Shown here: piece after piece, positions 1 to 50,985 of the stretch
Layout of the letters: every line of letters begins with the position of its first letter
Position numbering within the stretch: position 1 is the first letter of the stretch
DNA from: Acidobacteriaceae bacterium
GTDB lineage: Bacteria > Acidobacteriota > Terriglobia > Terriglobales > Acidobacteriaceae
Assembly (NCBI GenBank): GCA_003168355.1
Contig: PMSQ01000064.1
Coordinates: 1-50,985, forward strand
Length of the DNA stretch: 50,985 nt
Direction: 5' to 3'
Position numbers and translations under genes: made by a program
The notes under the pieces: generated by a model
Told to the model about the DNA's origin: nothing
Database searches by the model: none
Seen by the model: the letters and a program-made list of their open reading frames with translations, nothing else

Positions 1-1643
1 CGGCGAATTCGAGCAGCATGAATTCGGCGGGACCGTCGCCGTGGTTAATTTCTTTTAATCCCTGGTACTGGCCGATGCCGTGTTCGACGTGGACGACGTA
101 GTCGCCGACCTGGAGATCGCGAAAGTCGGAAAGGAAGGCAGAGACTTTGGATTTTGAGCGCTGCGGGCGCGAGGCGACGGATTCGGATTCGTCGAAGAGA
201 TCGCGCGAGCCGAAGATGGCGAGATTGGCTTCGGGGAGCAGCACGCCATCGGGGATATAGGCGGTAGCGAGCGTGGTGGTGAGGACCTCGCCGGCGAAGT
301 AGCTGGTTTCGTCAGCGTAGCTTTCGCCGCCGCGGGTGCGGCTTCCGAGGCGGAAGGAGACGTTGTATTCGGTGAAAACATCGGCGAGGCGCTCGACTTC
401 GCCGATGTTGGGAACGGCGAAGAGAACGCGTTTGCCGTCGGCGTTGAGCTTTTGCACTTCGGTGAGCATGGCGGGAACGGCGCCGTGGAAGCGCGGTGAG
501 GGCTGGGAGAGAAATGCGATTGCAGTTTCGGCTTCGTCCAAGCTGCGGCTGATGCCGAGGTGCTCGACATCGGCGCCGGGGAGAGTTACGGTTTTTTGCC
601 ACCAGTCGTCTGGCGGTAGGTAGAGATCTTCGGGCCGAACGAGATTGCCGACGCCGCTGCGCTCGTGGGCTTCTGCGACGCGGGTCCAAAAGCGGTCGAA
701 TTCCTGCTGGAGTTGATCGGTTTCGTCGAGAAGAATCGAGGCGCGGGGGATTAGATCGAAGATGGTGCTGTCGGCTCCGGCGACGGGGGAATAAAACTCC
801 CAGCCGGGGAAGACGTTGAGGCCGCCGGAGCGGACGGCGGCTTCGACGATTTCTTCGGAGCCAACGATTCGCTTGCCGCTGAGGCGGGTGTGAATTGCGC
901 CGAGCAGATGTTCGCTGACTGGGGTTTCGGTGAGGGGAAGCAGCAGGGCCTCGTCCACCGGAGTGGAAGAGCGTTGTGAGGCGGGATCGAATTTGCGGAT
1001 GGAATCGGCTTCGTCGCCGAAGAACTCGATGCGGAAGCGGGCGGTCGGCTTCGGGAGAGTAGACGTCGAGGATGCCGCCGCGCACAGCGTATTGCCCCGG
1101 CATCTCGACCACCTCGGTGGAGGTGTAACCGACGGTGTTGAGGTGGGCGAGGAGGGAATCGAGATCGAAAGATTCACCGCGGCGGATGGTGCGGGCAAGA
1201 TCGGAGTAGTAATCGGCGGAGCGCAGACGGATGGCCGTGGCAGCGATGGGCGAGACGACGATGGATGCAGAACCTGTAGCAATCTTCCATAGAGCGGTGG
1301 CGCGTTCTTCCTGGAGTTCGGGGTGCGGCGAGAGATTCTGAAACGGAAGCACGTCGCGCGCTGGCAGAGAAATGACTGATTCTGGATCGCAGGCGGCAGT
1401 GAGTTCGCAGAAGCCGCGAAGGACAGGAAGAAAGTCTTCGACGGCGCGGTTGTCGTTAACGATGAAGATGAACGGGCGTCCGGCGGCGCGCTGAAACAAC
1501 ACCAGCAGCAAGGCTTTTGCCGTGGGAGTGAGGCCGGAGACACGAATACGCCCCGTGCCCTCCTTGAGGTGGGAGGCTACACGCGCGAAGGCGGGAAGCT
1601 TTTCTACGTCCGCGAAGAGTTCGCGGACGAAGGGAAGAAGCAT
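1..1643 (-). CDS. mfd: Mfd transcription-repair coupling factor, 5' part, frameshifted
   Basis: This is the N-terminal part of the DNA translocase that removes stalled RNA polymerase and recruits UvrA; the gene runs off the left edge. The start is at 1643 (MLLPFVRELFADVEKLPAF). The UvrB-like module is readable, including RGGILDVYSPEADRP. Near 1050 the frame breaks. The continuation RIEFFGDEADSIRKFDP lies in another minus-strand frame, which stays open to the edge and ends in the polymerase-interacting segment GDYVVHVEHGIGQYQG. Compared with the usual family spacing (DRP-x-RIEFFGDE) there is one extra base. Either a sequencing or assembly indel or a real pseudogene would explain this; the downstream frame is well conserved, so I favour an indel error. 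Confidence 0.9.
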
Positions 1644-1709
1644 GCAGGATTATTTTAGCAGGAGTGAGCGGGGCTGGGTCTGGATGCCACAGTCTGGTTC
1701 ATTGGAGTT

Positions 1710-2771
1710 TCAGAGAACGATTCCATGCTCGACGTAGGGTCCTTCCCAGATGTACTCTCCTTTCTTGTTGATGTATCCGATTGTCTTTTCGGTCTCGACC
1801 AAGCAAAGCCCTCCCTGAAAACTAAGGGTACTGAAGAACTTGGGTTCAATGACCATGTTACCGTCCAAATCGATGAAGCCACGCGGAGCCATTTGATCGA
1901 GTTTGAAGGACGCTCGGTCCATTGAATAGTCAGGCCGATCTTCTTTCTCCTTGACCGAGGCCAACCCTTCCGAGAAGTAAACAGAAGCAGATGTGAATCG
2001 GGGCTTAATTGCCATGGCTCCCGAGAGATCGATGTAACCATAGCACTCTTGTTGCCTGAGCCTGACTCTGGCCCGGCCCTCACGGAAACTCTCAGCTTCT
2101 TCGAAAGCGTTTCCCGTCACGAAGTCTCCGCTTTTATCGATAAAACCGTATCCACTTCCTCCCCATGCAAAAGCGACGCCATGATTGAAGCTCCCGGTTT
2201 CAGTATCCCTAGCGCCTTTCGGCCCCATGTGTCTGGCTTCGAAACGGGGCGTAATCCTAAAGACACCGGAGGGCTCGATGTAGCCCCACAGAGATCCCAC
2301 CCTCGCTGCGGCCAGGCCCTCGGAGAAGTGCTTAGCACTGCGAAGGACTGCGGGAATTACTTCCTCTCCACTTCGATCGAGGAAACCAAATCTCGTCATT
2401 AGAAGTCCGGGACCGTCTCCGAAGAGAGCCAAGCCATCATGAAAAGGGCCCAGATATTGGTGCTTGGCAGGTATTACCACCTTCCCTGTCTTGTCGATAA
2501 CAGCCTTAAGCGCTCTGCTTCCGACTGAGGTTTGCGAGAGCCCTTCGCGAAACCTTCCCCAGCTCGCCAAGTTTGGCGGGATTACGAAATTTCCGGAGAT
2601 ATCAATAAAACCCCAGCGACCGCTGATCCTAACCGAGGCCAGCCCTTCGTAGAAACGAGTTCCATCATCAAAAATGGGGTCGATGACGACCGCACCGTTG
2701 CTATTGATGTAGCCGACTTTGTAGCGCGTTCGAGACTTAACTTGCCGGACGTAGATTGGAAATAAGTCCAT
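1710..2771 (-). CDS. WG-repeat protein
   Basis: 353 residues made almost entirely of WG-type repeats: units of about 40-50 residues with the pattern G[YF]I[DN]-x-G-x-V[VI]-x-P-x-[FY] and then F-x-[ED]-G-L-A. Seven or so units are visible, for example WGFIDISGNFVIPP, YGYIDLSGAMAIKP and RGFIDLDGNMVIEP. I see no signal peptide at the chosen start. The family is widespread and its biochemical role is not settled; binding or scaffold functions are usually proposed. It begins 16 bp downstream of the amidinohydrolase gene on the same strand, so the two may be cotranscribed. Confidence is high for the family and nil for a specific function. Confidence 0.85.
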   Translation of the reverse strand: MDLFPIYVRQVKSRTRYKVGYINSNGAVVIDPIFDDGTRFYEGLASVRISGRWGFIDISGNFVIPPNLASWGRFREGLSQTSVGSRALKAVIDKTGKVVIPAKHQYLGPFHDGLALFGDGPGLLMTRFGFLDRSGEEVIPAVLRSAKHFSEGLAAARVGSLWGYIEPSGVFRITPRFEARHMGPKGARDTETGSFNHGVAFAWGGSGYGFIDKSGDFVTGNAFEEAESFREGRARVRLRQQECYGYIDLSGAMAIKPRFTSASVYFSEGLASVKEKEDRPDYSMDRASFKLDQMAPRGFIDLDGNMVIEPKFFSTLSFQGGLCLVETEKTIGYINKKGEYIWEGPYVEHGIVL

Positions 2772-2787
2772 AGAGAGCGCCGAATAT

Positions 2788-3681
2788 TCATCCGCGCAGC
2801 AGCGGACGCGTTAGGCAGGTGGGGCCGCCACTGCCATTGATGCAGAGTTCGCTGCCGGGGAAAGTGCGGAGGTCGAATCCGGCTTGGCGGAGGCGGGCAT
2901 TCGTCTTGAGATTTTCTTCGATTGCGAGCAGGCGGTTGTTGCCGAGGGCGAGGACGTTACAGGCCAGGGTGTCGCGCTCGGAGGGGTCGATCTCGATGAA
3001 GTTGAATCCGCGAGACCTGAGGAGTTCGACGGTTTCGACCGCGAGCCAAGGAAGGTCGACCAGCGCGGCGTGTTCGTCGAGCAGGCTGATCAGCGACATC
3101 AGATGCAGACAGGCGGATGGGCCGGGGCCGTAGGGCAGCGGGGCGGAAAAAACTTCTACACCTTTGGGCGTGAGCAGGGCGCGCATCTGGTGAATGCCGG
3201 AGGCGTTGGTGCGGTAGCCGTGACCGATTAGCAGGGTTTTCGAATCGAGCCACACGATGTCTCCGGCTTCGGTGGTGGCAGGAGGGGTAATCTGGCCGAG
3301 CGTCGGGATGTCGAGGATCTGGCAGAACGAGGAGTGGCGTGGGCCTTCGGGCACGCGGTTTGGTTTGCCTGGACGCATTACGATCAAGCCATAGTCGGTG
3401 GGAAGGGATGCATCGTGGGTGTAGACGGCATCAAGGGAAAGATCGGGCGCGGAAGGCATCTCAAAGACTTCGGCTCCGGCGGTTTTCAATTCGCGGCAGA
3501 GCGCTTCATGCTGGGATTGCGCTGTGGCGAAGTTGGGAGCGCGGTGGAAACCAAGCTCACGCCAGCGCGCGACCTGCTCCGGTTGGTTCCAGCCGGCGGT
3601 GCGGGGAGAACACACCAGGACGCGCTGCAAGGCGCCGGACATTGAATTCCCGTTGAAACGCGTCTTCGTTAGTGCTTCCAA
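2788..3681 (-). CDS. Dimethylargininase/amidinotransferase-family hydrolase
   Basis: 297 residues of the guanidino-group-modifying (pentein) fold. Visible motifs are VLVCSPR near the N-terminus, DAVYTHDAS (substrate carboxylate site), EAGDIVWL, CLHLMSLISLLD with the catalytic His region, and the C-terminal GGPTCLTRPL holding the nucleophilic Cys. This order fits dimethylarginine dimethylaminohydrolase or ornithine-forming arginine hydrolase relatives, which release citrulline or ornithine from (methyl)arginine. Substrate cannot be told from sequence. A second start at 3642 (MSGALQRVLVCSPR) would remove 13 residues and is equally plausible. It is followed closely by the WG-repeat gene. Confidence 0.8.
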   Translation of the reverse strand: MEALTKTRFNGNSMSGALQRVLVCSPRTAGWNQPEQVARWRELGFHRAPNFATAQSQHEALCRELKTAGAEVFEMPSAPDLSLDAVYTHDASLPTDYGLIVMRPGKPNRVPEGPRHSSFCQILDIPTLGQITPPATTEAGDIVWLDSKTLLIGHGYRTNASGIHQMRALLTPKGVEVFSAPLPYGPGPSACLHLMSLISLLDEHAALVDLPWLAVETVELLRSRGFNFIEIDPSERDTLACNVLALGNNRLLAIEENLKTNARLRQAGFDLRTFPGSELCINGSGGPTCLTRPLLRG

Positions 3682-3739
3682 ATCTTTCCTCTTTTCTCCA
3701 CGACGTTTTCTGAAGCGGCTGGGGCTGTGAGGAATCTAT

Positions 3740-4033
3740 ATGGGCATTATGGCAAAAGCAATGTGGGAAGGTGCGGTGCTGGCCGAGAGCGATGCGACGA
3801 TAGAGGTGGAGGAAAATCAATATTTTCCGCCGAATGCGATTCGTAAGGAGCATTTCAAGGCGAGCGACGCGCACACGGTGTGTCCGTGGAAAGGGACGGC
3901 GAGCTATTATGACGTTGAGGTCAATGGGAAACGCAATGCCGGCGCGGCATGGTTCTATCCGGAACCGAAGGAGGCGGCAAAGCGGATCAAGGGGTACGTG
4001 GCGTTTTGGAAGGGCGTGAAGGTGGAGAAGTAG
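3740..4033 (+). CDS. DUF427 family protein
   Basis: A 97-residue protein of the DUF427 family. Characteristic segments are WEGAVLAESDATIEVEENQYFPP, in which a start-side strand precedes NQYFPP, then CPWKGTASYYDV and GAAWFYPEPKEAAKRIKGYVAFW. The family is a compact beta fold found singly in many bacteria and has no assigned reaction. The gene is divergent from the amidinohydrolase gene, with only about 58 bp between the two starts, so they share a promoter region. An internal start at 3749 (MAKAMWEG) is possible. Confidence 0.85.
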   Translation: MGIMAKAMWEGAVLAESDATIEVEENQYFPPNAIRKEHFKASDAHTVCPWKGTASYYDVEVNGKRNAGAAWFYPEPKEAAKRIKGYVAFWKGVKVEK

Positions 4034-4059
4034 TAGTGTCAGCTCGCACGTGAACCCTC

Positions 4060-4114
4060 AGCGGCTAAAGCCGGCTGCTTGTGGGCAACTGATTCGCAGC
4101 GCTGAAGCGCTGCG
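4060..4114 (+). repeat. REP-like palindromes (GGCTAAAGCC type)
   Basis: Two imperfect palindromes sit together between convergent genes: AGCGGCTAAAGCCGGCT, then CGCAGCGCTGAAGCGCTGCG. The arms vary while the centre (C)T[AG]AAG(C) is kept. Similar pairs occur at 14401-14453, 16611-16666 and 19529-19543. They are followed by a short duplicated stretch, CGCCACCCAAAACC. Confidence 0.7.
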
Positions 4115-4172
4115 CCACCCAAAACCGCGCCACCCAAAACCACACCCCTGGAATCACAATTCTTGCAGGTTG

Positions 4173-5714
4173 CTAGAACTCCACGTGGGCGCGGAATGAG
4201 GGGACGAGGACGGGGCCGCGGTCGCGGTTGTAGCCGGGGTTGACGATGTGCTGCACACCGGGCGCGAGATAGATGCCATGCCAGACGTGGACCGTGTAGT
4301 AAGACTCCACGATATTTTCCCGGCCGTAGTTGAGCGCGCTATCGCCGAGCAGGAAGCCGAGGCCGCCATCGGCCAAGTATGTCTGATGATCTTTCTTGAT
4401 TGCGTTCGAGACGAAGGCAATGCCGGCGCGATCTTGTTTGCGATGCCACCACGCGCCATTCGCTCCCAAGCCTTCGGCAAAGGTTTGATCGACTTCGGTG
4501 TAGGCGAAGGACTCGGTCTTGCCGTTGTCCCAGCCGAAGCGGGCGAATGCGGTCAGGTTGGGTAAGAGCTTTTGCTCGAGGTTGACGCCGAATCCGTACT
4601 TGCGCGTGATGTGCCAGGGATGGTTGGTGATTTCGGGGATCAGTTCCGGCTGCGGAGCGGTGTGATCTTCAAACTGCGCAATGGCGTCGCGATAGATACC
4701 CATGTTGGCGTAGTTGGTGTAGGCCAAGAGGCGGACGACGCCCGCTTTCTTTGGGATCAAGCCGTGACGCAGTTCGTATTCAAGGTTTTCGGCGTGGGCT
4801 TGCCAGGGCCGCCAGACCAAATCGATTCCGTTCGCGACCTTGGGCATGAGGGCTTCGGCGAAGCGGAGTCCCCAGTTGCGGTCTTCGAAGTCGGCGGTGG
4901 CGCCGACGGTGTAGCCGCGCGTGTCGGCGGCGTAGTCGTAGGCGCCGTTGTTGTCGGTGGTCCAGTTGATGAACTGAAGATGGGTGTCAGAGCCCACGGA
5001 GTTTACATCGAAGAAATCCGGCATGCTGAATTTGCCGAAGCGGAGTTCCAGACGGCGGCGCGGCAGTTCGTCAAAGAGCGATAGGAAATTGCGCTGGTTT
5101 TCGATTTTGTCCTTGCTCAGAGCAAACACCTTGTGAATCACGCCCCGCGCCAGATAAGGTTCTTTGCTTAGAAGAGGATTCCTCACGATATCGAGATCGG
5201 TATTGCCGGCGAGCCCCAAGCCGGTGCTGAGAGCGGATCCGCCAGCCTCTTCGATATCGACGAGAAGTTCGGTGGAATTATTGAGACGCACGCCGGTGTA
5301 GAAGGTCATCACGCGGGACGTGGCTTTCTCATAGTTGGGGCTGAGGCTATTCTTCCCGCTGTAAGCGGCATAGAACGGAGGGTGAGTTTGAAAAATGAAG
5401 TTCGCCTGGCCAGAGAGCCAGAAGCGGGAGTCGTTGAAATGGGGGAACATGGCTTCGGGGGCATCCTCTGGAGGGGGATCAGGGGCGGTGGCCGTGCCGG
5501 TTTGCGGCGCGGTATCAGACTTTTGCGCGGAGGGTAGGTCCGATTGTTGGGCCGGGGCCGGGGCGGCACAGGCGGCCGCGACTATCAACAGCAGCGCAAA
5601 GCTGACTCCGGCGGATCGGAAAATCCGAGGCGCGGCTAGTTTCGGGTTTGCGCCCAAAGCTGCTTTGAGGAGTGCGACGCGCCGCACTGGAGTGAAAATG
5701 GACTTCAATTTCAT
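4173..5714 (-). CDS. Carbohydrate-selective porin, OprB-like
   Basis: An outer-membrane beta-barrel of about 513 residues. From the start at 5714 (MKLKSIFTPVRRVALLKAAL) there is a basic n-region, a hydrophobic segment (VSFALLLIVAAACAAPAPAQ) and a Pro/Ala/Thr-rich linker before the barrel begins near HFNDSRFWLSGQANFIFQTH. The barrel has many alternating aromatic strands and ends in FRAHVEF, the terminal Phe needed for outer-membrane insertion. RFGKFSMPDFFDVN and the GYTVGATADFEDRNWGLRFAEAL segment resemble OprB-type porins that take up sugars. A longer start at 5765 (MMMGGTKRN) exists but adds an unlikely n-region. It is transcribed away from the metal-sensor gene, with a palindromic operator candidate upstream. 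Confidence 0.7.
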   Translation of the reverse strand: MKLKSIFTPVRRVALLKAALGANPKLAAPRIFRSAGVSFALLLIVAAACAAPAPAQQSDLPSAQKSDTAPQTGTATAPDPPPEDAPEAMFPHFNDSRFWLSGQANFIFQTHPPFYAAYSGKNSLSPNYEKATSRVMTFYTGVRLNNSTELLVDIEEAGGSALSTGLGLAGNTDLDIVRNPLLSKEPYLARGVIHKVFALSKDKIENQRNFLSLFDELPRRRLELRFGKFSMPDFFDVNSVGSDTHLQFINWTTDNNGAYDYAADTRGYTVGATADFEDRNWGLRFAEALMPKVANGIDLVWRPWQAHAENLEYELRHGLIPKKAGVVRLLAYTNYANMGIYRDAIAQFEDHTAPQPELIPEITNHPWHITRKYGFGVNLEQKLLPNLTAFARFGWDNGKTESFAYTEVDQTFAEGLGANGAWWHRKQDRAGIAFVSNAIKKDHQTYLADGGLGFLLGDSALNYGRENIVESYYTVHVWHGIYLAPGVQHIVNPGYNRDRGPVLVPSFRAHVEF

Positions 5715-5832
5715 AATTACACAGTACCGGCGGGGCGGATTCCGCTTGGTGCCTCCCATCATCATCGGTTCGCGATGCTAATCGCGCTGGTTCGTGTCCG
5801 CGAGGCCAGCACTTAATGCAAATATATCACAA

Positions 5833-5855
5833 ATAGTTAACCATAGTTAACTATG
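5833..5855. promoter_or_regulatory. Palindromic operator candidate upstream of porin gene
   Basis: A perfect 14-bp palindrome, CATAGTTAACTATG (5842-5855), is directly preceded by a second half-copy, ATAGTTAAC (5833-5841). It lies about 120 bp upstream of the porin start in an AT-rich stretch of an otherwise GC-rich intergenic region. This suggests a dimeric repressor or activator site. The regulator is unknown. Confidence 0.4.
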
Positions 5856-6046
5856 CGTTTTGTCTCGTCAGTTGTCCTGCCCGCTTTGCGTTGGCCATCC
5901 CTTGACGATTCTGTGAGGCTACGCAGGTTCGGTTAAAGGAAGGTTACAGACTGTCCCGCGAGAAGGAGGTTTCTGCGTTGGCCGGTTTCCGTATCATTCA
6001 TCTAAGCAGGCGCTAGCGTTCTGCGCCGCACCCGCTCTTTTATTGT

Positions 6047-6071
6047 GTAGCATACCCCGGTATAGTATAGT
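6047..6071 (+). promoter_or_regulatory. RcnR/FrmR-type operator
   Basis: The stretch centred on GCATACCCCGGTATAG and continuing TAGTATAG matches the layout of operators of the CsoR/RcnR/FrmR class: a G/C tract flanked by ATA/TAT-rich inverted repeats (the FrmR site is ATAGTATA-C6-TATAGTATA). It sits 29-53 bp before the start codon of the repressor gene, consistent with autoregulation. An AAAGGA ribosome binding site follows at 6088-6093. Confidence 0.65.
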
Positions 6072-6099
6072 CAAGTAAAAAGTTTATAAAGGACACCAC

Positions 6100-6378
6100 A
6101 TGGCTCATACATTGCGGGAAAAAGAAAAGCTCACGCTGCGGGTGCGACGCATTCGCGGGCAGATCGACGCTATCGAGCGGGCGCTGGGGGAAGAGAAAGA
6201 CTGCGGAGACGTGCTGCAGCTTATTACGGCGGCCCGGGGCGCGATGAACGGGCTGATGGCAGAATTGCTGGAGGATCACGTCAGATTCCACGTGCTCGAT
6301 CCCGCGCGCAAGCCAACCTCCGCGCAGGCGATCGCTGCCGATGAACTGATGGAGATTGTGCGGTCGTACCTCAAGTGA
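6100..6378 (+). CDS. Metal-sensing repressor of the CsoR/RcnR/FrmR family
   Basis: 92 residues, the usual length of this all-helical repressor family, which binds G/C-tract operators and releases DNA on ligand binding. The framework RVRRIRGQIDAIERAL, CGDVLQLITAARGA-NGLMAE and the C-terminal EIVRSYLK read like FrmR. The ligand positions instead follow RcnR: His3, Cys35, His60 and His64 are all present, the set used by E. coli RcnR for Ni/Co. FrmR proper has Glu64. I infer a nickel/cobalt sensor rather than a formaldehyde sensor. No efflux gene is adjacent, so its targets beyond itself are not visible here. Confidence 0.85.
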   Translation: MAHTLREKEKLTLRVRRIRGQIDAIERALGEEKDCGDVLQLITAARGAMNGLMAELLEDHVRFHVLDPARKPTSAQAIAADELMEIVRSYLK

Positions 6379-6424
6379 AGCGGCAGCAGAGGCGATTGGT
6401 TTGGGGCCCGCCACGCCATATAGG

Positions 6425-6535
6425 GTAAGAAATAAATAAGGACAGCCCGGAGCCCCCGAAGCTGTCCTGAAACCCTCCCGGTTAGAAGGGCAACTTGATG
6501 ACCAAAGGTTACCGTGGCGATGTTGCAAAGTGATG
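6425..6535 (-). ncRNA. Possible structured small RNA on the minus strand
   Basis: Read on the minus strand, this intergenic segment shows a self-complementary GGTAACC, a hairpin CCCTTC-TAACC-GGGAGGG, and then the strong terminator hairpin at 6439-6468 with a T-rich tail. No ORF is supported. A string of stem-loops ending in an intrinsic terminator, with no gene just upstream on that strand (hemL is on plus), suggests an independent small transcript. I do not recognise the family and no convincing promoter was identified. Confidence 0.35.
6439..6468 (-). terminator. Intrinsic terminator, minus strand
   Basis: AGGACAGC and GCTGTCCT form a perfect 8-bp stem around a GC-rich loop. On the minus strand it is followed by TTATTTATTTCTT (6438 down to about 6426). 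On the plus strand the hairpin has no T-run, so it points to minus-strand transcription. Confidence 0.6.
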
Positions 6536-6620
6536 GCGGAATGATGAATATCCGGTTAATTTGATGGGCGTCGCGCTGCTATAGTAATCGGTTGCGCGCA
6601 GTCATTTGTTGACGTCTATC

Positions 6621-6761
6621 GGTAGTGGGTCAGTTTGACAAGGAAGCGAGCCAAACGCGCGATTATTGTGGCGCCAAAACGCGCCACGTCGCGCGGCTCG
6701 CCCATATCCTTCGCTGCGCAAAGGCGCTTGCTCAGGATGACAACCAAACTGACCCACTACC
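6621..6761. mobile_element. 141-bp MITE-like insertion with 17-bp inverted ends and 8-bp target duplication
   Basis: The ends are perfect inverted repeats, GGTAGTGGGTCAGTTTG at 6621-6637 and its reverse complement at 6745-6761. They are flanked by the identical 8-bp direct repeat CGTCTATC at 6613-6620 and 6762-6769. There is no coding capacity. The interior carries one copy of the dispersed ATCCT...AGGAT palindrome (6706-6738). The insertion lies in the hemL leader, a few bases before the hemL ribosome binding site. IS families such as IS1595, IS66 and IS256 make 8-bp duplications, so the mobilising transposase is probably of such a family, encoded elsewhere. Confidence 0.8.
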
Positions 6762-6786
6762 CGTCTATCTCCTGCGGGAGGACTCA

Positions 6787-8100
6787 ATGCCATCGACAAC
6801 GTCCCGAAAGGCCGAGCAGTCGCGGCGTCTGCAGCAACGCGCGGAAAGCATGATTCCCGGAGGAGTGAACTCGCCGGTGCGGGCATTCGGTTCGGTGGGG
6901 GGGGAGCCTCCGTTTATCTTGCGGGGGAAGGGCGCGCACATGTGGGATGCGGATGAAAACGAGTTCATCGACTATGTGGGCTCCTGGGGACCGCTGATTC
7001 TGGGACACGCCGCGCCGGATGTGCTCGACGCCATTGTTGGCGCGGCTTGCAATGGAACCAGCTTTGGGGCGTCCACGCCAGCCGAGGCGGATCTGGCGGA
7101 GTTGGTGCTGGCGGCGTTGCCGCCTATGCAGAAAATTCGCTTCGTGAGCTCGGGAACGGAAGCGACCATGTCGGCGATCCGACTGGCGCGTGCTTATACC
7201 AAGCGCAAGTACATTGTGAAATTCGAAGGCTGCTACCACGGACATTCCGATTCTCTTCTGGTGAAGGCAGGTTCGGGCGTAGCGACGCTGGGCATTCCCG
7301 GATCCGCGGGCGTTCCCGAGGAGTTCACGCAATTCACGCTGGCGCTGCCCTTCAATGACATCAAGGCAGTGGAGTATGCCTTCCAGAAATTCAAGCATCA
7401 GATTGCCTGCGTGATCGTAGAGCCGGTGGTGGGCAATATGGGGTGTGTTCCGGCCGCGGACGATTATCTGGTGGCGTTGCGCCTGATCACCGAGCGGGAG
7501 AGGGCGGTGCTGATTTTTGATGAAGTGATGACGGGATTTCGCGTGGCTTTTGGAGGAGCGCAGGAACTTTACAATATTCATCCGGACCTGACGACCCTGG
7601 GCAAGATCATCGGCGGAGGCTTGCCGGTGGGCGCCTATGGCGGCTCGAGCGAGATTATGGATTTGGTTGCGCCGCTGGGGCCGATGTATCAGGCGGGTAC
7701 GCTTTCCGGCAATCCGCTGGCGATGGCGGCGGGATGCGCGATGCTGAAGCGTCTGAGCGATCACAAGCGGGAGATTTATGCACGGCTGGAGAAGTTGAGC
7801 GGAGAATTGGTGGAGGGCGTTGCGGCAGCGGCAAAAGATGCGGGCGTGCCGTTGTGTTACAACCGGGTCGGGTCGATGTTCACATGGTTCTTCGCGGCGG
7901 GGCCGGTGACGGATTGGGATTCGGCGTCGAAATCGAACACCGAAGCGTTTGGCAAATTTTTTCGCAGTATGCTCGACAGCGGAGTTTACTTGCCGCCGTC
8001 GCAGTACGAGGCGGCGTTTCTGGGTGCGACGCACACGGAGGAGGATGTTCAGCAGACGATTGCGGCAGCGAAGCAGGCGTTTGGGGCGGCGCGGGGATGA
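6787..8100 (+). CDS. hemL: Glutamate-1-semialdehyde 2,1-aminomutase
   Basis: 437 residues. This cytosolic PLP enzyme converts glutamate-1-semialdehyde to 5-aminolevulinate in the C5 route to haem. Clear motifs are [17 protein letters not shown] at the N-terminus, [59 protein letters not shown] and [18 protein letters not shown], which holds the Schiff-base lysine. The start at 6787 is set by GGGAGGA at 6776-6782 and by the usual family N-terminus; a longer open frame reads through the inserted element upstream and is not credible. Transcription must cross the 141-bp insertion at 6621-6761 unless the promoter lies inside it. Confidence 0.97.
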
Positions 8101-8113
8101 AGAAGGCTTTCAC

Positions 8114-8140
8114 CATCCTTCGACTTTGCTCAGGGCAGGC
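8114..8140. repeat. Fragment of dispersed CCTTCG...CTCAGG repeat
   Basis: TCCTTCGACTTTGCTCAGGG, just after hemL, resembles the ends of the ATCCT...AGGAT palindrome family found elsewhere in the window. A related fragment lies at about 9882-9902 after the nucleoside kinase gene. Confidence 0.5.
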
Positions 8141-8182
8141 TCCGACACAGAGGCACGGAGAAATCTCAGACAAGAAGCTGCC

Positions 8183-8944
8183 CTAGGTGATGGCTGGCGA
8201 CTGCTGATTGAGGGCAGACTCAGCCGCCATCATCCGCGGGATTGTGACGAACTTGTATCCTTCGGCCTGGTAACGAGTGATCAGGCGATCGGTGGCGATT
8301 ACGGTTTGGGAGCGATCGGCGTCTGCTTGTTTGTGACCTCCATCATGGAGAAGGATCACGTCGCCGCCGCGAATCTGGGATGAGACTTTGCGCTCGATGA
8401 CGGCGGCAGGGGGTGCGCTCCAGTCGTAGCCGGTGACATTCCACATGACTGGCTCGAGGCCGAGGTCGCGAGCCACGCGGAGGACTGTGGGGCGGCGACC
8501 TCCGAAGGGAGGGCGGAAGAGATTGCCGGGTTCGCCGATGGCGTCGTGAAGGGCGGCGCGGCATTCGGAGAGTTGCAGGCGGATCTCGGTTTCGCTCTTG
8601 AAGGTCAGCAGGGGATGGGTGACGGTGTGGTTGCCGACGACGTGGCCGGCTTGGACAATTTCGCGGACGATTTCCGGATGTTGCCGCACGTAGTGTCCGA
8701 TCAGAAAGAAAGTGGCGTGGACGCTGTGCCTCGCGAGGACTTCCAGCAAACGCAGCGTGTGCGGGTCGTTGGGGCCGTCATCATAGGTGAGGGCGATCTG
8801 ACGGGAGGCACGGGGGAGTCCGACGAAAGTTTTCCCGTACCATTGCGCCGTCGGCGCCATCGACTGGTACGCGGCTGTAGCGGCGGCAGCGACGGAGACA
8901 GCGGCGGTCAGGATTGGGGCGAGCATGGAGGGATTGTATTTCAT
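8183..8944 (-). CDS. Polysaccharide deacetylase (NodB/CE4), membrane-anchored or secreted
   Basis: 253 residues with a short hydrophobic N-terminus (SMLAPILTAAVSVAAAATAAY), suggesting export or anchoring. The NodB homology domain follows with all motifs: TYDDGPN (motif 1, catalytic and metal Asp), GNHTVTHP (motif 2, metal His pair), FRPPFGGR (motif 3), and LLHDGG (motif 5). The family removes N- or O-acetyl groups from peptidoglycan, chitin-like or other cell-surface polymers. Start at 8944 (MKYNPSMLAP), with 8926 as an alternative. It is divergent from the nucleoside kinase gene. Confidence 0.9.
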   Translation of the reverse strand: MKYNPSMLAPILTAAVSVAAAATAAYQSMAPTAQWYGKTFVGLPRASRQIALTYDDGPNDPHTLRLLEVLARHSVHATFFLIGHYVRQHPEIVREIVQAGHVVGNHTVTHPLLTFKSETEIRLQLSECRAALHDAIGEPGNLFRPPFGGRRPTVLRVARDLGLEPVMWNVTGYDWSAPPAAVIERKVSSQIRGGDVILLHDGGHKQADADRSQTVIATDRLITRYQAEGYKFVTIPRMMAAESALNQQSPAIT

Positions 8945-9044
8945 TGAGTAATCGGGTGATCGGGTCACCTGGCAATTGAACTTCTTTCGCGCTGAACTCC
9001 TTAGATTGCGAGTGCCGAGTGAAGACCGGCGAGCTCCGCTCTGC

Positions 9045-9070
9045 CGGGACAGCCGAGGCGGCTGCCGCCA
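9045..9070. repeat. Dispersed palindrome (GGACAGCCGAGGCGGCTG type)
   Basis: CCGGGACAGCCGAGGCGGCTG lies in the intergenic region between divergent genes. A second, fuller copy is at 19196-19221 inside the phage-like island (GGACAGCCGAGGGCGGCTG followed by TCCC). Confidence 0.5.
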
Positions 9071-9193
9071 CATGAGCTTAAATTGCACAATCGCAGAATG
9101 GCTCAATTGTCTAATTTCTTCTGTTAACTCTTCCCGCAATTGCCACTCGGCATTATCCGAGCTATCCTGCAAATTCCGAATTATTGCGAGCCC

Positions 9194-9859
9194 ATGGCTA
9201 ATCTCTTTGAGCTGCCCCGCTACATAGCAGTGGAAGGTCCGATCCGAGTTGGCAAAAGCACGCTGGCCAGCATCCTGGGCGAGCGCCTGAATGCGCAGCG
9301 GGTGATGGAGCCTGAGTCCAATCCGTTTCTCGGGGCTTTTTACGAGGGCGAGCGGGGGGCGGCGTTTCAGGCGCAGTTCGCGTTTCTGGTGCGGCGGTTC
9401 GAGCAGTTGCAGGCGCTCGACCTGGGGCCGCGTTCGCAGAAGACTGTGGTCGCGGACTACATCTTCGAAAAGGACAAACTCTTCGCCTGCCTGAACCTGA
9501 ACGACCAGGAACTCGAGACCTACAACCGCTACTACAACCACTTTCGGGAAAAGTTGCCCACGCCCGACCTGGTGATTTACCTGCAGGCCACGCCCGAGGT
9601 GCTGAAGAAGCGGCTGAGAAAAAAGAATGCGCCGGGCGAGCGCGCGGTCAGCGACGAGTATCTGGAAGAGGTGGTCAAGGCTTACGAACATTTCTTTTTT
9701 CACTACACATCGTCGGATCTGCTGATCGTGAATACGTCGGACATTGATTTTGTCGACCGTAATGAAGACTTGCAGGAGTTGCTGCGCAAAGTGACGGAAC
9801 CGATCAAGGGGACGCAATACTTTCTGCCATTGGGCGGGCAGGAGGCGATGGGGGTGTAG
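9194..9859 (+). CDS. Deoxynucleoside kinase (deoxyadenosine/deoxyguanosine kinase type)
   Basis: 221 residues. A salvage enzyme that phosphorylates deoxynucleosides with ATP. The P-loop GPIRVGKST lies near residue 15. The family block ADYIFEKDKLFACLNLN follows near residue 90, then the PDLVIYLQATPEVLKKRLRKK lid region with its arginines. Start 9194 (MANLFELPRYIAVEGPI) gives the family-typical beginning; an in-frame ATG at 9140 would add an implausible extension. It lies upstream of panB in the same direction with a 231-bp gap that has its own promoter candidate, so cotranscription is uncertain. Confidence 0.88.
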   Translation: MANLFELPRYIAVEGPIRVGKSTLASILGERLNAQRVMEPESNPFLGAFYEGERGAAFQAQFAFLVRRFEQLQALDLGPRSQKTVVADYIFEKDKLFACLNLNDQELETYNRYYNHFREKLPTPDLVIYLQATPEVLKKRLRKKNAPGERAVSDEYLEEVVKAYEHFFFHYTSSDLLIVNTSDIDFVDRNEDLQELLRKVTEPIKGTQYFLPLGGQEAMGV

Positions 9860-9992
9860 GGAATCGTTGTTGGCTGGCACCCTTCGACTTCGCTCGGGGG
9901 GGCAGACGTCTTAAGCCCTTTCTCAGAGCGATTTGTATACGGCTTCTGGCCGATCCTGGCTAACCCCTTCTAAAGCCTACGTCTAACGACCA

Positions 9993-10048
9993 TCGACGAA
10001 CGGCCTTTTTGCATCTACAATACCTTCAGCATCCACGAAGATGCTGAA
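9993..10048 (+). promoter_or_regulatory. panB promoter candidate with 5' stem-loop
   Basis: TCGACG (9993-9998) and TACAAT (10016-10021) are spaced 17 bp and match 4/6 and 5/6 of the sigma-70 boxes. The predicted RNA would begin near TTCAGCATC-CACGAA-GATGCTGAA (10025-10048), a perfect 9-bp hairpin without a T-run. This could stabilise the message or be regulatory. Confidence 0.45.
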
Positions 10049-10090
10049 CAGGCTCTATCCGGCCGAGCCGGAGGGGCACTGGAGGACACT

Positions 10091-10996
10091 GTGAGTCTCA
10101 CCCCGATTGGCGGGCGTCCTGAGGACGAACTCCGCCGCAAGATTACCACCGCTTCTCTGCGGGAACAGAAACTTCGGCACGAACCCATTACCTGCCTCAC
10201 CGCTTACGATTACGCCACGGCGCGTCTGGTGGACGAAGCCGGCATCGAAATGATCCTGGTGGGCGATTCGCTCGCCCAGGCCATGCTCGGCTATGAGAAC
10301 ACGCTCTCGGTCACCATGGACGAGATGTTGCACCATGTAAAGGCTGTGAGGCGTGGGGTGAAGCATGCGCTGCTGCTGGCGGACATGCCTTACGGGTCTT
10401 ATCAAATCAACCCCAAAACCGCCCTTAGAAATGCCACACGCTTTGTGAAAGAAGGCGGGGCGGAAGTGGTTAAGATTGAGGGCGGCGAAAAGCGGGCGGA
10501 GCTGATCCGCCGCATCATTGATGCGGAGATTCCAGTGGCCGGCCACATTGGGCTGACGCCGCAGTCAGTCAACGTGATGGGTGGGTACAAGGTACAGGGG
10601 AAAGAGCTAAGCGGCATTGAACAACTTATGCGTGATGCCGTGGCGCTGGATCGCGCGGGAGTGGCGTGCATCGTACTGGAAGGCATTCCGCGGGAAGTGG
10701 CGGCGATGATTACCGCAGAGGTGAGCACGCCGACCATTGGGATTGGGGCTGGTCCGGAGTGTGACGGCCAGGTGCTGGTGATCCACGACCTTCTGAACCT
10801 GACATTTGGGCCGCCGGCAAAGTTTGTGCGCCGCTACGGCGACGCGGCGGCATTGATCACAAATGCGGTGCAGGCGTTTCGCGCGGATGTGAAGTCGCTT
10901 CAGTATCCGGCGGATGAGGAGTCTTACCATTTGCCTAGAGAGACGAGGGCCGGGTTGGAAACGGTGCTGGCGCGGAAGCGGACAATGCGGAGGTAA
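10091..10996 (+). CDS. panB: 3-methyl-2-oxobutanoate hydroxymethyltransferase
   Basis: 301 residues from a GTG start with GGAGGA at 10081-10086. The enzyme transfers a hydroxymethyl group from methylene-THF to 2-oxoisovalerate to give ketopantoate, the first step of pantothenate synthesis. Motifs: TAYDYATARLVDEAGIE, ILVGDSLAQAMLGYENTLSVT (metal-binding Asp), VVKIEGG, PVAGHIGLTPQSVN, and TIGIGAGPECDGQVLV with the catalytic Glu. Length and order are typical. It is followed by two small genes and then panC. Confidence 0.97.
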   Translation: MSLTPIGGRPEDELRRKITTASLREQKLRHEPITCLTAYDYATARLVDEAGIEMILVGDSLAQAMLGYENTLSVTMDEMLHHVKAVRRGVKHALLLADMPYGSYQINPKTALRNATRFVKEGGAEVVKIEGGEKRAELIRRIIDAEIPVAGHIGLTPQSVNVMGGYKVQGKELSGIEQLMRDAVALDRAGVACIVLEGIPREVAAMITAEVSTPTIGIGAGPECDGQVLVIHDLLNLTFGPPAKFVRRYGDAAALITNAVQAFRADVKSLQYPADEESYHLPRETRAGLETVLARKRTMRR

Positions 10997-11102
10997 GGAA
11001 AACATTCGCCACGGATTTACGCGGATCACACGGATAGATCAGGATCATGGCTTCAAACGTAACCGGCGATAGTGCTAGGCTATGGTTGTTTAGGAGGCGG
11101 TG

Positions 11103-11312
11103 ATGACGAACCTTTGGCCCGCGTTTTTCCTGCCGTTCTTCGGTTTTGGATTGGTGATGTATTTTCTGCCGTCGATCGTTGCCCTCGCCCGCAGTAAGCG
11201 AGATCTGGCCGCGATTGTGCTGCTGAATTTTTTTCTGGGCTGGACGTTGATTGGATGGGTTGTGGCTTTGGTTTGGGCGGTGAAGAACGACGTTCCCGCG
11301 GTGGTGCGGTGA
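11103..11312 (+). CDS. Small membrane protein, superinfection-immunity (Imm-like) family
   Basis: 69 residues with two membrane segments: a first hydrophobic stretch ending in YFLPSIVAL, a short basic turn (ARSKRD), then VLLNFFLGWTLIGWVVALVWAV. The block LNFFLGWTLIGWVVALVWA is the hallmark of a family named after phage T4 Imm but common in bacterial chromosomes, so an antiphage role must not be assumed. AGGAGG at 11092-11097 sets the ATG at 11103; an overlapping GTG at 11100 is poorer. Its stop overlaps the GTG start of the next gene by 4 bp. Confidence 0.7.
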   Translation: MTNLWPAFFLPFFGFGLVMYFLPSIVALARSKRDLAAIVLLNFFLGWTLIGWVVALVWAVKNDVPAVVR

Positions 11313-11773
11313 GTTTTTCCGCCCGCGGCTGCAGTTACCCGCGAGCTGGTTTTATATTTATTTTGGCGATGAGCTGCGCTCTTGTGGGCTGCTCTCAGCA
11401 GAATGCTCCACCGCCGCCGGATGCGGCCACTCGGTTGCAGGCCATTGCCGCTGCCGATCGGGCGAAGTATCCGACCCTGCAAGAAACCAGACATTGGAGC
11501 AATCCCTATCTCGTCGTTCGTTCTGATTCCGTTGCACTACTCAGCAGCGTCACCGCCAATGAAGAGCAGATTCTGAAACCGGAAGAAGTGTTGCATGCGC
11601 TGGCGCAGTTGCCTGCATCGGCATGGCCTTACGGGCGGGCGGTCGCCATGCTGGTGGACGAGAAGACCGGGGCTTCCGAACCTGAAAAGATAGCGATTCG
11701 ACGAAGCCGCGGTATTGTTGCCGGTGATCTCGAGAGCGCGCACGTCGCGATCCAGTGGATCCCCGCATCCTGA
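11309..11773 (+). CDS. Predicted lipoprotein of unknown function
   Basis: 154 residues from a GTG at 11309 inside GTGA, which overlaps the preceding stop and suggests translational coupling. The N-terminus shows a signal peptide (FIFILAMSC) and lipobox ALVGC, so it is probably a lipoprotein. The body (ADRAKYPTLQETRHWSNPYLVV, PYGRAVAMLVDEKTGASEP) suggests a small periplasmic domain that I cannot assign. A longer reading frame from 11255 overlaps the previous gene and is not supported. Confidence 0.65.
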   Translation: MSFSARGCSYPRAGFIFILAMSCALVGCSQQNAPPPPDAATRLQAIAAADRAKYPTLQETRHWSNPYLVVRSDSVALLSSVTANEEQILKPEEVLHALAQLPASAWPYGRAVAMLVDEKTGASEPEKIAIRRSRGIVAGDLESAHVAIQWIPAS

Positions 11774-11807
11774 GAAGGACGGTTCGAAGCCGGACAACCC
11801 TAACGCA

Positions 11808-12647
11808 ATGAGGATCTGCTACACCATCGAAGAGATGCGAGAGGAGTGCCGCGCGGCGCGGAGCGGCGGAAAGCGATTAGGATTCGTGCCCACAATGGGA
11901 GCGCTGCATGAAGGGCACTTGTCGCTGGTGCGGGCGGCCGGGGATGGCTGTGATGTTGTGGCGGCGTCGATTTTTGTGAATCCCACACAGTTTGGGCCGA
12001 ACGAAGACCTGGCGAAATATCCGAGGGCATTCGAACGCGATCAGGAATTGCTGGAAAAAGAGGGTGTGGAATTGCTTTTTGCGCCATCGGTCGAGGAAAT
12101 GTATCCGGCGGGCTCAGGGACCTCGGTTATCGTGGAAGGGCTCGGTGACAGGCTGGACGGGCGTTCGCGGCCGGGACATTTTCGCGGAGTCACGACCGTG
12201 GTGGCAAAGCTGTTTCACGTGGTTGAGCCGGATGTGGCTTTCTTTGGGCAGAAGGATGCGGCGCAGGTGGCAATCATCCGCCGCATGGTGCGCGACTTGA
12301 ACTTGCCGGTGGAAATTGTTGCGTGTCCGATTGTGCGAGAGGCCGACGGGCTGGCCATGAGTTCGCGTAATGCCTATCTTGATTCGTTGCAGAGAAGACA
12401 GGCTTTGGTGTTGCATCGTGCGCTGATGCGGGTGAAGGAATGCTGGGAAGGCGGGGAACGCGACGCCGCAAAACTGGTGGCCCCGGGTCGCGAAGAAATT
12501 GCGGGAGAAAAATCAGTCCGCCTCGATTACTTCGAAATTGTAAATCCCGACAGCCTGTGCGCAGTCGAAAATGTTGCCGAAGGCACGCTGGTGGCAGTAG
12601 CCGCGGTCGTGGGCACGACGCGGCTTATAGATAACATTGTGCTTTAG
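11808..12647 (+). CDS. panC: Pantothenate synthetase
   Basis: 279 residues. It condenses pantoate and beta-alanine with ATP to make pantothenate. Motifs are LGFVPTMGALHEGHLSLV with the HEGH adenylation signature, SIFVNPTQFGPNEDLAKYPR, DGRSRPGHFRGVTTVV, FFGQKDAAQ and the KMSK-like AMSSRNAYL. Start 11808 (MRICYTIEEM) matches the family; the open frame upstream overlaps the lipoprotein gene. With panB 0.8 kb upstream, this gives a compact pantothenate cluster interrupted by two membrane-associated genes. It converges on the next gene, with one base between the stops. Confidence 0.97.
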   Translation: MRICYTIEEMREECRAARSGGKRLGFVPTMGALHEGHLSLVRAAGDGCDVVAASIFVNPTQFGPNEDLAKYPRAFERDQELLEKEGVELLFAPSVEEMYPAGSGTSVIVEGLGDRLDGRSRPGHFRGVTTVVAKLFHVVEPDVAFFGQKDAAQVAIIRRMVRDLNLPVEIVACPIVREADGLAMSSRNAYLDSLQRRQALVLHRALMRVKECWEGGERDAAKLVAPGREEIAGEKSVRLDYFEIVNPDSLCAVENVAEGTLVAVAAVVGTTRLIDNIVL

Positions 12648-12648
12648 T

Positions 12649-13440
12649 TTATCGGCTGGGAAGCGAGCTGTCGGGTGCGGAAATGGCCGCGGAGGCTGCT
12701 TGGGGCGAGAGCCGCTGCTTCACCATGTTTTCGATCTTTGACCAGAGGTTTGGGTCGCACTCACTCTGCATGTGGCCGGGAGTGAAGAAACGATCCGCCC
12801 AGGAAGCTTGCGGGCAGTCAACCGGATCTTTTTTATAATCTATGCGGTAATTCCCCAGGATCTCGGTCTTTGCGGGATCGGCGGCGGTGATCTGCGGCCT
12901 GCCGTGAACAATGCCCTGGGTCTGATAAAAATTCACGGCTTCAGCGACGTTGTCCGGAATGACGGAATCGTTCTGCCATGCCTTGGCGACACTATCCACC
13001 TGTACTGTCAGCAGAACCGGTACACCTTCGCGGCGCAAGTCGCGGGCCAGCAAAACCACCGCGGCCGCTCCCCAACTGTGGCCGAAGAGGATGATGCGGG
13101 CGCGGGCCCTTTCTTGCGCGGAAAGAACGCCGTCGTGATTGGTATCGAGCAGTCGAACGACGCTGTCGAAGGCTTGTTTTCTTCGCCGGTTTTCGAAAAC
13201 CCGGACATAGGTGTCCTGGGGAACTGTTCGTTGGATTTGCTGTGCGAGTTGAACCGGGCCGTGATGCGGATTGTCGTGGCCGACGAAACCGCCTACGAAG
13301 CCGATCACAATGTTGGAAGGAGGGGCGTCTGCTTTAGGCCGGAGGGGAGGGGCATCCACGGGCCGGGAGAGCGCGGGCAGGCTTGCAGCGAGGACCATCA
13401 AACTAACGATCAATGCACGAAATGCGGAGACCCGGCGCAA
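12649..13440 (-). CDS. Secreted alpha/beta hydrolase-like protein
   Basis: 263 residues with a good signal peptide (RALIVSLMVLAASLPALS followed by RPVDA). The segment IILFGHSWGAAAVVLLARDL is a nucleophile elbow (GHSWG) of alpha/beta hydrolases. LLDTNHDGVLSAQERA looks like a single EF-hand-type calcium loop just before it. A late Asp/His pair is not obvious, and GHMQSECDPNLW may supply the His. A lipase, esterase or peptidoglycan-related hydrolase is possible; the substrate is unknown. The C-terminus is Ala/Ser-rich. Confidence 0.65.
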   Translation of the reverse strand: MRRVSAFRALIVSLMVLAASLPALSRPVDAPPLRPKADAPPSNIVIGFVGGFVGHDNPHHGPVQLAQQIQRTVPQDTYVRVFENRRRKQAFDSVVRLLDTNHDGVLSAQERARARIILFGHSWGAAAVVLLARDLRREGVPVLLTVQVDSVAKAWQNDSVIPDNVAEAVNFYQTQGIVHGRPQITAADPAKTEILGNYRIDYKKDPVDCPQASWADRFFTPGHMQSECDPNLWSKIENMVKQRLSPQAASAAISAPDSSLPSR

Positions 13441-13656
13441 ACGAACTCCTACCCTTGATGTTTATCAGATGAGTCGTGCCGTGGGGAGGATGCGGCAAAA
13501 GACAGACGACTCATTCGCCGAGCTTCAGTGGTCGATGATTATTCGTCGATCGATCAGGAACTGTCGGCAGTCGATCAAATGCCTTGGCCAGAAGGGCCTT
13601 CGCGCATTTGACCCGAGAGAAAGTTTACACCCGTTTGTCAAGCCCGAAGCGAGTCT

Positions 13657-14322
13657 TTAGTCTCTGGGTGGCGTTTTCCTGCGGGAAACGAACGCATTCC
13701 CGGAGAGGGTGTACCGAAGCGGCTGGTCGGCTGCTTTACTGATGCCGATGCGGGGAGTAACTTCCACTTTCCCGACGCGAAAGCCGTCCTCTCCGATCCA
13801 CAATCCGGAACGCGGGGAAGTGAGATCACCGCCATTGTCGCGGGTGCGTGTGATGCCGAACGCTTGGGCCAGGCGTCCCGGACCACTGGTGAGGTTGCGG
13901 AGATCGCTAAGGCCCTGAGGTGCTAGTCCTCGAGCTACCGCCATTTGCTCGATGCCGAGGAGGGGTTCCAGGGCGCGGAACAGCACCGACCCTGCTTTGC
14001 CATCGCGTTCGCAGGAAACGTTCAGGCAATAGTGGTTGCCGTAGATGAAATAAACGTAGGCGTGGCCGGGCGGCCCGAACAGGACTGAGGTGCGAGGAGT
14101 GTTGCCCGCGGCGGCGTGGGCGGCGGGATCGTTTTCGCCGAGGTAAGCCTCGACCTCGACGACGCGTGCCACCAGGAACTGATTTTCATCTTTCCGTACC
14201 AGTACTTTGCCGAGGAGTTCCCGAGCTACGCGGCGGGGATTGCGGGCGAAGAAGGCGCGATGGAGCGGGTTGGGACTCGGGGCTCCGCTTTCCGCTTTTT
14301 CCAGATTCGAATGCTCGGTCAT
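13657..14322 (-). CDS. 3-methyladenine DNA glycosylase (MPG/AAG family)
   Basis: 221 residues from the start at 14322 (MTEHSNLEKAES). It excises alkylated purines in base-excision repair. Family blocks are ARELLGKVLVRKD, VEVEAYLGENDPAAHA (catalytic Glu), VLFGPPGHAYVYFIYGNHYCLNV (base-flipping Tyr region), GSVLFRALEPL and TSGPGRLAQAFGI. The open frame extends upstream to 14475, but that extension overlaps repeats and lacks family resemblance. Confidence 0.93.
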   Translation of the reverse strand: MTEHSNLEKAESGAPSPNPLHRAFFARNPRRVARELLGKVLVRKDENQFLVARVVEVEAYLGENDPAAHAAAGNTPRTSVLFGPPGHAYVYFIYGNHYCLNVSCERDGKAGSVLFRALEPLLGIEQMAVARGLAPQGLSDLRNLTSGPGRLAQAFGITRTRDNGGDLTSPRSGLWIGEDGFRVGKVEVTPRIGISKAADQPLRYTLSGNAFVSRRKTPPRD

Positions 14323-14400
14323 GCAGCCCAACGGTGTACATCGCGCAATGGTGCCTTGGTCATCTGCAGAACGGCTCGCAGAGGAGGAGAAAATGCGACC

Positions 14401-14453
14401 GGGGGCTGAAGCCAGCATGGGTTGTAACGCGTTACGCGGCGCTGAAGCGCCGC
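14401..14453 (+). repeat. REP-like palindromes (GCTGAAGC type)
   Basis: GGGGGCTGAAGCC and GCGGCGCTGAAGCGCCGC (14436-14453) occur as a pair in the gap between the glycosylase and peroxiredoxin genes. They belong to the same family as 4060-4114. Confidence 0.7.
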
Positions 14454-14497
14454 TCTTCCACGTTACCGCACGCATTCTCGAGTCTTCCCCCAGCTTG

Positions 14498-14977
14498 TTA
14501 CGCAGCGCCTTTCGCCGAGTCTTTCAGGTACGCCAGCACTTCTTCGGCGTGGCCTTCTGCTTTTACCTTGGGAAAAATGTGCTGGATTTTGCCGTCCGGG
14601 CCGATGATGAACGTGGTGCGGACTATGCCCATGACTTTCTTGCCGTACATGTTCTTTTCCTGCAGCACGCCAAAGGCATCGGCGACCTTCTTGTCGGCAT
14701 CGGCCAGCAGGGAGAAAGGCAGCTTGAATTTGTCCTGAAACTTCTTCTGGGCTTTGGGCGTGTCGGGGGAGATGCCAAGTAACACGGCGCCGGTTTTCTG
14801 CATCTGCTTATAGGTGTCGCGAAACTCGCAGGCCTCAACCGTGCAGCCGGGAGTATCCGCGCGCGGATAGAAATAGAGCACTACCACTTTGCCCCGCAGA
14901 CTTTTCAGCGAAATTTCCTTTGCGTTCTCGTCCTGCAAAGTAAACTCGGGGGCTTTATCATTGATCTTGATACTCAT
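14498..14977 (-). CDS. bcp: Thiol peroxidase of the Bcp/PrxQ class
   Basis: 159 residues. It reduces hydrogen peroxide and alkyl hydroperoxides with thioredoxin as donor. YFYPRADTPGCTVEACEFRD contains the peroxidatic Cys in PGCT and the resolving Cys five residues on, the atypical 2-Cys arrangement of Bcp. FSLLADADKKVADAFGV and RTTFIIGPDGKIQHIF complete the fold. No signal peptide is seen, so it is cytosolic. Confidence 0.95.
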   Translation of the reverse strand: MSIKINDKAPEFTLQDENAKEISLKSLRGKVVVLYFYPRADTPGCTVEACEFRDTYKQMQKTGAVLLGISPDTPKAQKKFQDKFKLPFSLLADADKKVADAFGVLQEKNMYGKKVMGIVRTTFIIGPDGKIQHIFPKVKAEGHAEEVLAYLKDSAKGAA

Positions 14978-15023
14978 GAGCGCCTCATTTCAAGCGTTGG
15001 TAACGCGGAGTTCGGAACGACTT

Positions 15024-16550
15024 ATGTCCAGAAAGTTCTTATACCGCAGATTAGGGTCAGCCGTCATCGTCATTCTGGTGTTCCTTACGCTAGCCGCTCC
15101 GCGAAGTGCGGCGCAAGGGGGAAGGCCGGAGCTTAAGCGGCCGGAAGACATTCCGCAGGAGAAGCCTCCCGAAAAGAAGAAAAAGAAAGGTAAAGATCCG
15201 CGGGCGATCGGAGTGTTGCAGCTCAATGGCGGCAAGGGAACATTGGTCCCCATCGCAATTCTGATTGACGGGAGGTTTTACGATGCAAGCGCCTATAAGG
15301 CAGATCCGGTGCCGATGGCGCTGGAATCGGGTACTGTCTATGAGGCCGAGAAGGCGGGCGATTCGCAGGGTCTGTTTACGATCAATGGAGCGGTGCACAG
15401 CAAGAGCCCTGGCAGCCCGAATCCGTGGGTGGGCACGGGCTCTTTTTTGCCGAATGGAACGGAAGCCGCGAAGAGCACCCGCAAGGCGGAAGACGTGCCG
15501 GTGGGGCTCGACAACAGCGATAGCGATGCCCCGCCGCGACTGAGCAGACGGGACGGAACGAGGCCTGCGGCTTCCAATCCAAGTTCCGCGTCTGCGCCTC
15601 CAGCGACGCCGGGGGCATCGGATAAGCAGGGGGCTACGGAGCCGTCAGCGCCGGCGACGCCGCAACCGGCGACAGGTTCGAGTGCAGGGAAGGCTTCCGG
15701 GCAAGATCCGCAAAAGCCTTCGGCTCCCGCAACTCCCGAGCCTGCCGGGCAAGCGAGCTCATCGCCGGGACCGACGGCGTCGGCTCAAGCAGCGCCAGCT
15801 CAAAAAACAACGGGTCAGGAATCAGAGAACTACTATCGTCCTACGCTGCGACGGGGAAAGCCTACGCAGGGGGCACCGCAGGAGGATGAAACTGCGGCGA
15901 AGGGGAGCAAACCTGAGTCCAAGGCGGACGCAGCCGCCACCAGTGCGGAGCCGGTTCAACTGGTGCCGGCAATTTCCGATGCGGGCGGGGCGGGTCCGCA
16001 ATCGTACAAGTTCTTCTGGAAAACGGGGGAAGAGGAGGAGCGGCGCAACCAGATGGTGGCCCTGGCGGGAGATGAAGTTCGGGCATACGCCAATGCACTG
16101 ATCAAGAACCATATTCCGGCCAAGCCGCCTGCTACAAAGGCTGCCACGGCCCACAAGGGGGCGGCAAAGCAGGTGCAGCCGGTGTTTGAGAATGTTCAAT
16201 TTCGTGCGTTCGATGTGTGGTTGAACAACCAGCCAGTAATGATCTTGAGCGCCGAAGCACACTTTCCGGCCGCGCCGGGAGCGACCGCAGCACCGGACTC
16301 CTACAGCGTTGCGCTGGTGGCGCGAACCGACATCTACGGCAACTTGCGCAAACTTTATTCAGGAGTGACCGACAAGTTCCATCTCGATGTAACGCCGCGG
16401 CTGGAGTTGATCGACGCGGTAGATGCCGACGGAGACGGCCGAGCGGAGTTGCTGTTTCACGAGACTACAGATGCGGGGAGCGGATATGTGATTTATCGCG
16501 CTACTGCGGACAAGCTCTGGAAGATGTTCGACAGCCTGAAGGCGGAGTAG
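15024..16550 (+). CDS. Secreted protein with Pro/Ala-rich linker and C-terminal VCBS/FG-GAP-like segment
   Basis: 508 residues. From 15024 there is a signal peptide (VIVILVFLTLAAPRSAAQ), then a Lys-rich stretch (KPPEKKKKKGKD) and a small domain (IGVLQLNGGKGTLVPIAILIDGRFYDAS). About 150 residues of low-complexity Ala/Pro/Ser/Thr/Gly linker follow. The C-terminal domain contains LELIDAVDADGDGRAELLF, a calcium-loop motif like those of VCBS/FG-GAP repeats. I infer a periplasmic or surface protein with a flexible spacer; the function is unknown. The reading frame extends upstream into the divergent bcp gene and should be ignored. Confidence 0.75.
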   Translation: MSRKFLYRRLGSAVIVILVFLTLAAPRSAAQGGRPELKRPEDIPQEKPPEKKKKKGKDPRAIGVLQLNGGKGTLVPIAILIDGRFYDASAYKADPVPMALESGTVYEAEKAGDSQGLFTINGAVHSKSPGSPNPWVGTGSFLPNGTEAAKSTRKAEDVPVGLDNSDSDAPPRLSRRDGTRPAASNPSSASAPPATPGASDKQGATEPSAPATPQPATGSSAGKASGQDPQKPSAPATPEPAGQASSSPGPTASAQAAPAQKTTGQESENYYRPTLRRGKPTQGAPQEDETAAKGSKPESKADAAATSAEPVQLVPAISDAGGAGPQSYKFFWKTGEEEERRNQMVALAGDEVRAYANALIKNHIPAKPPATKAATAHKGAAKQVQPVFENVQFRAFDVWLNNQPVMILSAEAHFPAAPGATAAPDSYSVALVARTDIYGNLRKLYSGVTDKFHLDVTPRLELIDAVDADGDGRAELLFHETTDAGSGYVIYRATADKLWKMFDSLKAE

Positions 16551-16610
16551 GAGGTCTTCAGTTCTCGGTTCCCGGTTCCCAGTAAATATTCCGGAGCGAT
16601 GGATAGCTCC

Positions 16611-16666
16611 CGGGGCTAAAGCCCGCGTCTTTATCGGTTCTGGGCGGCACGGCTGAAGCCGTGCCC
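16611..16666 (+). repeat. REP-like palindromes at the left edge of the phage-like island
   Basis: CGGGGCTAAAGCCCG (16611-16625) and GGGCGGCACGGCTGAAGCC followed by GTGCCC (16642-16666) make two strong stems between convergent genes. Members of the same family sit at 4060, 14401 and 19529. Confidence 0.7.
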
Positions 16667-16707
16667 TTCCCAAATCCTTCCCCAAAACCATTTTTATGAA
16701 ACAGGCG

Positions 16708-17424
16708 TTATGTTTCGATTCCCACGTGGCAGACGCGGCCGACGATGTAGTCGGAGGCAGACTTGCCCTCTTCCATGGTTACGACTTCGACGGGATAAGC
16801 CTGGTTGTGAGGCCGCAGAATCAGGTGATTAACGGCCGTTTCCACGTATTTCACCGTGCAATTGTCATTCTTGAGAACAGCGTACATGTTGAACTCACCC
16901 TTACGGTAGGGTTTGAGCGAGTTGTAGTGGCGGTCGATGAGGAGCGTGGCGCCGGGCAGAAGGCGGGGATACATGCTCATGCCTTCGCGAGCGTCTACTT
17001 TGATGATCACGAACCGTTCCCACCGGTCGCGATCGCCTTCGGTTTCAGCTTTCAGCTTCTTCAGAAAGTTTTTCTTGAACTTGAGGATTTCCTTGACGTT
17101 CATGCTGGTGATGAGGGGTTGGGTGGCGGCGACGGCGCCGTCGGTGAGGAGGACGTTCTGGAACTCGTCGTCGCTAGGAGGCAAAATCGAGGCGCGCTTG
17201 TTAACCTCGGACGGATCGAGCAGATCAAGCACCGAAAGATGCTGGACCGTCAGAACCCTGTCCATGCCCTCAAGGCTGAGGCCGCGCTTGCGATTCAGGA
17301 AGTTGGAGATATGAGCCTGCTTGAATCCGGTCTGCTGTGCCAGGCGGAGGCCGGTCAGATCACCTTCATCGATGCGCTCCCAAAGAGTTTCGCGCAGATT
17401 GTCTTGCAGTACTCGGAATTTCAT
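16708..17424 (-). CDS. CI/LexA-type repressor: HTH plus S24 peptidase
   Basis: 238 residues. The N-terminal XRE-like helix-turn-helix spans about residues 22-50 (LTGLRLAQQTGFKQAHISNF). The C-terminal S24 domain has GMSMYP with Ser150, and NCTVKYVE with Lys192. The 42-residue spacing is close to that of lambda CI (Ser149/Lys192), so RecA-stimulated self-cleavage is likely. I cannot identify a clear Ala-Gly cleavage site; GAVAATQ near residue 97 is a candidate. It is transcribed divergently from the island genes with palindromic sites between. I infer the master repressor of the island, linking it to DNA damage. Confidence 0.85.
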   Translation of the reverse strand: MKFRVLQDNLRETLWERIDEGDLTGLRLAQQTGFKQAHISNFLNRKRGLSLEGMDRVLTVQHLSVLDLLDPSEVNKRASILPPSDDEFQNVLLTDGAVAATQPLITSMNVKEILKFKKNFLKKLKAETEGDRDRWERFVIIKVDAREGMSMYPRLLPGATLLIDRHYNSLKPYRKGEFNMYAVLKNDNCTVKYVETAVNHLILRPHNQAYPVEVVTMEEGKSASDYIVGRVCHVGIET

Positions 17425-17570
17425 GGCTCGGAGTATAGCATGGGGCCTATATCAATACGCTAAGGGTGAAAGGATTTCCACAGCTCGTTTGGTATAACGA
17501 CCCTGAGAAAATCGGCAGCTATACGATCGCCGTGTCGTATAACCCAACTCTTTTCCAGGAATGATTTGCC
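17425..17570. promoter_or_regulatory. Divergent control region with CI-type operator candidates
   Basis: Between the repressor and the first island gene lies a perfect 7-bp inverted repeat, TATACGA-N8-TCGTATA (17520-17541). A related half-site, TATAACGA, is at 17493-17500. GTATAGCA and CTATATCA near the repressor start are additional AT-rich candidates. The spacing and position fit operators controlling both directions. Confidence 0.5.
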
Positions 17571-17810
17571 ATGAGTAGCGGGGATAATTGTAACGAAGAG
17601 AAGAACTTTGTCGAATTCCGCAGGAAAGTGCGGGCGGCCGAGGTGCTTTCGGCGGCCATGGAGCATCTGCTGAGGTCGGTGAACTTCAGCGGGCGGATCA
17701 GCGTGGTGGTGCAAAACGGCCGGGTGCTGAAATCAGGATATGAGGAGGGATTTTTTCGCCAACGGGCGTCCGGATCAATGCTGGCCGGCGGCGCGGCGCT
17801 CGAACCGTAA
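17571..17810 (+). CDS. Small early-region protein, unknown
   Basis: 79 residues, first gene rightward of the control region. FVEFRRKVRAAEVLSAAMEHLL forms a helix, followed by a short beta unit, GRISVVVQNGRVLKSGYEEG, which resembles the small DUF2292/YezD proteins only in outline. The C-terminus is flexible. Its position suggests an immediate-early product controlled by the repressor. No better family assignment is possible. Confidence 0.6.
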   Translation: MSSGDNCNEEKNFVEFRRKVRAAEVLSAAMEHLLRSVNFSGRISVVVQNGRVLKSGYEEGFFRQRASGSMLAGGAALEP

Positions 17811-17886
17811 ACGCCGGGAAGCGATACGCGTTAAGGTCTTGACGAACAACTAAATAGCGCAAGCAGGCCATCGCAAGAGAAACGAG

Positions 17887-17938
17887 CCCTGCGTTCGGTT
17901 ACCGCTCTGAGAGCGGCGACTGGCGCAGGGTTTTTTTT
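17887..17938 (+). terminator. Strong two-stem intrinsic terminator
   Basis: CCCTGCG (17887-17893) pairs with CGCAGGG (17924-17930) and is followed by eight T. An inner hairpin CCGCTC-TGA-GAGCGG (17902-17916) lies in its loop. It separates the first small gene from the zinc-ribbon/sigma-like operon, so the latter needs read-through or its own promoter. Confidence 0.85.
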
Positions 17939-18019
17939 GGCTGCGGGCGCTGGGTTTCAGTAAAAAGCTTTTCAACCGCCCAGCTTAGCAATGCGGAGCC
18001 GGGAGCCTTAGGAGAAATT

Positions 18020-18304
18020 ATGAAAAAGAAGAGAGAGACCAGTCCCTCGAACGAGTTGAGTCTTGAACTGAAGTATTGCGAACGGTGTGGCGGGTTGTGG
18101 CTGCGTCCGGTGGGCGGGGAACAAATCTATTGCGCGGCTTGCGGGCGCGAGATGGCAGAACTGCCTCCGGCCTCCTACGAGCGGCAAGGAGTGGAAGGCG
18201 CGAGGATGCCGCGCGGACCGCGGTGGGGCATGTACGAGAACGACGTTGAAAGCTTTGAGGAATACGACGGACTGGATATCGATGCGGCGGGAGGTGTGGC
18301 ATGA
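18020..18304 (+). CDS. Zinc-ribbon protein
   Basis: 94 residues. Four cysteines at 20, 23, 38 and 41 (CERCGGLWLRP...YCAACG) form a CxxC-x14-CxxC zinc ribbon. The tail is acidic. It overlaps the next gene by ATGA, so the two products are probably made together and may act together on DNA or RNA polymerase. The start follows TAGGAGAAATT. The function is unknown; a transcription-factor role is inferred from the ribbon and the partner. Confidence 0.7.
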   Translation: MKKKRETSPSNELSLELKYCERCGGLWLRPVGGEQIYCAACGREMAELPPASYERQGVEGARMPRGPRWGMYENDVESFEEYDGLDIDAAGGVA

Positions 18305-18918
18305 GCGGGTTTGTGGATTGGATCGCGGCAGAGGTGGACGAGTCTGATCCGGTAGAGAACACGCCGAGCACACGGCAGACGGTTGGGGAGCGGATGAAAG
18401 AGCAGGGCAACGGGCTTCCTTCAGAAGTTGGCTCGTGGAAAACGTTGCCGGCGCATAACTTTCCGGCGCGCCCGGTTTCTGATGGCGCTCCGATGTCAAC
18501 TGCACCGGACTATGACTGGGATCGCGACCCGGACATTTGGCTCTACCGAAAGAAAACAACCGCTTTACTGCGGCGCTACATGCGGTGGTCGCTGGAGGCG
18601 GGACGGGTGCCGTCTTTGTTGGGCCGGGAGTTATTTCGCGCGAGGATCACAGCTTATACGGCGACTACGTTTGAGGCGCGGGTGATCTTTCTACACGACG
18701 TGGAGCAGTGCCTGGACCGGCTGCAGGATTTTGACCGGCAGATTATTGCGCGGGTTTGCTTGCAGGAGTATGACCATGAAGCGGCGGCGCGGATTCTGCA
18801 ATGCACTCGCAGAACGCTATCGCGCAGACTGCCGGAACTGATCGATGAACTGAGTGAAGCGTTTCTCAAGGCGGAGTTGCTGGACCGGATTCCGGAAACC
18901 GAGGAGGAGACGCTATGA
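18301..18918 (+). CDS. Sigma-region-4-like DNA-binding regulator
   Basis: 205 residues. After a variable, probably disordered N-terminus (1-75), a helical core (LYRKKTTALLRRYMRWSLEAGRVPS) leads to LQDFDRQIIARVCLQEYDHEAAARILQCTRRTLSRRLPELIDEL. That block reads like a sigma-70 region 4 or ArpU-type HTH at about 140-185. No region 2 is recognisable. Such proteins in phages control late genes. It is coupled to the zinc-ribbon gene by a 4-bp overlap. I infer a late-gene activator of the island. Confidence 0.6.
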   Translation: MSGFVDWIAAEVDESDPVENTPSTRQTVGERMKEQGNGLPSEVGSWKTLPAHNFPARPVSDGAPMSTAPDYDWDRDPDIWLYRKKTTALLRRYMRWSLEAGRVPSLLGRELFRARITAYTATTFEARVIFLHDVEQCLDRLQDFDRQIIARVCLQEYDHEAAARILQCTRRTLSRRLPELIDELSEAFLKAELLDRIPETEEETL

Positions 18919-18950
18919 GGCACGAGGAATGGGAGGAGAAGGAGAAAGTC

Positions 18951-19133
18951 TGTGGAAAAAGTTGTCAAGAGGGGGAAGGGGTTGATTTTTGTGCAAGTGA
19001 TTGAAAAAGGGGAGACAATAAATTCCAAAAAATGTCACATTTGCCCTATGCGGTGTGATATAATGGTTTTGTAAGGTAAAGAAAAAAGCAATACTCTGTG
19101 AGGGCGCGCTGAAGAGCGCGCCTTTCGTATTTT
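18951..19133 (+). repeat. Tandem non-coding unit, copy 1
   Basis: A stretch of about 183 bp starting TGTGGAAAAAGTTGTCAAGA, about 90% identical to 19255-19440. Each copy holds an extended -10 box, a short spacer and an intrinsic terminator, and neither copy has a credible ORF. The shared 5' half, with GGGGTTGA and TGCAAGTG, may carry regulatory sites. Confidence 0.85.
19071..19133 (+). ncRNA. Predicted short RNA 1
   Basis: TGATATAATGG places TATAAT at 19059-19064 with an extended TG element. A transcript from about 19071 would run about 60 nt through GAAAAAAGCAATACTCT to the hairpin GGCGCGCT-GAAG-AGCGCGCC (19103-19122) and the tail TTTCGTATTTT. No good -35 box is seen, as is common for extended -10 promoters. 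The start point is inferred. Confidence 0.6.
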
Positions 19134-19195
19134 CGGGATGCGAAAGGCTCACTTGATTCCAGAGCAGATGTGACTACAGGCGACGGCTTCGCCCT

Positions 19196-19221
19196 CCGGA
19201 CAGCCGAGGGCGGCTGTCCCT
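19196..19221. repeat. Dispersed palindrome between the two short-RNA units
   Basis: CCGGACAGCCGAGGGCGGCT followed by GTCCC forms a strong hairpin. Its relative is at 9045-9070 in chromosomal DNA. Confidence 0.55.
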
Positions 19222-19254
19222 ACAAGTTCCTGGGCAAGTTGACCGAAAATTGGT

Positions 19255-19440
19255 TGTGGAAAAAGTTGTCAAGAGGGGGAAGGGGTTGACTTTTATGCAA
19301 GTGGTTGAAAAAGTGGAGACAATAAATTTCAAAAAATGTCACATTTACCCTAATGCGGTGTGATATAATGGTTTTATAGAGTAAAGAAAAAAGCAATACT
19401 CTACGAAAGGCGCGCTAAACAGCGCGCCTTTCGTGTTTTT
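19255..19440 (+). repeat. Tandem non-coding unit, copy 2
   Basis: Second copy of the 18951-19133 unit, 122 bp downstream. Differences are scattered. The -10 region, the GAAAAAAGCAATACTCT core and the terminator stem are kept. The terminator stem is longer here (13 bp). Confidence 0.85.
19376..19440 (+). ncRNA. Predicted short RNA 2
   Basis: TATAAT at 19364-19369 with upstream TG. The terminator is CGAAAGGCGCGCT-AAAC-AGCGCGCCTTTCG (19404-19433), followed by TGTTTTT. The core sequence shared with RNA 1 is GTAAAGAAAAAAGCAATACT. The loop changes from GAAG to AAAC while the stem is retained. Confidence 0.6.
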
Positions 19441-19528
19441 GGGTGAAAAAATTTGTTGCACCGCAGCTTCGCGCACTGGCGTCACGAGGTTTGCGGACCA
19501 AGTCGCTGCTGCCCATGGGATTACCTCA

Positions 19529-19543
19529 CGCGGCTGAAGCCGG
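19529..19543 (+). repeat. REP-like palindrome
   Basis: CGCGGCTGAAGCCGG upstream of the histone-H1-like gene belongs to the family seen at 4060, 14401 and 16611, and shows that host-type repeats occur inside the island. Confidence 0.55.
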
Positions 19544-19581
19544 GATTCGGATGACGCCGACAGTTTTGTGGAGGGCGAGAC

Positions 19582-20142
19582 TTGGGTATAAAGAAGGAGG
19601 CAAAGGGAAAGGGCAAGGGGAAAGCCAAGAAGCCGGCGAAGAAAAGCGCGCCGACGACAAGGAAGCCGGCGGAGGAAAACACGCCGGGCACAAAGAAGCC
19701 GGCGGAGGAAAGCACGCCAACGACAAAGAAGCCGGTAGAGGAAAGCACGCCGGTGACAAAGAAGCCGGCGGATATGGTTCAGGTGAGGGAAAACATCAGC
19801 GATCTGGTGAGGGGCTCAGCGGAAGGCATCGCAACCAAGGTGATTGAAGTCGCCATGACCGGACAACTGGCGTCAGCGAAGTATTTGTTCGAAGCGGTGG
19901 GTCTGTATCCAGCAACTGAGCAGACGGCAGCGATTCCGGTGGAGGATTCGCTGGCGCACACGCTTCTGAGGCGGATGGGCCTGCCGCTGGATCCGGTGGT
20001 CACGGACGAAGACCAGGTCCCCGTGTTGGCGAGCGATACGAAGAGCATAAGGGCTGAGACGACGACGCCGGGCAGGGGGGAAGAAAATCCTGGAGGAGAA
20101 CGCGCGGAAGAACATATCCCGGTTCCTGAGGGCGAACACTAA
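19582..20142 (+). CDS. Histone-H1-like tailed protein of unknown function
   Basis: 186 residues from a TTG start preceded by GGAGGG. Residues 1-62 are Lys/Pro/Ala-rich (KEAKGKGKGKAKKPAKKSAP), then four 11-residue units of the type TPGTKKPAEES, resembling bacterial H1-like tails that bind nucleic acid. A compact helical segment follows (VRENISDLVRGSAEGIATKV, ASAKYLFEAVGLYP), and then an acidic tail. A small-terminase or DNA-condensing role is conceivable but unproven; terL is 15 kb away. The repeat region reads open in another frame too, but this frame has the better start and end. Confidence 0.6.
   Translation: MGIKKEAKGKGKGKAKKPAKKSAPTTRKPAEENTPGTKKPAEESTPTTKKPVEESTPVTKKPADMVQVRENISDLVRGSAEGIATKVIEVAMTGQLASAKYLFEAVGLYPATEQTAAIPVEDSLAHTLLRRMGLPLDPVVTDEDQVPVLASDTKSIRAETTTPGRGEENPGGERAEEHIPVPEGEH
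19648..19773 (+). repeat. 33-bp tandem repeat, about four units
   Basis: Units such as ACGCCGGGCACAAAGAAG followed by CCGGCGGAGGAAAGC repeat in frame, encoding the 11-residue TP-x-TKKPAEES motif. The unit number could change by slippage. Confidence 0.85.
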
Positions 20143-20480
20143 ATGTGCATTCGAGGGAGTTTAGCGGTTGCAGTTTTCGCTGGCGGGAGGGAGATCAAGG
20201 GCTCCAACGCAGAGAAGGGCTGCAGAGATGGCGAAGAGGATACCGTAGAATGAAGCGCGGGAGTTGCGGAATCGGAGAGACGGGCTGGCCGACAGCCCTG
20301 TCGATTTCGCCGCGGGTGGGATCGCACAAAAGGAAAGCTGCTGGAAAGCGATCCGCGGCGGGAAGATTGCGAGGCGGGTCTGCGGGGATCGAGGGCGTCC
20401 ATACTGCCGAGTATCTTCGGATCTCTCAGGGGAACATTCGGGCGGACAAGAATGTCGGCCTCAAACGACGCAGGGTGGGG
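20143..20480 (+). other. 338-bp stretch with no supported gene
   Basis: Several frames are open, but none shows a recognisable protein, a good ribosome binding site or consistent codon use. GACGGGCTGGCC...GACAGCCCTGTC near 20280-20305 has hairpin potential. It may be a decayed gene or leader of the phosphatase gene. Confidence 0.4.
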
Positions 20481-20921
20481 ATGGATATAACATGGCTGAC
20501 CGACCGGATCGCGGTTGGTGGCGGAATCTGGACGACGGATAACATGGCGGCGGTGTCGCGTGCGGGGATCACACACATCATCGACATGCAGATTGAGTTC
20601 GACGACACGGAGCTGGCGAGGCCGCACGGAATTGCGGTCTGTTGGAATCCGGTGGACGATGATTTTGAGCCGAAGCCTCCCGAGGTATTTGCGCGGGGAG
20701 TAGAGTTTGCGCTGGCCACGCTAGAAAAGAATGGAGCGAAGCTGTTTATCCACTGCGCGGCTGGAGTACACCGGGCGCCGATGATGGCGCTGGCGCTGTT
20801 GGGAGTGATGGGGTGGACGGTGGAGGATGCGATGGATTTGATCGAGACGCGGCGGCCAGTGGCTGATTTCGCGGGGGTGTATGTGCGCAGTGTGGAAAAG
20901 TTTCTGAACGGAAGAGGTTAA
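20481..20921 (+). CDS. Dual-specificity protein phosphatase
   Basis: 146 residues. The Cys-based signature HCAAGVHRA gives His91, nucleophile Cys92 and Arg98. The general-acid loop is NPVDDDFEPKP (Asp59-61). The N-terminal WLTDRIAVGGGIWTTDNMAAVSRAGITHIID is typical of DSP/atypical DSP folds. Start 20481 (MDITWLTDRI) follows AGGGTGGGG; the open frame reaching back to 20145 has no family resemblance. It should dephosphorylate phospho-Ser/Thr/Tyr or other phosphates in the host cytosol. Its presence in a phage-like locus is unusual. Confidence 0.85.
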   Translation: MDITWLTDRIAVGGGIWTTDNMAAVSRAGITHIIDMQIEFDDTELARPHGIAVCWNPVDDDFEPKPPEVFARGVEFALATLEKNGAKLFIHCAAGVHRAPMMALALLGVMGWTVEDAMDLIETRRPVADFAGVYVRSVEKFLNGRG

Positions 20922-21027
20922 AGTGGTGGGGCATTCAAAGAGGTGCTGAAGGAGTCCCAGCCGGCAAGAAATTAGAAACGTGGGCGACAGAAATGCCTTT
21001 CCGGGCCGACAGTGCGCAGGCGGGCAA

Positions 21028-21056
21028 GGGATCCTTCAACCTTCGCTCAGGATGAC
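21028..21056 (+). repeat. ATCCT...AGGAT dispersed palindrome
   Basis: GGGATCCTTCAACCTTCGCT then CAGGATGAC, a short copy of the family with ATCCT/AGGAT inverted ends, sits 34 bp upstream of the giant fibre gene start. Confidence 0.65.
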
Positions 21057-21089
21057 AACGTTAGGCTAGACGAGTTTGAGGGAGGAAGT

Positions 21090-24000
21090 ATGTTTGAGGC
21101 GTGCCGCCCGGCGGGGCGGCTTTTTTATTTGGTGGTGGTGCTGGTGGTGGTGGCGGGCGTCCGGCTTGCAGCGTGTGAAGAAACTTCCGCGGGGAAACCG
21201 GAGAAGGCGGCGAGCGCAATGGCGGCGAAGCGGGCTGCGCCTGCGCCCCGCGCGGGTGTGTCTGCTCCGCAGAGCGGGCCGACGCTGACCAGTGTAGTGG
21301 ACACGGTTTACATGGCGGGCGGCACTCCCGCACAGGGCGTCCTGGTGATTACGTGGCCGGCGTTTGTGACGGCGAGCGGCACGGGTATTGCGCCGGGAAC
21401 GTTGAATGTGACGCTGGGAGTCAGCGGCGCGTTGAATGTAGCCCTGGCGGCGAACGCGAACGCGACTCCCGCAAACGTGTACTACACAGTGGTTTACCAG
21501 TTGGAACCGGGCGAGGTGCGAACGGAGTACTGGGTGGTGCCGACGAGTTCGCCGGCGACGCTCGCGCAGGTACGAACCACGCCGGGATCAGGAACGGCGG
21601 CCCAGCCGGTGTCCATGCAGTACGTAAACTCGTCGCTGGCGGGAAAAGCGAATGACAACGCAGTGGTTCACCTGGCCGGGACGGAGACGGTGACGGGAAC
21701 CAAGAGTTTTTCGGTACCGCCAAATGTGCCGAATCCGGTGGGCACTGGGGATGTGGCGAACAAGGCGTACGTGGATAGTTCCGTAGCAACCGTGGGTTCG
21801 GGGAACTATGTGCCGTCCGCGGGCGGGGCGATGACGGGGCCACTAACGTTGAGTGGGAATCCGACAGCCCCGCTGCAGGCCGCGGCGAAACAGTATGTGG
21901 ATTCAAGCGTGGTGGTGAAGGCGGACTTGATCAGCGGATTGGTGCCGACAGGTGAGTTGGGAAGCGGAGCGGCTTCGGCTCTGAACTGCCTGCTGGGAAA
22001 TGGGACATGGGGTCCGTGTGGATCGAGCGCCAACGCGACCGCGATTCAGAGCGTGCCGGTAGCGTCGAGCACGCCGGCGAATGGACAAGTGCTGGCATAT
22101 TCGTCGTCATCCGGACAGTACGCGCCGACGACGCCGAGCGGCGCGCCGGGTGGGGTGGTGACCGGCCCTGGCGCCAGCCAGAACATCGCGCAGCCGGTGG
22201 GAACCCAGTTGAGTGTCAACAATCTGAGCGGCATTCGCTATGTGACGCCGACGGATAACTGGAGCGTGAGTCCAAGCGGAAGTCTGGTGGGAGGAACGCA
22301 GGCAACGGTAACGTTATCGCCCTGCCCGGTGGGAGTGGATACGAGCGGGAACTCGATGTACTTCGTCTACATCAGCGGACAAGGGGCGCCGGAGCCGGCG
22401 ATGGTGACTGGCGGGACGTGCACGAGCGCGGCGGCATCGGGGACGATTGTGTTCACGCCGAGGAATACACACTCGGCGACCTATTTGTTGAGCAGCGCCT
22501 CGAGCGGGATTCAAGAGGGGATCAATGACGCTTGCGGAATTCCGAACGGCAGTGGCGGGAATCCGAATGCGCGGGTAATTCTTCCGGCGACGGGTGCAAC
22601 CGCGAACGCGCTGCCAGTTTATGGGTCGATTTTCGCGCACTGCAGCCGGGCGCTGATTGAAGGGAACGGGACGTTGCTTGCGTGCTCGACCCGGGACCGG
22701 TGCATAGTTCTGGGCGATCTAGTGAATTCCAACCATTACGGCGGGACTACGCTGCGGGGCGTGAACTTTACCTCGACGGTGAATGCAGACGGCTGCCAGA
22801 TCACAAACACGCAAAGAACCTCGAACGTAGTCACGATCACGGTAGCCTCCGGGTGCGGCACGATTCAGACAGGAGACACGGTCAACATCAACTTTACGGA
22901 TGTTGCCAGTTACTGGGGAAGTCATGGGCCGGTCACGGTTTCGGGGAACACCATTACTTATAACCAGACCGGGGCAAATCTGACGGCGGTGGCGAGTCCG
23001 GGAACGATTGCGATTCAGAACGCCGCAGTTGAAGACAATGCGCTGCCGGGAACGATGGAAGACATCAAGTCTTCCTCCGGAGGTGGTGGAAAGTTCAACC
23101 AGTTCTTTGTGGTGGACAATGACCAGGCGGCGACGATCCGAAATTTCGACGCCGATGGAAGCGAGGGACTGCTATGCACGGCGAACCACTGCGGATCGTT
23201 TGTCTATGCGGCGGGAAATACATTGGGTTCCCCGGTGCTCTGGATTGACAAAGCGAATATCAGCCCGCAATGCGGGGGAAACGGGATCACGGTGTATGCG
23301 AACAATTCCACACGGGTTACGGATAGCGTGATCGAGGGTTTTGGCATGTGGGCGGTCAATACCCAGACGATTCTGGGCAGTTTTGGAGGGACGGAACTGG
23401 ACAACATCTACATGGAAGAAGGCGCTGGACCGTGCCCGCACCCGTATGAAGGCACCTACTTCAGCGCCACGGGAATTATTTTTTCGGGTAACGTTCAGCC
23501 CCTTAAAGTGCAGGGCGGAGAACAACCGGCCGGGCATCTTCCGACATTCGCGAGCACCGGTTCGACGCAATACAACTACTATGTGGTGGTTCACGATTCT
23601 GCGACAAGCGGAACCAGTTATCCGCTGCTCGCTGGGGTTGCGCTGACGAATGGGACAGGAACCATCACCGGCCAGTTCCCGCATGTACCCCCGAGCGCGG
23701 CTGGTTCGACTGTTACTTACGACATTTTGAGGATGCAGCCGGCAGTCACTCTGGCGGCGAATACCCCCAGTTTTCCGGTTCATGGAGCTTGCACAGGGGG
23801 TAGCCCGACGGCTTGCGGAAGCATCATCACGGGACAGGCGCAGTGTGCGGGATTGGTTTGCACGTTTACCGACACGGCATCGGCGAACACGACCAGCTAT
23901 ATCGTGAGTCCCATTAACTGGGAGCCACTCCTGCCCTTCTGGCCGGCCGCACTGTTGTTGCCCGGCAATGGAACTCAGGGTTATTCCGTCCCTCCGGTGT

Positions 24001-26564
24001 TCTTTGATACGGAACCCCCCGCTGTGGTTTCTGTCGGGGGCAATAGTGGGCCGCAGGTGTTTGTCCACTACTGTAACGACAGCAGCATAACGGGAGGAGT
24101 CTTCGGAGGAACTTGGGAGCAATGCCTGGAAGGAAAGAACAACTGGCCAAGTGGTCTGCTGTTGCAGGATGGAACTTACGAGGGTGGCAGTCAAACCGGA
24201 GTGAAAGGGAAGCTCAACTTTGAGTTCGAAACGACGGGAACGGGGTATGTGATGCCGCACCACATCATCACCCTGGTGGACTCCAACCCTAACAAGACTC
24301 TGGCTACTATCGGATTCCGGCCGCCGAATGACGCGGGCGACACCTATATTGGGATTGACAACCAGGCAGTTCCGGGAGCGGTTCAGCTGGCTTTCGGCGC
24401 TCCCGCGGCGATCTCCTCTTATATAGGGAATGTAGGAGATAATGCGAGTTTTCTGGAGCGGCTGACGGTTTCGGCGAAGACGTTCAACGTACCGGTAAAC
24501 ATTAACGGAAATTTGACGGTAACGGGAACTTGTACGGGTTGTGGCGGCGGGGGATCGGGAACGGTCCACAGCGGAACGGCTACGCAACTGGCGTTGTATT
24601 CCGCAAATGGGGCGGCGGTGAGTGGCGATAGTGGTTTGACTGATAGTGGCACGACACTCAATTACTCGGGAAGCAATGGGATTTCGGCTGCTGCTGGGAC
24701 GTTTAGCGGGAATGTGACGGTGAACGGGCAGTTGCTGGTGGCGGGGCCGTGGACGGTGAGCTCACCGGTTCCCGGGACGGCGATGGCGGCGGCGGGGGCG
24801 GGGACCTCGGCGCTGGGGATTTCGAACGACGGGAACTTTTACATTTCCGCCAATGCGGGAACGCCGCAGAGGGTGGCGACGACGGGAACCAGTTCCTATT
24901 TCTCGAATCTTTTCCAGGAAGATGCGAATGACCTGGGCGAGTACAACGGGACGACCGCGCAGAATCTCCACGTGTATTCCAGTTACACCAATAGCTCGAC
25001 GTGGCAGCGGACGTCGCTGGGATTTGACGCGACCGATAACTACGCGGTGGTGCGGAGCGAGAGTTCGACCTCTGGAGGTGCACCGGGACTGGGATTCTGG
25101 ATCAACAGCGGGCTGAAGTGGGTGGTGGACGCGAGCAGCAACTTCAAGCCCTGGACAGACCAGACGTTCAATATAGGTTCGTTCAGCAGTTCGAGCGGCA
25201 GCGGGTTGCGTCCAGGGACGGTTTATGTGGCGGGAAATTCCGCGAGCGGCAGCGGGTTTGAGTTGGGGAAGTTTGCCAACGAGAGTTACGAACTTTGCAA
25301 CGATACTACGAATGGCACGGTCGTGGCAGGGTTAGCGATGCTCACGACCGCAGGCTGTGCGGCGAAGCCCGCGAGTGCACTGACCAGCGGCGCGATCGGA
25401 GTGGTAATTGCGAATGGAGGAACGTCGGGGATGGCAACGTTAGCCCGAGCGGGGTCGGCTTATTGCAGTTTTGACGCAAGCGCGACCGTGGTGGGGGATT
25501 ATGTTGTGCCTTCGAGCACGGCGAACGGCGGATTTTATTTTTTGTGCCATGACGCGGGTGCGACGCGGCCGACCGGGGCGCAGATTCTGGGGCGGGTGTT
25601 GCAGGCGAGTTCGGGGGCGACGACGGTACAGATGTTTCTCGACATGCCGGGGTCGAACGTGAGCAGCAGCGGATCATCGGCGGGAACGGGGAGTTGCACG
25701 AACCAGGCGGTGACTGCGATGCTGACGGGCGGGCCTACCTGCACGACGATTACGTCGGCGTACGTGGACTCGTCAATTGCGGTGACGGCATCGCCGGCGC
25801 TGAGCGGAACGCCGACGGCGCCGACAGCGGCGGCAAACACGAACACCACGCAAATCGCGAGCACCGCCTTTGTTTTGAGCCAAGCCAGTTCTACAACACC
25901 GAGCATGGATGGGACGGCGGCCGTGGGGACATCCAACACATTCGCCCGCGCCGATCACGTTCATCCGACGGACACCAGCCGGATTGGAGGTGGCGGCAGC
26001 CTGACTTCGGGAAACTATCCGAAGGCGAATGCGACCGGGACGGTGACGGACTCGGGAGTGGCGGCGGGACCGTATTCAATTCCATGGTTTACGACGAACT
26101 CGACGGGTACGGCGATTACTTTTTCGAGCACGGCAAACAAAGCGGAGCTGTGGGGTGCGGTGCTGACGTTTCCGTTGACCACGACGCAGGTGACGTACTT
26201 TGTTTCGACGGCAGACAACACCAGCAACACGTACGACATTGGAGTACTGAACAGCTCGGGAAACATTGTGGCACACATTGGGAACACGGCTGGGACGGCG
26301 TTTGCGGCGAGCACGGGGTGGAAGACCTTGAGCTGGACTGCAAGCGCGACGCTGCAGCCGGGCCGTTATTACCTGGCGATCACGAGCAGCTGCACGAGTT
26401 CCTGCGCGCAAGTTTACGGCGGGAGCACGGCGGGGTTCACTTTCGTGGGCGGGCCCAGCGGGACTTCGGAGGGCGTGACGGCGGGTGGAACGCTGAATAA
26501 TGGTATGACGATTCCGGCGGATAATCCGACGGAGGCAACGATCATGGCGTGGGAGATTCATTAG
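21090..26564 (+). CDS. Giant tail-fibre-like protein with export signal
   Basis: 1824 residues. GGAGGAA at 21081-21087 sets the ATG at 21090. The N-terminus is a signal sequence, RLFYLVVVLVVVAGVRLAAC, ending in a lipobox-like LAAC. Near residues 180-300 are phage fibre repeats (VANKAYVDSSV, AGGAMTGPLTLSGNPTAPLQ). A beta-helix-like central region follows, from about 480 to 1000. C-terminal fibre repeats are LSGTPTAPTAAANTNTTQIA and FARADHVHPTDTSR, and then comes a terminal beta domain. It should be a receptor-binding or surface adhesin. The export signal is not expected for a cytoplasmically assembled fibre. A terminator hairpin lies just inside the gene. Confidence 0.8.
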   Translation: MFEACRPAGRLFYLVVVLVVVAGVRLAACEETSAGKPEKAASAMAAKRAAPAPRAGVSAPQSGPTLTSVVDTVYMAGGTPAQGVLVITWPAFVTASGTGIAPGTLNVTLGVSGALNVALAANANATPANVYYTVVYQLEPGEVRTEYWVVPTSSPATLAQVRTTPGSGTAAQPVSMQYVNSSLAGKANDNAVVHLAGTETVTGTKSFSVPPNVPNPVGTGDVANKAYVDSSVATVGSGNYVPSAGGAMTGPLTLSGNPTAPLQAAAKQYVDSSVVVKADLISGLVPTGELGSGAASALNCLLGNGTWGPCGSSANATAIQSVPVASSTPANGQVLAYSSSSGQYAPTTPSGAPGGVVTGPGASQNIAQPVGTQLSVNNLSGIRYVTPTDNWSVSPSGSLVGGTQATVTLSPCPVGVDTSGNSMYFVYISGQGAPEPAMVTGGTCTSAAASGTIVFTPRNTHSATYLLSSASSGIQEGINDACGIPNGSGGNPNARVILPATGATANALPVYGSIFAHCSRALIEGNGTLLACSTRDRCIVLGDLVNSNHYGGTTLRGVNFTSTVNADGCQITNTQRTSNVVTITVASGCGTIQTGDTVNINFTDVASYWGSHGPVTVSGNTITYNQTGANLTAVASPGTIAIQNAAVEDNALPGTMEDIKSSSGGGGKFNQFFVVDNDQAATIRNFDADGSEGLLCTANHCGSFVYAAGNTLGSPVLWIDKANISPQCGGNGITVYANNSTRVTDSVIEGFGMWAVNTQTILGSFGGTELDNIYMEEGAGPCPHPYEGTYFSATGIIFSGNVQPLKVQGGEQPAGHLPTFASTGSTQYNYYVVVHDSATSGTSYPLLAGVALTNGTGTITGQFPHVPPSAAGSTVTYDILRMQPAVTLAANTPSFPVHGACTGGSPTACGSIITGQAQCAGLVCTFTDTASANTTSYIVSPINWEPLLPFWPAALLLPGNGTQGYSVPPVFFDTEPPAVVSVGGNSGPQVFVHYCNDSSITGGVFGGTWEQCLEGKNNWPSGLLLQDGTYEGGSQTGVKGKLNFEFETTGTGYVMPHHIITLVDSNPNKTLATIGFRPPNDAGDTYIGIDNQAVPGAVQLAFGAPAAISSYIGNVGDNASFLERLTVSAKTFNVPVNINGNLTVTGTCTGCGGGGSGTVHSGTATQLALYSANGAAVSGDSGLTDSGTTLNYSGSNGISAAAGTFSGNVTVNGQLLVAGPWTVSSPVPGTAMAAAGAGTSALGISNDGNFYISANAGTPQRVATTGTSSYFSNLFQEDANDLGEYNGTTAQNLHVYSSYTNSSTWQRTSLGFDATDNYAVVRSESSTSGGAPGLGFWINSGLKWVVDASSNFKPWTDQTFNIGSFSSSSGSGLRPGTVYVAGNSASGSGFELGKFANESYELCNDTTNGTVVAGLAMLTTAGCAAKPASALTSGAIGVVIANGGTSGMATLARAGSAYCSFDASATVVGDYVVPSSTANGGFYFLCHDAGATRPTGAQILGRVLQASSGATTVQMFLDMPGSNVSSSGSSAGTGSCTNQAVTAMLTGGPTCTTITSAYVDSSIAVTASPALSGTPTAPTAAANTNTTQIASTAFVLSQASSTTPSMDGTAAVGTSNTFARADHVHPTDTSRIGGGGSLTSGNYPKANATGTVTDSGVAAGPYSIPWFTTNSTGTAITFSSTANKAELWGAVLTFPLTTTQVTYFVSTADNTSNTYDIGVLNSSGNIVAHIGNTAGTAFAASTGWKTLSWTASATLQPGRYYLAITSSCTSSCAQVYGGSTAGFTFVGGPSGTSEGVTAGGTLNNGMTIPADNPTEATIMAWEIH
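21103..21126 (+). terminator. Terminator hairpin within the first codons of the fibre gene
   Basis: GCCGCCC (21103-21109) pairs with GGGCGGC (21114-21120), followed by TTTTTT and ATTT. It starts 10 nt after the fibre gene's start codon. It should stop transcription unless translation or antitermination prevents it. Alternatively, translation starts at downstream TTG/GTG codons. Confidence 0.65.
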
Positions 26565-26584
26565 CGTTGGAGCGAGGCCTCGAA

Positions 26585-26614
26585 GGCCATCGGCGAACGC
26601 CGGTGGCCTTTTTT
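26585..26614 (+). terminator. Intrinsic terminator after the fibre gene
   Basis: GGCCATCGGC-GAAC-GCCGGTGGCC is a 10-bp stem with one G-T pair, followed by six T. It is homologous to the hairpin at 27029-27055. Confidence 0.85.
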
Positions 26615-26703
26615 GTCGGGGTTTCGGCTAGCCATCAGCCGTCAGGAAACAGCGAGCCATTCGAAACAGTCTCAGAGGAGTTCATTCAAGGGAGGAAAAA
26701 GTC

Positions 26704-26955
26704 ATGAGCAGCGCGATCAACCCCGAAACAGCACAGCCATCTACCACACAAGCGGACGAGCAGAGCAACCGAAATCCGCTGGTCACAAACTGGGGCGGGA
26801 CGGATGCTGAGGGCGGGCAAGTGAATGCACCGGCTCCTTCGGAAAGCCGAGTGACCCCGCCGAGCCCGACACCCTCGGCCAACGCCGGTCTACAAAACTA
26901 CGATACCGGGGACAGCGTTTACAGCGTCGAGGACGAAGCGGAACGAGAAGGGTGA
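26704..26955 (+). CDS. Small hydrophilic protein, unknown
   Basis: 83 residues. GGGAGGAAAAAGTC precedes the ATG, a strong ribosome binding site. The protein is rich in Pro, Ser, Thr, Asn and Glu, with no hydrophobic segment, and ends in an acidic tail (SVYSVEDEAEREG). It is probably disordered. It sits alone between two homologous terminator hairpins, suggesting a self-contained cassette. No family is recognised. Confidence 0.55.
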   Translation: MSSAINPETAQPSTTQADEQSNRNPLVTNWGGTDAEGGQVNAPAPSESRVTPPSPTPSANAGLQNYDTGDSVYSVEDEAEREG

Positions 26956-27028
26956 AACGGGGGCGTCGCTTAAGAATCTGCGTCCTGCCGGAAGCCTGGC
27001 AGGCATCGAGCGGGGAGCGATTGTGGGG

Positions 27029-27055
27029 GCCATCGGCGAGAGCTGGTGGCTTTTT
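27029..27055 (+). terminator. Intrinsic terminator upstream of the CAZyme gene
   Basis: GCCATCGGC-GAGA-GCTGGTGGC with two G-T pairs, then TTTTT. The apex GAGA is a GNRA tetraloop. It resembles 26585-26614 strongly enough to be a duplicated element. Confidence 0.7.
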
Positions 27056-27205
27056 CTATTTGGGACGGCGAGAAAAGCGAAATCGCGGAGATTGCGGAGA
27101 GCGGACGCAGAGAACTCGGAGAGATTTGTGGCGAACGGAACAGCGTGCGCGAGCACGGTTAGGCGGAGGCTTCTATGAAGGGCGGTGGAGCAGTGATGGA
27201 AACAG

Positions 27206-27268
27206 GGATCCTTCGACTCCGCAATCCGATTCGCAAAACGAATCGGCCTGCTCTGCTCAGGATGACAA
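27206..27268 (+). repeat. ATCCT...AGGAT dispersed palindrome
   Basis: GGATCCTTCGACTCCGCAA, an internal stem CCGATTCG-CAAAA-CGAATCGG, and then GCTCAGGATGACAAAG. It lies immediately before, or at, the start of the large CAZyme gene, and its terminal ATGACA could even supply a start codon. Confidence 0.75.
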
Positions 27269-27294
27269 AGGGAAAGAGCGGGATCGCGCTAAGA

Positions 27295-30200
27295 ATGTTC
27301 GCTATCGTGTTCGTGGTGTGGAGCGGCGTAGCCTCGGCAGCGACTTACTATGTGAGCTCGAGCACGGGGAACGATGCGAATAATGCGCTTTCCGCGTCGG
27401 CTCCGTGGCAGACGATTGCGCATGTGAATGGGCAGACGTTTCAGCCGGGGGATTCGATTTTGTTCAAGCGGGGAGATGTTTGGAATGAGAGTTCTGGCAC
27501 CGGCCTCTTCGGGGACTGCCGGGAACACGATTACGTTTGACGCGTACGGGACTGGAGGGGCTCCGAACTTGACGGGATATTACCCGGTCCCTTCGTCGGC
27601 GTGGGTGCACGTAACGGGAAACGCGTGGAAGGCTCCGCTGCCGGCGACATACTCGACGATCAACTTCTGTTTATTCGGGTCGATCTGGGGGGAGAAGGTG
27701 GCGGCGGTGTCGTCGAACCTGACGGTGCGAGGGAATTTTTACTTCGCGAACGGGTACGTGTATGTGTATTCGGTGAATGCCCCGGCGACATACTACGACG
27801 AGCCGATCGTGCCCATGGCGCTGAGCAATGTTCCGGTGATCAATATTAATGGGCAGTCATGGCTGACGATCCAGCATTTTCTGTTGAACTGGTTCGATCA
27901 GTATGGCGTGTATGTGCAGGGAACAAGTGATCACCTGGTGTTCGCTAACATGGAAGCGGACTCGATGATTCCGCAAGGGACACAACCGCTGGGATTCTAT
28001 GTGGATGAGAATGCGCCAGGGCCGGGCGATATCAAGATCTATAACGCGGAGGCACACCTGAATTACGACGGGTTCAGGTTTGACGGGGCGGCGACGGCGA
28101 TCACGATGGTGAACGACAAGGGGTACGCGAATCGCGATGCAGCGCTGGAAGATAACACGGGAGCGGTGACGTATTCGTACTGTCACTTTTATGCTTCGAG
28201 CCTGGCGGTAGCGGGATCGACGGATGTGGAGTACACCAGCGGCAGCGCGCCGACTGCAGGAGCGGGGAACATTGCGGCGGATACGGCGCCGGCGGTGCAG
28301 GTGTATCAGAGGTATCCGGCTGAGGTGACGCTGACGGTGGATGACGAGGGGATGACGCCGGGCGCGGATACATATTATGCGAACACGGTGCTGCCCATTG
28401 CGGACGCGGCGGGAGTTCCAGTGGGGGCGGCGATTACAGTGGGGTATCCGCTGGCGCAGACGCTGGTCTCGGAGTTTCAGGGATGGATCAATGCGGGGCG
28501 GGATGTGACCTCGCACTCGATCTCGCACACGTATTACACGAATACCGATGCACTGGAAATTCAGTATACGGGGAGCGGGACGGCGGCGACGTTGAGCATC
28601 AGCAGCGAGACGCTAACGATCACAGTGACTGGTGCGGCAGACAGTGTGAGCTACAACCTGGCGCAAGGGCAGGCGCAGGGAACGATTTTGGGACTGAAAG
28701 AGGCGCTGGCGGCAACGGGGAAATTTACGACTTCCTTCCTTACGCCGTGCCAGGGGCCTTATGGGACAGGATGCTCGGCTTACACGGCGCAGGCTTTGCT
28801 GACGCAGGATTTGGCGGATGTTAGCGGGCAGGATGTGAGAACTTCGGTCTACCACATGCAGTTGGATGTTACACGGCTAACAACGGACGAGATCACCTTG
28901 TCGCGGCAGTGGATGACAACGAACCTGACGGGGCTGCCGGCGACGCCGGTGTATGTGTATCCCGGGGGATATGAGACGACGGCAATGCAGGGGATCACGG
29001 AGGTCGTTCCCTACAGCGGCGCGCGCGGCGCATTGAAGGAAGACCTGGGGGTAAAGGATACGTACGCGGACGGATTCAATGTGCAGAATATTACCAGCTT
29101 TGGAGTGAATCCTTCGTGGATGGGGTTAGAGCCGTCGGTCTTGAATCAAAAGATTCAGGCACTGGTGTGGAAGGAATCGGTATGGGGAGTGCCATGGGGA
29201 ATCTTCTGGCACTTGAATGAGCTAACGAACGACGATCCGGTGGGGGGTACTGAGATCACGAATCTGATTCAGGGTTTCACGGCGAGCGGGGCGACGATCC
29301 GAACGAATACGGGTTTGGTGAACTGGCTGCTCAGCGGAACGCAGGAGGCGGGGACTGACGGAAATTATTACTACACATTTCCCGCGACCAGCATGACGCT
29401 GGACTTCCGTCCCACAGAGAGTTCACCGGTGGTGAATGCGGGGGAGAATCTGGGGGCGGCGTACGAACTCGACATCAACGGAGTAAACCAAAACAGCTAC
29501 GGGAGCGGGTGGGAGATTGGTGCGCACGTTTATCAGGGATATGGCGTGTACGGAGAAGGAACTGGGCCGGGGACATTCACTATTGGTTTTGGAGCATACC
29601 CGCCGGGATTGGTGACACTTCCGCAGGTTTGGGTGAACAACAATGAGGGAGAGTCGCTGTCCAGTTACGAGCTCTCGCTGCCCAGCACCTGGGTGACGGG
29701 GCCGGCGCCGAGCTGCACGTTCCACACGCCTTACTGGAGCGGCTCCCCCACGCAGGCTGGGTTGCAGTCAGCGCTGGTGGACATCGAGGCCTGCCGAACG
29801 TCCACCGGAGCAGGAATCATTCTTGATGTTCCGCCGGCGAACTACACGGGAACCTCTGGTACGTACATCCCACAATCGAGCAACACGCAGGCTACCAGTT
29901 TCCTTGTCATCCGGTCGACGCAGGATGCAAATCTGCCGAACGGTCAGACGGTTTGCTCGCATGGGATACAGGATAATCTGGCAACCTCGACTGACATCGG
30001 GATCGACAATCCGGACTGTGCTGGGGACGCGATGTACTACCAGCTAGGGACATCTATTACGACGATTCCGGCGGGCGCGTTCACCCTGGCCAATGGCCAA
30101 GCGACAAATACCTCCGCTTACGACGATGTGCGGTACATGTGGACACTGGAAGGCTCTGGAAGCAGCCCGACTGCCCTCCGATTTTGCGCCCCGGTTGGCG

Positions 30201-33200
30201 GCGGAAGCAATTCATCCCTGGTTCCTGCTTGCGCCAGCACCACGCTTGCCCCGGATCATTGGCTCATTGAAGATGGCGAGTTTCGCATCGAGGCCGGAGA
30301 CACAAGTGGCCAGGATATTGTTTCGATGCCGGGAAGCGGTTCGGAAACCTCAGCAAGTCAGTATCCCACTCACATCCACTTTCGCAAGGACTGGGCACAC
30401 GGAGATTGGACGAGCCTGACTGCGGGAACGAATTCAGTATCCGACGGTTTCAACCTGATCTGTCAGTACTGTTCTATTGTGGACTCCCAGACCAGCCAGA
30501 ATCTTCGTCCGGGCTCCGAAGGCCATAGCGTTCTCTTTCAGGGCACGCAAGCGAAGATTGACCATAATTGGTTCGAAGGCTCCTCTATCGGAATTCTCTC
30601 CGGAGGGCTCTGCAATCCATCTTCCGTCTCAGGCTACGTCCAGTTTCAGGACATCGAAGAGCGCCGGAACCGCTTCACCTTTCCTTTCGCATGGCTCGGA
30701 GTGGGCACAATTCCCGGAGGCAACGCGCACTGGGCTGGGGCGAACATCGTCCGCAAGAATTCGAATGAAATGAAATCCGGAGAGCGGGTCATCCGTCAAG
30801 GCAACATCATGGAAAACGTGGACGCCTCGGGTGGTCAAGGCGGGGCGCTCGGAGATGTGAAGACGGCAAACGATTCCTGCGGATTTGGAACCAACTACCA
30901 GAACACGGTGACCGATGTCACCGACGCCTACAACATCTGGAGAAATTCCTGCGAAGGGATCGAGACCATCCGAAACCCAGGGGACGTGGGCGGAGTGGAT
31001 CAGGGAACCCGACGCTGGACGATTGAGCAAAGCCTTTTCTATAACACTTCAGAAACCAACTTCGGATGCTCGGAGAATCAAGGCATTCAATTGGACGCTA
31101 CAGGCTGGGCGTGGCAGGGAACGCTCACCGAGAACGCCAATGGGACAGCGACGTTTACCGCGAATTGCATAGTGAATCAGGTTGGGTGTATTGGGCAGGT
31201 AGCGTCCGCAACCGTTTCAGGCTGCACCGGAGCGGGTTCCTTAACTTTCAGCGCCCCAAGTCTGACAGGAGGCGTATTGGCGGCGGGGAGTTATAACTCC
31301 TCTTGCGTGGCGACGATCTCGAATCCCGGTTCTGGATACACTTCCGCCCCTACGGTCACGTCGACCACCGGAACGGCGACGGCCACGGTCAACGCCTCAT
31401 CGACCGCTCCAACTACGGGCTTTACCGTTTTGGACATTCTCCCCGGTGATCCCGTATCAATCACGCAGTGCTCTAGCGTGACGACCTTCAATCAGCCAAT
31501 GGTTCCATATCCATCAGGATACCTGCCAAGTGAAAGTGCCTCTGTTCTGGGTGCGGTTGCGGTTGCAGGCGTGAATCCTGCGAGTTTGGTGACAACCTAC
31601 GCCTGGCCGACCGCTACGACACCCTCCGGCTCATCGGACACGGCCGGGTATTGCAAATTAACGAACCTTCAAAGCTTTCCGCAAGGACTGGAGGTTGATC
31701 ACGACACGGTGATTCAGAACTCCAGTTTCGGGATTGCGCCGGCAAACGGCTGGGGAAATAGCGTCGCTAACGGGCCAAACTTCATGCAAAACGGGCTATG
31801 GCGCGACAGCATCATTCTAGGGGGAGGATTCAAAAATAGCTCAGGAATCTCGGCCGGAACCGCGACCGAAAAATTTAACTGGGACATTACCAGTTTCTCG
31901 ATCGATCACCTGGTTCTGCCGACCATCACAGCATCCTCCATGACCGAGTACGGCAACAACCCAAGCTATCCTGATTCCGCTGGGTGTAGCGGAGCGGGTT
32001 GCAGTCCACCGTCGACTATGTATTTCCCGGCCACACCCTATTGCACGGGCGCAACTTCAACCTCGTCGTGCGTAGGATTCGCAGGCGCGATGAGCGCTTC
32101 TTCGATGCCGCTCACGCTGTCTGACTATCATGGTTTCGAGCTGCGCTCGGACAGCATGTTCTCTGCCGGACAATCCGAGGATGCTTCCGACGGAACGGCA
32201 ATGGGAGCAAATATCCCGGCCATCGATTCGGCACAAACCCAAAACCTGTACAGCTGCCAAACCGCTTGCGGGCCAACCGGACCCTTTCCTGACACGGTCA
32301 CAGGCCCCATTCCGGCGACGTTCTTCGGGGTTCAGCTCAGCAGTTTGAGCAGTCCCGGGCCGAACAGTATGGGGGTGCAGTTTGCGGGATGGAGGTCGCT
32401 GGCGAGCTATGCCGACCATTGGGCCGATATTAACACTGCCAGCGGAACCTATAACTGGGCTGCCGCGTTCGATCCATGGCTGGCCCAAGCGCAGGCTAAC
32501 GGGGAAGACGTGCTTTACACGCTGTACAGAACCCCTGCGTGGGCTTCATCGAATCCCACGGGAAGTTGCAGCACGGCTGCTGGAGCATGCTACCCTCCAT
32601 CCGATTTGAACGCAGACGGCACGGGCACGGATTCCGACTTCCAGACGTTTGTGAGCGCACTTATGACGCACGTAGGGGCGGGAAAAATTAAGTATCTGGA
32701 AATCTGGAACGAGCCCAACGTCGAGACGGAATGGGCAGGCACTACGGCGCAGTTGGTGCGTATGGCGGAGGATGCCCGCAACGTGGCCCAGGCGATTGAC
32801 CCGAACGTACTGATCGTGAGTCCGGCGGAAACGGGCGACGGCGGCGGAGATGGGCCGGATATGAACTGGCTTAACGGATTTCTCAGCGCTGGCGGCGGGG
32901 CCTACGTGGATGCGCTCGCCTTCCACGGTTATTTGACCGGGCCTCCGGAGGATATTCTGGCGCGGATTGCCAGCCTACGCGCAGTGGCGACCGACTGGAG
33001 CCAGCAGGCCAAGCCCGTGTTCAATACCGAAGGCAGTTGGGCGGAATCTTCCCCGGCGCTCACTGATCCCGACATGCAAGCGGCCTGGATAGGGCGCTAC
33101 TACCTGCTGCACGGTGGGGCCGGGATCAATCGCTTCTACTGGTTTGAGTGGGACAATGGGTACCTCTACAACCTGAGCAGCGACGTCCTCACTCCGGCGA

Positions 33201-33487
33201 GCACCGCCTACGAAGAAGTGCGGTCGTGGATGTTAGGCAGTCAATTTGCCGTACCTTGTTCGGCGATAGGAACAATTTACAGTTGCAGCATGACGCTTGC
33301 GAACGGTGAACCGGCCATAGCCGTTTGGGACACGAGCCAGAGCTGCAGCGGTGGAGTTTGCACCACTGCGGCTTATGCCACACCCCAGCAGTTTGAGCAA
33401 TACGTGACCTTGGCGGGAGGGTCGGCGCAGCCCATAGTGGGCCACAGCGTAGCTTTAGGAGTGAAGCCTTTGTTGCTCATACCCTAG
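27295..33487 (+). CDS. Giant secreted CAZyme: beta-helix, NodB-like deacetylase, beta-helix, GH-A glycosidase (one frameshift)
   Basis: About 2060 residues once a +1 shift near 27480-27490 is corrected. Frame 1 gives the signal peptide (MFAIVFVVWSGVASA) and ATYYVSSSTGNDANN...RGDVWNES. The second frame continues APASSGTAGNTITFDAYG to 33487. Order: pectate-lyase-like beta-helix (to about 28290), a deacetylase-like domain (VTLTVDDEG, VTSHSISHTYY, VYVYPGG; about 28300-29240), a second beta-helix with a Cys-containing region, and from about 32370 a TIM-barrel glycosidase of clan GH-A. The glycosidase has acid/base EIWNEPN and nucleophile VFNTEGSW. The role inferred is degradation of a surface polysaccharide. 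The start could also be 27262. The one-base excess may be an assembly indel. Confidence 0.8.
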
Positions 33488-33689
33488 TAGCAAGCGAGAA
33501 ACAAGATAAATCGGTCATCGGTATCGCGACGCTGAGAGATTTGTGCGCGTGGCAGTTAAACAGAGCAGTCAGGACGTGTTGCAGTTCGCACGAGCTTTTC
33601 AGTGAAGAAACTTGACAGTGACACGCGGAACGGTCGTGCTGAAGCGTTAAAGCGAAGTAAGGGAAGTAAGAGGGCAGAAGAGATGTTAT

Positions 33690-33714
33690 GGGCACGGTGA
33701 AAGCCGCGCCCTTT
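33690..33714 (+). terminator. Terminator-like hairpin before the lipoprotein gene
   Basis: GGGCACGG and CCGCGCCC (one A-C mismatch) around TGAAAG, followed by TTTCGTTTG. The T-run is weak, so efficiency is uncertain. Confidence 0.5.
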
Positions 33715-33751
33715 CGTTTGCGATCGAAGAGCGGGTCGGAGGAGATGAGTC

Positions 33752-34417
33752 ATGAAGAAAGCCGTGATCGGAAGGGCATTGGCGGCGGGGATCTTGTGCG
33801 GAACGATGATGTGGACGGCATGTTCGACGGCTTGGATCAGCGAGGCGGAGCAGATTGTAGCGGCCTTGATTCCGGCGACAGCGAACCTGGAGACGCTGGT
33901 GGCGACGCTACAGGGAAAGAGCATATCGGCGGGCGATCTGCAGACGATCCAGAGCGCGGGCGCACAGGCGGGGACGGAGTTGCAGCTAATGCAGTCGCTG
34001 ATTACGCAGTATCAAAAGGCGGATGCGACGGCTCAGCCTGAGCTGCTCAGTCAGATTCAGACGGCAATGAGCGCCGTGCAGTCGACCTTGGACAGCCTTC
34101 CGCCGGTGTTGAACATCAAGGACGCGGCCACCCAGGCGAAGATCAGCGCGGTGATCGGGATAGTGCTTTCGGAAGTGCAATCGGTGGCGGCGATTGTACC
34201 GCTGGTGAGTGCCAGCACTTCGCCGGAGATGATGGCCACGGCGGGGAAACCGATGAGGAAGCGGCCTCCACTAACGGCTGGCGAGTTCGTGACTTCGTAT
34301 AACGCAACCATGACGGCGAAGACGGGCAATGCCGAATTGGATCATGCGACAACAGGGCTGCGAATTCATGTGCACAAGAAGTTCACGAGCTGGGCAAGCG
34401 CGGGACTCTTGAAGTAA
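33752..34417 (+). CDS. Predicted lipoprotein of the island
   Basis: 221 residues. A basic n-region (MKKAVIGRAL), hydrophobic core and the lipobox-like MMWTACS suggest a lipoprotein. The mature part is mostly helical and Ala/Gln/Leu-rich (ALIPATANLETLVATLQGKS, LLSQIQTAMSAVQSTLDSLP), with a short basic C-terminal domain (HVHKKFTSWASAGLLK). GGAGGAGATGAGTC precedes the ATG. Phage lipoproteins sometimes block superinfection or act in lysis (spanins), but neither is shown here. Confidence 0.6.
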   Translation: MKKAVIGRALAAGILCGTMMWTACSTAWISEAEQIVAALIPATANLETLVATLQGKSISAGDLQTIQSAGAQAGTELQLMQSLITQYQKADATAQPELLSQIQTAMSAVQSTLDSLPPVLNIKDAATQAKISAVIGIVLSEVQSVAAIVPLVSASTSPEMMATAGKPMRKRPPLTAGEFVTSYNATMTAKTGNAELDHATTGLRIHVHKKFTSWASAGLLK

Positions 34418-34432
34418 GGGTGCCGAGGTTAG

Positions 34433-34497
34433 GGAAGCGAGCCGAATGCGCGGTTATAGCGGCGCAAAGAACGCTTGCTCGGGATGACAAGAACGAG
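34433..34497 (+). repeat. Dispersed repeat related to the interior of the 6621-6761 element
   Basis: GGGAAGCGAGCCGAATGCGC...GGCGCAAAGAACGCTTGCTCGGGATGACAAG parallels AAGGAAGCGAGCCAAACGCG...GGCGCTTGCTCAGGATGACAA within the MITE-like element. The inverted ends and target duplication are absent here. Confidence 0.65.
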
Positions 34498-34506
34498 GGA
34501 TGAATT

Positions 34507-35556
34507 GTGAGCGAAGAGTGGAAGTTGCAACATCATGTGCGCTGCGAATGCGTGAAGTGCATTGATCATCCTTCGCAAGCGCGGCCTGGGATCCATGTGT
34601 TTCCAGATCGGTTGCATGTGGTGACGATGCTGGAGAATCCGCTACGCTGGCGGTCGCGCTACTGGAACTACTGGATGTTCGAGCGGGAGTGCGAAGCGGC
34701 CGGGGCGATCCTGTACACGGCTGAGGTGGCATTTGGGGATCGCCACTTCGAAGTGACCCAGGCTAGCAATCCGCGGCATTTGCAATTGCGGACTTCGAGC
34801 GAGATCTGGCACAAGGAGAATGCGCTGAACCTGCTGATTCAGCGCCTGCCAGCGGTGGCGAAGTACGTTGCGTGGATTGACGCTGATGTGAAGTTCAACC
34901 GGCCGGATTGGGCGCAGGAGACGCTGCAGCTTTTACAGCATTATGACGTGCTGCAGATGTTCAGCCACGCGCAGGATGTAGGACCGGACTATGAGCCGCT
35001 GGCGACGACTCCGGGTTTTTTTTATAAGTGGGTGACGGACCGGCCGAGTCCGCATGAACCGACCTTCCTGCAGCAAAAGCCGGCGTATGGCTATTACAGC
35101 GTACATAGCGGGCAGTTTTGGCACCCAGGATTTGCATGGGCAGCAAAGAGAAGCGCGCTGGAAAGTGTTGGCATGATGATTGACCACGCCATTTTGGGTT
35201 CGGGCGACTGGCACATGGCATCAGCGCTGGTGGGGCAGGTTCACCGGTCATTGTACTCGGGATATTCGCCAGCATACACCCGACGATGCCTGGAGTGGCA
35301 GGAGCGAGCTGAGAAATATATCCGACGCAATATCGGCTATCTGCCCGGACTGGTAAATCATCTTTTTCACGGGGCGAAGCAGAATCGCTCGTATGACCAA
35401 CGCTGGAGGTTTCTGGCGCAGTCGGGATATGACCCGGATCTCGATTTGAAGCGGGACTGGCAAGGACTGTATCAACTCACGGATCGAAGCGTGATCCTGC
35501 GGGATGGGATTCGGCAGTACGCGCGGATGAGGAGTGAGGATTCGACACAGGTGTGA
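34507..35556 (+). CDS. Glycosyltransferase-like protein (GT-A fold)
   Basis: 349 residues from a GTG start after GAGGG. N-terminal VVTMLENPLRWRSRYWNYWMF and KYVAWIDADVKFNRPDW suggest a nucleotide-sugar-binding GT-A domain, with WIDADV as the DxD-like metal site. The later segments HPGFAWAAKRSALESVG and LGSGDWHMASALVG fit acceptor-side family-2-like transferases. HLFHGAKQNRSYDQRW is near the C-terminus. It is cytosolic with no membrane segment. It may glycosylate a virion protein, DNA or host surface precursor. It lies just upstream of terL. Confidence 0.65.
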   Translation: MSEEWKLQHHVRCECVKCIDHPSQARPGIHVFPDRLHVVTMLENPLRWRSRYWNYWMFERECEAAGAILYTAEVAFGDRHFEVTQASNPRHLQLRTSSEIWHKENALNLLIQRLPAVAKYVAWIDADVKFNRPDWAQETLQLLQHYDVLQMFSHAQDVGPDYEPLATTPGFFYKWVTDRPSPHEPTFLQQKPAYGYYSVHSGQFWHPGFAWAAKRSALESVGMMIDHAILGSGDWHMASALVGQVHRSLYSGYSPAYTRRCLEWQERAEKYIRRNIGYLPGLVNHLFHGAKQNRSYDQRWRFLAQSGYDPDLDLKRDWQGLYQLTDRSVILRDGIRQYARMRSEDSTQV

Positions 35557-35620
35557 AGACTCTGTGAGATCTTGCCCTTGGCCGTGCAGCTCAGAGCCGG
35601 TTAAGAGAAGCTTTCAGCTA

Positions 35621-37189
35621 ATGCGAAGAAGCGAAGAGCGCCAAGGGGCGCAGACGGGTGAAAGGCGAACTGTGGAGGGCGACCTTTATCTGTTGCAACA
35701 ACTCGGGCCATTTCTCGATCAGCAGGTGGGAGAGCAGACGGTGAGAGACCAGCTGATCAGCGGGTTGCTGAAAATTCGCCCCAAGAAGGGCGGAAGCACG
35801 TGGCTGCGATTGAACCGGGCGCAGAGGGAGTATTCGGAGAAATGCAGTCGGCAGAACATTGTGCTGAAAGCGCGGCAGTTGGGGATAACGACGTATGTTG
35901 CAGCGCGATATTTTCTGCAAACGATCACGCGACCGGGGACGCTGACGGTGCAGGTGGCGCACAGCCAGGAATCGGCGGAGGCGATTTTCAATATTGTGCA
36001 ACGCTTTTGGGAGAACCTGCCCAAGGCGATGCTGAAGGGAGCGCTGGTGAAGTCGCGCTCCAATGTCCGCCAGATCGTATTTCCGCGGCTCGACAGCGAG
36101 TATCGAGTGGAAACGGCGGATGAAAACGCGGGGCGGGGGATGACCATCCATAATCTGCATTGCTCGGAGGTCTCCCGCTGGCCCCGCGGAGGGTTGGAAA
36201 CGCTGGCTTCGCTGCGGGCGGCGGTGGTGCCGGACGGTGAGATCGTGCTGGAATCCACGCCTAACGGGGCGACCGGCGCATTCTACGGGGAGTGGCAAAA
36301 AGCGAACGAGACCGGTTACACGCAGCATTTCTTCCCCTGGTGGTATGACGAAGGCTATCAAGACGTTGTCCAGAGAGGAAAAATACTGCCGCTGACGCCC
36401 GAAGAGAGCGAGTTGGTGAGGCAGCATGGGTTGAGCGAGGGACAGATCGCATGGCGCCGCGAGCGGTGGAAGACTCTGCGCAACCTGGCTGCGCAGGAGT
36501 ATGCCGAGGATGCGAGTTTGTGCTTTCTGGTTTCCGGAGAGTGCGTGTTCGAACTAACGGCGATCGAGAAAGCGGTGGGAATGGCGGGAGATGCGGCCGA
36601 ATCGGAAGACAACGGACGGCTTACGATCTGGTTTCCTCCGCAGAAAGGGAGACGGTACATCCTGGGAGTGGACACGGCGGGCGGAGGAACGGACGGGGAT
36701 TATGCCTGCGCGCAGGTTATCGAGCGGACAATGGGAATGCAGTGTGCGGAGTTGCATGGCCACTTTCCTCCGCACGAGCTGGCGCGGCGGGTCGCGGATC
36801 TGGGGCAAAGATATGAGCGGGCGCTGGTAGCCGTGGAACGGAATAACCATGGGCATGGGGTGCTGGCGCACTTGAATCACCTGGCGTATGAAAATCTTTT
36901 CGAGAAAGATGGTCAGCCGGGTTGGCTGACGTCGGCGGCGAGCCGGCCGGCGATGATCGAGAATATGGCGGCGGTGCTGATGTCGGAGCCGGAGTTGTTC
37001 CACAGCCCACGGCTGCTGGAGGAGTGCCGGACTTTCGTGAGACGTGCCGAGGGAAATGCGGCAGCGGCCGGCGGAGCGCATGACGATTGCGTGATGGCGA
37101 TGGCGATCGCGCTAGCGGTACGCCGAGAGGATGCGGGGCGGGGCGTGAAGAAGAGAAGCCTAGAGATGGCTAGCCTGGTGGTGGGATGA
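35621..37189 (+). CDS. terL: Terminase large subunit
   Basis: 522 residues. The packaging motor and nuclease of tailed phages. The ATPase has a Walker A-like VLKARQLGITT (82-92), Walker B region HNLHCSEVSRW (about 177-187) and coupling motif ESTPNG (211-216). The C-terminal RNase-H-like nuclease has ILGVDTAGG (Asp351), AVERNNHG (Glu406) and AHDDCVMAMAIAL (Asp488/489). All key residues are present, so it should be active. Start 35621 (MRRSEERQ) is chosen over 35534, whose extension overlaps the previous gene. No small subunit is recognisable next to it. Confidence 0.92.
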   Translation: MRRSEERQGAQTGERRTVEGDLYLLQQLGPFLDQQVGEQTVRDQLISGLLKIRPKKGGSTWLRLNRAQREYSEKCSRQNIVLKARQLGITTYVAARYFLQTITRPGTLTVQVAHSQESAEAIFNIVQRFWENLPKAMLKGALVKSRSNVRQIVFPRLDSEYRVETADENAGRGMTIHNLHCSEVSRWPRGGLETLASLRAAVVPDGEIVLESTPNGATGAFYGEWQKANETGYTQHFFPWWYDEGYQDVVQRGKILPLTPEESELVRQHGLSEGQIAWRRERWKTLRNLAAQEYAEDASLCFLVSGECVFELTAIEKAVGMAGDAAESEDNGRLTIWFPPQKGRRYILGVDTAGGGTDGDYACAQVIERTMGMQCAELHGHFPPHELARRVADLGQRYERALVAVERNNHGHGVLAHLNHLAYENLFEKDGQPGWLTSAASRPAMIENMAAVLMSEPELFHSPRLLEECRTFVRRAEGNAAAAGGAHDDCVMAMAIALAVRREDAGRGVKKRSLEMASLVVG

Positions 37190-37326
37190 TTCTCCGTCAG
37201 GAATCGCGAAGGGAGTTCATTCGTCACAGCAAATCGGCGGGCAATGGGATAAGATGTCGGGCTTTACGGTAGGGGGAGTGGTGGCTACGGAGTTTCGCGG
37301 GCAAGAGCGCCCGCGCCACACTGACA

Positions 37327-38130
37327 TTGGTGGAAGCAGTCCAACACGTTAGAAGGATGCGAGGCGGAGCGCAGGGGCATTTGATGCGCTGCTCCGACGG
37401 GAAGTTTTATGTGGTGAAGTTCCGAAACAATCCGCAGCATCTGCGAGTGCTGACTAATGAGATGCTGGCGACGCGACTGGCGGAGCGGGTGGGGTTGCCG
37501 GTGCCGGCAACAGAAGTGGTGGAAGTGGGCGACTGGCTGGTGGAGCATACGGCGGAGCTGCACATTCAGCTTGCGCATGACGTTATCCGATGCCAGCCAG
37601 GATTACAATTTGGATCGCGGTATGCGGTGAGTCCGCTGGAAGGGCAGGTGTTCGACTATCTGCCGGTAGAGATGTTCGGGCTGGTGCGGAATCTGGAGAC
37701 ATTTGCGGGAATGCTGGTGGTGGATAAATGGACGGGGAACGCGAACGGGCGACAGGCGGCATTCTGGCGGAAGTTGCGGGAGAGAAAGTACACGGCAGCG
37801 TTCATTGATCAGGGATACTGCTTCAACGCCGGGGAGTGGACGTTTCCGGATTATCCGCTACGAGGCGTGTATGCGCGGAATGAGGTATATGAGGGCGTGC
37901 GCGGGTGGGAGTCCTTCGAACCATGGCTTTCGCGCATCGAGGGGATGGAAGAAGACATTGTGTGGACGCTCGCGGGGGAGATACCTCCGGAGTGGTACGG
38001 CGGGAAATGGGACGAGTTGGAGAAGCTGGTGCGGACTTTGATTGGGCGGCGGAGGGTGGTGCGCGAGTTGATTGAGGCATTTCGAGTCTCGCCGCGGCGG
38101 CCGTTTCCGGAGTGGAAAGAACAGGCCTAA
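37327..38130 (+). CDS. HipA-like kinase
   Basis: 267 residues from TTG 37327 or GTG 37330. The fold resembles the compact HipA/PI-kinase-like family: DGKFYVVKF (ATP-binding Lys31), NEMLATRLAERVGLPVP, the catalytic loop VVDKWTGNANGRQ (Asp133, Asn138/Asn140) and AAFIDQGYCFNAGEW (metal Asp161 in the DFG position). HipA kinases phosphorylate a protein target and act as persister toxins in E. coli. I have seen such kinases described next to DUF3037 genes, as here. It is not part of a standard head operon and sits between terL and portal. Confidence 0.75.
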   Translation: MVEAVQHVRRMRGGAQGHLMRCSDGKFYVVKFRNNPQHLRVLTNEMLATRLAERVGLPVPATEVVEVGDWLVEHTAELHIQLAHDVIRCQPGLQFGSRYAVSPLEGQVFDYLPVEMFGLVRNLETFAGMLVVDKWTGNANGRQAAFWRKLRERKYTAAFIDQGYCFNAGEWTFPDYPLRGVYARNEVYEGVRGWESFEPWLSRIEGMEEDIVWTLAGEIPPEWYGGKWDELEKLVRTLIGRRRVVRELIEAFRVSPRRPFPEWKEQA

Positions 38131-38170
38131 GTCTCTAACACAGGGACACAGGGGAACACAGGGTAAGGCT

Positions 38171-38998
38171 TTGGCGCCTGATCGACGACAGTTCGAGTTT
38201 TTCCTGCTGCGGTATGTGCCGGACGCGGTGAAGGATGAGTTTGTCAATATCGGCTTGGTGATGGTTGAGGCACGGGCGAACGGGGGTGGGACGAACGACA
38301 TCGCGTTCGCGGATGTGCGATTTACGCGAGATTGGCGGCGAGTGCGGTGTTTGGATCCGCAGGCGGATGTGGAGATGCTTGCGGCACTGGAACGGGAGAT
38401 TCGCGGGCAACTAGCGACGACGCATGATCGTGAGGGTTTACTGCGGTGGTTGGAAGACTCGTTCTCGAATGTGATTCAGATTTCGCCGACGAAGGGATGC
38501 CTGGCGGAAGATCCGGCGCGGGAGATTGAGGCGATGGCTTCGATGTACCTGGATGCGGCGAAGCTGGCGGGAAGGCATGAGGCCACCGGGAGGCAGTGGA
38601 TTTTAGGGAAGATGCGGGATGCGTTTGAGCAGGTTGGAGTTGCGAAGCTTCTTCTTCCGGTTCCAGTCGCGCCTTATACGAAGCCGGGTGATCCATTCCA
38701 CTTTGATTTTGGATATCGCGTAGGAGGCGAGATCAAGTTGTTCCACGCCGTTTCGTTGAAGGCAAACGTGGACGCGGCGATCATGCTGGCTGCGCGCTAT
38801 CCGAAGATTGCGCCGGTTATGTCGAAAATGACTGATGCGTCGCCCGTGCTAACGGCTGTGATCGATGATGACCTGGATCGAGGACAGGAAAGCGTTCAGT
38901 TTGCGCTGAGCATGATGGAGGATGACAGGATTCGCATTGCGGTGGCGGCTGAGATGCCGATGATTGCCGAGGTGGCGCGGCGGGATTTGAGAGCGTGA
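38171..38998 (+). CDS. DUF3037 protein, partner of the HipA-like kinase
   Basis: About 275 residues. The N-terminal core FEFFLLRYVPDAVKDEFVNIGLVMVE is the DUF3037 signature. The rest is alpha/beta, with GDPFHFDFGYRVGGEIKLFHAVSLK and RYPKIAPVMSKMTDASPVLTAV, a shape reminiscent of nuclease-like folds though no catalytic set is evident. The start is uncertain: TTG at 38171 is the first reasonable codon after the kinase stop, while the frame is open back to 38072. A repetitive ACACAGGGACACAGGGGAAC lies between the genes. The function is unknown; a neutralising or effector role with the kinase is inferred only from pairing. Confidence 0.7.
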   Translation: MAPDRRQFEFFLLRYVPDAVKDEFVNIGLVMVEARANGGGTNDIAFADVRFTRDWRRVRCLDPQADVEMLAALEREIRGQLATTHDREGLLRWLEDSFSNVIQISPTKGCLAEDPAREIEAMASMYLDAAKLAGRHEATGRQWILGKMRDAFEQVGVAKLLLPVPVAPYTKPGDPFHFDFGYRVGGEIKLFHAVSLKANVDAAIMLAARYPKIAPVMSKMTDASPVLTAVIDDDLDRGQESVQFALSMMEDDRIRIAVAAEMPMIAEVARRDLRA

Positions 38999-39036
38999 GG
39001 GAATGAAGGGAGCAAGAAAAGAAATCGCACTCGTCC

Positions 39037-39267
39037 TTGCAGTTATCGGCATTTGCTGGTTGCTTAGGCGTTCCATGTAAGACACCCCCAGGGTTGAGAG
39101 GTTTCAAGCAGATTGATCTTCTGGCGACGGTTGGAGGTTGCTTGATCCTTTCTCTGGCGGCTTTGGGCGCCGGCCTTCTTGCGCCGAGACGGATTCGCGT
39201 AGCTGTGGCGTTGGGTGGCTTCACGATGGCCAGTTTGATTTTATCCATTCGCATGGGCGTGCTTTGA
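39037..39267 (+). CDS. Small membrane protein, doubtful
   Basis: 76 residues from a TTG. Two hydrophobic segments (LATVGGCLILSLAALGAGLL and VALGGFTMASLILSI) flank a basic loop APRRIRV. Another frame from ATG 39004 encodes a short hydrophobic peptide (KEIALVLAVIGICWLL), so a frameshifted three-helix protein is possible. The ribosome binding site is poor. A host-like or holin-like small membrane protein could be imagined, but support is weak. Confidence 0.35.
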   Translation: MQLSAFAGCLGVPCKTPPGLRGFKQIDLLATVGGCLILSLAALGAGLLAPRRIRVAVALGGFTMASLILSIRMGVL

Positions 39268-39299
39268 ACGAAACGAAGTAAGTCCCAGGCGTAGGGTCG

Positions 39300-39320
39300 C
39301 CCCGCTATGGCGGGGTTTTT
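39300..39320 (+). terminator. Intrinsic terminator before the portal gene
   Basis: CCCCGC-TATG-GCGGGG followed by TTTTT. It insulates the portal/head genes from the HipA/DUF3037 insertion. Confidence 0.8.
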
Positions 39321-39416
39321 CTTTTGGTTTCGAGGGCGAGACGCACTTTCGACAGCCAGGGCGCCGGCAGCTGCGGGGCGACTGTCTCCACATTAACTTT
39401 TCTAGAGAACAACTTT

Positions 39417-40649
39417 ATGAATATTAGAGAGACGTTGCGCGGCGCTATGCGCCGGATTGCGGGAGTGTCTGCGGGCTCATCTCTGGCTACGGCGGAGAAG
39501 AAGCGACGGACGTTGCCGTTGCCTTCTATTTTCAACTCGTATGGGCCGCCAGGCGACATCATGCCGAAGCCGACGGCTTACAACCTGCGGCGGTTTTCGG
39601 AGATTCCAGTGCCGCGGCGGGCGATCAATTGCATTAAGGACCGGATTGCGGGGATGCGCTGGAGGATTCAGGCGCGCCAGGGGCTTTCGCTCGACGCGCT
39701 TCCTGAAGGTGCGAAGCGCGCGGAGATTCTCACGGAAAACTTCAACTCGCCGAATCCCGACGATTCGTTCCGGTCGTTTTCCGAGCAGGTGCTGGAAGAC
39801 ATTATCGTGGGCGGCTACGGGGCGATCGAGGTGCAGACTTCGGGCGATTCGAAACATCCGTTGCTGCTGTGGCCGGTAGATGGATCGTCGATCCGGATGA
39901 ATCTGGATTGGGATGGGTCGCCGCACGGGCCGCGTTACTTGCAGGTTACAGATCAGTCGGGACCGAAAAGTCAGATCACTCTGGATGACGATGAGTTGAT
40001 TTACATCCGCCTGAATCCGCGGACGCACACGCCGTTTGGGTTAGGGCGGCTGGAGGTTGCGTTTGAAACCATCAACGCTTTTCTGGGGGCGCACCGGTAT
40101 GCGTCGCGCCTGGCGTCGAATTCAGTGGTGCAGTACGCGTTGTGGCTGCAGGATTTGACTCCAGAGCATCACGAGAGGCTAATTCGCTGGTGGCAGGACG
40201 AGATTGAGGGCACAGGACGAGTACCGATCCTCTCGGTTGAAAGCAAGCCCGAGGTGCTGCGGTTCGGCGGAGGGACCGATGCCGACTTGCGATTGCAGTG
40301 GCAGGAATTTCTGCTGCGCGTGATCGCCGACGCGTTTGACCTGCCTCCGTTCTACCTGGGAGTGGAAGCGGACGTGAACCGATCCACCGCGGAGGAATAT
40401 AACGACCTCGCGTTTCGGCAGGCGATTGTGCCGACGGCGCGGCTCCTGGCGGAACATCTGACGCGGGATGCGATTCAGAAAAAGCTGGGATGGAACGATC
40501 TGGAGTTTGTGTTCGCGGAACTGGATACGCAGGATCCGTTAGAAGAGGCGCAGATTCAACAGATTTTGTTGCAGAACGGAGTGCTCACGGTGAATGAAGT
40601 GAGGAGGATGCGGGGATTGCCCGACTTGAACGCGCCGGCTGGGCAGTGA
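39417..40649 (+). CDS. Portal protein (HK97 type)
   Basis: 410 residues. It forms the dodecameric channel through which terminase packages DNA. Segments typical of the family: PVPRRAINCIKDRIAGMRWRI, EQVLEDIIVGGYGAIEVQ, DDDELIYIRLNPRTHTPFGLG (portal loop), and the C-terminal VLTVNEVRRMRGLPDL that follows the helical stem. Start 39417 (MNIRETLRGAMRR); the frame is open to 39324 inside the terminator, so the longer start is rejected. The protease gene follows directly. Confidence 0.9.
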   Translation: MNIRETLRGAMRRIAGVSAGSSLATAEKKRRTLPLPSIFNSYGPPGDIMPKPTAYNLRRFSEIPVPRRAINCIKDRIAGMRWRIQARQGLSLDALPEGAKRAEILTENFNSPNPDDSFRSFSEQVLEDIIVGGYGAIEVQTSGDSKHPLLLWPVDGSSIRMNLDWDGSPHGPRYLQVTDQSGPKSQITLDDDELIYIRLNPRTHTPFGLGRLEVAFETINAFLGAHRYASRLASNSVVQYALWLQDLTPEHHERLIRWWQDEIEGTGRVPILSVESKPEVLRFGGGTDADLRLQWQEFLLRVIADAFDLPPFYLGVEADVNRSTAEEYNDLAFRQAIVPTARLLAEHLTRDAIQKKLGWNDLEFVFAELDTQDPLEEAQIQQILLQNGVLTVNEVRRMRGLPDLNAPAGQ

Positions 40650-40710
40650 CGGATTTGGCAAGTTCGTGGAGGGAACTCCCCACAGTCCGCTTGGCTGATG
40701 AAGAAGTGCA

Positions 40711-40772
40711 GAGATCCTTGGACTGCGGTTGTACTTCGCGTTCGCGAACCACAACCTCGGCTCAGGATGACA
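40711..40772 (+). repeat. ATCCT...AGGAT dispersed palindrome
   Basis: GATCCTTGGACTGC, an internal GGTTGT...ACAACC stem, and then GGCTCAGGATGACA, lying between the portal stop and the likely protease start. Confidence 0.7.
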
Positions 40773-40795
40773 CAGGAATAATCAAGGACATCGAA

Positions 40796-41551
40796 ATGAT
40801 TGAAATGAAGGGTATGGCGGTGGCGATGCCGGAGGTGGCCGGGCATCCTAACCGGACGGCGTTTGAGGGAGTATTGACGATGGTCGATATACCATCGCAG
40901 CGTGCGCCCTCGGGTGCAAAAGGGCACCTAGTAGTGTTGACAAGGCGAGCGGCTGAGGCGGCTTTGTCGTCACTCCTCGGGATGGCATTGGATTACTCGC
41001 CTACTCTGGATCGGCATGATGTGAGACGCAAGGTGGGCGTGATCACGCGAGCAGAGATTGTGGGACAAAAACTTGAATTGGGCGGCTATCTGTTTGCGAG
41101 GGATTTTCCTGAGATTGTGGAGGAGATTGCAAAGTCGTCAAGGGGCGGCGAACGCAGATCCTTCGCTTCCGCGCGCGGCGAGCGCCCTCAGACTGCGACG
41201 ATGCACGCAGCAGTGAGACTGCGGGAGTCTGGGCGGTGGACAGAGGGGTGCAAATTGAAATCCTCGTTGCGGGCGGCGGCCGGTCAGATTCTCAATCTAA
41301 CGACGGTGATGCGGCGGATTCCCGGGAACCGGCTGGAGCAAGTTGACAGAACTGGTCCGACGATACGCGCCGAGACCTGTGCTGCGGCCGGGGCAGCTGG
41401 GCTTGGCTTGTCGTACGAAGTGACTGATGTGCAGCTGACAGATACAAGGGCGCGGGTTTGGACGCTGACGAAAGTGACATTCACGGGAGCGGCGATTCTA
41501 CGGCGGGACAAAGCGGCATACCCTGACACATGGATTGAGTTGAGTACTTAA
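40796..41551 (+). CDS. Prohead maturation protease-like protein with internal insertion
   Basis: 251 residues from ATG 40796 (MIEMKGMAVAMPEV). N-terminal GHLVVLTRRAAEAALSSLLG, LDRHDVRRKVGVITRAEIVG with a candidate catalytic His, and LELGGYLFARDFPEIVEEI fit phage head proteases. C-terminal LSYEVTDVQ and LTKVTFTGAAILRRDKAAY match the end of such domains. Between them is a basic stretch of about 80 residues (SRGGERRSFASARGERP...). Its DNA (41151-41185) resembles a degraded dispersed repeat, so the catalytic Ser region may be displaced. Its position between portal and scaffold/capsid supports the call. Confidence 0.65.
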   Translation: MIEMKGMAVAMPEVAGHPNRTAFEGVLTMVDIPSQRAPSGAKGHLVVLTRRAAEAALSSLLGMALDYSPTLDRHDVRRKVGVITRAEIVGQKLELGGYLFARDFPEIVEEIAKSSRGGERRSFASARGERPQTATMHAAVRLRESGRWTEGCKLKSSLRAAAGQILNLTTVMRRIPGNRLEQVDRTGPTIRAETCAAAGAAGLGLSYEVTDVQLTDTRARVWTLTKVTFTGAAILRRDKAAYPDTWIELST

Positions 41552-41607
41552 TACTGAGTATCGATTCACCAAAGCTTGAGGTGGAGAACACCGAGGAGGA
41601 GAAGAAC

Positions 41608-42039
41608 ATGAATGAAGAGATGGTGCAGCAGTTGATGACGACGGCGGAACGGTTGGCGAGCGCGGCCGAATCGTTGGATCGTGTGCTGGGGCGACTGGAT
41701 GCGCAGCAAGAGGCGCTAAACACGAAAGTGGACCGGATTGTGGCGGCGGTGGAAGAGCAGCCGTCGCATGAGATGTCGGCGCGTGGTGAAGGCGCCCGAC
41801 ATTTGCAGGAGCGAGTGGCGGAACTGGAGAAATCCAACGCAGATCTGAAAGCGCAAGCGGCACGGATGGCGAGAAAGACGCTTCCGCCACTGGTTTCGGC
41901 AATCCTGGCCAAGAGCTGCGATGAGTCTGGCAGTGAGCGGCTCGACAAAGGAGTGCTGGACAAAACCCTGCAGAGTCTGAGCGTGGAGCAGCGGATCGCA
42001 GTGAAGTCGGAGCTAGCGAGGGCGGGGATTATCGAGTAG
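41608..42039 (+). CDS. Coiled-coil protein, candidate capsid scaffold
   Basis: 143 residues. Long charged helices with heptad character (VQQLMTTAERLASAAESLDR, LQERVAELEKSNADLKAQAA), then a small helical end (VLDKTLQSLSVEQRIAVKSE). GAGGAGGAG before ATG 41608 sets the start; the GTG at 41581 is less likely. Position between protease and capsid gene, size, and coiled coil all fit an internal scaffolding protein. No direct family match is claimed. Confidence 0.6.
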   Translation: MNEEMVQQLMTTAERLASAAESLDRVLGRLDAQQEALNTKVDRIVAAVEEQPSHEMSARGEGARHLQERVAELEKSNADLKAQAARMARKTLPPLVSAILAKSCDESGSERLDKGVLDKTLQSLSVEQRIAVKSELARAGIIE

Positions 42040-42096
42040 GCAGGACTTGGGTGCTGGGTCGCAGGTCTTAGGCGACAACAAGACGAGACGAAATGG

Positions 42097-42120
42097 GGCA
42101 CGACTTGGTCGTGCCTTTTT
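42097..42120 (+). terminator. Intrinsic terminator before the capsid gene
   Basis: GGCACGAC-TTG-GTCGTGCC followed by TTTTT. A perfect 8-bp stem. Capsid expression must come from read-through or a promoter in 42121-42175. Confidence 0.85.
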
Positions 42121-42186
42121 CATTTGGAGTGAGCAAATCAAAGCAATCGATTTCAAATCGCAGGAAAAATCAACAGAGGAGAAAAC

Positions 42187-43152
42187 ATGAAAGGACAATT
42201 TGTAGATTTGTACGCGTCGGCCGACTACCTTGGGCCGGGCGCGATTGAAATTGACCGGTATCAGACGGAAATTTTCGACATCGTGCGGCGTCGGGGTGTG
42301 TTTGGGCAGAGGATCAAGCAGGTGCCTGCAACCGGGCATCCTTCGCGATTCTTTGAGGAGACGGCAATCAACTCGCCGACAGCGACGCTGGCATTCGTCG
42401 ATCCACGCAACATTACGCCAACGGTAGGATCGCCAACGCGAGTGGAACTGGCAGTGCCGCTTAAGGCGCTGGTATCGCAGATCAACTACAACCTGTTCGA
42501 CCTGGAAGTGACGGCGCAACAAAGCCAGTTTGCCTATTTGCAGGCGAAAGACCTGGCCGATTCGGTGGACGGACTGCTGCGCACACACGATGTTGCGCTG
42601 TGGAACGGTACCGATACGTCACTCAGCTCGCCGACGACGTTGCAGTATTTCGGCGTGACTGGACAGATCGTGGCCGGCGGGAACACGACCACAATCGGCG
42701 TCGCCCCCGCGAGCATCGTGGATGGACTCAAGGGTACGATCGCGCAGATGGTGTCGAATTCGTCCTACGCCGTGCGTCCGACGGCCATCTACTCCAATCC
42801 GGTGCTACTGGACCTAATTGACCGGGAAATGAAGTCGGAGTACAACGTGGTGCTCAACACAGTGGAAATCACGGCTGGACTTCGCGTGAAAGCGTTGACT
42901 ACTCAGGCTGGAGAACTGCCGCTGATTCCGGACTGGACAATTCCGTATACCACCGGAACACCCTCGGTATATCCGGTCTACATCGTGACCGAGGATTTGA
43001 TCGAGTATCACTGGCTGAGCGATCCGAATCCACGGGTGTTCAAACTGGGACTGCCCAACGCGTTGACCCAGCAGATGGTGGTGGTGAAGTTTGGAGCGCC
43101 CGTCGTCAAGGGTGCGAACTTCGCGCATTACCAAGTAAACGTGCAGCGGTAG
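42187..43152 (+). CDS. Major capsid protein
   Basis: 321 residues with AGAGGAGAAAAC before the ATG. Elements of an HK97-like capsid: an N-terminal arm, RVELAVPLKALVSQINYNLF (E-loop/strand), YLQAKDLADSVDGLLRTHDVALWNGT (spine helix and turn), YAVRPTAIYSNPVLLDLIDREMK (P-domain), and a C-terminal strand LTQQMVVVKFGAPVV. No long delta domain is present. It fits position downstream of protease and scaffold. The family is assigned from shape and context rather than a known close relative. Confidence 0.85.
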   Translation: MKGQFVDLYASADYLGPGAIEIDRYQTEIFDIVRRRGVFGQRIKQVPATGHPSRFFEETAINSPTATLAFVDPRNITPTVGSPTRVELAVPLKALVSQINYNLFDLEVTAQQSQFAYLQAKDLADSVDGLLRTHDVALWNGTDTSLSSPTTLQYFGVTGQIVAGGNTTTIGVAPASIVDGLKGTIAQMVSNSSYAVRPTAIYSNPVLLDLIDREMKSEYNVVLNTVEITAGLRVKALTTQAGELPLIPDWTIPYTTGTPSVYPVYIVTEDLIEYHWLSDPNPRVFKLGLPNALTQQMVVVKFGAPVVKGANFAHYQVNVQR

Positions 43153-43155
43153 AGG

Positions 43156-43250
43156 ACAGTCGTTAGTCGTTGGTCGTTACCTTTAGTCGTTCGCGATAGT
43201 GGCCGCACCATTATCTGCAAACGACTAATGGCTGACGACCAACGACATTT
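43156..43250. repeat. Inverted microrepeat (GTCGTTGGTCG type)
   Basis: CAGTCGTTAGTCGTTGGTCG and, reversed, TGACGACCAACGAC with AACGACTAATGGC lie in the 125-bp gap before the connector gene. Each arm is itself built of GTCGTT-like units. Confidence 0.65.
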
Positions 43251-43277
43251 TCTGTAACCAAGAATTGAGAACTCAAT

Positions 43278-43904
43278 ATGAATTATCTCGCGACAACGGA
43301 CTACTTGACGTACGGGCTGGATGCGACGACAGATCCGTCGTGGATCACGGCGGCGTCGGCAATCATCGACGCGCATTGCCGGCGAGACACGTTGGGAGTG
43401 AACCAGTACCAGGAGCGGCTGAAGCTGCCACCAGAATTGAACACGGTGCGGGTAAGTTACCTGCCAATGGTTACAGTGGCGCCAGCGACGACGCCGATTG
43501 TGACGTTGCAGGGGCGGTACGGCATTCCGCGAAGGGGGGAGTGGCCGTTTCCGGAAATGAGTTTGGAATTTGCCCTGGTATTCTCACTGCCGGGCATGTG
43601 GACGACGATTGATCCGACAACGATTGATATCTGGGCGGACAGCGGTGAGCTTACCTTCCCGGTCAATGCTCTGGGACTATTTTTCAACGAAGTAGATGTG
43701 GTTTATAACGCGGGATGGAGCACGATCCCGACACCGGTGCAAGTAGCGTGCGCACAGGTCGTAAAGAATGCGCAGACCACGCCGGGACTGAATGTGCAAT
43801 CGAGCCAGATCAACCAGCTTCGGCTGCAGTACTTCGGGCCCACACTGGTGGATGACATGGTGCGCAGCTTGCTGGCGCCGTATGTGGCGCAGAAGGGTGC
43901 GTAG
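43278..43904 (+). CDS. Head-tail connector (gp6-like)
   Basis: 208 residues. N-terminal YLTYGLDATTDPSWITAASAIIDAHCRR gives the short helices and buried Cys of gp6-type connectors, followed by beta-rich sections (NTVRVSYLPMVTVAPATTPI, NEVDVVYNAGWSTIPTPVQV) and a helical C-terminus. It should join the portal and form the neck ring through which DNA leaves the head. It follows the capsid gene, as in HK97-like phages. Confidence 0.7.
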   Translation: MNYLATTDYLTYGLDATTDPSWITAASAIIDAHCRRDTLGVNQYQERLKLPPELNTVRVSYLPMVTVAPATTPIVTLQGRYGIPRRGEWPFPEMSLEFALVFSLPGMWTTIDPTTIDIWADSGELTFPVNALGLFFNEVDVVYNAGWSTIPTPVQVACAQVVKNAQTTPGLNVQSSQINQLRLQYFGPTLVDDMVRSLLAPYVAQKGA

Positions 43905-43978
43905 GAAACCGTGGTTGGCCGTTAGCCGGGGCGGTTGGCAAAACGACGCTAGGTCTCGGAGTTGCGAACGGGGGGATC

Positions 43979-44386
43979 ATGGGAAGCGGAATCTGTGGGG
44001 CGGCGCTGGTGCGGGCCGCAAACGCGATGTTGACGGCGCTGGGCGGAGACCAGGTTAGTTTGCTGTTACCAGCAACGGCGATGGCGAGCGACACGGCGGG
44101 TCAGTTGGGTCTGGTCGATCCCGGGGTGCAAAACATAATCATCACTCCCGTAGTGGCGTGCAATCTTCCGACGGGTAATTTGGGGCCAACCCGGAGAATC
44201 GAATTCACGCTGCCAGCCTCGGCGATTGACCTGCAGTTGCCCGCACTCGGTATCGGGTCGGCAGAGGATTTGTTCAATGCCGCGCTAGGTCTGATGTACG
44301 ACGGCGATCTCTTCCACATCGAAGTGGTGGTGACCGAAAATTTCGCCGGCACGGCATATTTCTATGTGGTGACGGCGGTGGAATGA
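43979..44386 (+). CDS. Island structural-region protein, unknown
   Basis: 135 residues from an ATG after GGGGGG. Alternating hydrophobic beta segments (IITPVVACNLPT, RIEFTLPASAIDLQLP, HIEVVVTENFAGTAYFYVVT) suggest a small beta-sandwich, plausibly a neck or head decoration protein by position. N-terminal MGSGICGAALVRAANAML is helical. No family is recognised. Confidence 0.55.
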   Translation: MGSGICGAALVRAANAMLTALGGDQVSLLLPATAMASDTAGQLGLVDPGVQNIIITPVVACNLPTGNLGPTRRIEFTLPASAIDLQLPALGIGSAEDLFNAALGLMYDGDLFHIEVVVTENFAGTAYFYVVTAVE

Positions 44387-44391
44387 CAAGA

Positions 44392-44550
44392 AGCGCTAGC
44401 CATTAGCTCTTAGCTCGTGCGCCTTCGATGCAGGCAGTGAGCCGACTCGCTGCCAAGGCGGGATAATACTCGATCGTGATTGATCATAAGACAATCAACA
44501 AACTCTGAGCTGTAAGCGCCAAGCTAATGGCTAGGAGCTGACAGCTAGAA
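44392..44550. repeat. Inverted microrepeat (AGCCATTAGCTCTTAGC type)
   Basis: GCTAGCCATTAGCTCTTAGC at the left, and AAGCTAATGGCTAGGAGCTG plus AGCTAGAAGCTGG at the right, bracket about 110 bp. This is the same design as 43156-43250 but a different sequence. Confidence 0.65.
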
Positions 44551-44560
44551 GCTGGTGTGC

Positions 44561-45127
44561 ATGCAATTTGCTAAAGACAGTTTTTTTCTTGCGCTGCAGC
44601 AGCGGCTGGCGGGATTGAACCCGGCTCGAACGGTAACGATCAATAGCGCGACCGTGCCTGCGGTGCTGGTGACGGAGAACCTGCCGCCGTCGTCGGAGGA
44701 GCCGCAGCCGAACACCTTCTACATCGAGTGGGGCAACGCGGCCGTTATCGGCGGCCATGCCGGCAATGCGGCGCTGATGAGCCTGGAATGCGTGATCTCG
44801 TATTACACGCTGGGAACGGTGCAAAGCATGGTGGATCGGGGGCGAGTGATGGGACAACTCGATGGCGAACTGCTCGGAATCTGCCAGCCCACCAATACCG
44901 AGAAGTACGACTACACACAGTCGCCGAGCGCAGACCTCGGCACCAGTGTGTTCTGGAATCAGCCGACATTTGAAGAGGCGACAACGAGCGGCGTGGAAGA
45001 CAACACGCTTGCTTATCAGGGGCGCGCGGTGCGCCGGGCGATGTATGAGCAAGCTTACCAGGATGGGCGCGTCGAGAGGCGGGCCGGGCTTATTGTTTTT
45101 TTCTTCTCGGAGGTAACGCTTTTATGA
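44561..45127 (+). CDS. Tail-completion-like protein
   Basis: 188 residues from ATG 44561 (MQFAKDSFFLALQQRLAGLN); a GTG at 44555 would add two residues. The pattern of an N-terminal helix, then strands TVTINSATVPAVLVTEN and TFYIEWGNAAVIG, a helix GNAALMSLECVI, and a late VIFF-like strand recalls tail terminator/neck proteins of siphophages. It overlaps the next gene by ATGA. The assignment is by fold impression and order. Confidence 0.55.
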   Translation: MQFAKDSFFLALQQRLAGLNPARTVTINSATVPAVLVTENLPPSSEEPQPNTFYIEWGNAAVIGGHAGNAALMSLECVISYYTLGTVQSMVDRGRVMGQLDGELLGICQPTNTEKYDYTQSPSADLGTSVFWNQPTFEEATTSGVEDNTLAYQGRAVRRAMYEQAYQDGRVERRAGLIVFFFSEVTLL

Positions 45128-46230
45128 GCACATCTCCGCTGCGCCCAGCCATGGTTCCAGTGACACGACAGATCCGGGCCTTCTTTGCGCCGGTGAATCG
45201 AACGACAGAGACGCCCACGATCTTTGATCCGGCGGCCAGCGGGGTGTTTGCGCTCGATTCGCCACCAGCCCCGTGGTTGGATTTGGGCTGGATCGAAGGC
45301 TTCGAACGCTTTTACGACACTCCGACGGATGTGGTGCGATCGGGAACAAGCACGTTTCCTGCCGTGCAATTCCGGGGACCGATCGAGGCGAGAGTGGAGT
45401 TCGACTTCCGAGAGTGGGGCAAGTTGCAGATGGCGTTGGCGGGAGGGTCGGAGCACATGAATGTGCTGGCAACCAGTTCGAGTGCAACCCCAGCTCCTTC
45501 TGGTGGGACGCCGATTCCGGCGGTTGCAGTACTGCCGGGATCGACGGCAAGCCAACTTGTTTTTGGCGCTGGCGCAGTGGGTGGATTCGCGTTTGGAAAT
45601 CTGATCGCCGTAGACCTGGACTACCAGCAGCAGGTTGGGTATGTGGGATCAGGAATCTCGGCGGCGTACGTGAGCAATCCAGCAGCGGTGAATAACGATG
45701 CAAATTATGTGCGACGGGTGACCTTCAACGTGGGACGCGTAGCAGAAATTACGGCGACATCGGTAATTCTGGCGCAACCCCTGCTTGCGGGAGCGCCAAC
45801 GGCGGGAGCATCGGCACAGGTGGTGGCCGCATTCGTGGACCGAGAAGGTGGATCGTTCTTTCAAGAATGGTCGGCACTGTTTGTGGCGGAACCGGAGTCC
45901 GGCGGGCGAGTTTGCTTCTACTATCCGCGGTTGAGTCCGAATCCCGGGGTTGGACGGGGTGGGGCGAGTTTGAAGTCTGCTGCGGGATGGAAGCCGCCGA
46001 AAAGCGGAGGAGCGGCGAACACGAATGCGACGGCAAACACGCAAGGGAGTAGCGCCGGGAGTTCGTCGCAGAAGTTTCTGCGGGAAGAATTCGCGGAGAT
46101 TGCAGGACCGCTGATGTCGGTAGGGCTGCATGCGTCGTTCATCGCTCTGCCGTTCACCGATACTAACGATGGACAAACAGTGTTGTGTTATCGAAGTTAT
46201 TTTCCGGCGGCGATGGCGGCAGTGTATTGA
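45124..46230 (+). CDS. Candidate tail-tube/major tail protein
   Basis: 368 residues. Beta-rich with Gly/Ala/Ser linkers: WLDLGWIEGFERFYDT, RGPIEARVEFDFREWGKLQM, GFAFGNLIAVDLDYQQQVGY, SFFQEWSALFVAEPESGGRVCFYYPRL. A spacer (KSGGAANTNATANTQGSSAG) separates a C-terminal domain with SFIALPFTDTNDGQTVLCYR. Tube proteins often occupy this position, but the length is above the usual and I see no clear tube motif. Coupled by overlap to the previous gene. Confidence 0.5.
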   Translation: MSTSPLRPAMVPVTRQIRAFFAPVNRTTETPTIFDPAASGVFALDSPPAPWLDLGWIEGFERFYDTPTDVVRSGTSTFPAVQFRGPIEARVEFDFREWGKLQMALAGGSEHMNVLATSSSATPAPSGGTPIPAVAVLPGSTASQLVFGAGAVGGFAFGNLIAVDLDYQQQVGYVGSGISAAYVSNPAAVNNDANYVRRVTFNVGRVAEITATSVILAQPLLAGAPTAGASAQVVAAFVDREGGSFFQEWSALFVAEPESGGRVCFYYPRLSPNPGVGRGGASLKSAAGWKPPKSGGAANTNATANTQGSSAGSSSQKFLREEFAEIAGPLMSVGLHASFIALPFTDTNDGQTVLCYRSYFPAAMAAVY

Positions 46231-46326
46231 GGACAGGCGACCTAAGAGTCAGACCCAAAGACGGAACCATTCGCGAACGCCAACTTCCCGCGCCGGGAAA
46301 AGACTGCATAGAGTGCAATGTCTTGA

Positions 46327-46473
46327 CACTTAAGGCACCGAGAATGTGCCAATCTGAACACACTGTATTTTGCCAAGCACCCGAATGACAAAAGCACCAG
46401 CGATCTGCAGCGGATGGCGCTGCAGGCGAATGACCTCGTGTCGCGAATGAGAAAGGTAGCGTCGCACAACTGA
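46327..46473 (+). pseudogene. Possible small remnant ORF before the hub gene
   Basis: 48 open codons end one base before the next start. The translation NLNTLYFAKHPNDKSTSDLQ continuing RMALQANDLVSRMRKVASHN looks like protein but has no start codon in frame until the internal Met near 46410. The stretch just upstream, in another frame, encodes LRVRPKDGTIRERQLPAPGK. This could be a decayed gene or a frameshift product of the kind seen with tail-assembly chaperones. Confidence 0.35.
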
Positions 46474-46474
46474 G

Positions 46475-48844
46475 ATGAAGTTAACCATCGACAATCTACA
46501 GGGGCAAGGGCCGCAAGACTATACCGGAGCTGTGGACGGAACGAAGCCGCCGAAGGTGGAGCGAAAGCTCAATCAACCTGCGGAGTTGCAGTTCAGTCTG
46601 GGAGCTAATTCGCCCGTGTTTGTGATTCCGGTAACGGGTGCACGGGTGACCCTCGGCAAAGCGAATGGCAGTGATGTGTTCACAGGATATGTGACTGCAG
46701 CACCACAGTATGAGTACTTGGGATGGGGAGAGCCAGGACCGGTGTATCGCTACCACGTGGTGGCCCAGAGTGATGAGGTTTTGCTTGATCAGAAGGCGCT
46801 GACGACGCGATCCCCTTTCGTGGATCGGAGCGCGGGCGACGCGCTCCGGCAATTGGCGCAGGAGTTATTGCCGGGATGGTTTGCCACGAGCGCAGTTCAG
46901 GACGTGGATACGCTTGCAGTTTATACGGTAAATCCGCAGAAAAGCTTCTCGTATCATGCGGCAGACATTGCGCTAGCTACCCGGGCGAGCTTCCGCGCGA
47001 TGAATGGAGCGCTCATCCTGGCGCCGGTAGGGACGGCCACCTATACGTTGAATGAGAGCGATGCGAACTTTTCCCCGGGGGGATTGTGGCTGAACACTCC
47101 CAATCTGCTGATGAATGAGCTAACGGTGATTGGACAGGACGAGCCCCAGGCGTATGTCCGCGACTATTTTGTGGGCGATGGAGAGAGTCTGAAGTTCTAT
47201 CTTTCACAAACGCCGTTCGCACAGGCTAAACCAGCACTGATCGACGAAGAGTATCTGGGGCCAGTTCTCGATTCGACGACCTGGGTAGTGGAGGATCCGT
47301 CGTCGGCGGTTTCTGTGGTGGCGCAGACTTTGCAGGTTGAAGGTGGGACCGGTGTGGACGGGCAGACTTCAGTGAGCTTCAGTGAGCAGATTGAGCTTGG
47401 CGGCGCACTCGAGTTACAGCATGGGGATGTAACTTTTAGGGCGGCATCGCAGGGCGTGTTGGGCGGTTTGTATGCGGGAGCGGTTTTAGCGGCGGGATGT
47501 TTGGCGGGATTTCAGATCACGCCGTCGGGGGGAGGGTCGAACATTCAGGCTTTGATTAGCGGATCGCTCACAGGCCCCATAATTGCCACCACCCCAGGAC
47601 ACCAGTATTTTTTCACGACTTACTTGTATTCGCTGGAAGTCTACCGCGCCGGGGAGACTTACCATTCTTCCCTGCACCCGGCAGGAAACGGATGGGGTGG
47701 TGCGGCAGTGGCGGCAGACGTGCGCTTTGTGCTGGAGGTGCAGGATATTGACCCGAGCAATCCGGCGACGCTGGTGGCGCCGGCGACAGTGCTGTACGAC
47801 GATGTGATTGAAAGTGCGCCGGGGTTCTGCACGTATGCACTGGTGAATGCGGCGAACATGCAGTGCAGCATCGCCTACACCTATGTGGCTCATATCTCTT
47901 TGGCGGAGGTGAGAACGGCATTGCCCAGCGCGAGTTACGTAACGCAACTCGTAGGCGCGCTTTCGGATGGAGCGGCGTGTGAGATCACGAGCGACCCTTC
48001 GCTGGATTTTTATCCGGAGTATGTGCCGGTGCTGAACCAGTTGATTGTGGCGAGCTATCGGGGATCGGGACGAGCGGTGGCGCAGGTACAGAATGCGGCG
48101 AGTGTGGCCGCCCTGCAAAATGGTGCGGACGATGGGACCCGAGGGACGGTGCGGGTGGCGAAGACGCCGGGAGCACGTACGGACGTGGATTGCGAGAATG
48201 CAGCGCTGGCGATTCTTGACGATGCCACGGGAACCGCGTGGTCGGGAACTTACGAGACGTGGAGCGACTTTTTACCCGGCGCAGCGGCGGACATCTTCCC
48301 GGGCGATGCGATCACGCTGAATGTGCCGTCACGCGCAGCTTCGTTCACCGCAATTGTGCGAGAGGTAGAAATTCAAATTGCCGATCCGGCAGACGACCGC
48401 GGTTTCTATACGATCGGGTTCGCGAACGACCTGGCGGCACCGTTGGCGATCGAGTACACCGCCAGCGCAACCACGATTTCGCTCCAGGACCTGCCTCCAT
48501 TGCTGGAGACAACGCAGGTGGGCGCGTATTACCAGGTTGACCTGACGGAGGCGCAGATCACGGCAGCTACTTCGACGACGGTGCAGGTAGATGCGGGACT
48601 GGCGCCGGCGAGCGGGGGCGGCATTGAAGTTCGGGAAAACGATTACGGTTGGGGACAGGCGAACGGCCGGAATCTGCTGGGACGGTTCGACACCCAGACG
48701 TTCAGCCTGGCGCGGCTCGCGGCGACGCAGGATTATTTCCTGCGGTTGTATGACAATTCTTCGCCGCCGCGATATTCACGGTATTCGGCGGCGCTGCATG
48801 TTGACGTTCCGCTTGGAGGAACCTTCGGCGGTGGAGGGATCTGA
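46475..48844 (+). CDS. Baseplate-hub/tail-tip-like protein
   Basis: 789 residues. N-terminal VFVIPVTGARVTLGKANGSDVFTGYVT and VYRYHVVAQSDEVLLDQKAL resemble the hub barrels of phage tail proteins (gpD/gp27/Tal type). SAGDALRQLAQELLPGW is the usual helical insertion. A long beta-rich middle with a lectin-like domain (WVVEDPSSAVS... to GNGWGGAAVAADVRFVLEVQ) follows, and then the C-terminal part ADIFPGDAITLNVPSRAASF. It should sit at the tail tip. No tape-measure gene precedes it, unlike in siphophages. Confidence 0.65.
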   Translation: MKLTIDNLQGQGPQDYTGAVDGTKPPKVERKLNQPAELQFSLGANSPVFVIPVTGARVTLGKANGSDVFTGYVTAAPQYEYLGWGEPGPVYRYHVVAQSDEVLLDQKALTTRSPFVDRSAGDALRQLAQELLPGWFATSAVQDVDTLAVYTVNPQKSFSYHAADIALATRASFRAMNGALILAPVGTATYTLNESDANFSPGGLWLNTPNLLMNELTVIGQDEPQAYVRDYFVGDGESLKFYLSQTPFAQAKPALIDEEYLGPVLDSTTWVVEDPSSAVSVVAQTLQVEGGTGVDGQTSVSFSEQIELGGALELQHGDVTFRAASQGVLGGLYAGAVLAAGCLAGFQITPSGGGSNIQALISGSLTGPIIATTPGHQYFFTTYLYSLEVYRAGETYHSSLHPAGNGWGGAAVAADVRFVLEVQDIDPSNPATLVAPATVLYDDVIESAPGFCTYALVNAANMQCSIAYTYVAHISLAEVRTALPSASYVTQLVGALSDGAACEITSDPSLDFYPEYVPVLNQLIVASYRGSGRAVAQVQNAASVAALQNGADDGTRGTVRVAKTPGARTDVDCENAALAILDDATGTAWSGTYETWSDFLPGAAADIFPGDAITLNVPSRAASFTAIVREVEIQIADPADDRGFYTIGFANDLAAPLAIEYTASATTISLQDLPPLLETTQVGAYYQVDLTEAQITAATSTTVQVDAGLAPASGGGIEVRENDYGWGQANGRNLLGRFDTQTFSLARLAATQDYFLRLYDNSSPPRYSRYSAALHVDVPLGGTFGGGGI

Positions 48845-48846
48845 GT

Positions 48847-49113
48847 ATGGGAGTCAGTGATAGAGAATTGGCGCTGCGGGCAATTGATATTGAGTTCCAG
48901 CGAGAGGTGCTCGACAAGCTGGTGCGACTGGAAACGAAGATGGACGCGCTGGTGGGAAACGGGCAGCCGGGACGAGTGAAGCTGGTAGAGGACAAGGTGT
49001 CGGTGCTGGAGCGCAACGATTTGCGAAACAGCGTTCACAACCGACTTGTGAATGGCGCGATCAGCGCCGCGATCAGCGTGGCGATCGCCCTGCATAAGTA
49101 CTGGCTAAGGTAG
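48847..49113 (+). CDS. XhlA-like coiled-coil membrane protein, holin candidate
   Basis: 88 residues. Coiled coil (EVLDKLVRLETKMDALVGNG, RVKLVEDKVSVLERNDLRNS) followed by one C-terminal membrane segment (LVNGAISAAISVAIALHKYW). This architecture matches the hemolysin XhlA/holin-associated family, which helps lytic enzymes cross the membrane. It starts 2 bp after the hub stop. A separate endolysin is not recognisable nearby. Confidence 0.65.
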   Translation: MGVSDRELALRAIDIEFQREVLDKLVRLETKMDALVGNGQPGRVKLVEDKVSVLERNDLRNSVHNRLVNGAISAAISVAIALHKYWLR

Positions 49114-49146
49114 ACATTTCACTGCAAGACCAACCAAAGGAGAGCT

Positions 49147-49380
49147 ATGAGCACGATACCGAGCACCACGATCATCTCCAATCTGAAGACCGTAACCTCA
49201 TCCACAGCAAACACGCTGAAAAGCGCGAACACAAATGGAATCGATATGCCAGGGATGCTGGCCCTGGCATTGAGCAAGGCCTCCGAACTGAAGGTCTGCC
49301 TGAACCTGCTGGTTCGATCCACGGACAGCGCAGACCCTAACTTGACGGCGCTCAACGATATTCTGGCCAGCTTCAGCTGA
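49147..49380 (+). CDS. Small late protein, unknown
   Basis: 77 residues with AAAGGAGAGCT before the ATG. Mostly helical and Ser/Thr/Leu-rich (NLKTVTSSTANTLKSANTNG, GMLALALSKASELKVCLNLL). No membrane segment of full length is seen. It lies within the lysis-region cluster. No family is recognised. Confidence 0.6.
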   Translation: MSTIPSTTIISNLKTVTSSTANTLKSANTNGIDMPGMLALALSKASELKVCLNLLVRSTDSADPNLTALNDILASFS

Positions 49381-49461
49381 GGAATGTACAGCCTCGGCGC
49401 GAAAGTTGGGCGAGCCGCTGCAGATTTCATGATTGCCCGAGATATTTCAAGGAGGAAGACT

Positions 49462-49749
49462 ATGGATTTTTTATCTCAGCTGCTGCGCGGGATTGCGTTT
49501 GTTCCTGCGCTGGTAAACGGGATTGAGGGGCTTTTTGGCAATAAGCCAGGGGCCGACAAAAAAGACGCGGCGATGTCATTCTTGCAGAATGCGCTCGCCA
49601 TGACAGATGCCGTCGCCGCGCGGGAAATCATTGAACCGGACAAGTTCAGGGATGGGATCTCGAAAATCATTGACGGCACGGTGGAGTGCTTGAATGCCTC
49701 GACTTGGTGTAAGCAGCTACCAGCCCCAAACAGCCAGCCTTCCGCCTGA
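49462..49749 (+). CDS. Last island gene, small protein of unknown function
   Basis: 95 residues from ATG 49462 after AAGGAGG, an excellent ribosome binding site; the open frame from 49384 is longer but lacks a site. Amphipathic N-terminal segment FLSQLLRGIAFVPALVNGIEGLFG, then helices with KKDAAMSFLQNALAMTDAVA. It could be a phage lysis or regulatory peptide. Its stop lies 6 bp from the stop of the convergent E2 gene, so it marks the right edge. Confidence 0.6.
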   Translation: MDFLSQLLRGIAFVPALVNGIEGLFGNKPGADKKDAAMSFLQNALAMTDAVAAREIIEPDKFRDGISKIIDGTVECLNASTWCKQLPAPNSQPSA

Positions 49750-49755
49750 TGGAGG

Positions 49756-50985
49756 TCAGCCGATCTCTTCGTTCCAGCCCTCCAGAGACTTCTTCACCAG
49801 AGCCATGAACTGATCGGCAACGGCGCCGTCGATGAGGCGGTGATCATAGCCGAGCGTGAGGTGGACGACCGAGCGGATGGCGATGGAATCGTTGCCTTCT
49901 TTGTCGGTGATGACAAGGGGCTGCTTGGTGATCCCACCTACGCCCATAATCGCCGAGTTGGGCTGGTTGATGATAGGCAGACCGAATACGGCTCCGAACT
50001 GGCCGGGGTTGGTGACGGTGAAAGTGGAGCCTTCGACATCTTCGGGCTTGAGCTTCTTAGTGCGGGCGCGCTCGCCGAGATCGGTGATGCCGCGTTGCAG
50101 GCCGAGAAAGTTGAGGTCACCGGCATTCTTCAGAACCGGCACAATAAGTCCCCAGTCGAGTGCGACGGCGATTCCTACGTTGATGTGACGGTGGTAGCGG
50201 ATGCTGTCGGCTTCCATTGAGGCATTGATAATGGGAAACTGTTGCACCGCGATGATGGCGGCGCGCACGAAGAACGGCATGAAGGTGAGGCGGACACCGT
50301 GGCGCTGCTCGAATGCGCTCTTGTGTTTGGCGCGCAGAGTCACGATGCGGGTGAAATCCACCTCGTACATGCAGTGAACGTGGGCACTGGTGCGGCGCGA
50401 CTCGATCATGCGCTGCGCGATAATCTTGCGCATGTTGGTCAAGGGGACGAGGTCGCCGGGATAGGCAGCGGGAGCGGCAGGACGCGAGGTAGCGGATGCG
50501 GCTGCCGGATGAGGCGCGGGGGCAGACGGAGCGGCTGGAGCCGACGACGGCCGCTCGATGAAGGCCATGATGTCCTGCTTGGTGATGCGGCCACCCAGTC
50601 CCGTACCAGAAATTTGGGAAAGACCGACACCGTGCTCGCGGGCGATTTTGCGGACGAGTGGCGAAGAGCGGGCTTCCTCGTCCTCTGGGAGCTCTTGTGG
50701 AGGCGGAGCGCTGGCAACTGGCGCGGGTGTGGCCGCGGCGGGGGGATTCTTCTCTTCCTTAGTCTCTGGTTTCTTTTCCGTAGCTGGTGTTTCCAGGGTT
50801 GAGGCTGCTGGCGCCGATTTCGCGGGCGCGGCGGTTTCGCCATCGGCGGCAATCGTGCCGACGATCGTGTTCACGCCAACGGTTGTGCCTTCGGAGACTT
50901 TGATTTCCTGCAGAATGCCGGAGGCAGGCGCGGGAATTTCAGCGTCGACCTTGTCGGTGGAGATCTCGAACAGCGGTTCGTCGCG
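49756..50985 (-). CDS. Dihydrolipoamide acyltransferase (E2) of a 2-oxoacid dehydrogenase, 3' part
   Basis: The gene continues off the right edge. The lipoyl domain end is visible (STDKVDAEIPAPASG, with the lipoylated Lys), followed by an Ala/Pro/Lys linker. The E3/E1-binding domain is SPLVRKIAREHGVGLSQISGTGLGGRITKQDI. The catalytic domain ends with YDHRLIDGAVADQF (HRxxDG, catalytic His). Core features such as VHCMYEVDFTRIVTLRAKHK do not separate pyruvate, 2-oxoglutarate and branched-chain types with confidence. The open frame begins with GTG 50874, but translation clearly extends beyond it. This is the chromosomal flank of the phage-like island. Confidence 0.93.
   Translation of the reverse strand, partial: RDEPLFEISTDKVDAEIPAPASGILQEIKVSEGTTVGVNTIVGTIAADGETAAPAKSAPAASTLETPATEKKPETKEEKNPPAAATPAPVASAPPPQELPEDEEARSSPLVRKIAREHGVGLSQISGTGLGGRITKQDIMAFIERPSSAPAAPSAPAPHPAAASATSRPAAPAAYPGDLVPLTNMRKIIAQRMIESRRTSAHVHCMYEVDFTRIVTLRAKHKSAFEQRHGVRLTFMPFFVRAAIIAVQQFPIINASMEADSIRYHRHINVGIAVALDWGLIVPVLKNAGDLNFLGLQRGITDLGERARTKKLKPEDVEGSTFTVTNPGQFGAVFGLPIINQPNSAIMGVGGITKQPLVITDKEGNDSIAIRSVVHLTLGYDHRLIDGAVADQFMALVKKSLEGWNEEIG

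Follow-up and report, generated by a model that had tools for sequence, protein, structure and literature searches.

The 50,985-nt stretch of Acidobacteriaceae DNA analyzed here (the window) holds two tandem units, each made up of a promoter, a leader, and a terminator, between the regulator gene sigHTH and the start of a cluster that derives from phage and has terminase and portal genes. We propose, with moderate confidence and on comparative sequence evidence, that the unit is an attenuated late-type promoter leader that would be released by a processive antiterminator, probably sigHTH itself. The units look more like gates that are held until released than like free small-RNA genes. A link with late control, which an earlier sequence-only reading of the same DNA had suggested, also has sequence support.

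The second copy is 90% identical to the first over 187 bp (query positions 1 to 187), and the direct-repeat segments pair 18951-19048 with 19255-19352 (94%), 19048-19097 with 19353-19402 (94%), and 19103-19137 with 19409-19443 (89%). Both copies carry a TG-A-TATAAT extended -10 and an identical GAAAAAAGCAATACTCT leader core, and the terminator hairpins of both are GC rich, each with a U-tract. Seven terminator-like sites were found in the scanned 3.5 kb, compared with 3.4 ± 1.9 in shuffled sequence, and the unit hairpins have the most pairs of the seven (11 in copy 1 and 15 in copy 2). With the transcription start assumed 7 nt after the hexamer, the predicted transcripts are about 63 to 64 nt long. 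The repeats and the hairpin scan thus confirmed what the sequence-only reading had described, namely, two tandem copies of about 90% identity with a TG-extended TATAAT, a common core, and a strong terminator, and its short terminated transcript of about 60 nt is supported by the sequence as well. A scan with the sigma-70 consensus called neither unit promoter, and no TTGACA-like -35 was seen; the case for the promoter is therefore a comparative one.

Table 1. Positions of the units, their elements, and the surrounding genes in the window
Feature	Position	Strand	Evidence
Unit copy 1 (promoter, leader, terminator)	18951..19142	+	Direct repeats, unit comparison, promoter model R1
Unit copy 2 (promoter, leader, terminator)	19255..19443	+	Direct repeats, unit comparison, promoter model R1
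Far-upstream element TTGTCAAG, copy 1	18962..18969	+	TGTCAA invariant in 38 aligned units; profile
Far-upstream element TTGTCAAG, copy 2	19266..19273	+	Profile; 38-unit alignment
Conserved block TGTCACATTTGCCC upstream of -10, copy 1; candidate regulator site	19033..19046	+	Pattern, profile, alignment
Conserved block TGTCACATTTACCC upstream of -10, copy 2	19337..19350	+	Pattern, profile, alignment
-10 TATAAT with TG extension, copy 1	19059..19064	+	
-10 TATAAT with TG extension, copy 2	19364..19369	+	
-10-like initially transcribed element TAAGGT, copy 1; candidate sigma-dependent pause	19072..19077	+	
-10-like element TAGAGT, copy 2	19377..19382	+	
Intrinsic terminator, copy 1	19100..19133	+	Hairpin 19100-19125; stem covariation
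Intrinsic terminator, copy 2	19402..19440	+	Hairpin 19402-19435; stem covariation
Peptidase-S24/CI-like repressor gene, divergent from the regulator genes; candidate SOS-type switch	16711..17424	-	PF00717 8.4e-8; phrog_4 6.5e-12
Zinc-ribbon protein gene	18020..18304	+	PF13453 3.7e-5, above cutoff; syntenic in relatives
sigHTH, C-terminal sigma-70 region-4-like HTH; candidate late regulator/antiterminator	18301..18918	+	PF08281 0.0018 (below cutoff); phrog_1740 1.2e-5
First cluster gene after the units, Lys-rich product, at small-terminase position	19582..20142	+	Homologue in 45/53 late loci
Dual-specificity-phosphatase-like gene	20145..20921	+	PF00782 9.5e-12
Terminase large subunit, downstream cluster	35534..37189	+	phrog_2 9.6e-28; PF17289 1.8e-4, just below cutoff
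Portal protein, downstream cluster	39324..40649	+	PF04860 1.1e-50; phrog_2662 1.6e-40

The unit was matched in 17 of 101 genomes searched, its own genome counted, and its own genome has six occurrences of the core pattern TGTCACA-N-GATATAAT and none of the reversed control pattern. An ungapped profile of 32 closer-genus units, with positions counted from the start of the hexamer, shows CTTGTCAAG near -97, TAAGTGATTG near -65, AATAAA near -44, and TGTCCCATTTACCC at -26 to -13, followed by TGnTATTCT or TATAAT, TAnAGAGT at +11 to +18, and an A-rich tract. In this closer genus set, the block TGTCnCATTTACCC at -26 to -13 is a candidate binding element with no consensus -35 to bracket it. In 19 other units (17 from other genera and two divergent members of the same genus, L043 and L048), conservation is mainly confined to the -10, with some of the start region and faint signs of the far element. 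Before the unit profile and the leader-fold comparisons, 13 of 64 rows judged spurious by eye were dropped.

For wider searches, we used R1, a promoter model built from sequence only, which ends at or before the terminator stem and was trained on 38 of the units counted below, their first transcribed bases included. R1 matched in 73 of 150 genomes, at 1 to at least 22 places each; a deeper scan placed it 6 times in G000, 18 times in G014, 5 times in G035, 11 times in G115, 65 times in G058, and 12 times in G045. From 67 sigHTH loci fetched (G050 left out), L045, with no clear unit and a truncated match, and L097, at a contig end, were excluded. The remaining 65 gave 63 matches, of which 60, in 53 loci, include the -10; the other three, in L066, L074, and L085, end before it and were excluded from the terminator count. 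All 60 of these late matches lie on the sigHTH strand, 13 to 442 nt past the sigHTH stop, and since seven loci hold two of the matches, tandem copies are recurrent. At L060, L065, L068, and other loci, the sigHTH frame extends across CTTGTCAAG and AATAAA, which places the promoter inside the 3' end of its gene; in 11 units with such an embedded promoter, the -10 lies 27 nt after the sigHTH stop.

Terminators are outside the R1 search model. The 110 nt that come after the -10 gave a terminator call for 51 of 60 late units, 36 of 44 nuclease-linked units, and 21 of 36 others. In the 110 nt preceding the promoter, which for late units lie largely within the sigHTH coding sequence, the corresponding counts were 13 of 60, 2 of 36, and 3 of 29, and in the next 110 nt beyond the tested stretch they were 1 of 58, 12 of 44, and 6 of 35. 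The reverse-complement control, which is the same hairpin read backwards, scores often (19 of 60, 22 of 44, and 15 of 35). The late and nuclease-linked rates exceed those of all controls. The further promoter rows in this survey were reduced from 95 to 80 by removing same-place repeats and two partial rows (L030 and L182), and L142 is counted both here and in the survey by sigHTH status. Across 32 units, 6 of the 11 stem pairs predicted by RNAalifold show change on both sides, which upholds the earlier view that the stem is under selection. Most homologues keep both the -10 and the terminator, as that reading would have it, but nine of the 60 late units lack a terminator call; in some of the nine, such as L068 and L082, a hairpin is visible by eye.

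The terminators mostly lie 20 to 60 nt past the -10, in front of particular genes. For the homologous gene, the first ATG is found at most 60 nt from the stem in 17 of 38 late units and in 13 of 36 that are nuclease linked, and at most 150 nt from it in 24 of 38 and 28 of 36, respectively; at some loci, the first ATG of the gene is only 10 to 30 nt past the stem. In the window, the first gene, which has a TTG start, begins 147 nt past the stem of copy 2. Given this gap, a further promoter may lie between the two. At two nuclease-linked loci, L030 and L033, a second GC-rich hairpin with a T-run was seen by eye between an AAGGAG-like site and the ATG, as if a terminator also separated the ribosome site from the start codon. 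A second conserved terminator-like leader, CAAGCAGGCC...GAGCCCTGCGTTCGGTT...GGCGCAGGG with a T8 run, lies at 17860-17938 (+), just 5' of the zinc-ribbon gene; leaders of this type were seen by eye in L005 (about 5600-5672) and L025, and the copy in the window has no Rfam match.

One feature of the leader does persist, namely, a hexamer of -10-like sequence (TAGAGT or GAGAGT) at about +2 to +7. A loose rule (A2, T6, and three of six positions matching, tried at five offsets) finds it in 82 of 140 units, compared with 43 ± 5 in shuffles, and a strict rule finds it in 40 of 140, compared with 22 ± 4. By class, the loose rule is satisfied in 42 of 60 late, 32 of 44 nuclease-linked, and 8 of 36 other units. 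The loosely defined element goes with the terminator (72 of 108 units with a terminator versus 10 of 32 without, P = 0.0004); under the strict rule, this link is not significant (34 of 108 versus 6 of 32, P = 0.12).

The element is also associated with the regulator. Among nuclease-linked units, it occurs in 32 of 43 from genomes with sigHTH versus 2 of 18 from genomes in which sigHTH was not detected, 9 of these 18 being from one genome, G128. Counted by genome (14 with and 5 without sigHTH), the contrast gives P = 0.003 (Mann-Whitney), and once the loci that BLAST retrieved with the window unit are set aside, it is 22 of 29 versus 2 of 18. A sigHTH profile matched none of 12 genomes classed as lacking the gene, some of which are incomplete (76 to 86%), and detected all four positive control genomes. 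Two genomes run counter to the association. G041, with no sigHTH detected, has the element in three of four units. G115, presumably a strain of Ca. Koribacter versatilis, has sigHTH and shows the element in only one of the nine rows examined outside its late locus (of 10 matches there), and a Koribacter-wide role of the element is unsupported by these nine units. Because the test was framed after we had read the AlpA paper, five offsets were tried, and the units are related by descent, the P values overstate the association; we regard these tests as leads, not proof.

The units could alternatively be autonomous genes for short trans-acting RNAs, with the nearby genes incidental, a reading we consider rather unlikely. 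It would fit the possession of a promoter and a terminator by each unit and the recurrence of tandem copies (7 of 53 late loci), and several G115 units have, by eye, no obvious close gene. A leader hairpin of AGAGT and ACTCT with an A-rich loop moreover beats shuffles at P < 0.05 in 13 of 32 closer-genus units, but it does so in only 2 of the other 19. Beyond the closer genus set, nothing of the leader interior is conserved apart from the -10-like element and the A-rich tract, no common seed is seen outside these parts, and homologous genes follow closely in many cases. We consequently do not favor the proposal that these are duplicated small RNA genes with host messages as targets, as the unit recurs before genes and its leader interior is poorly conserved, even though a released leader RNA may act in trans.

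What the dispersed copies stand in front of varies by genome. In the genome of the window, all four other unit copies precede genes of the PD-(D/E)XK endonuclease family PF11645, and the unit stands before only four of the eight PF11645 genes. A PF11645 gene follows the unit in all 13 rows examined in G014, in three of four in G035, and in several in other genera; for several G025 units, the linkage is one of selection, since they were entered through a PF11645 search. The generalization that all dispersed units precede PDDEXK_5 genes, which is true of the own genome and the 13 G014 rows, was dropped. With the PDDEXK_5 HMM, no match closer than 900 nt was found at three genus loci (L036, L139, and L159), in 7 of 17 further genus rows (L248, L251, L254, L255, L257, L260, and L262) or L264, or at any examined unit of G115, G058, and G045. 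G115 and G058 have no PF11645 match, and their units precede other genes (for a MacB/FtsX-type permease or an M20-type peptidase) or no obvious gene. In G058, where sigHTH was not detected, several of the 65 promoter-region copies run, by eye, into a TTTGTCATTCTGAGGC-type repeat with no clear terminator. At L148/L171 (G115, about 1268967-1269304), tandem units are followed by an ORF and a 2OG-Fe(II) oxygenase gene (PF13532 2.2e-55), presumably of the AlkB type, and a link to DNA damage is possible there. The idea of a tRNA promoter was rejected, as 41 loci held one tRNA, more than 1 kb from the unit.

Genomes without a detected sigHTH keep the terminator in 24 of 27 promoter units (28 matches of the further promoter search, the partial L267 left out), and G058 alone has its 65 matches; promoter and terminator therefore do not depend on sigHTH, and at least in those genomes another factor or a broader host promoter class must be at work. 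Such persistence would suit a general host promoter class in which the terminator is an insulator or operon end and the downstream genes use other promoters, as would three promoter matches that precede gatC genes (PF02686; L230, L234, and L245) with no terminator called. As an account of the unit as a whole, we find this improbable, because the promoter points at the terminator, which mostly lies close behind the -10 and before particular genes, with the start codon in some loci almost adjoining the stem.

An RNA-based attenuator, in which the leader responds to a ligand, a protein, or translation by refolding for readthrough, would account for a terminated leader in front of genes and for the leader hairpin in part of the genus. 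We consider it very unlikely. About 10 to 40 bases separate the -10 region from the stem, which leaves little room for an alternative antiterminator fold; for the 32 units, the terminator is the one fold that RNAalifold predicts, and the leader sequence varies. The Rfam 15 covariance models, which should include the Acido-1 and Acido-Lenti-1 families going by the excerpted text of PMC2864571, gave no match at gathering score in the whole window; at a low threshold, 17700-19600 gave three matches, all at chance level (E = 0.47 to 0.95). That the unit is a dispersed DNA repeat (a miniature element or nuclease cassette) with no regulatory role is hardly credible, for all its 1 to 65 copies per genome, tandem duplications, and linkage to PD-(D/E)XK genes, since conservation is limited to promoter, start, and terminator and its position behind sigHTH is fixed.

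The gene setting is that of a phage-derived cluster. Downstream of the units come genes for a Lys-rich protein, a phosphatase, two very large ORFs, the terminase large subunit, and the portal protein. The product of the first gene has no Pfam or PHROG match, and the name TerS-like was dropped and is not claimed, because its two-sequence AlphaFold model (mean pLDDT of 50) is too poor; a 33-bp in-frame tandem repeat (five overlapping copies, 19594-19791) lies in the stretch for its Lys/Pro-rich N-terminal part. The sigHTH protein has 205 amino acids and resembles sigma-70 region 4 in its C-terminal part. TIGR02937 matches all 10 sigHTH homologues examined, at best with 1.2e-6, the window protein being below the cutoff. 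A sigHTH profile found no match at E ≤ 1 among PDB sequences, and an AlphaFold model from a two-sequence alignment (mean pLDDT of 42) was not used.

Among the 150 genomes searched, sigHTH is present in 68, at one copy per genome, and the portal gene in 40. Both occur in 37 genomes and share a contig in 28; in all of the latter except G127 (27 of 28), the portal gene lies downstream of sigHTH on the same strand at 4.6 to 20.4 kb. S24 homologues divergent to sigHTH were found in L005/L112 (one genome), L108, and L111. By tblastn, G014 (L110, 14 kb read) keeps the block from p17571 to the adaptor with no S24 match. G115 has the S24, zinc ribbon, sigHTH, phosphatase, large-ORF start, terminase, portal, and adaptor but gave no match for p17571, the 19582 protein, HipA, or DUF3037, and G060 runs from S24 to the adaptor with no match for p17571, the 19582 protein, or the phosphatase. 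G035 (L112) keeps the repressor, the regulators, the unit, the first gene, the phosphatase, and the beginning of the first large ORF, but its genome gave no portal match and the 19 kb read gave no terminase (compared with window positions 35534-43904); from this case, the control region can outlive the structural genes. Viral contigs gave no sigHTH; two carry a portal gene, and their DNA matches lie within the structural part of the window, plus a 39-bp match at 19186. The sigHTH (5182860) and portal (5171359) genes of G115 fall inside the NC_008009 interval 5150000-5190000. This interval belongs to Ca. Koribacter versatilis and, apparently as cluster 153, to a published acidobacterial prophage group, whose members are described as prophages, with leader units absent from the part of the description available (PMC5900883).

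The anatomy of the units, their conservation, the placement of the terminators, the gene order, and the association of the -10-like element with the regulator can be read from the sequences. From these, we infer a start site, a pause, binding and antitermination by sigHTH, and a role for the S24 protein, which would combine as follows. RNA polymerase would start at the extended -10, make about 60 nt, and stop at the intrinsic terminator, so that the phage-derived genes downstream would stay silent. In an inducing state, probably the loss of the divergent S24 repressor, sigHTH, encoded just upstream, would bind the conserved promoter block and engage polymerase that is held where the first transcribed bases form the -10-like element. 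The resulting terminator-resistant complex would read into the late operon. The dispersed leader copies would keep PD-(D/E)XK nuclease genes poised to answer that signal too. We favor release by an antiterminator because the unit, beside an S24-type repressor, has candidate sequence counterparts of the elements used by Q, AlpA, and GafZ: an upstream block, a -10-like element, and a terminator are candidates, by analogy, for the features on which those proteins act.

In lambdoid phages, the late promoter pR' is followed by tR', with the Q gene upstream and the late operon behind. The layout here is similar, with a regulator gene just upstream, a short terminated leader, and a late operon after it. 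Unlike the Q system, it occurs in another phylum, and its leader is also dispersed before nuclease genes and often tandem. Q has two sequence requirements, a binding element within the promoter and, among the first bases transcribed, a -10-like pause sequence (PMC9371919). In the AlpR/AlpA/alpBCDE system of Pseudomonas aeruginosa, an autocleaving repressor is followed in action by an antiterminator (PMC7969949). For AlpA, the element lies between -10 and -35 and the -10-like pause at -1 to +5; at two loci, AlpA lets polymerase bypass the intrinsic terminators that precede the first gene (PMC7969949, PMC9371919). Our locus shares an S24-type repressor (its autocleavage putative), a promoter block as candidate binding element, a -10-like element, and a terminator before the first gene; it differs in its target, a phage structural cluster and many nuclease genes, in its far-upstream CTTGTCAAG element, and in being known from sequence alone.

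GafZ, of the Caulobacter gene transfer agent (GTA), is a predicted sigma-factor-like HTH protein whose element also lies between -10 and -35; it works with GafY, which has an element at -123 to -113, the system includes a repressor (RogA), and peripheral genes elsewhere are coactivated (PMC11150451). Here, too, a sigma-like HTH protein is encoded with the cluster, with matches that are weak and below curated cutoffs. The Caulobacter terminator, built from three 150-bp repeats, follows the first gene, and GafZ acts on a single target (PMC11150451), whereas our terminator precedes the first gene, about 30 to 60 nt into the transcript, and the leader is multicopy. The likeness of sigHTH to Q, AlpA, and GafZ is one of cis-element layout and, for GafZ, of a predicted HTH.

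These three systems are proteobacterial or from coliphages (PMC9371919, PMC7969949, PMC11150451). Our literature search, with subscription papers mostly outside its reach, found nothing on acidobacterial gene transfer agents, small RNAs, or terminators, nothing on GTAs, prophages, or domestication in the group or on PDDEXK in Acidobacteria, and, in work on antitermination, no such acidobacterial leader; the available portions of PMC5900883 and PMC11924767 describe none either. Control of this kind is already known; what we did not find in print is a multicopy, tandem-prone leader that, in Acidobacteria, is common to a conserved phage-derived cluster and nuclease genes.

In its widest form, our model has a single sigma-region-4-like antiterminator that would use a portable leader of promoter, pause, and terminator, which each genome has in several to many copies, to corelease a domesticated, family-wide prophage or GTA cluster and scattered PD-(D/E)XK genes; we offer this extension tentatively and hold it to be possible, if doubtful. 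If true, it would mean multicopy antitermination in an abundant soil phylum, whose natural variants of pause, block, and terminator would allow comparative dissection. It would also point to a way of inducing acidobacterial phage-derived clusters and would tie these clusters to a nuclease set of unknown purpose.
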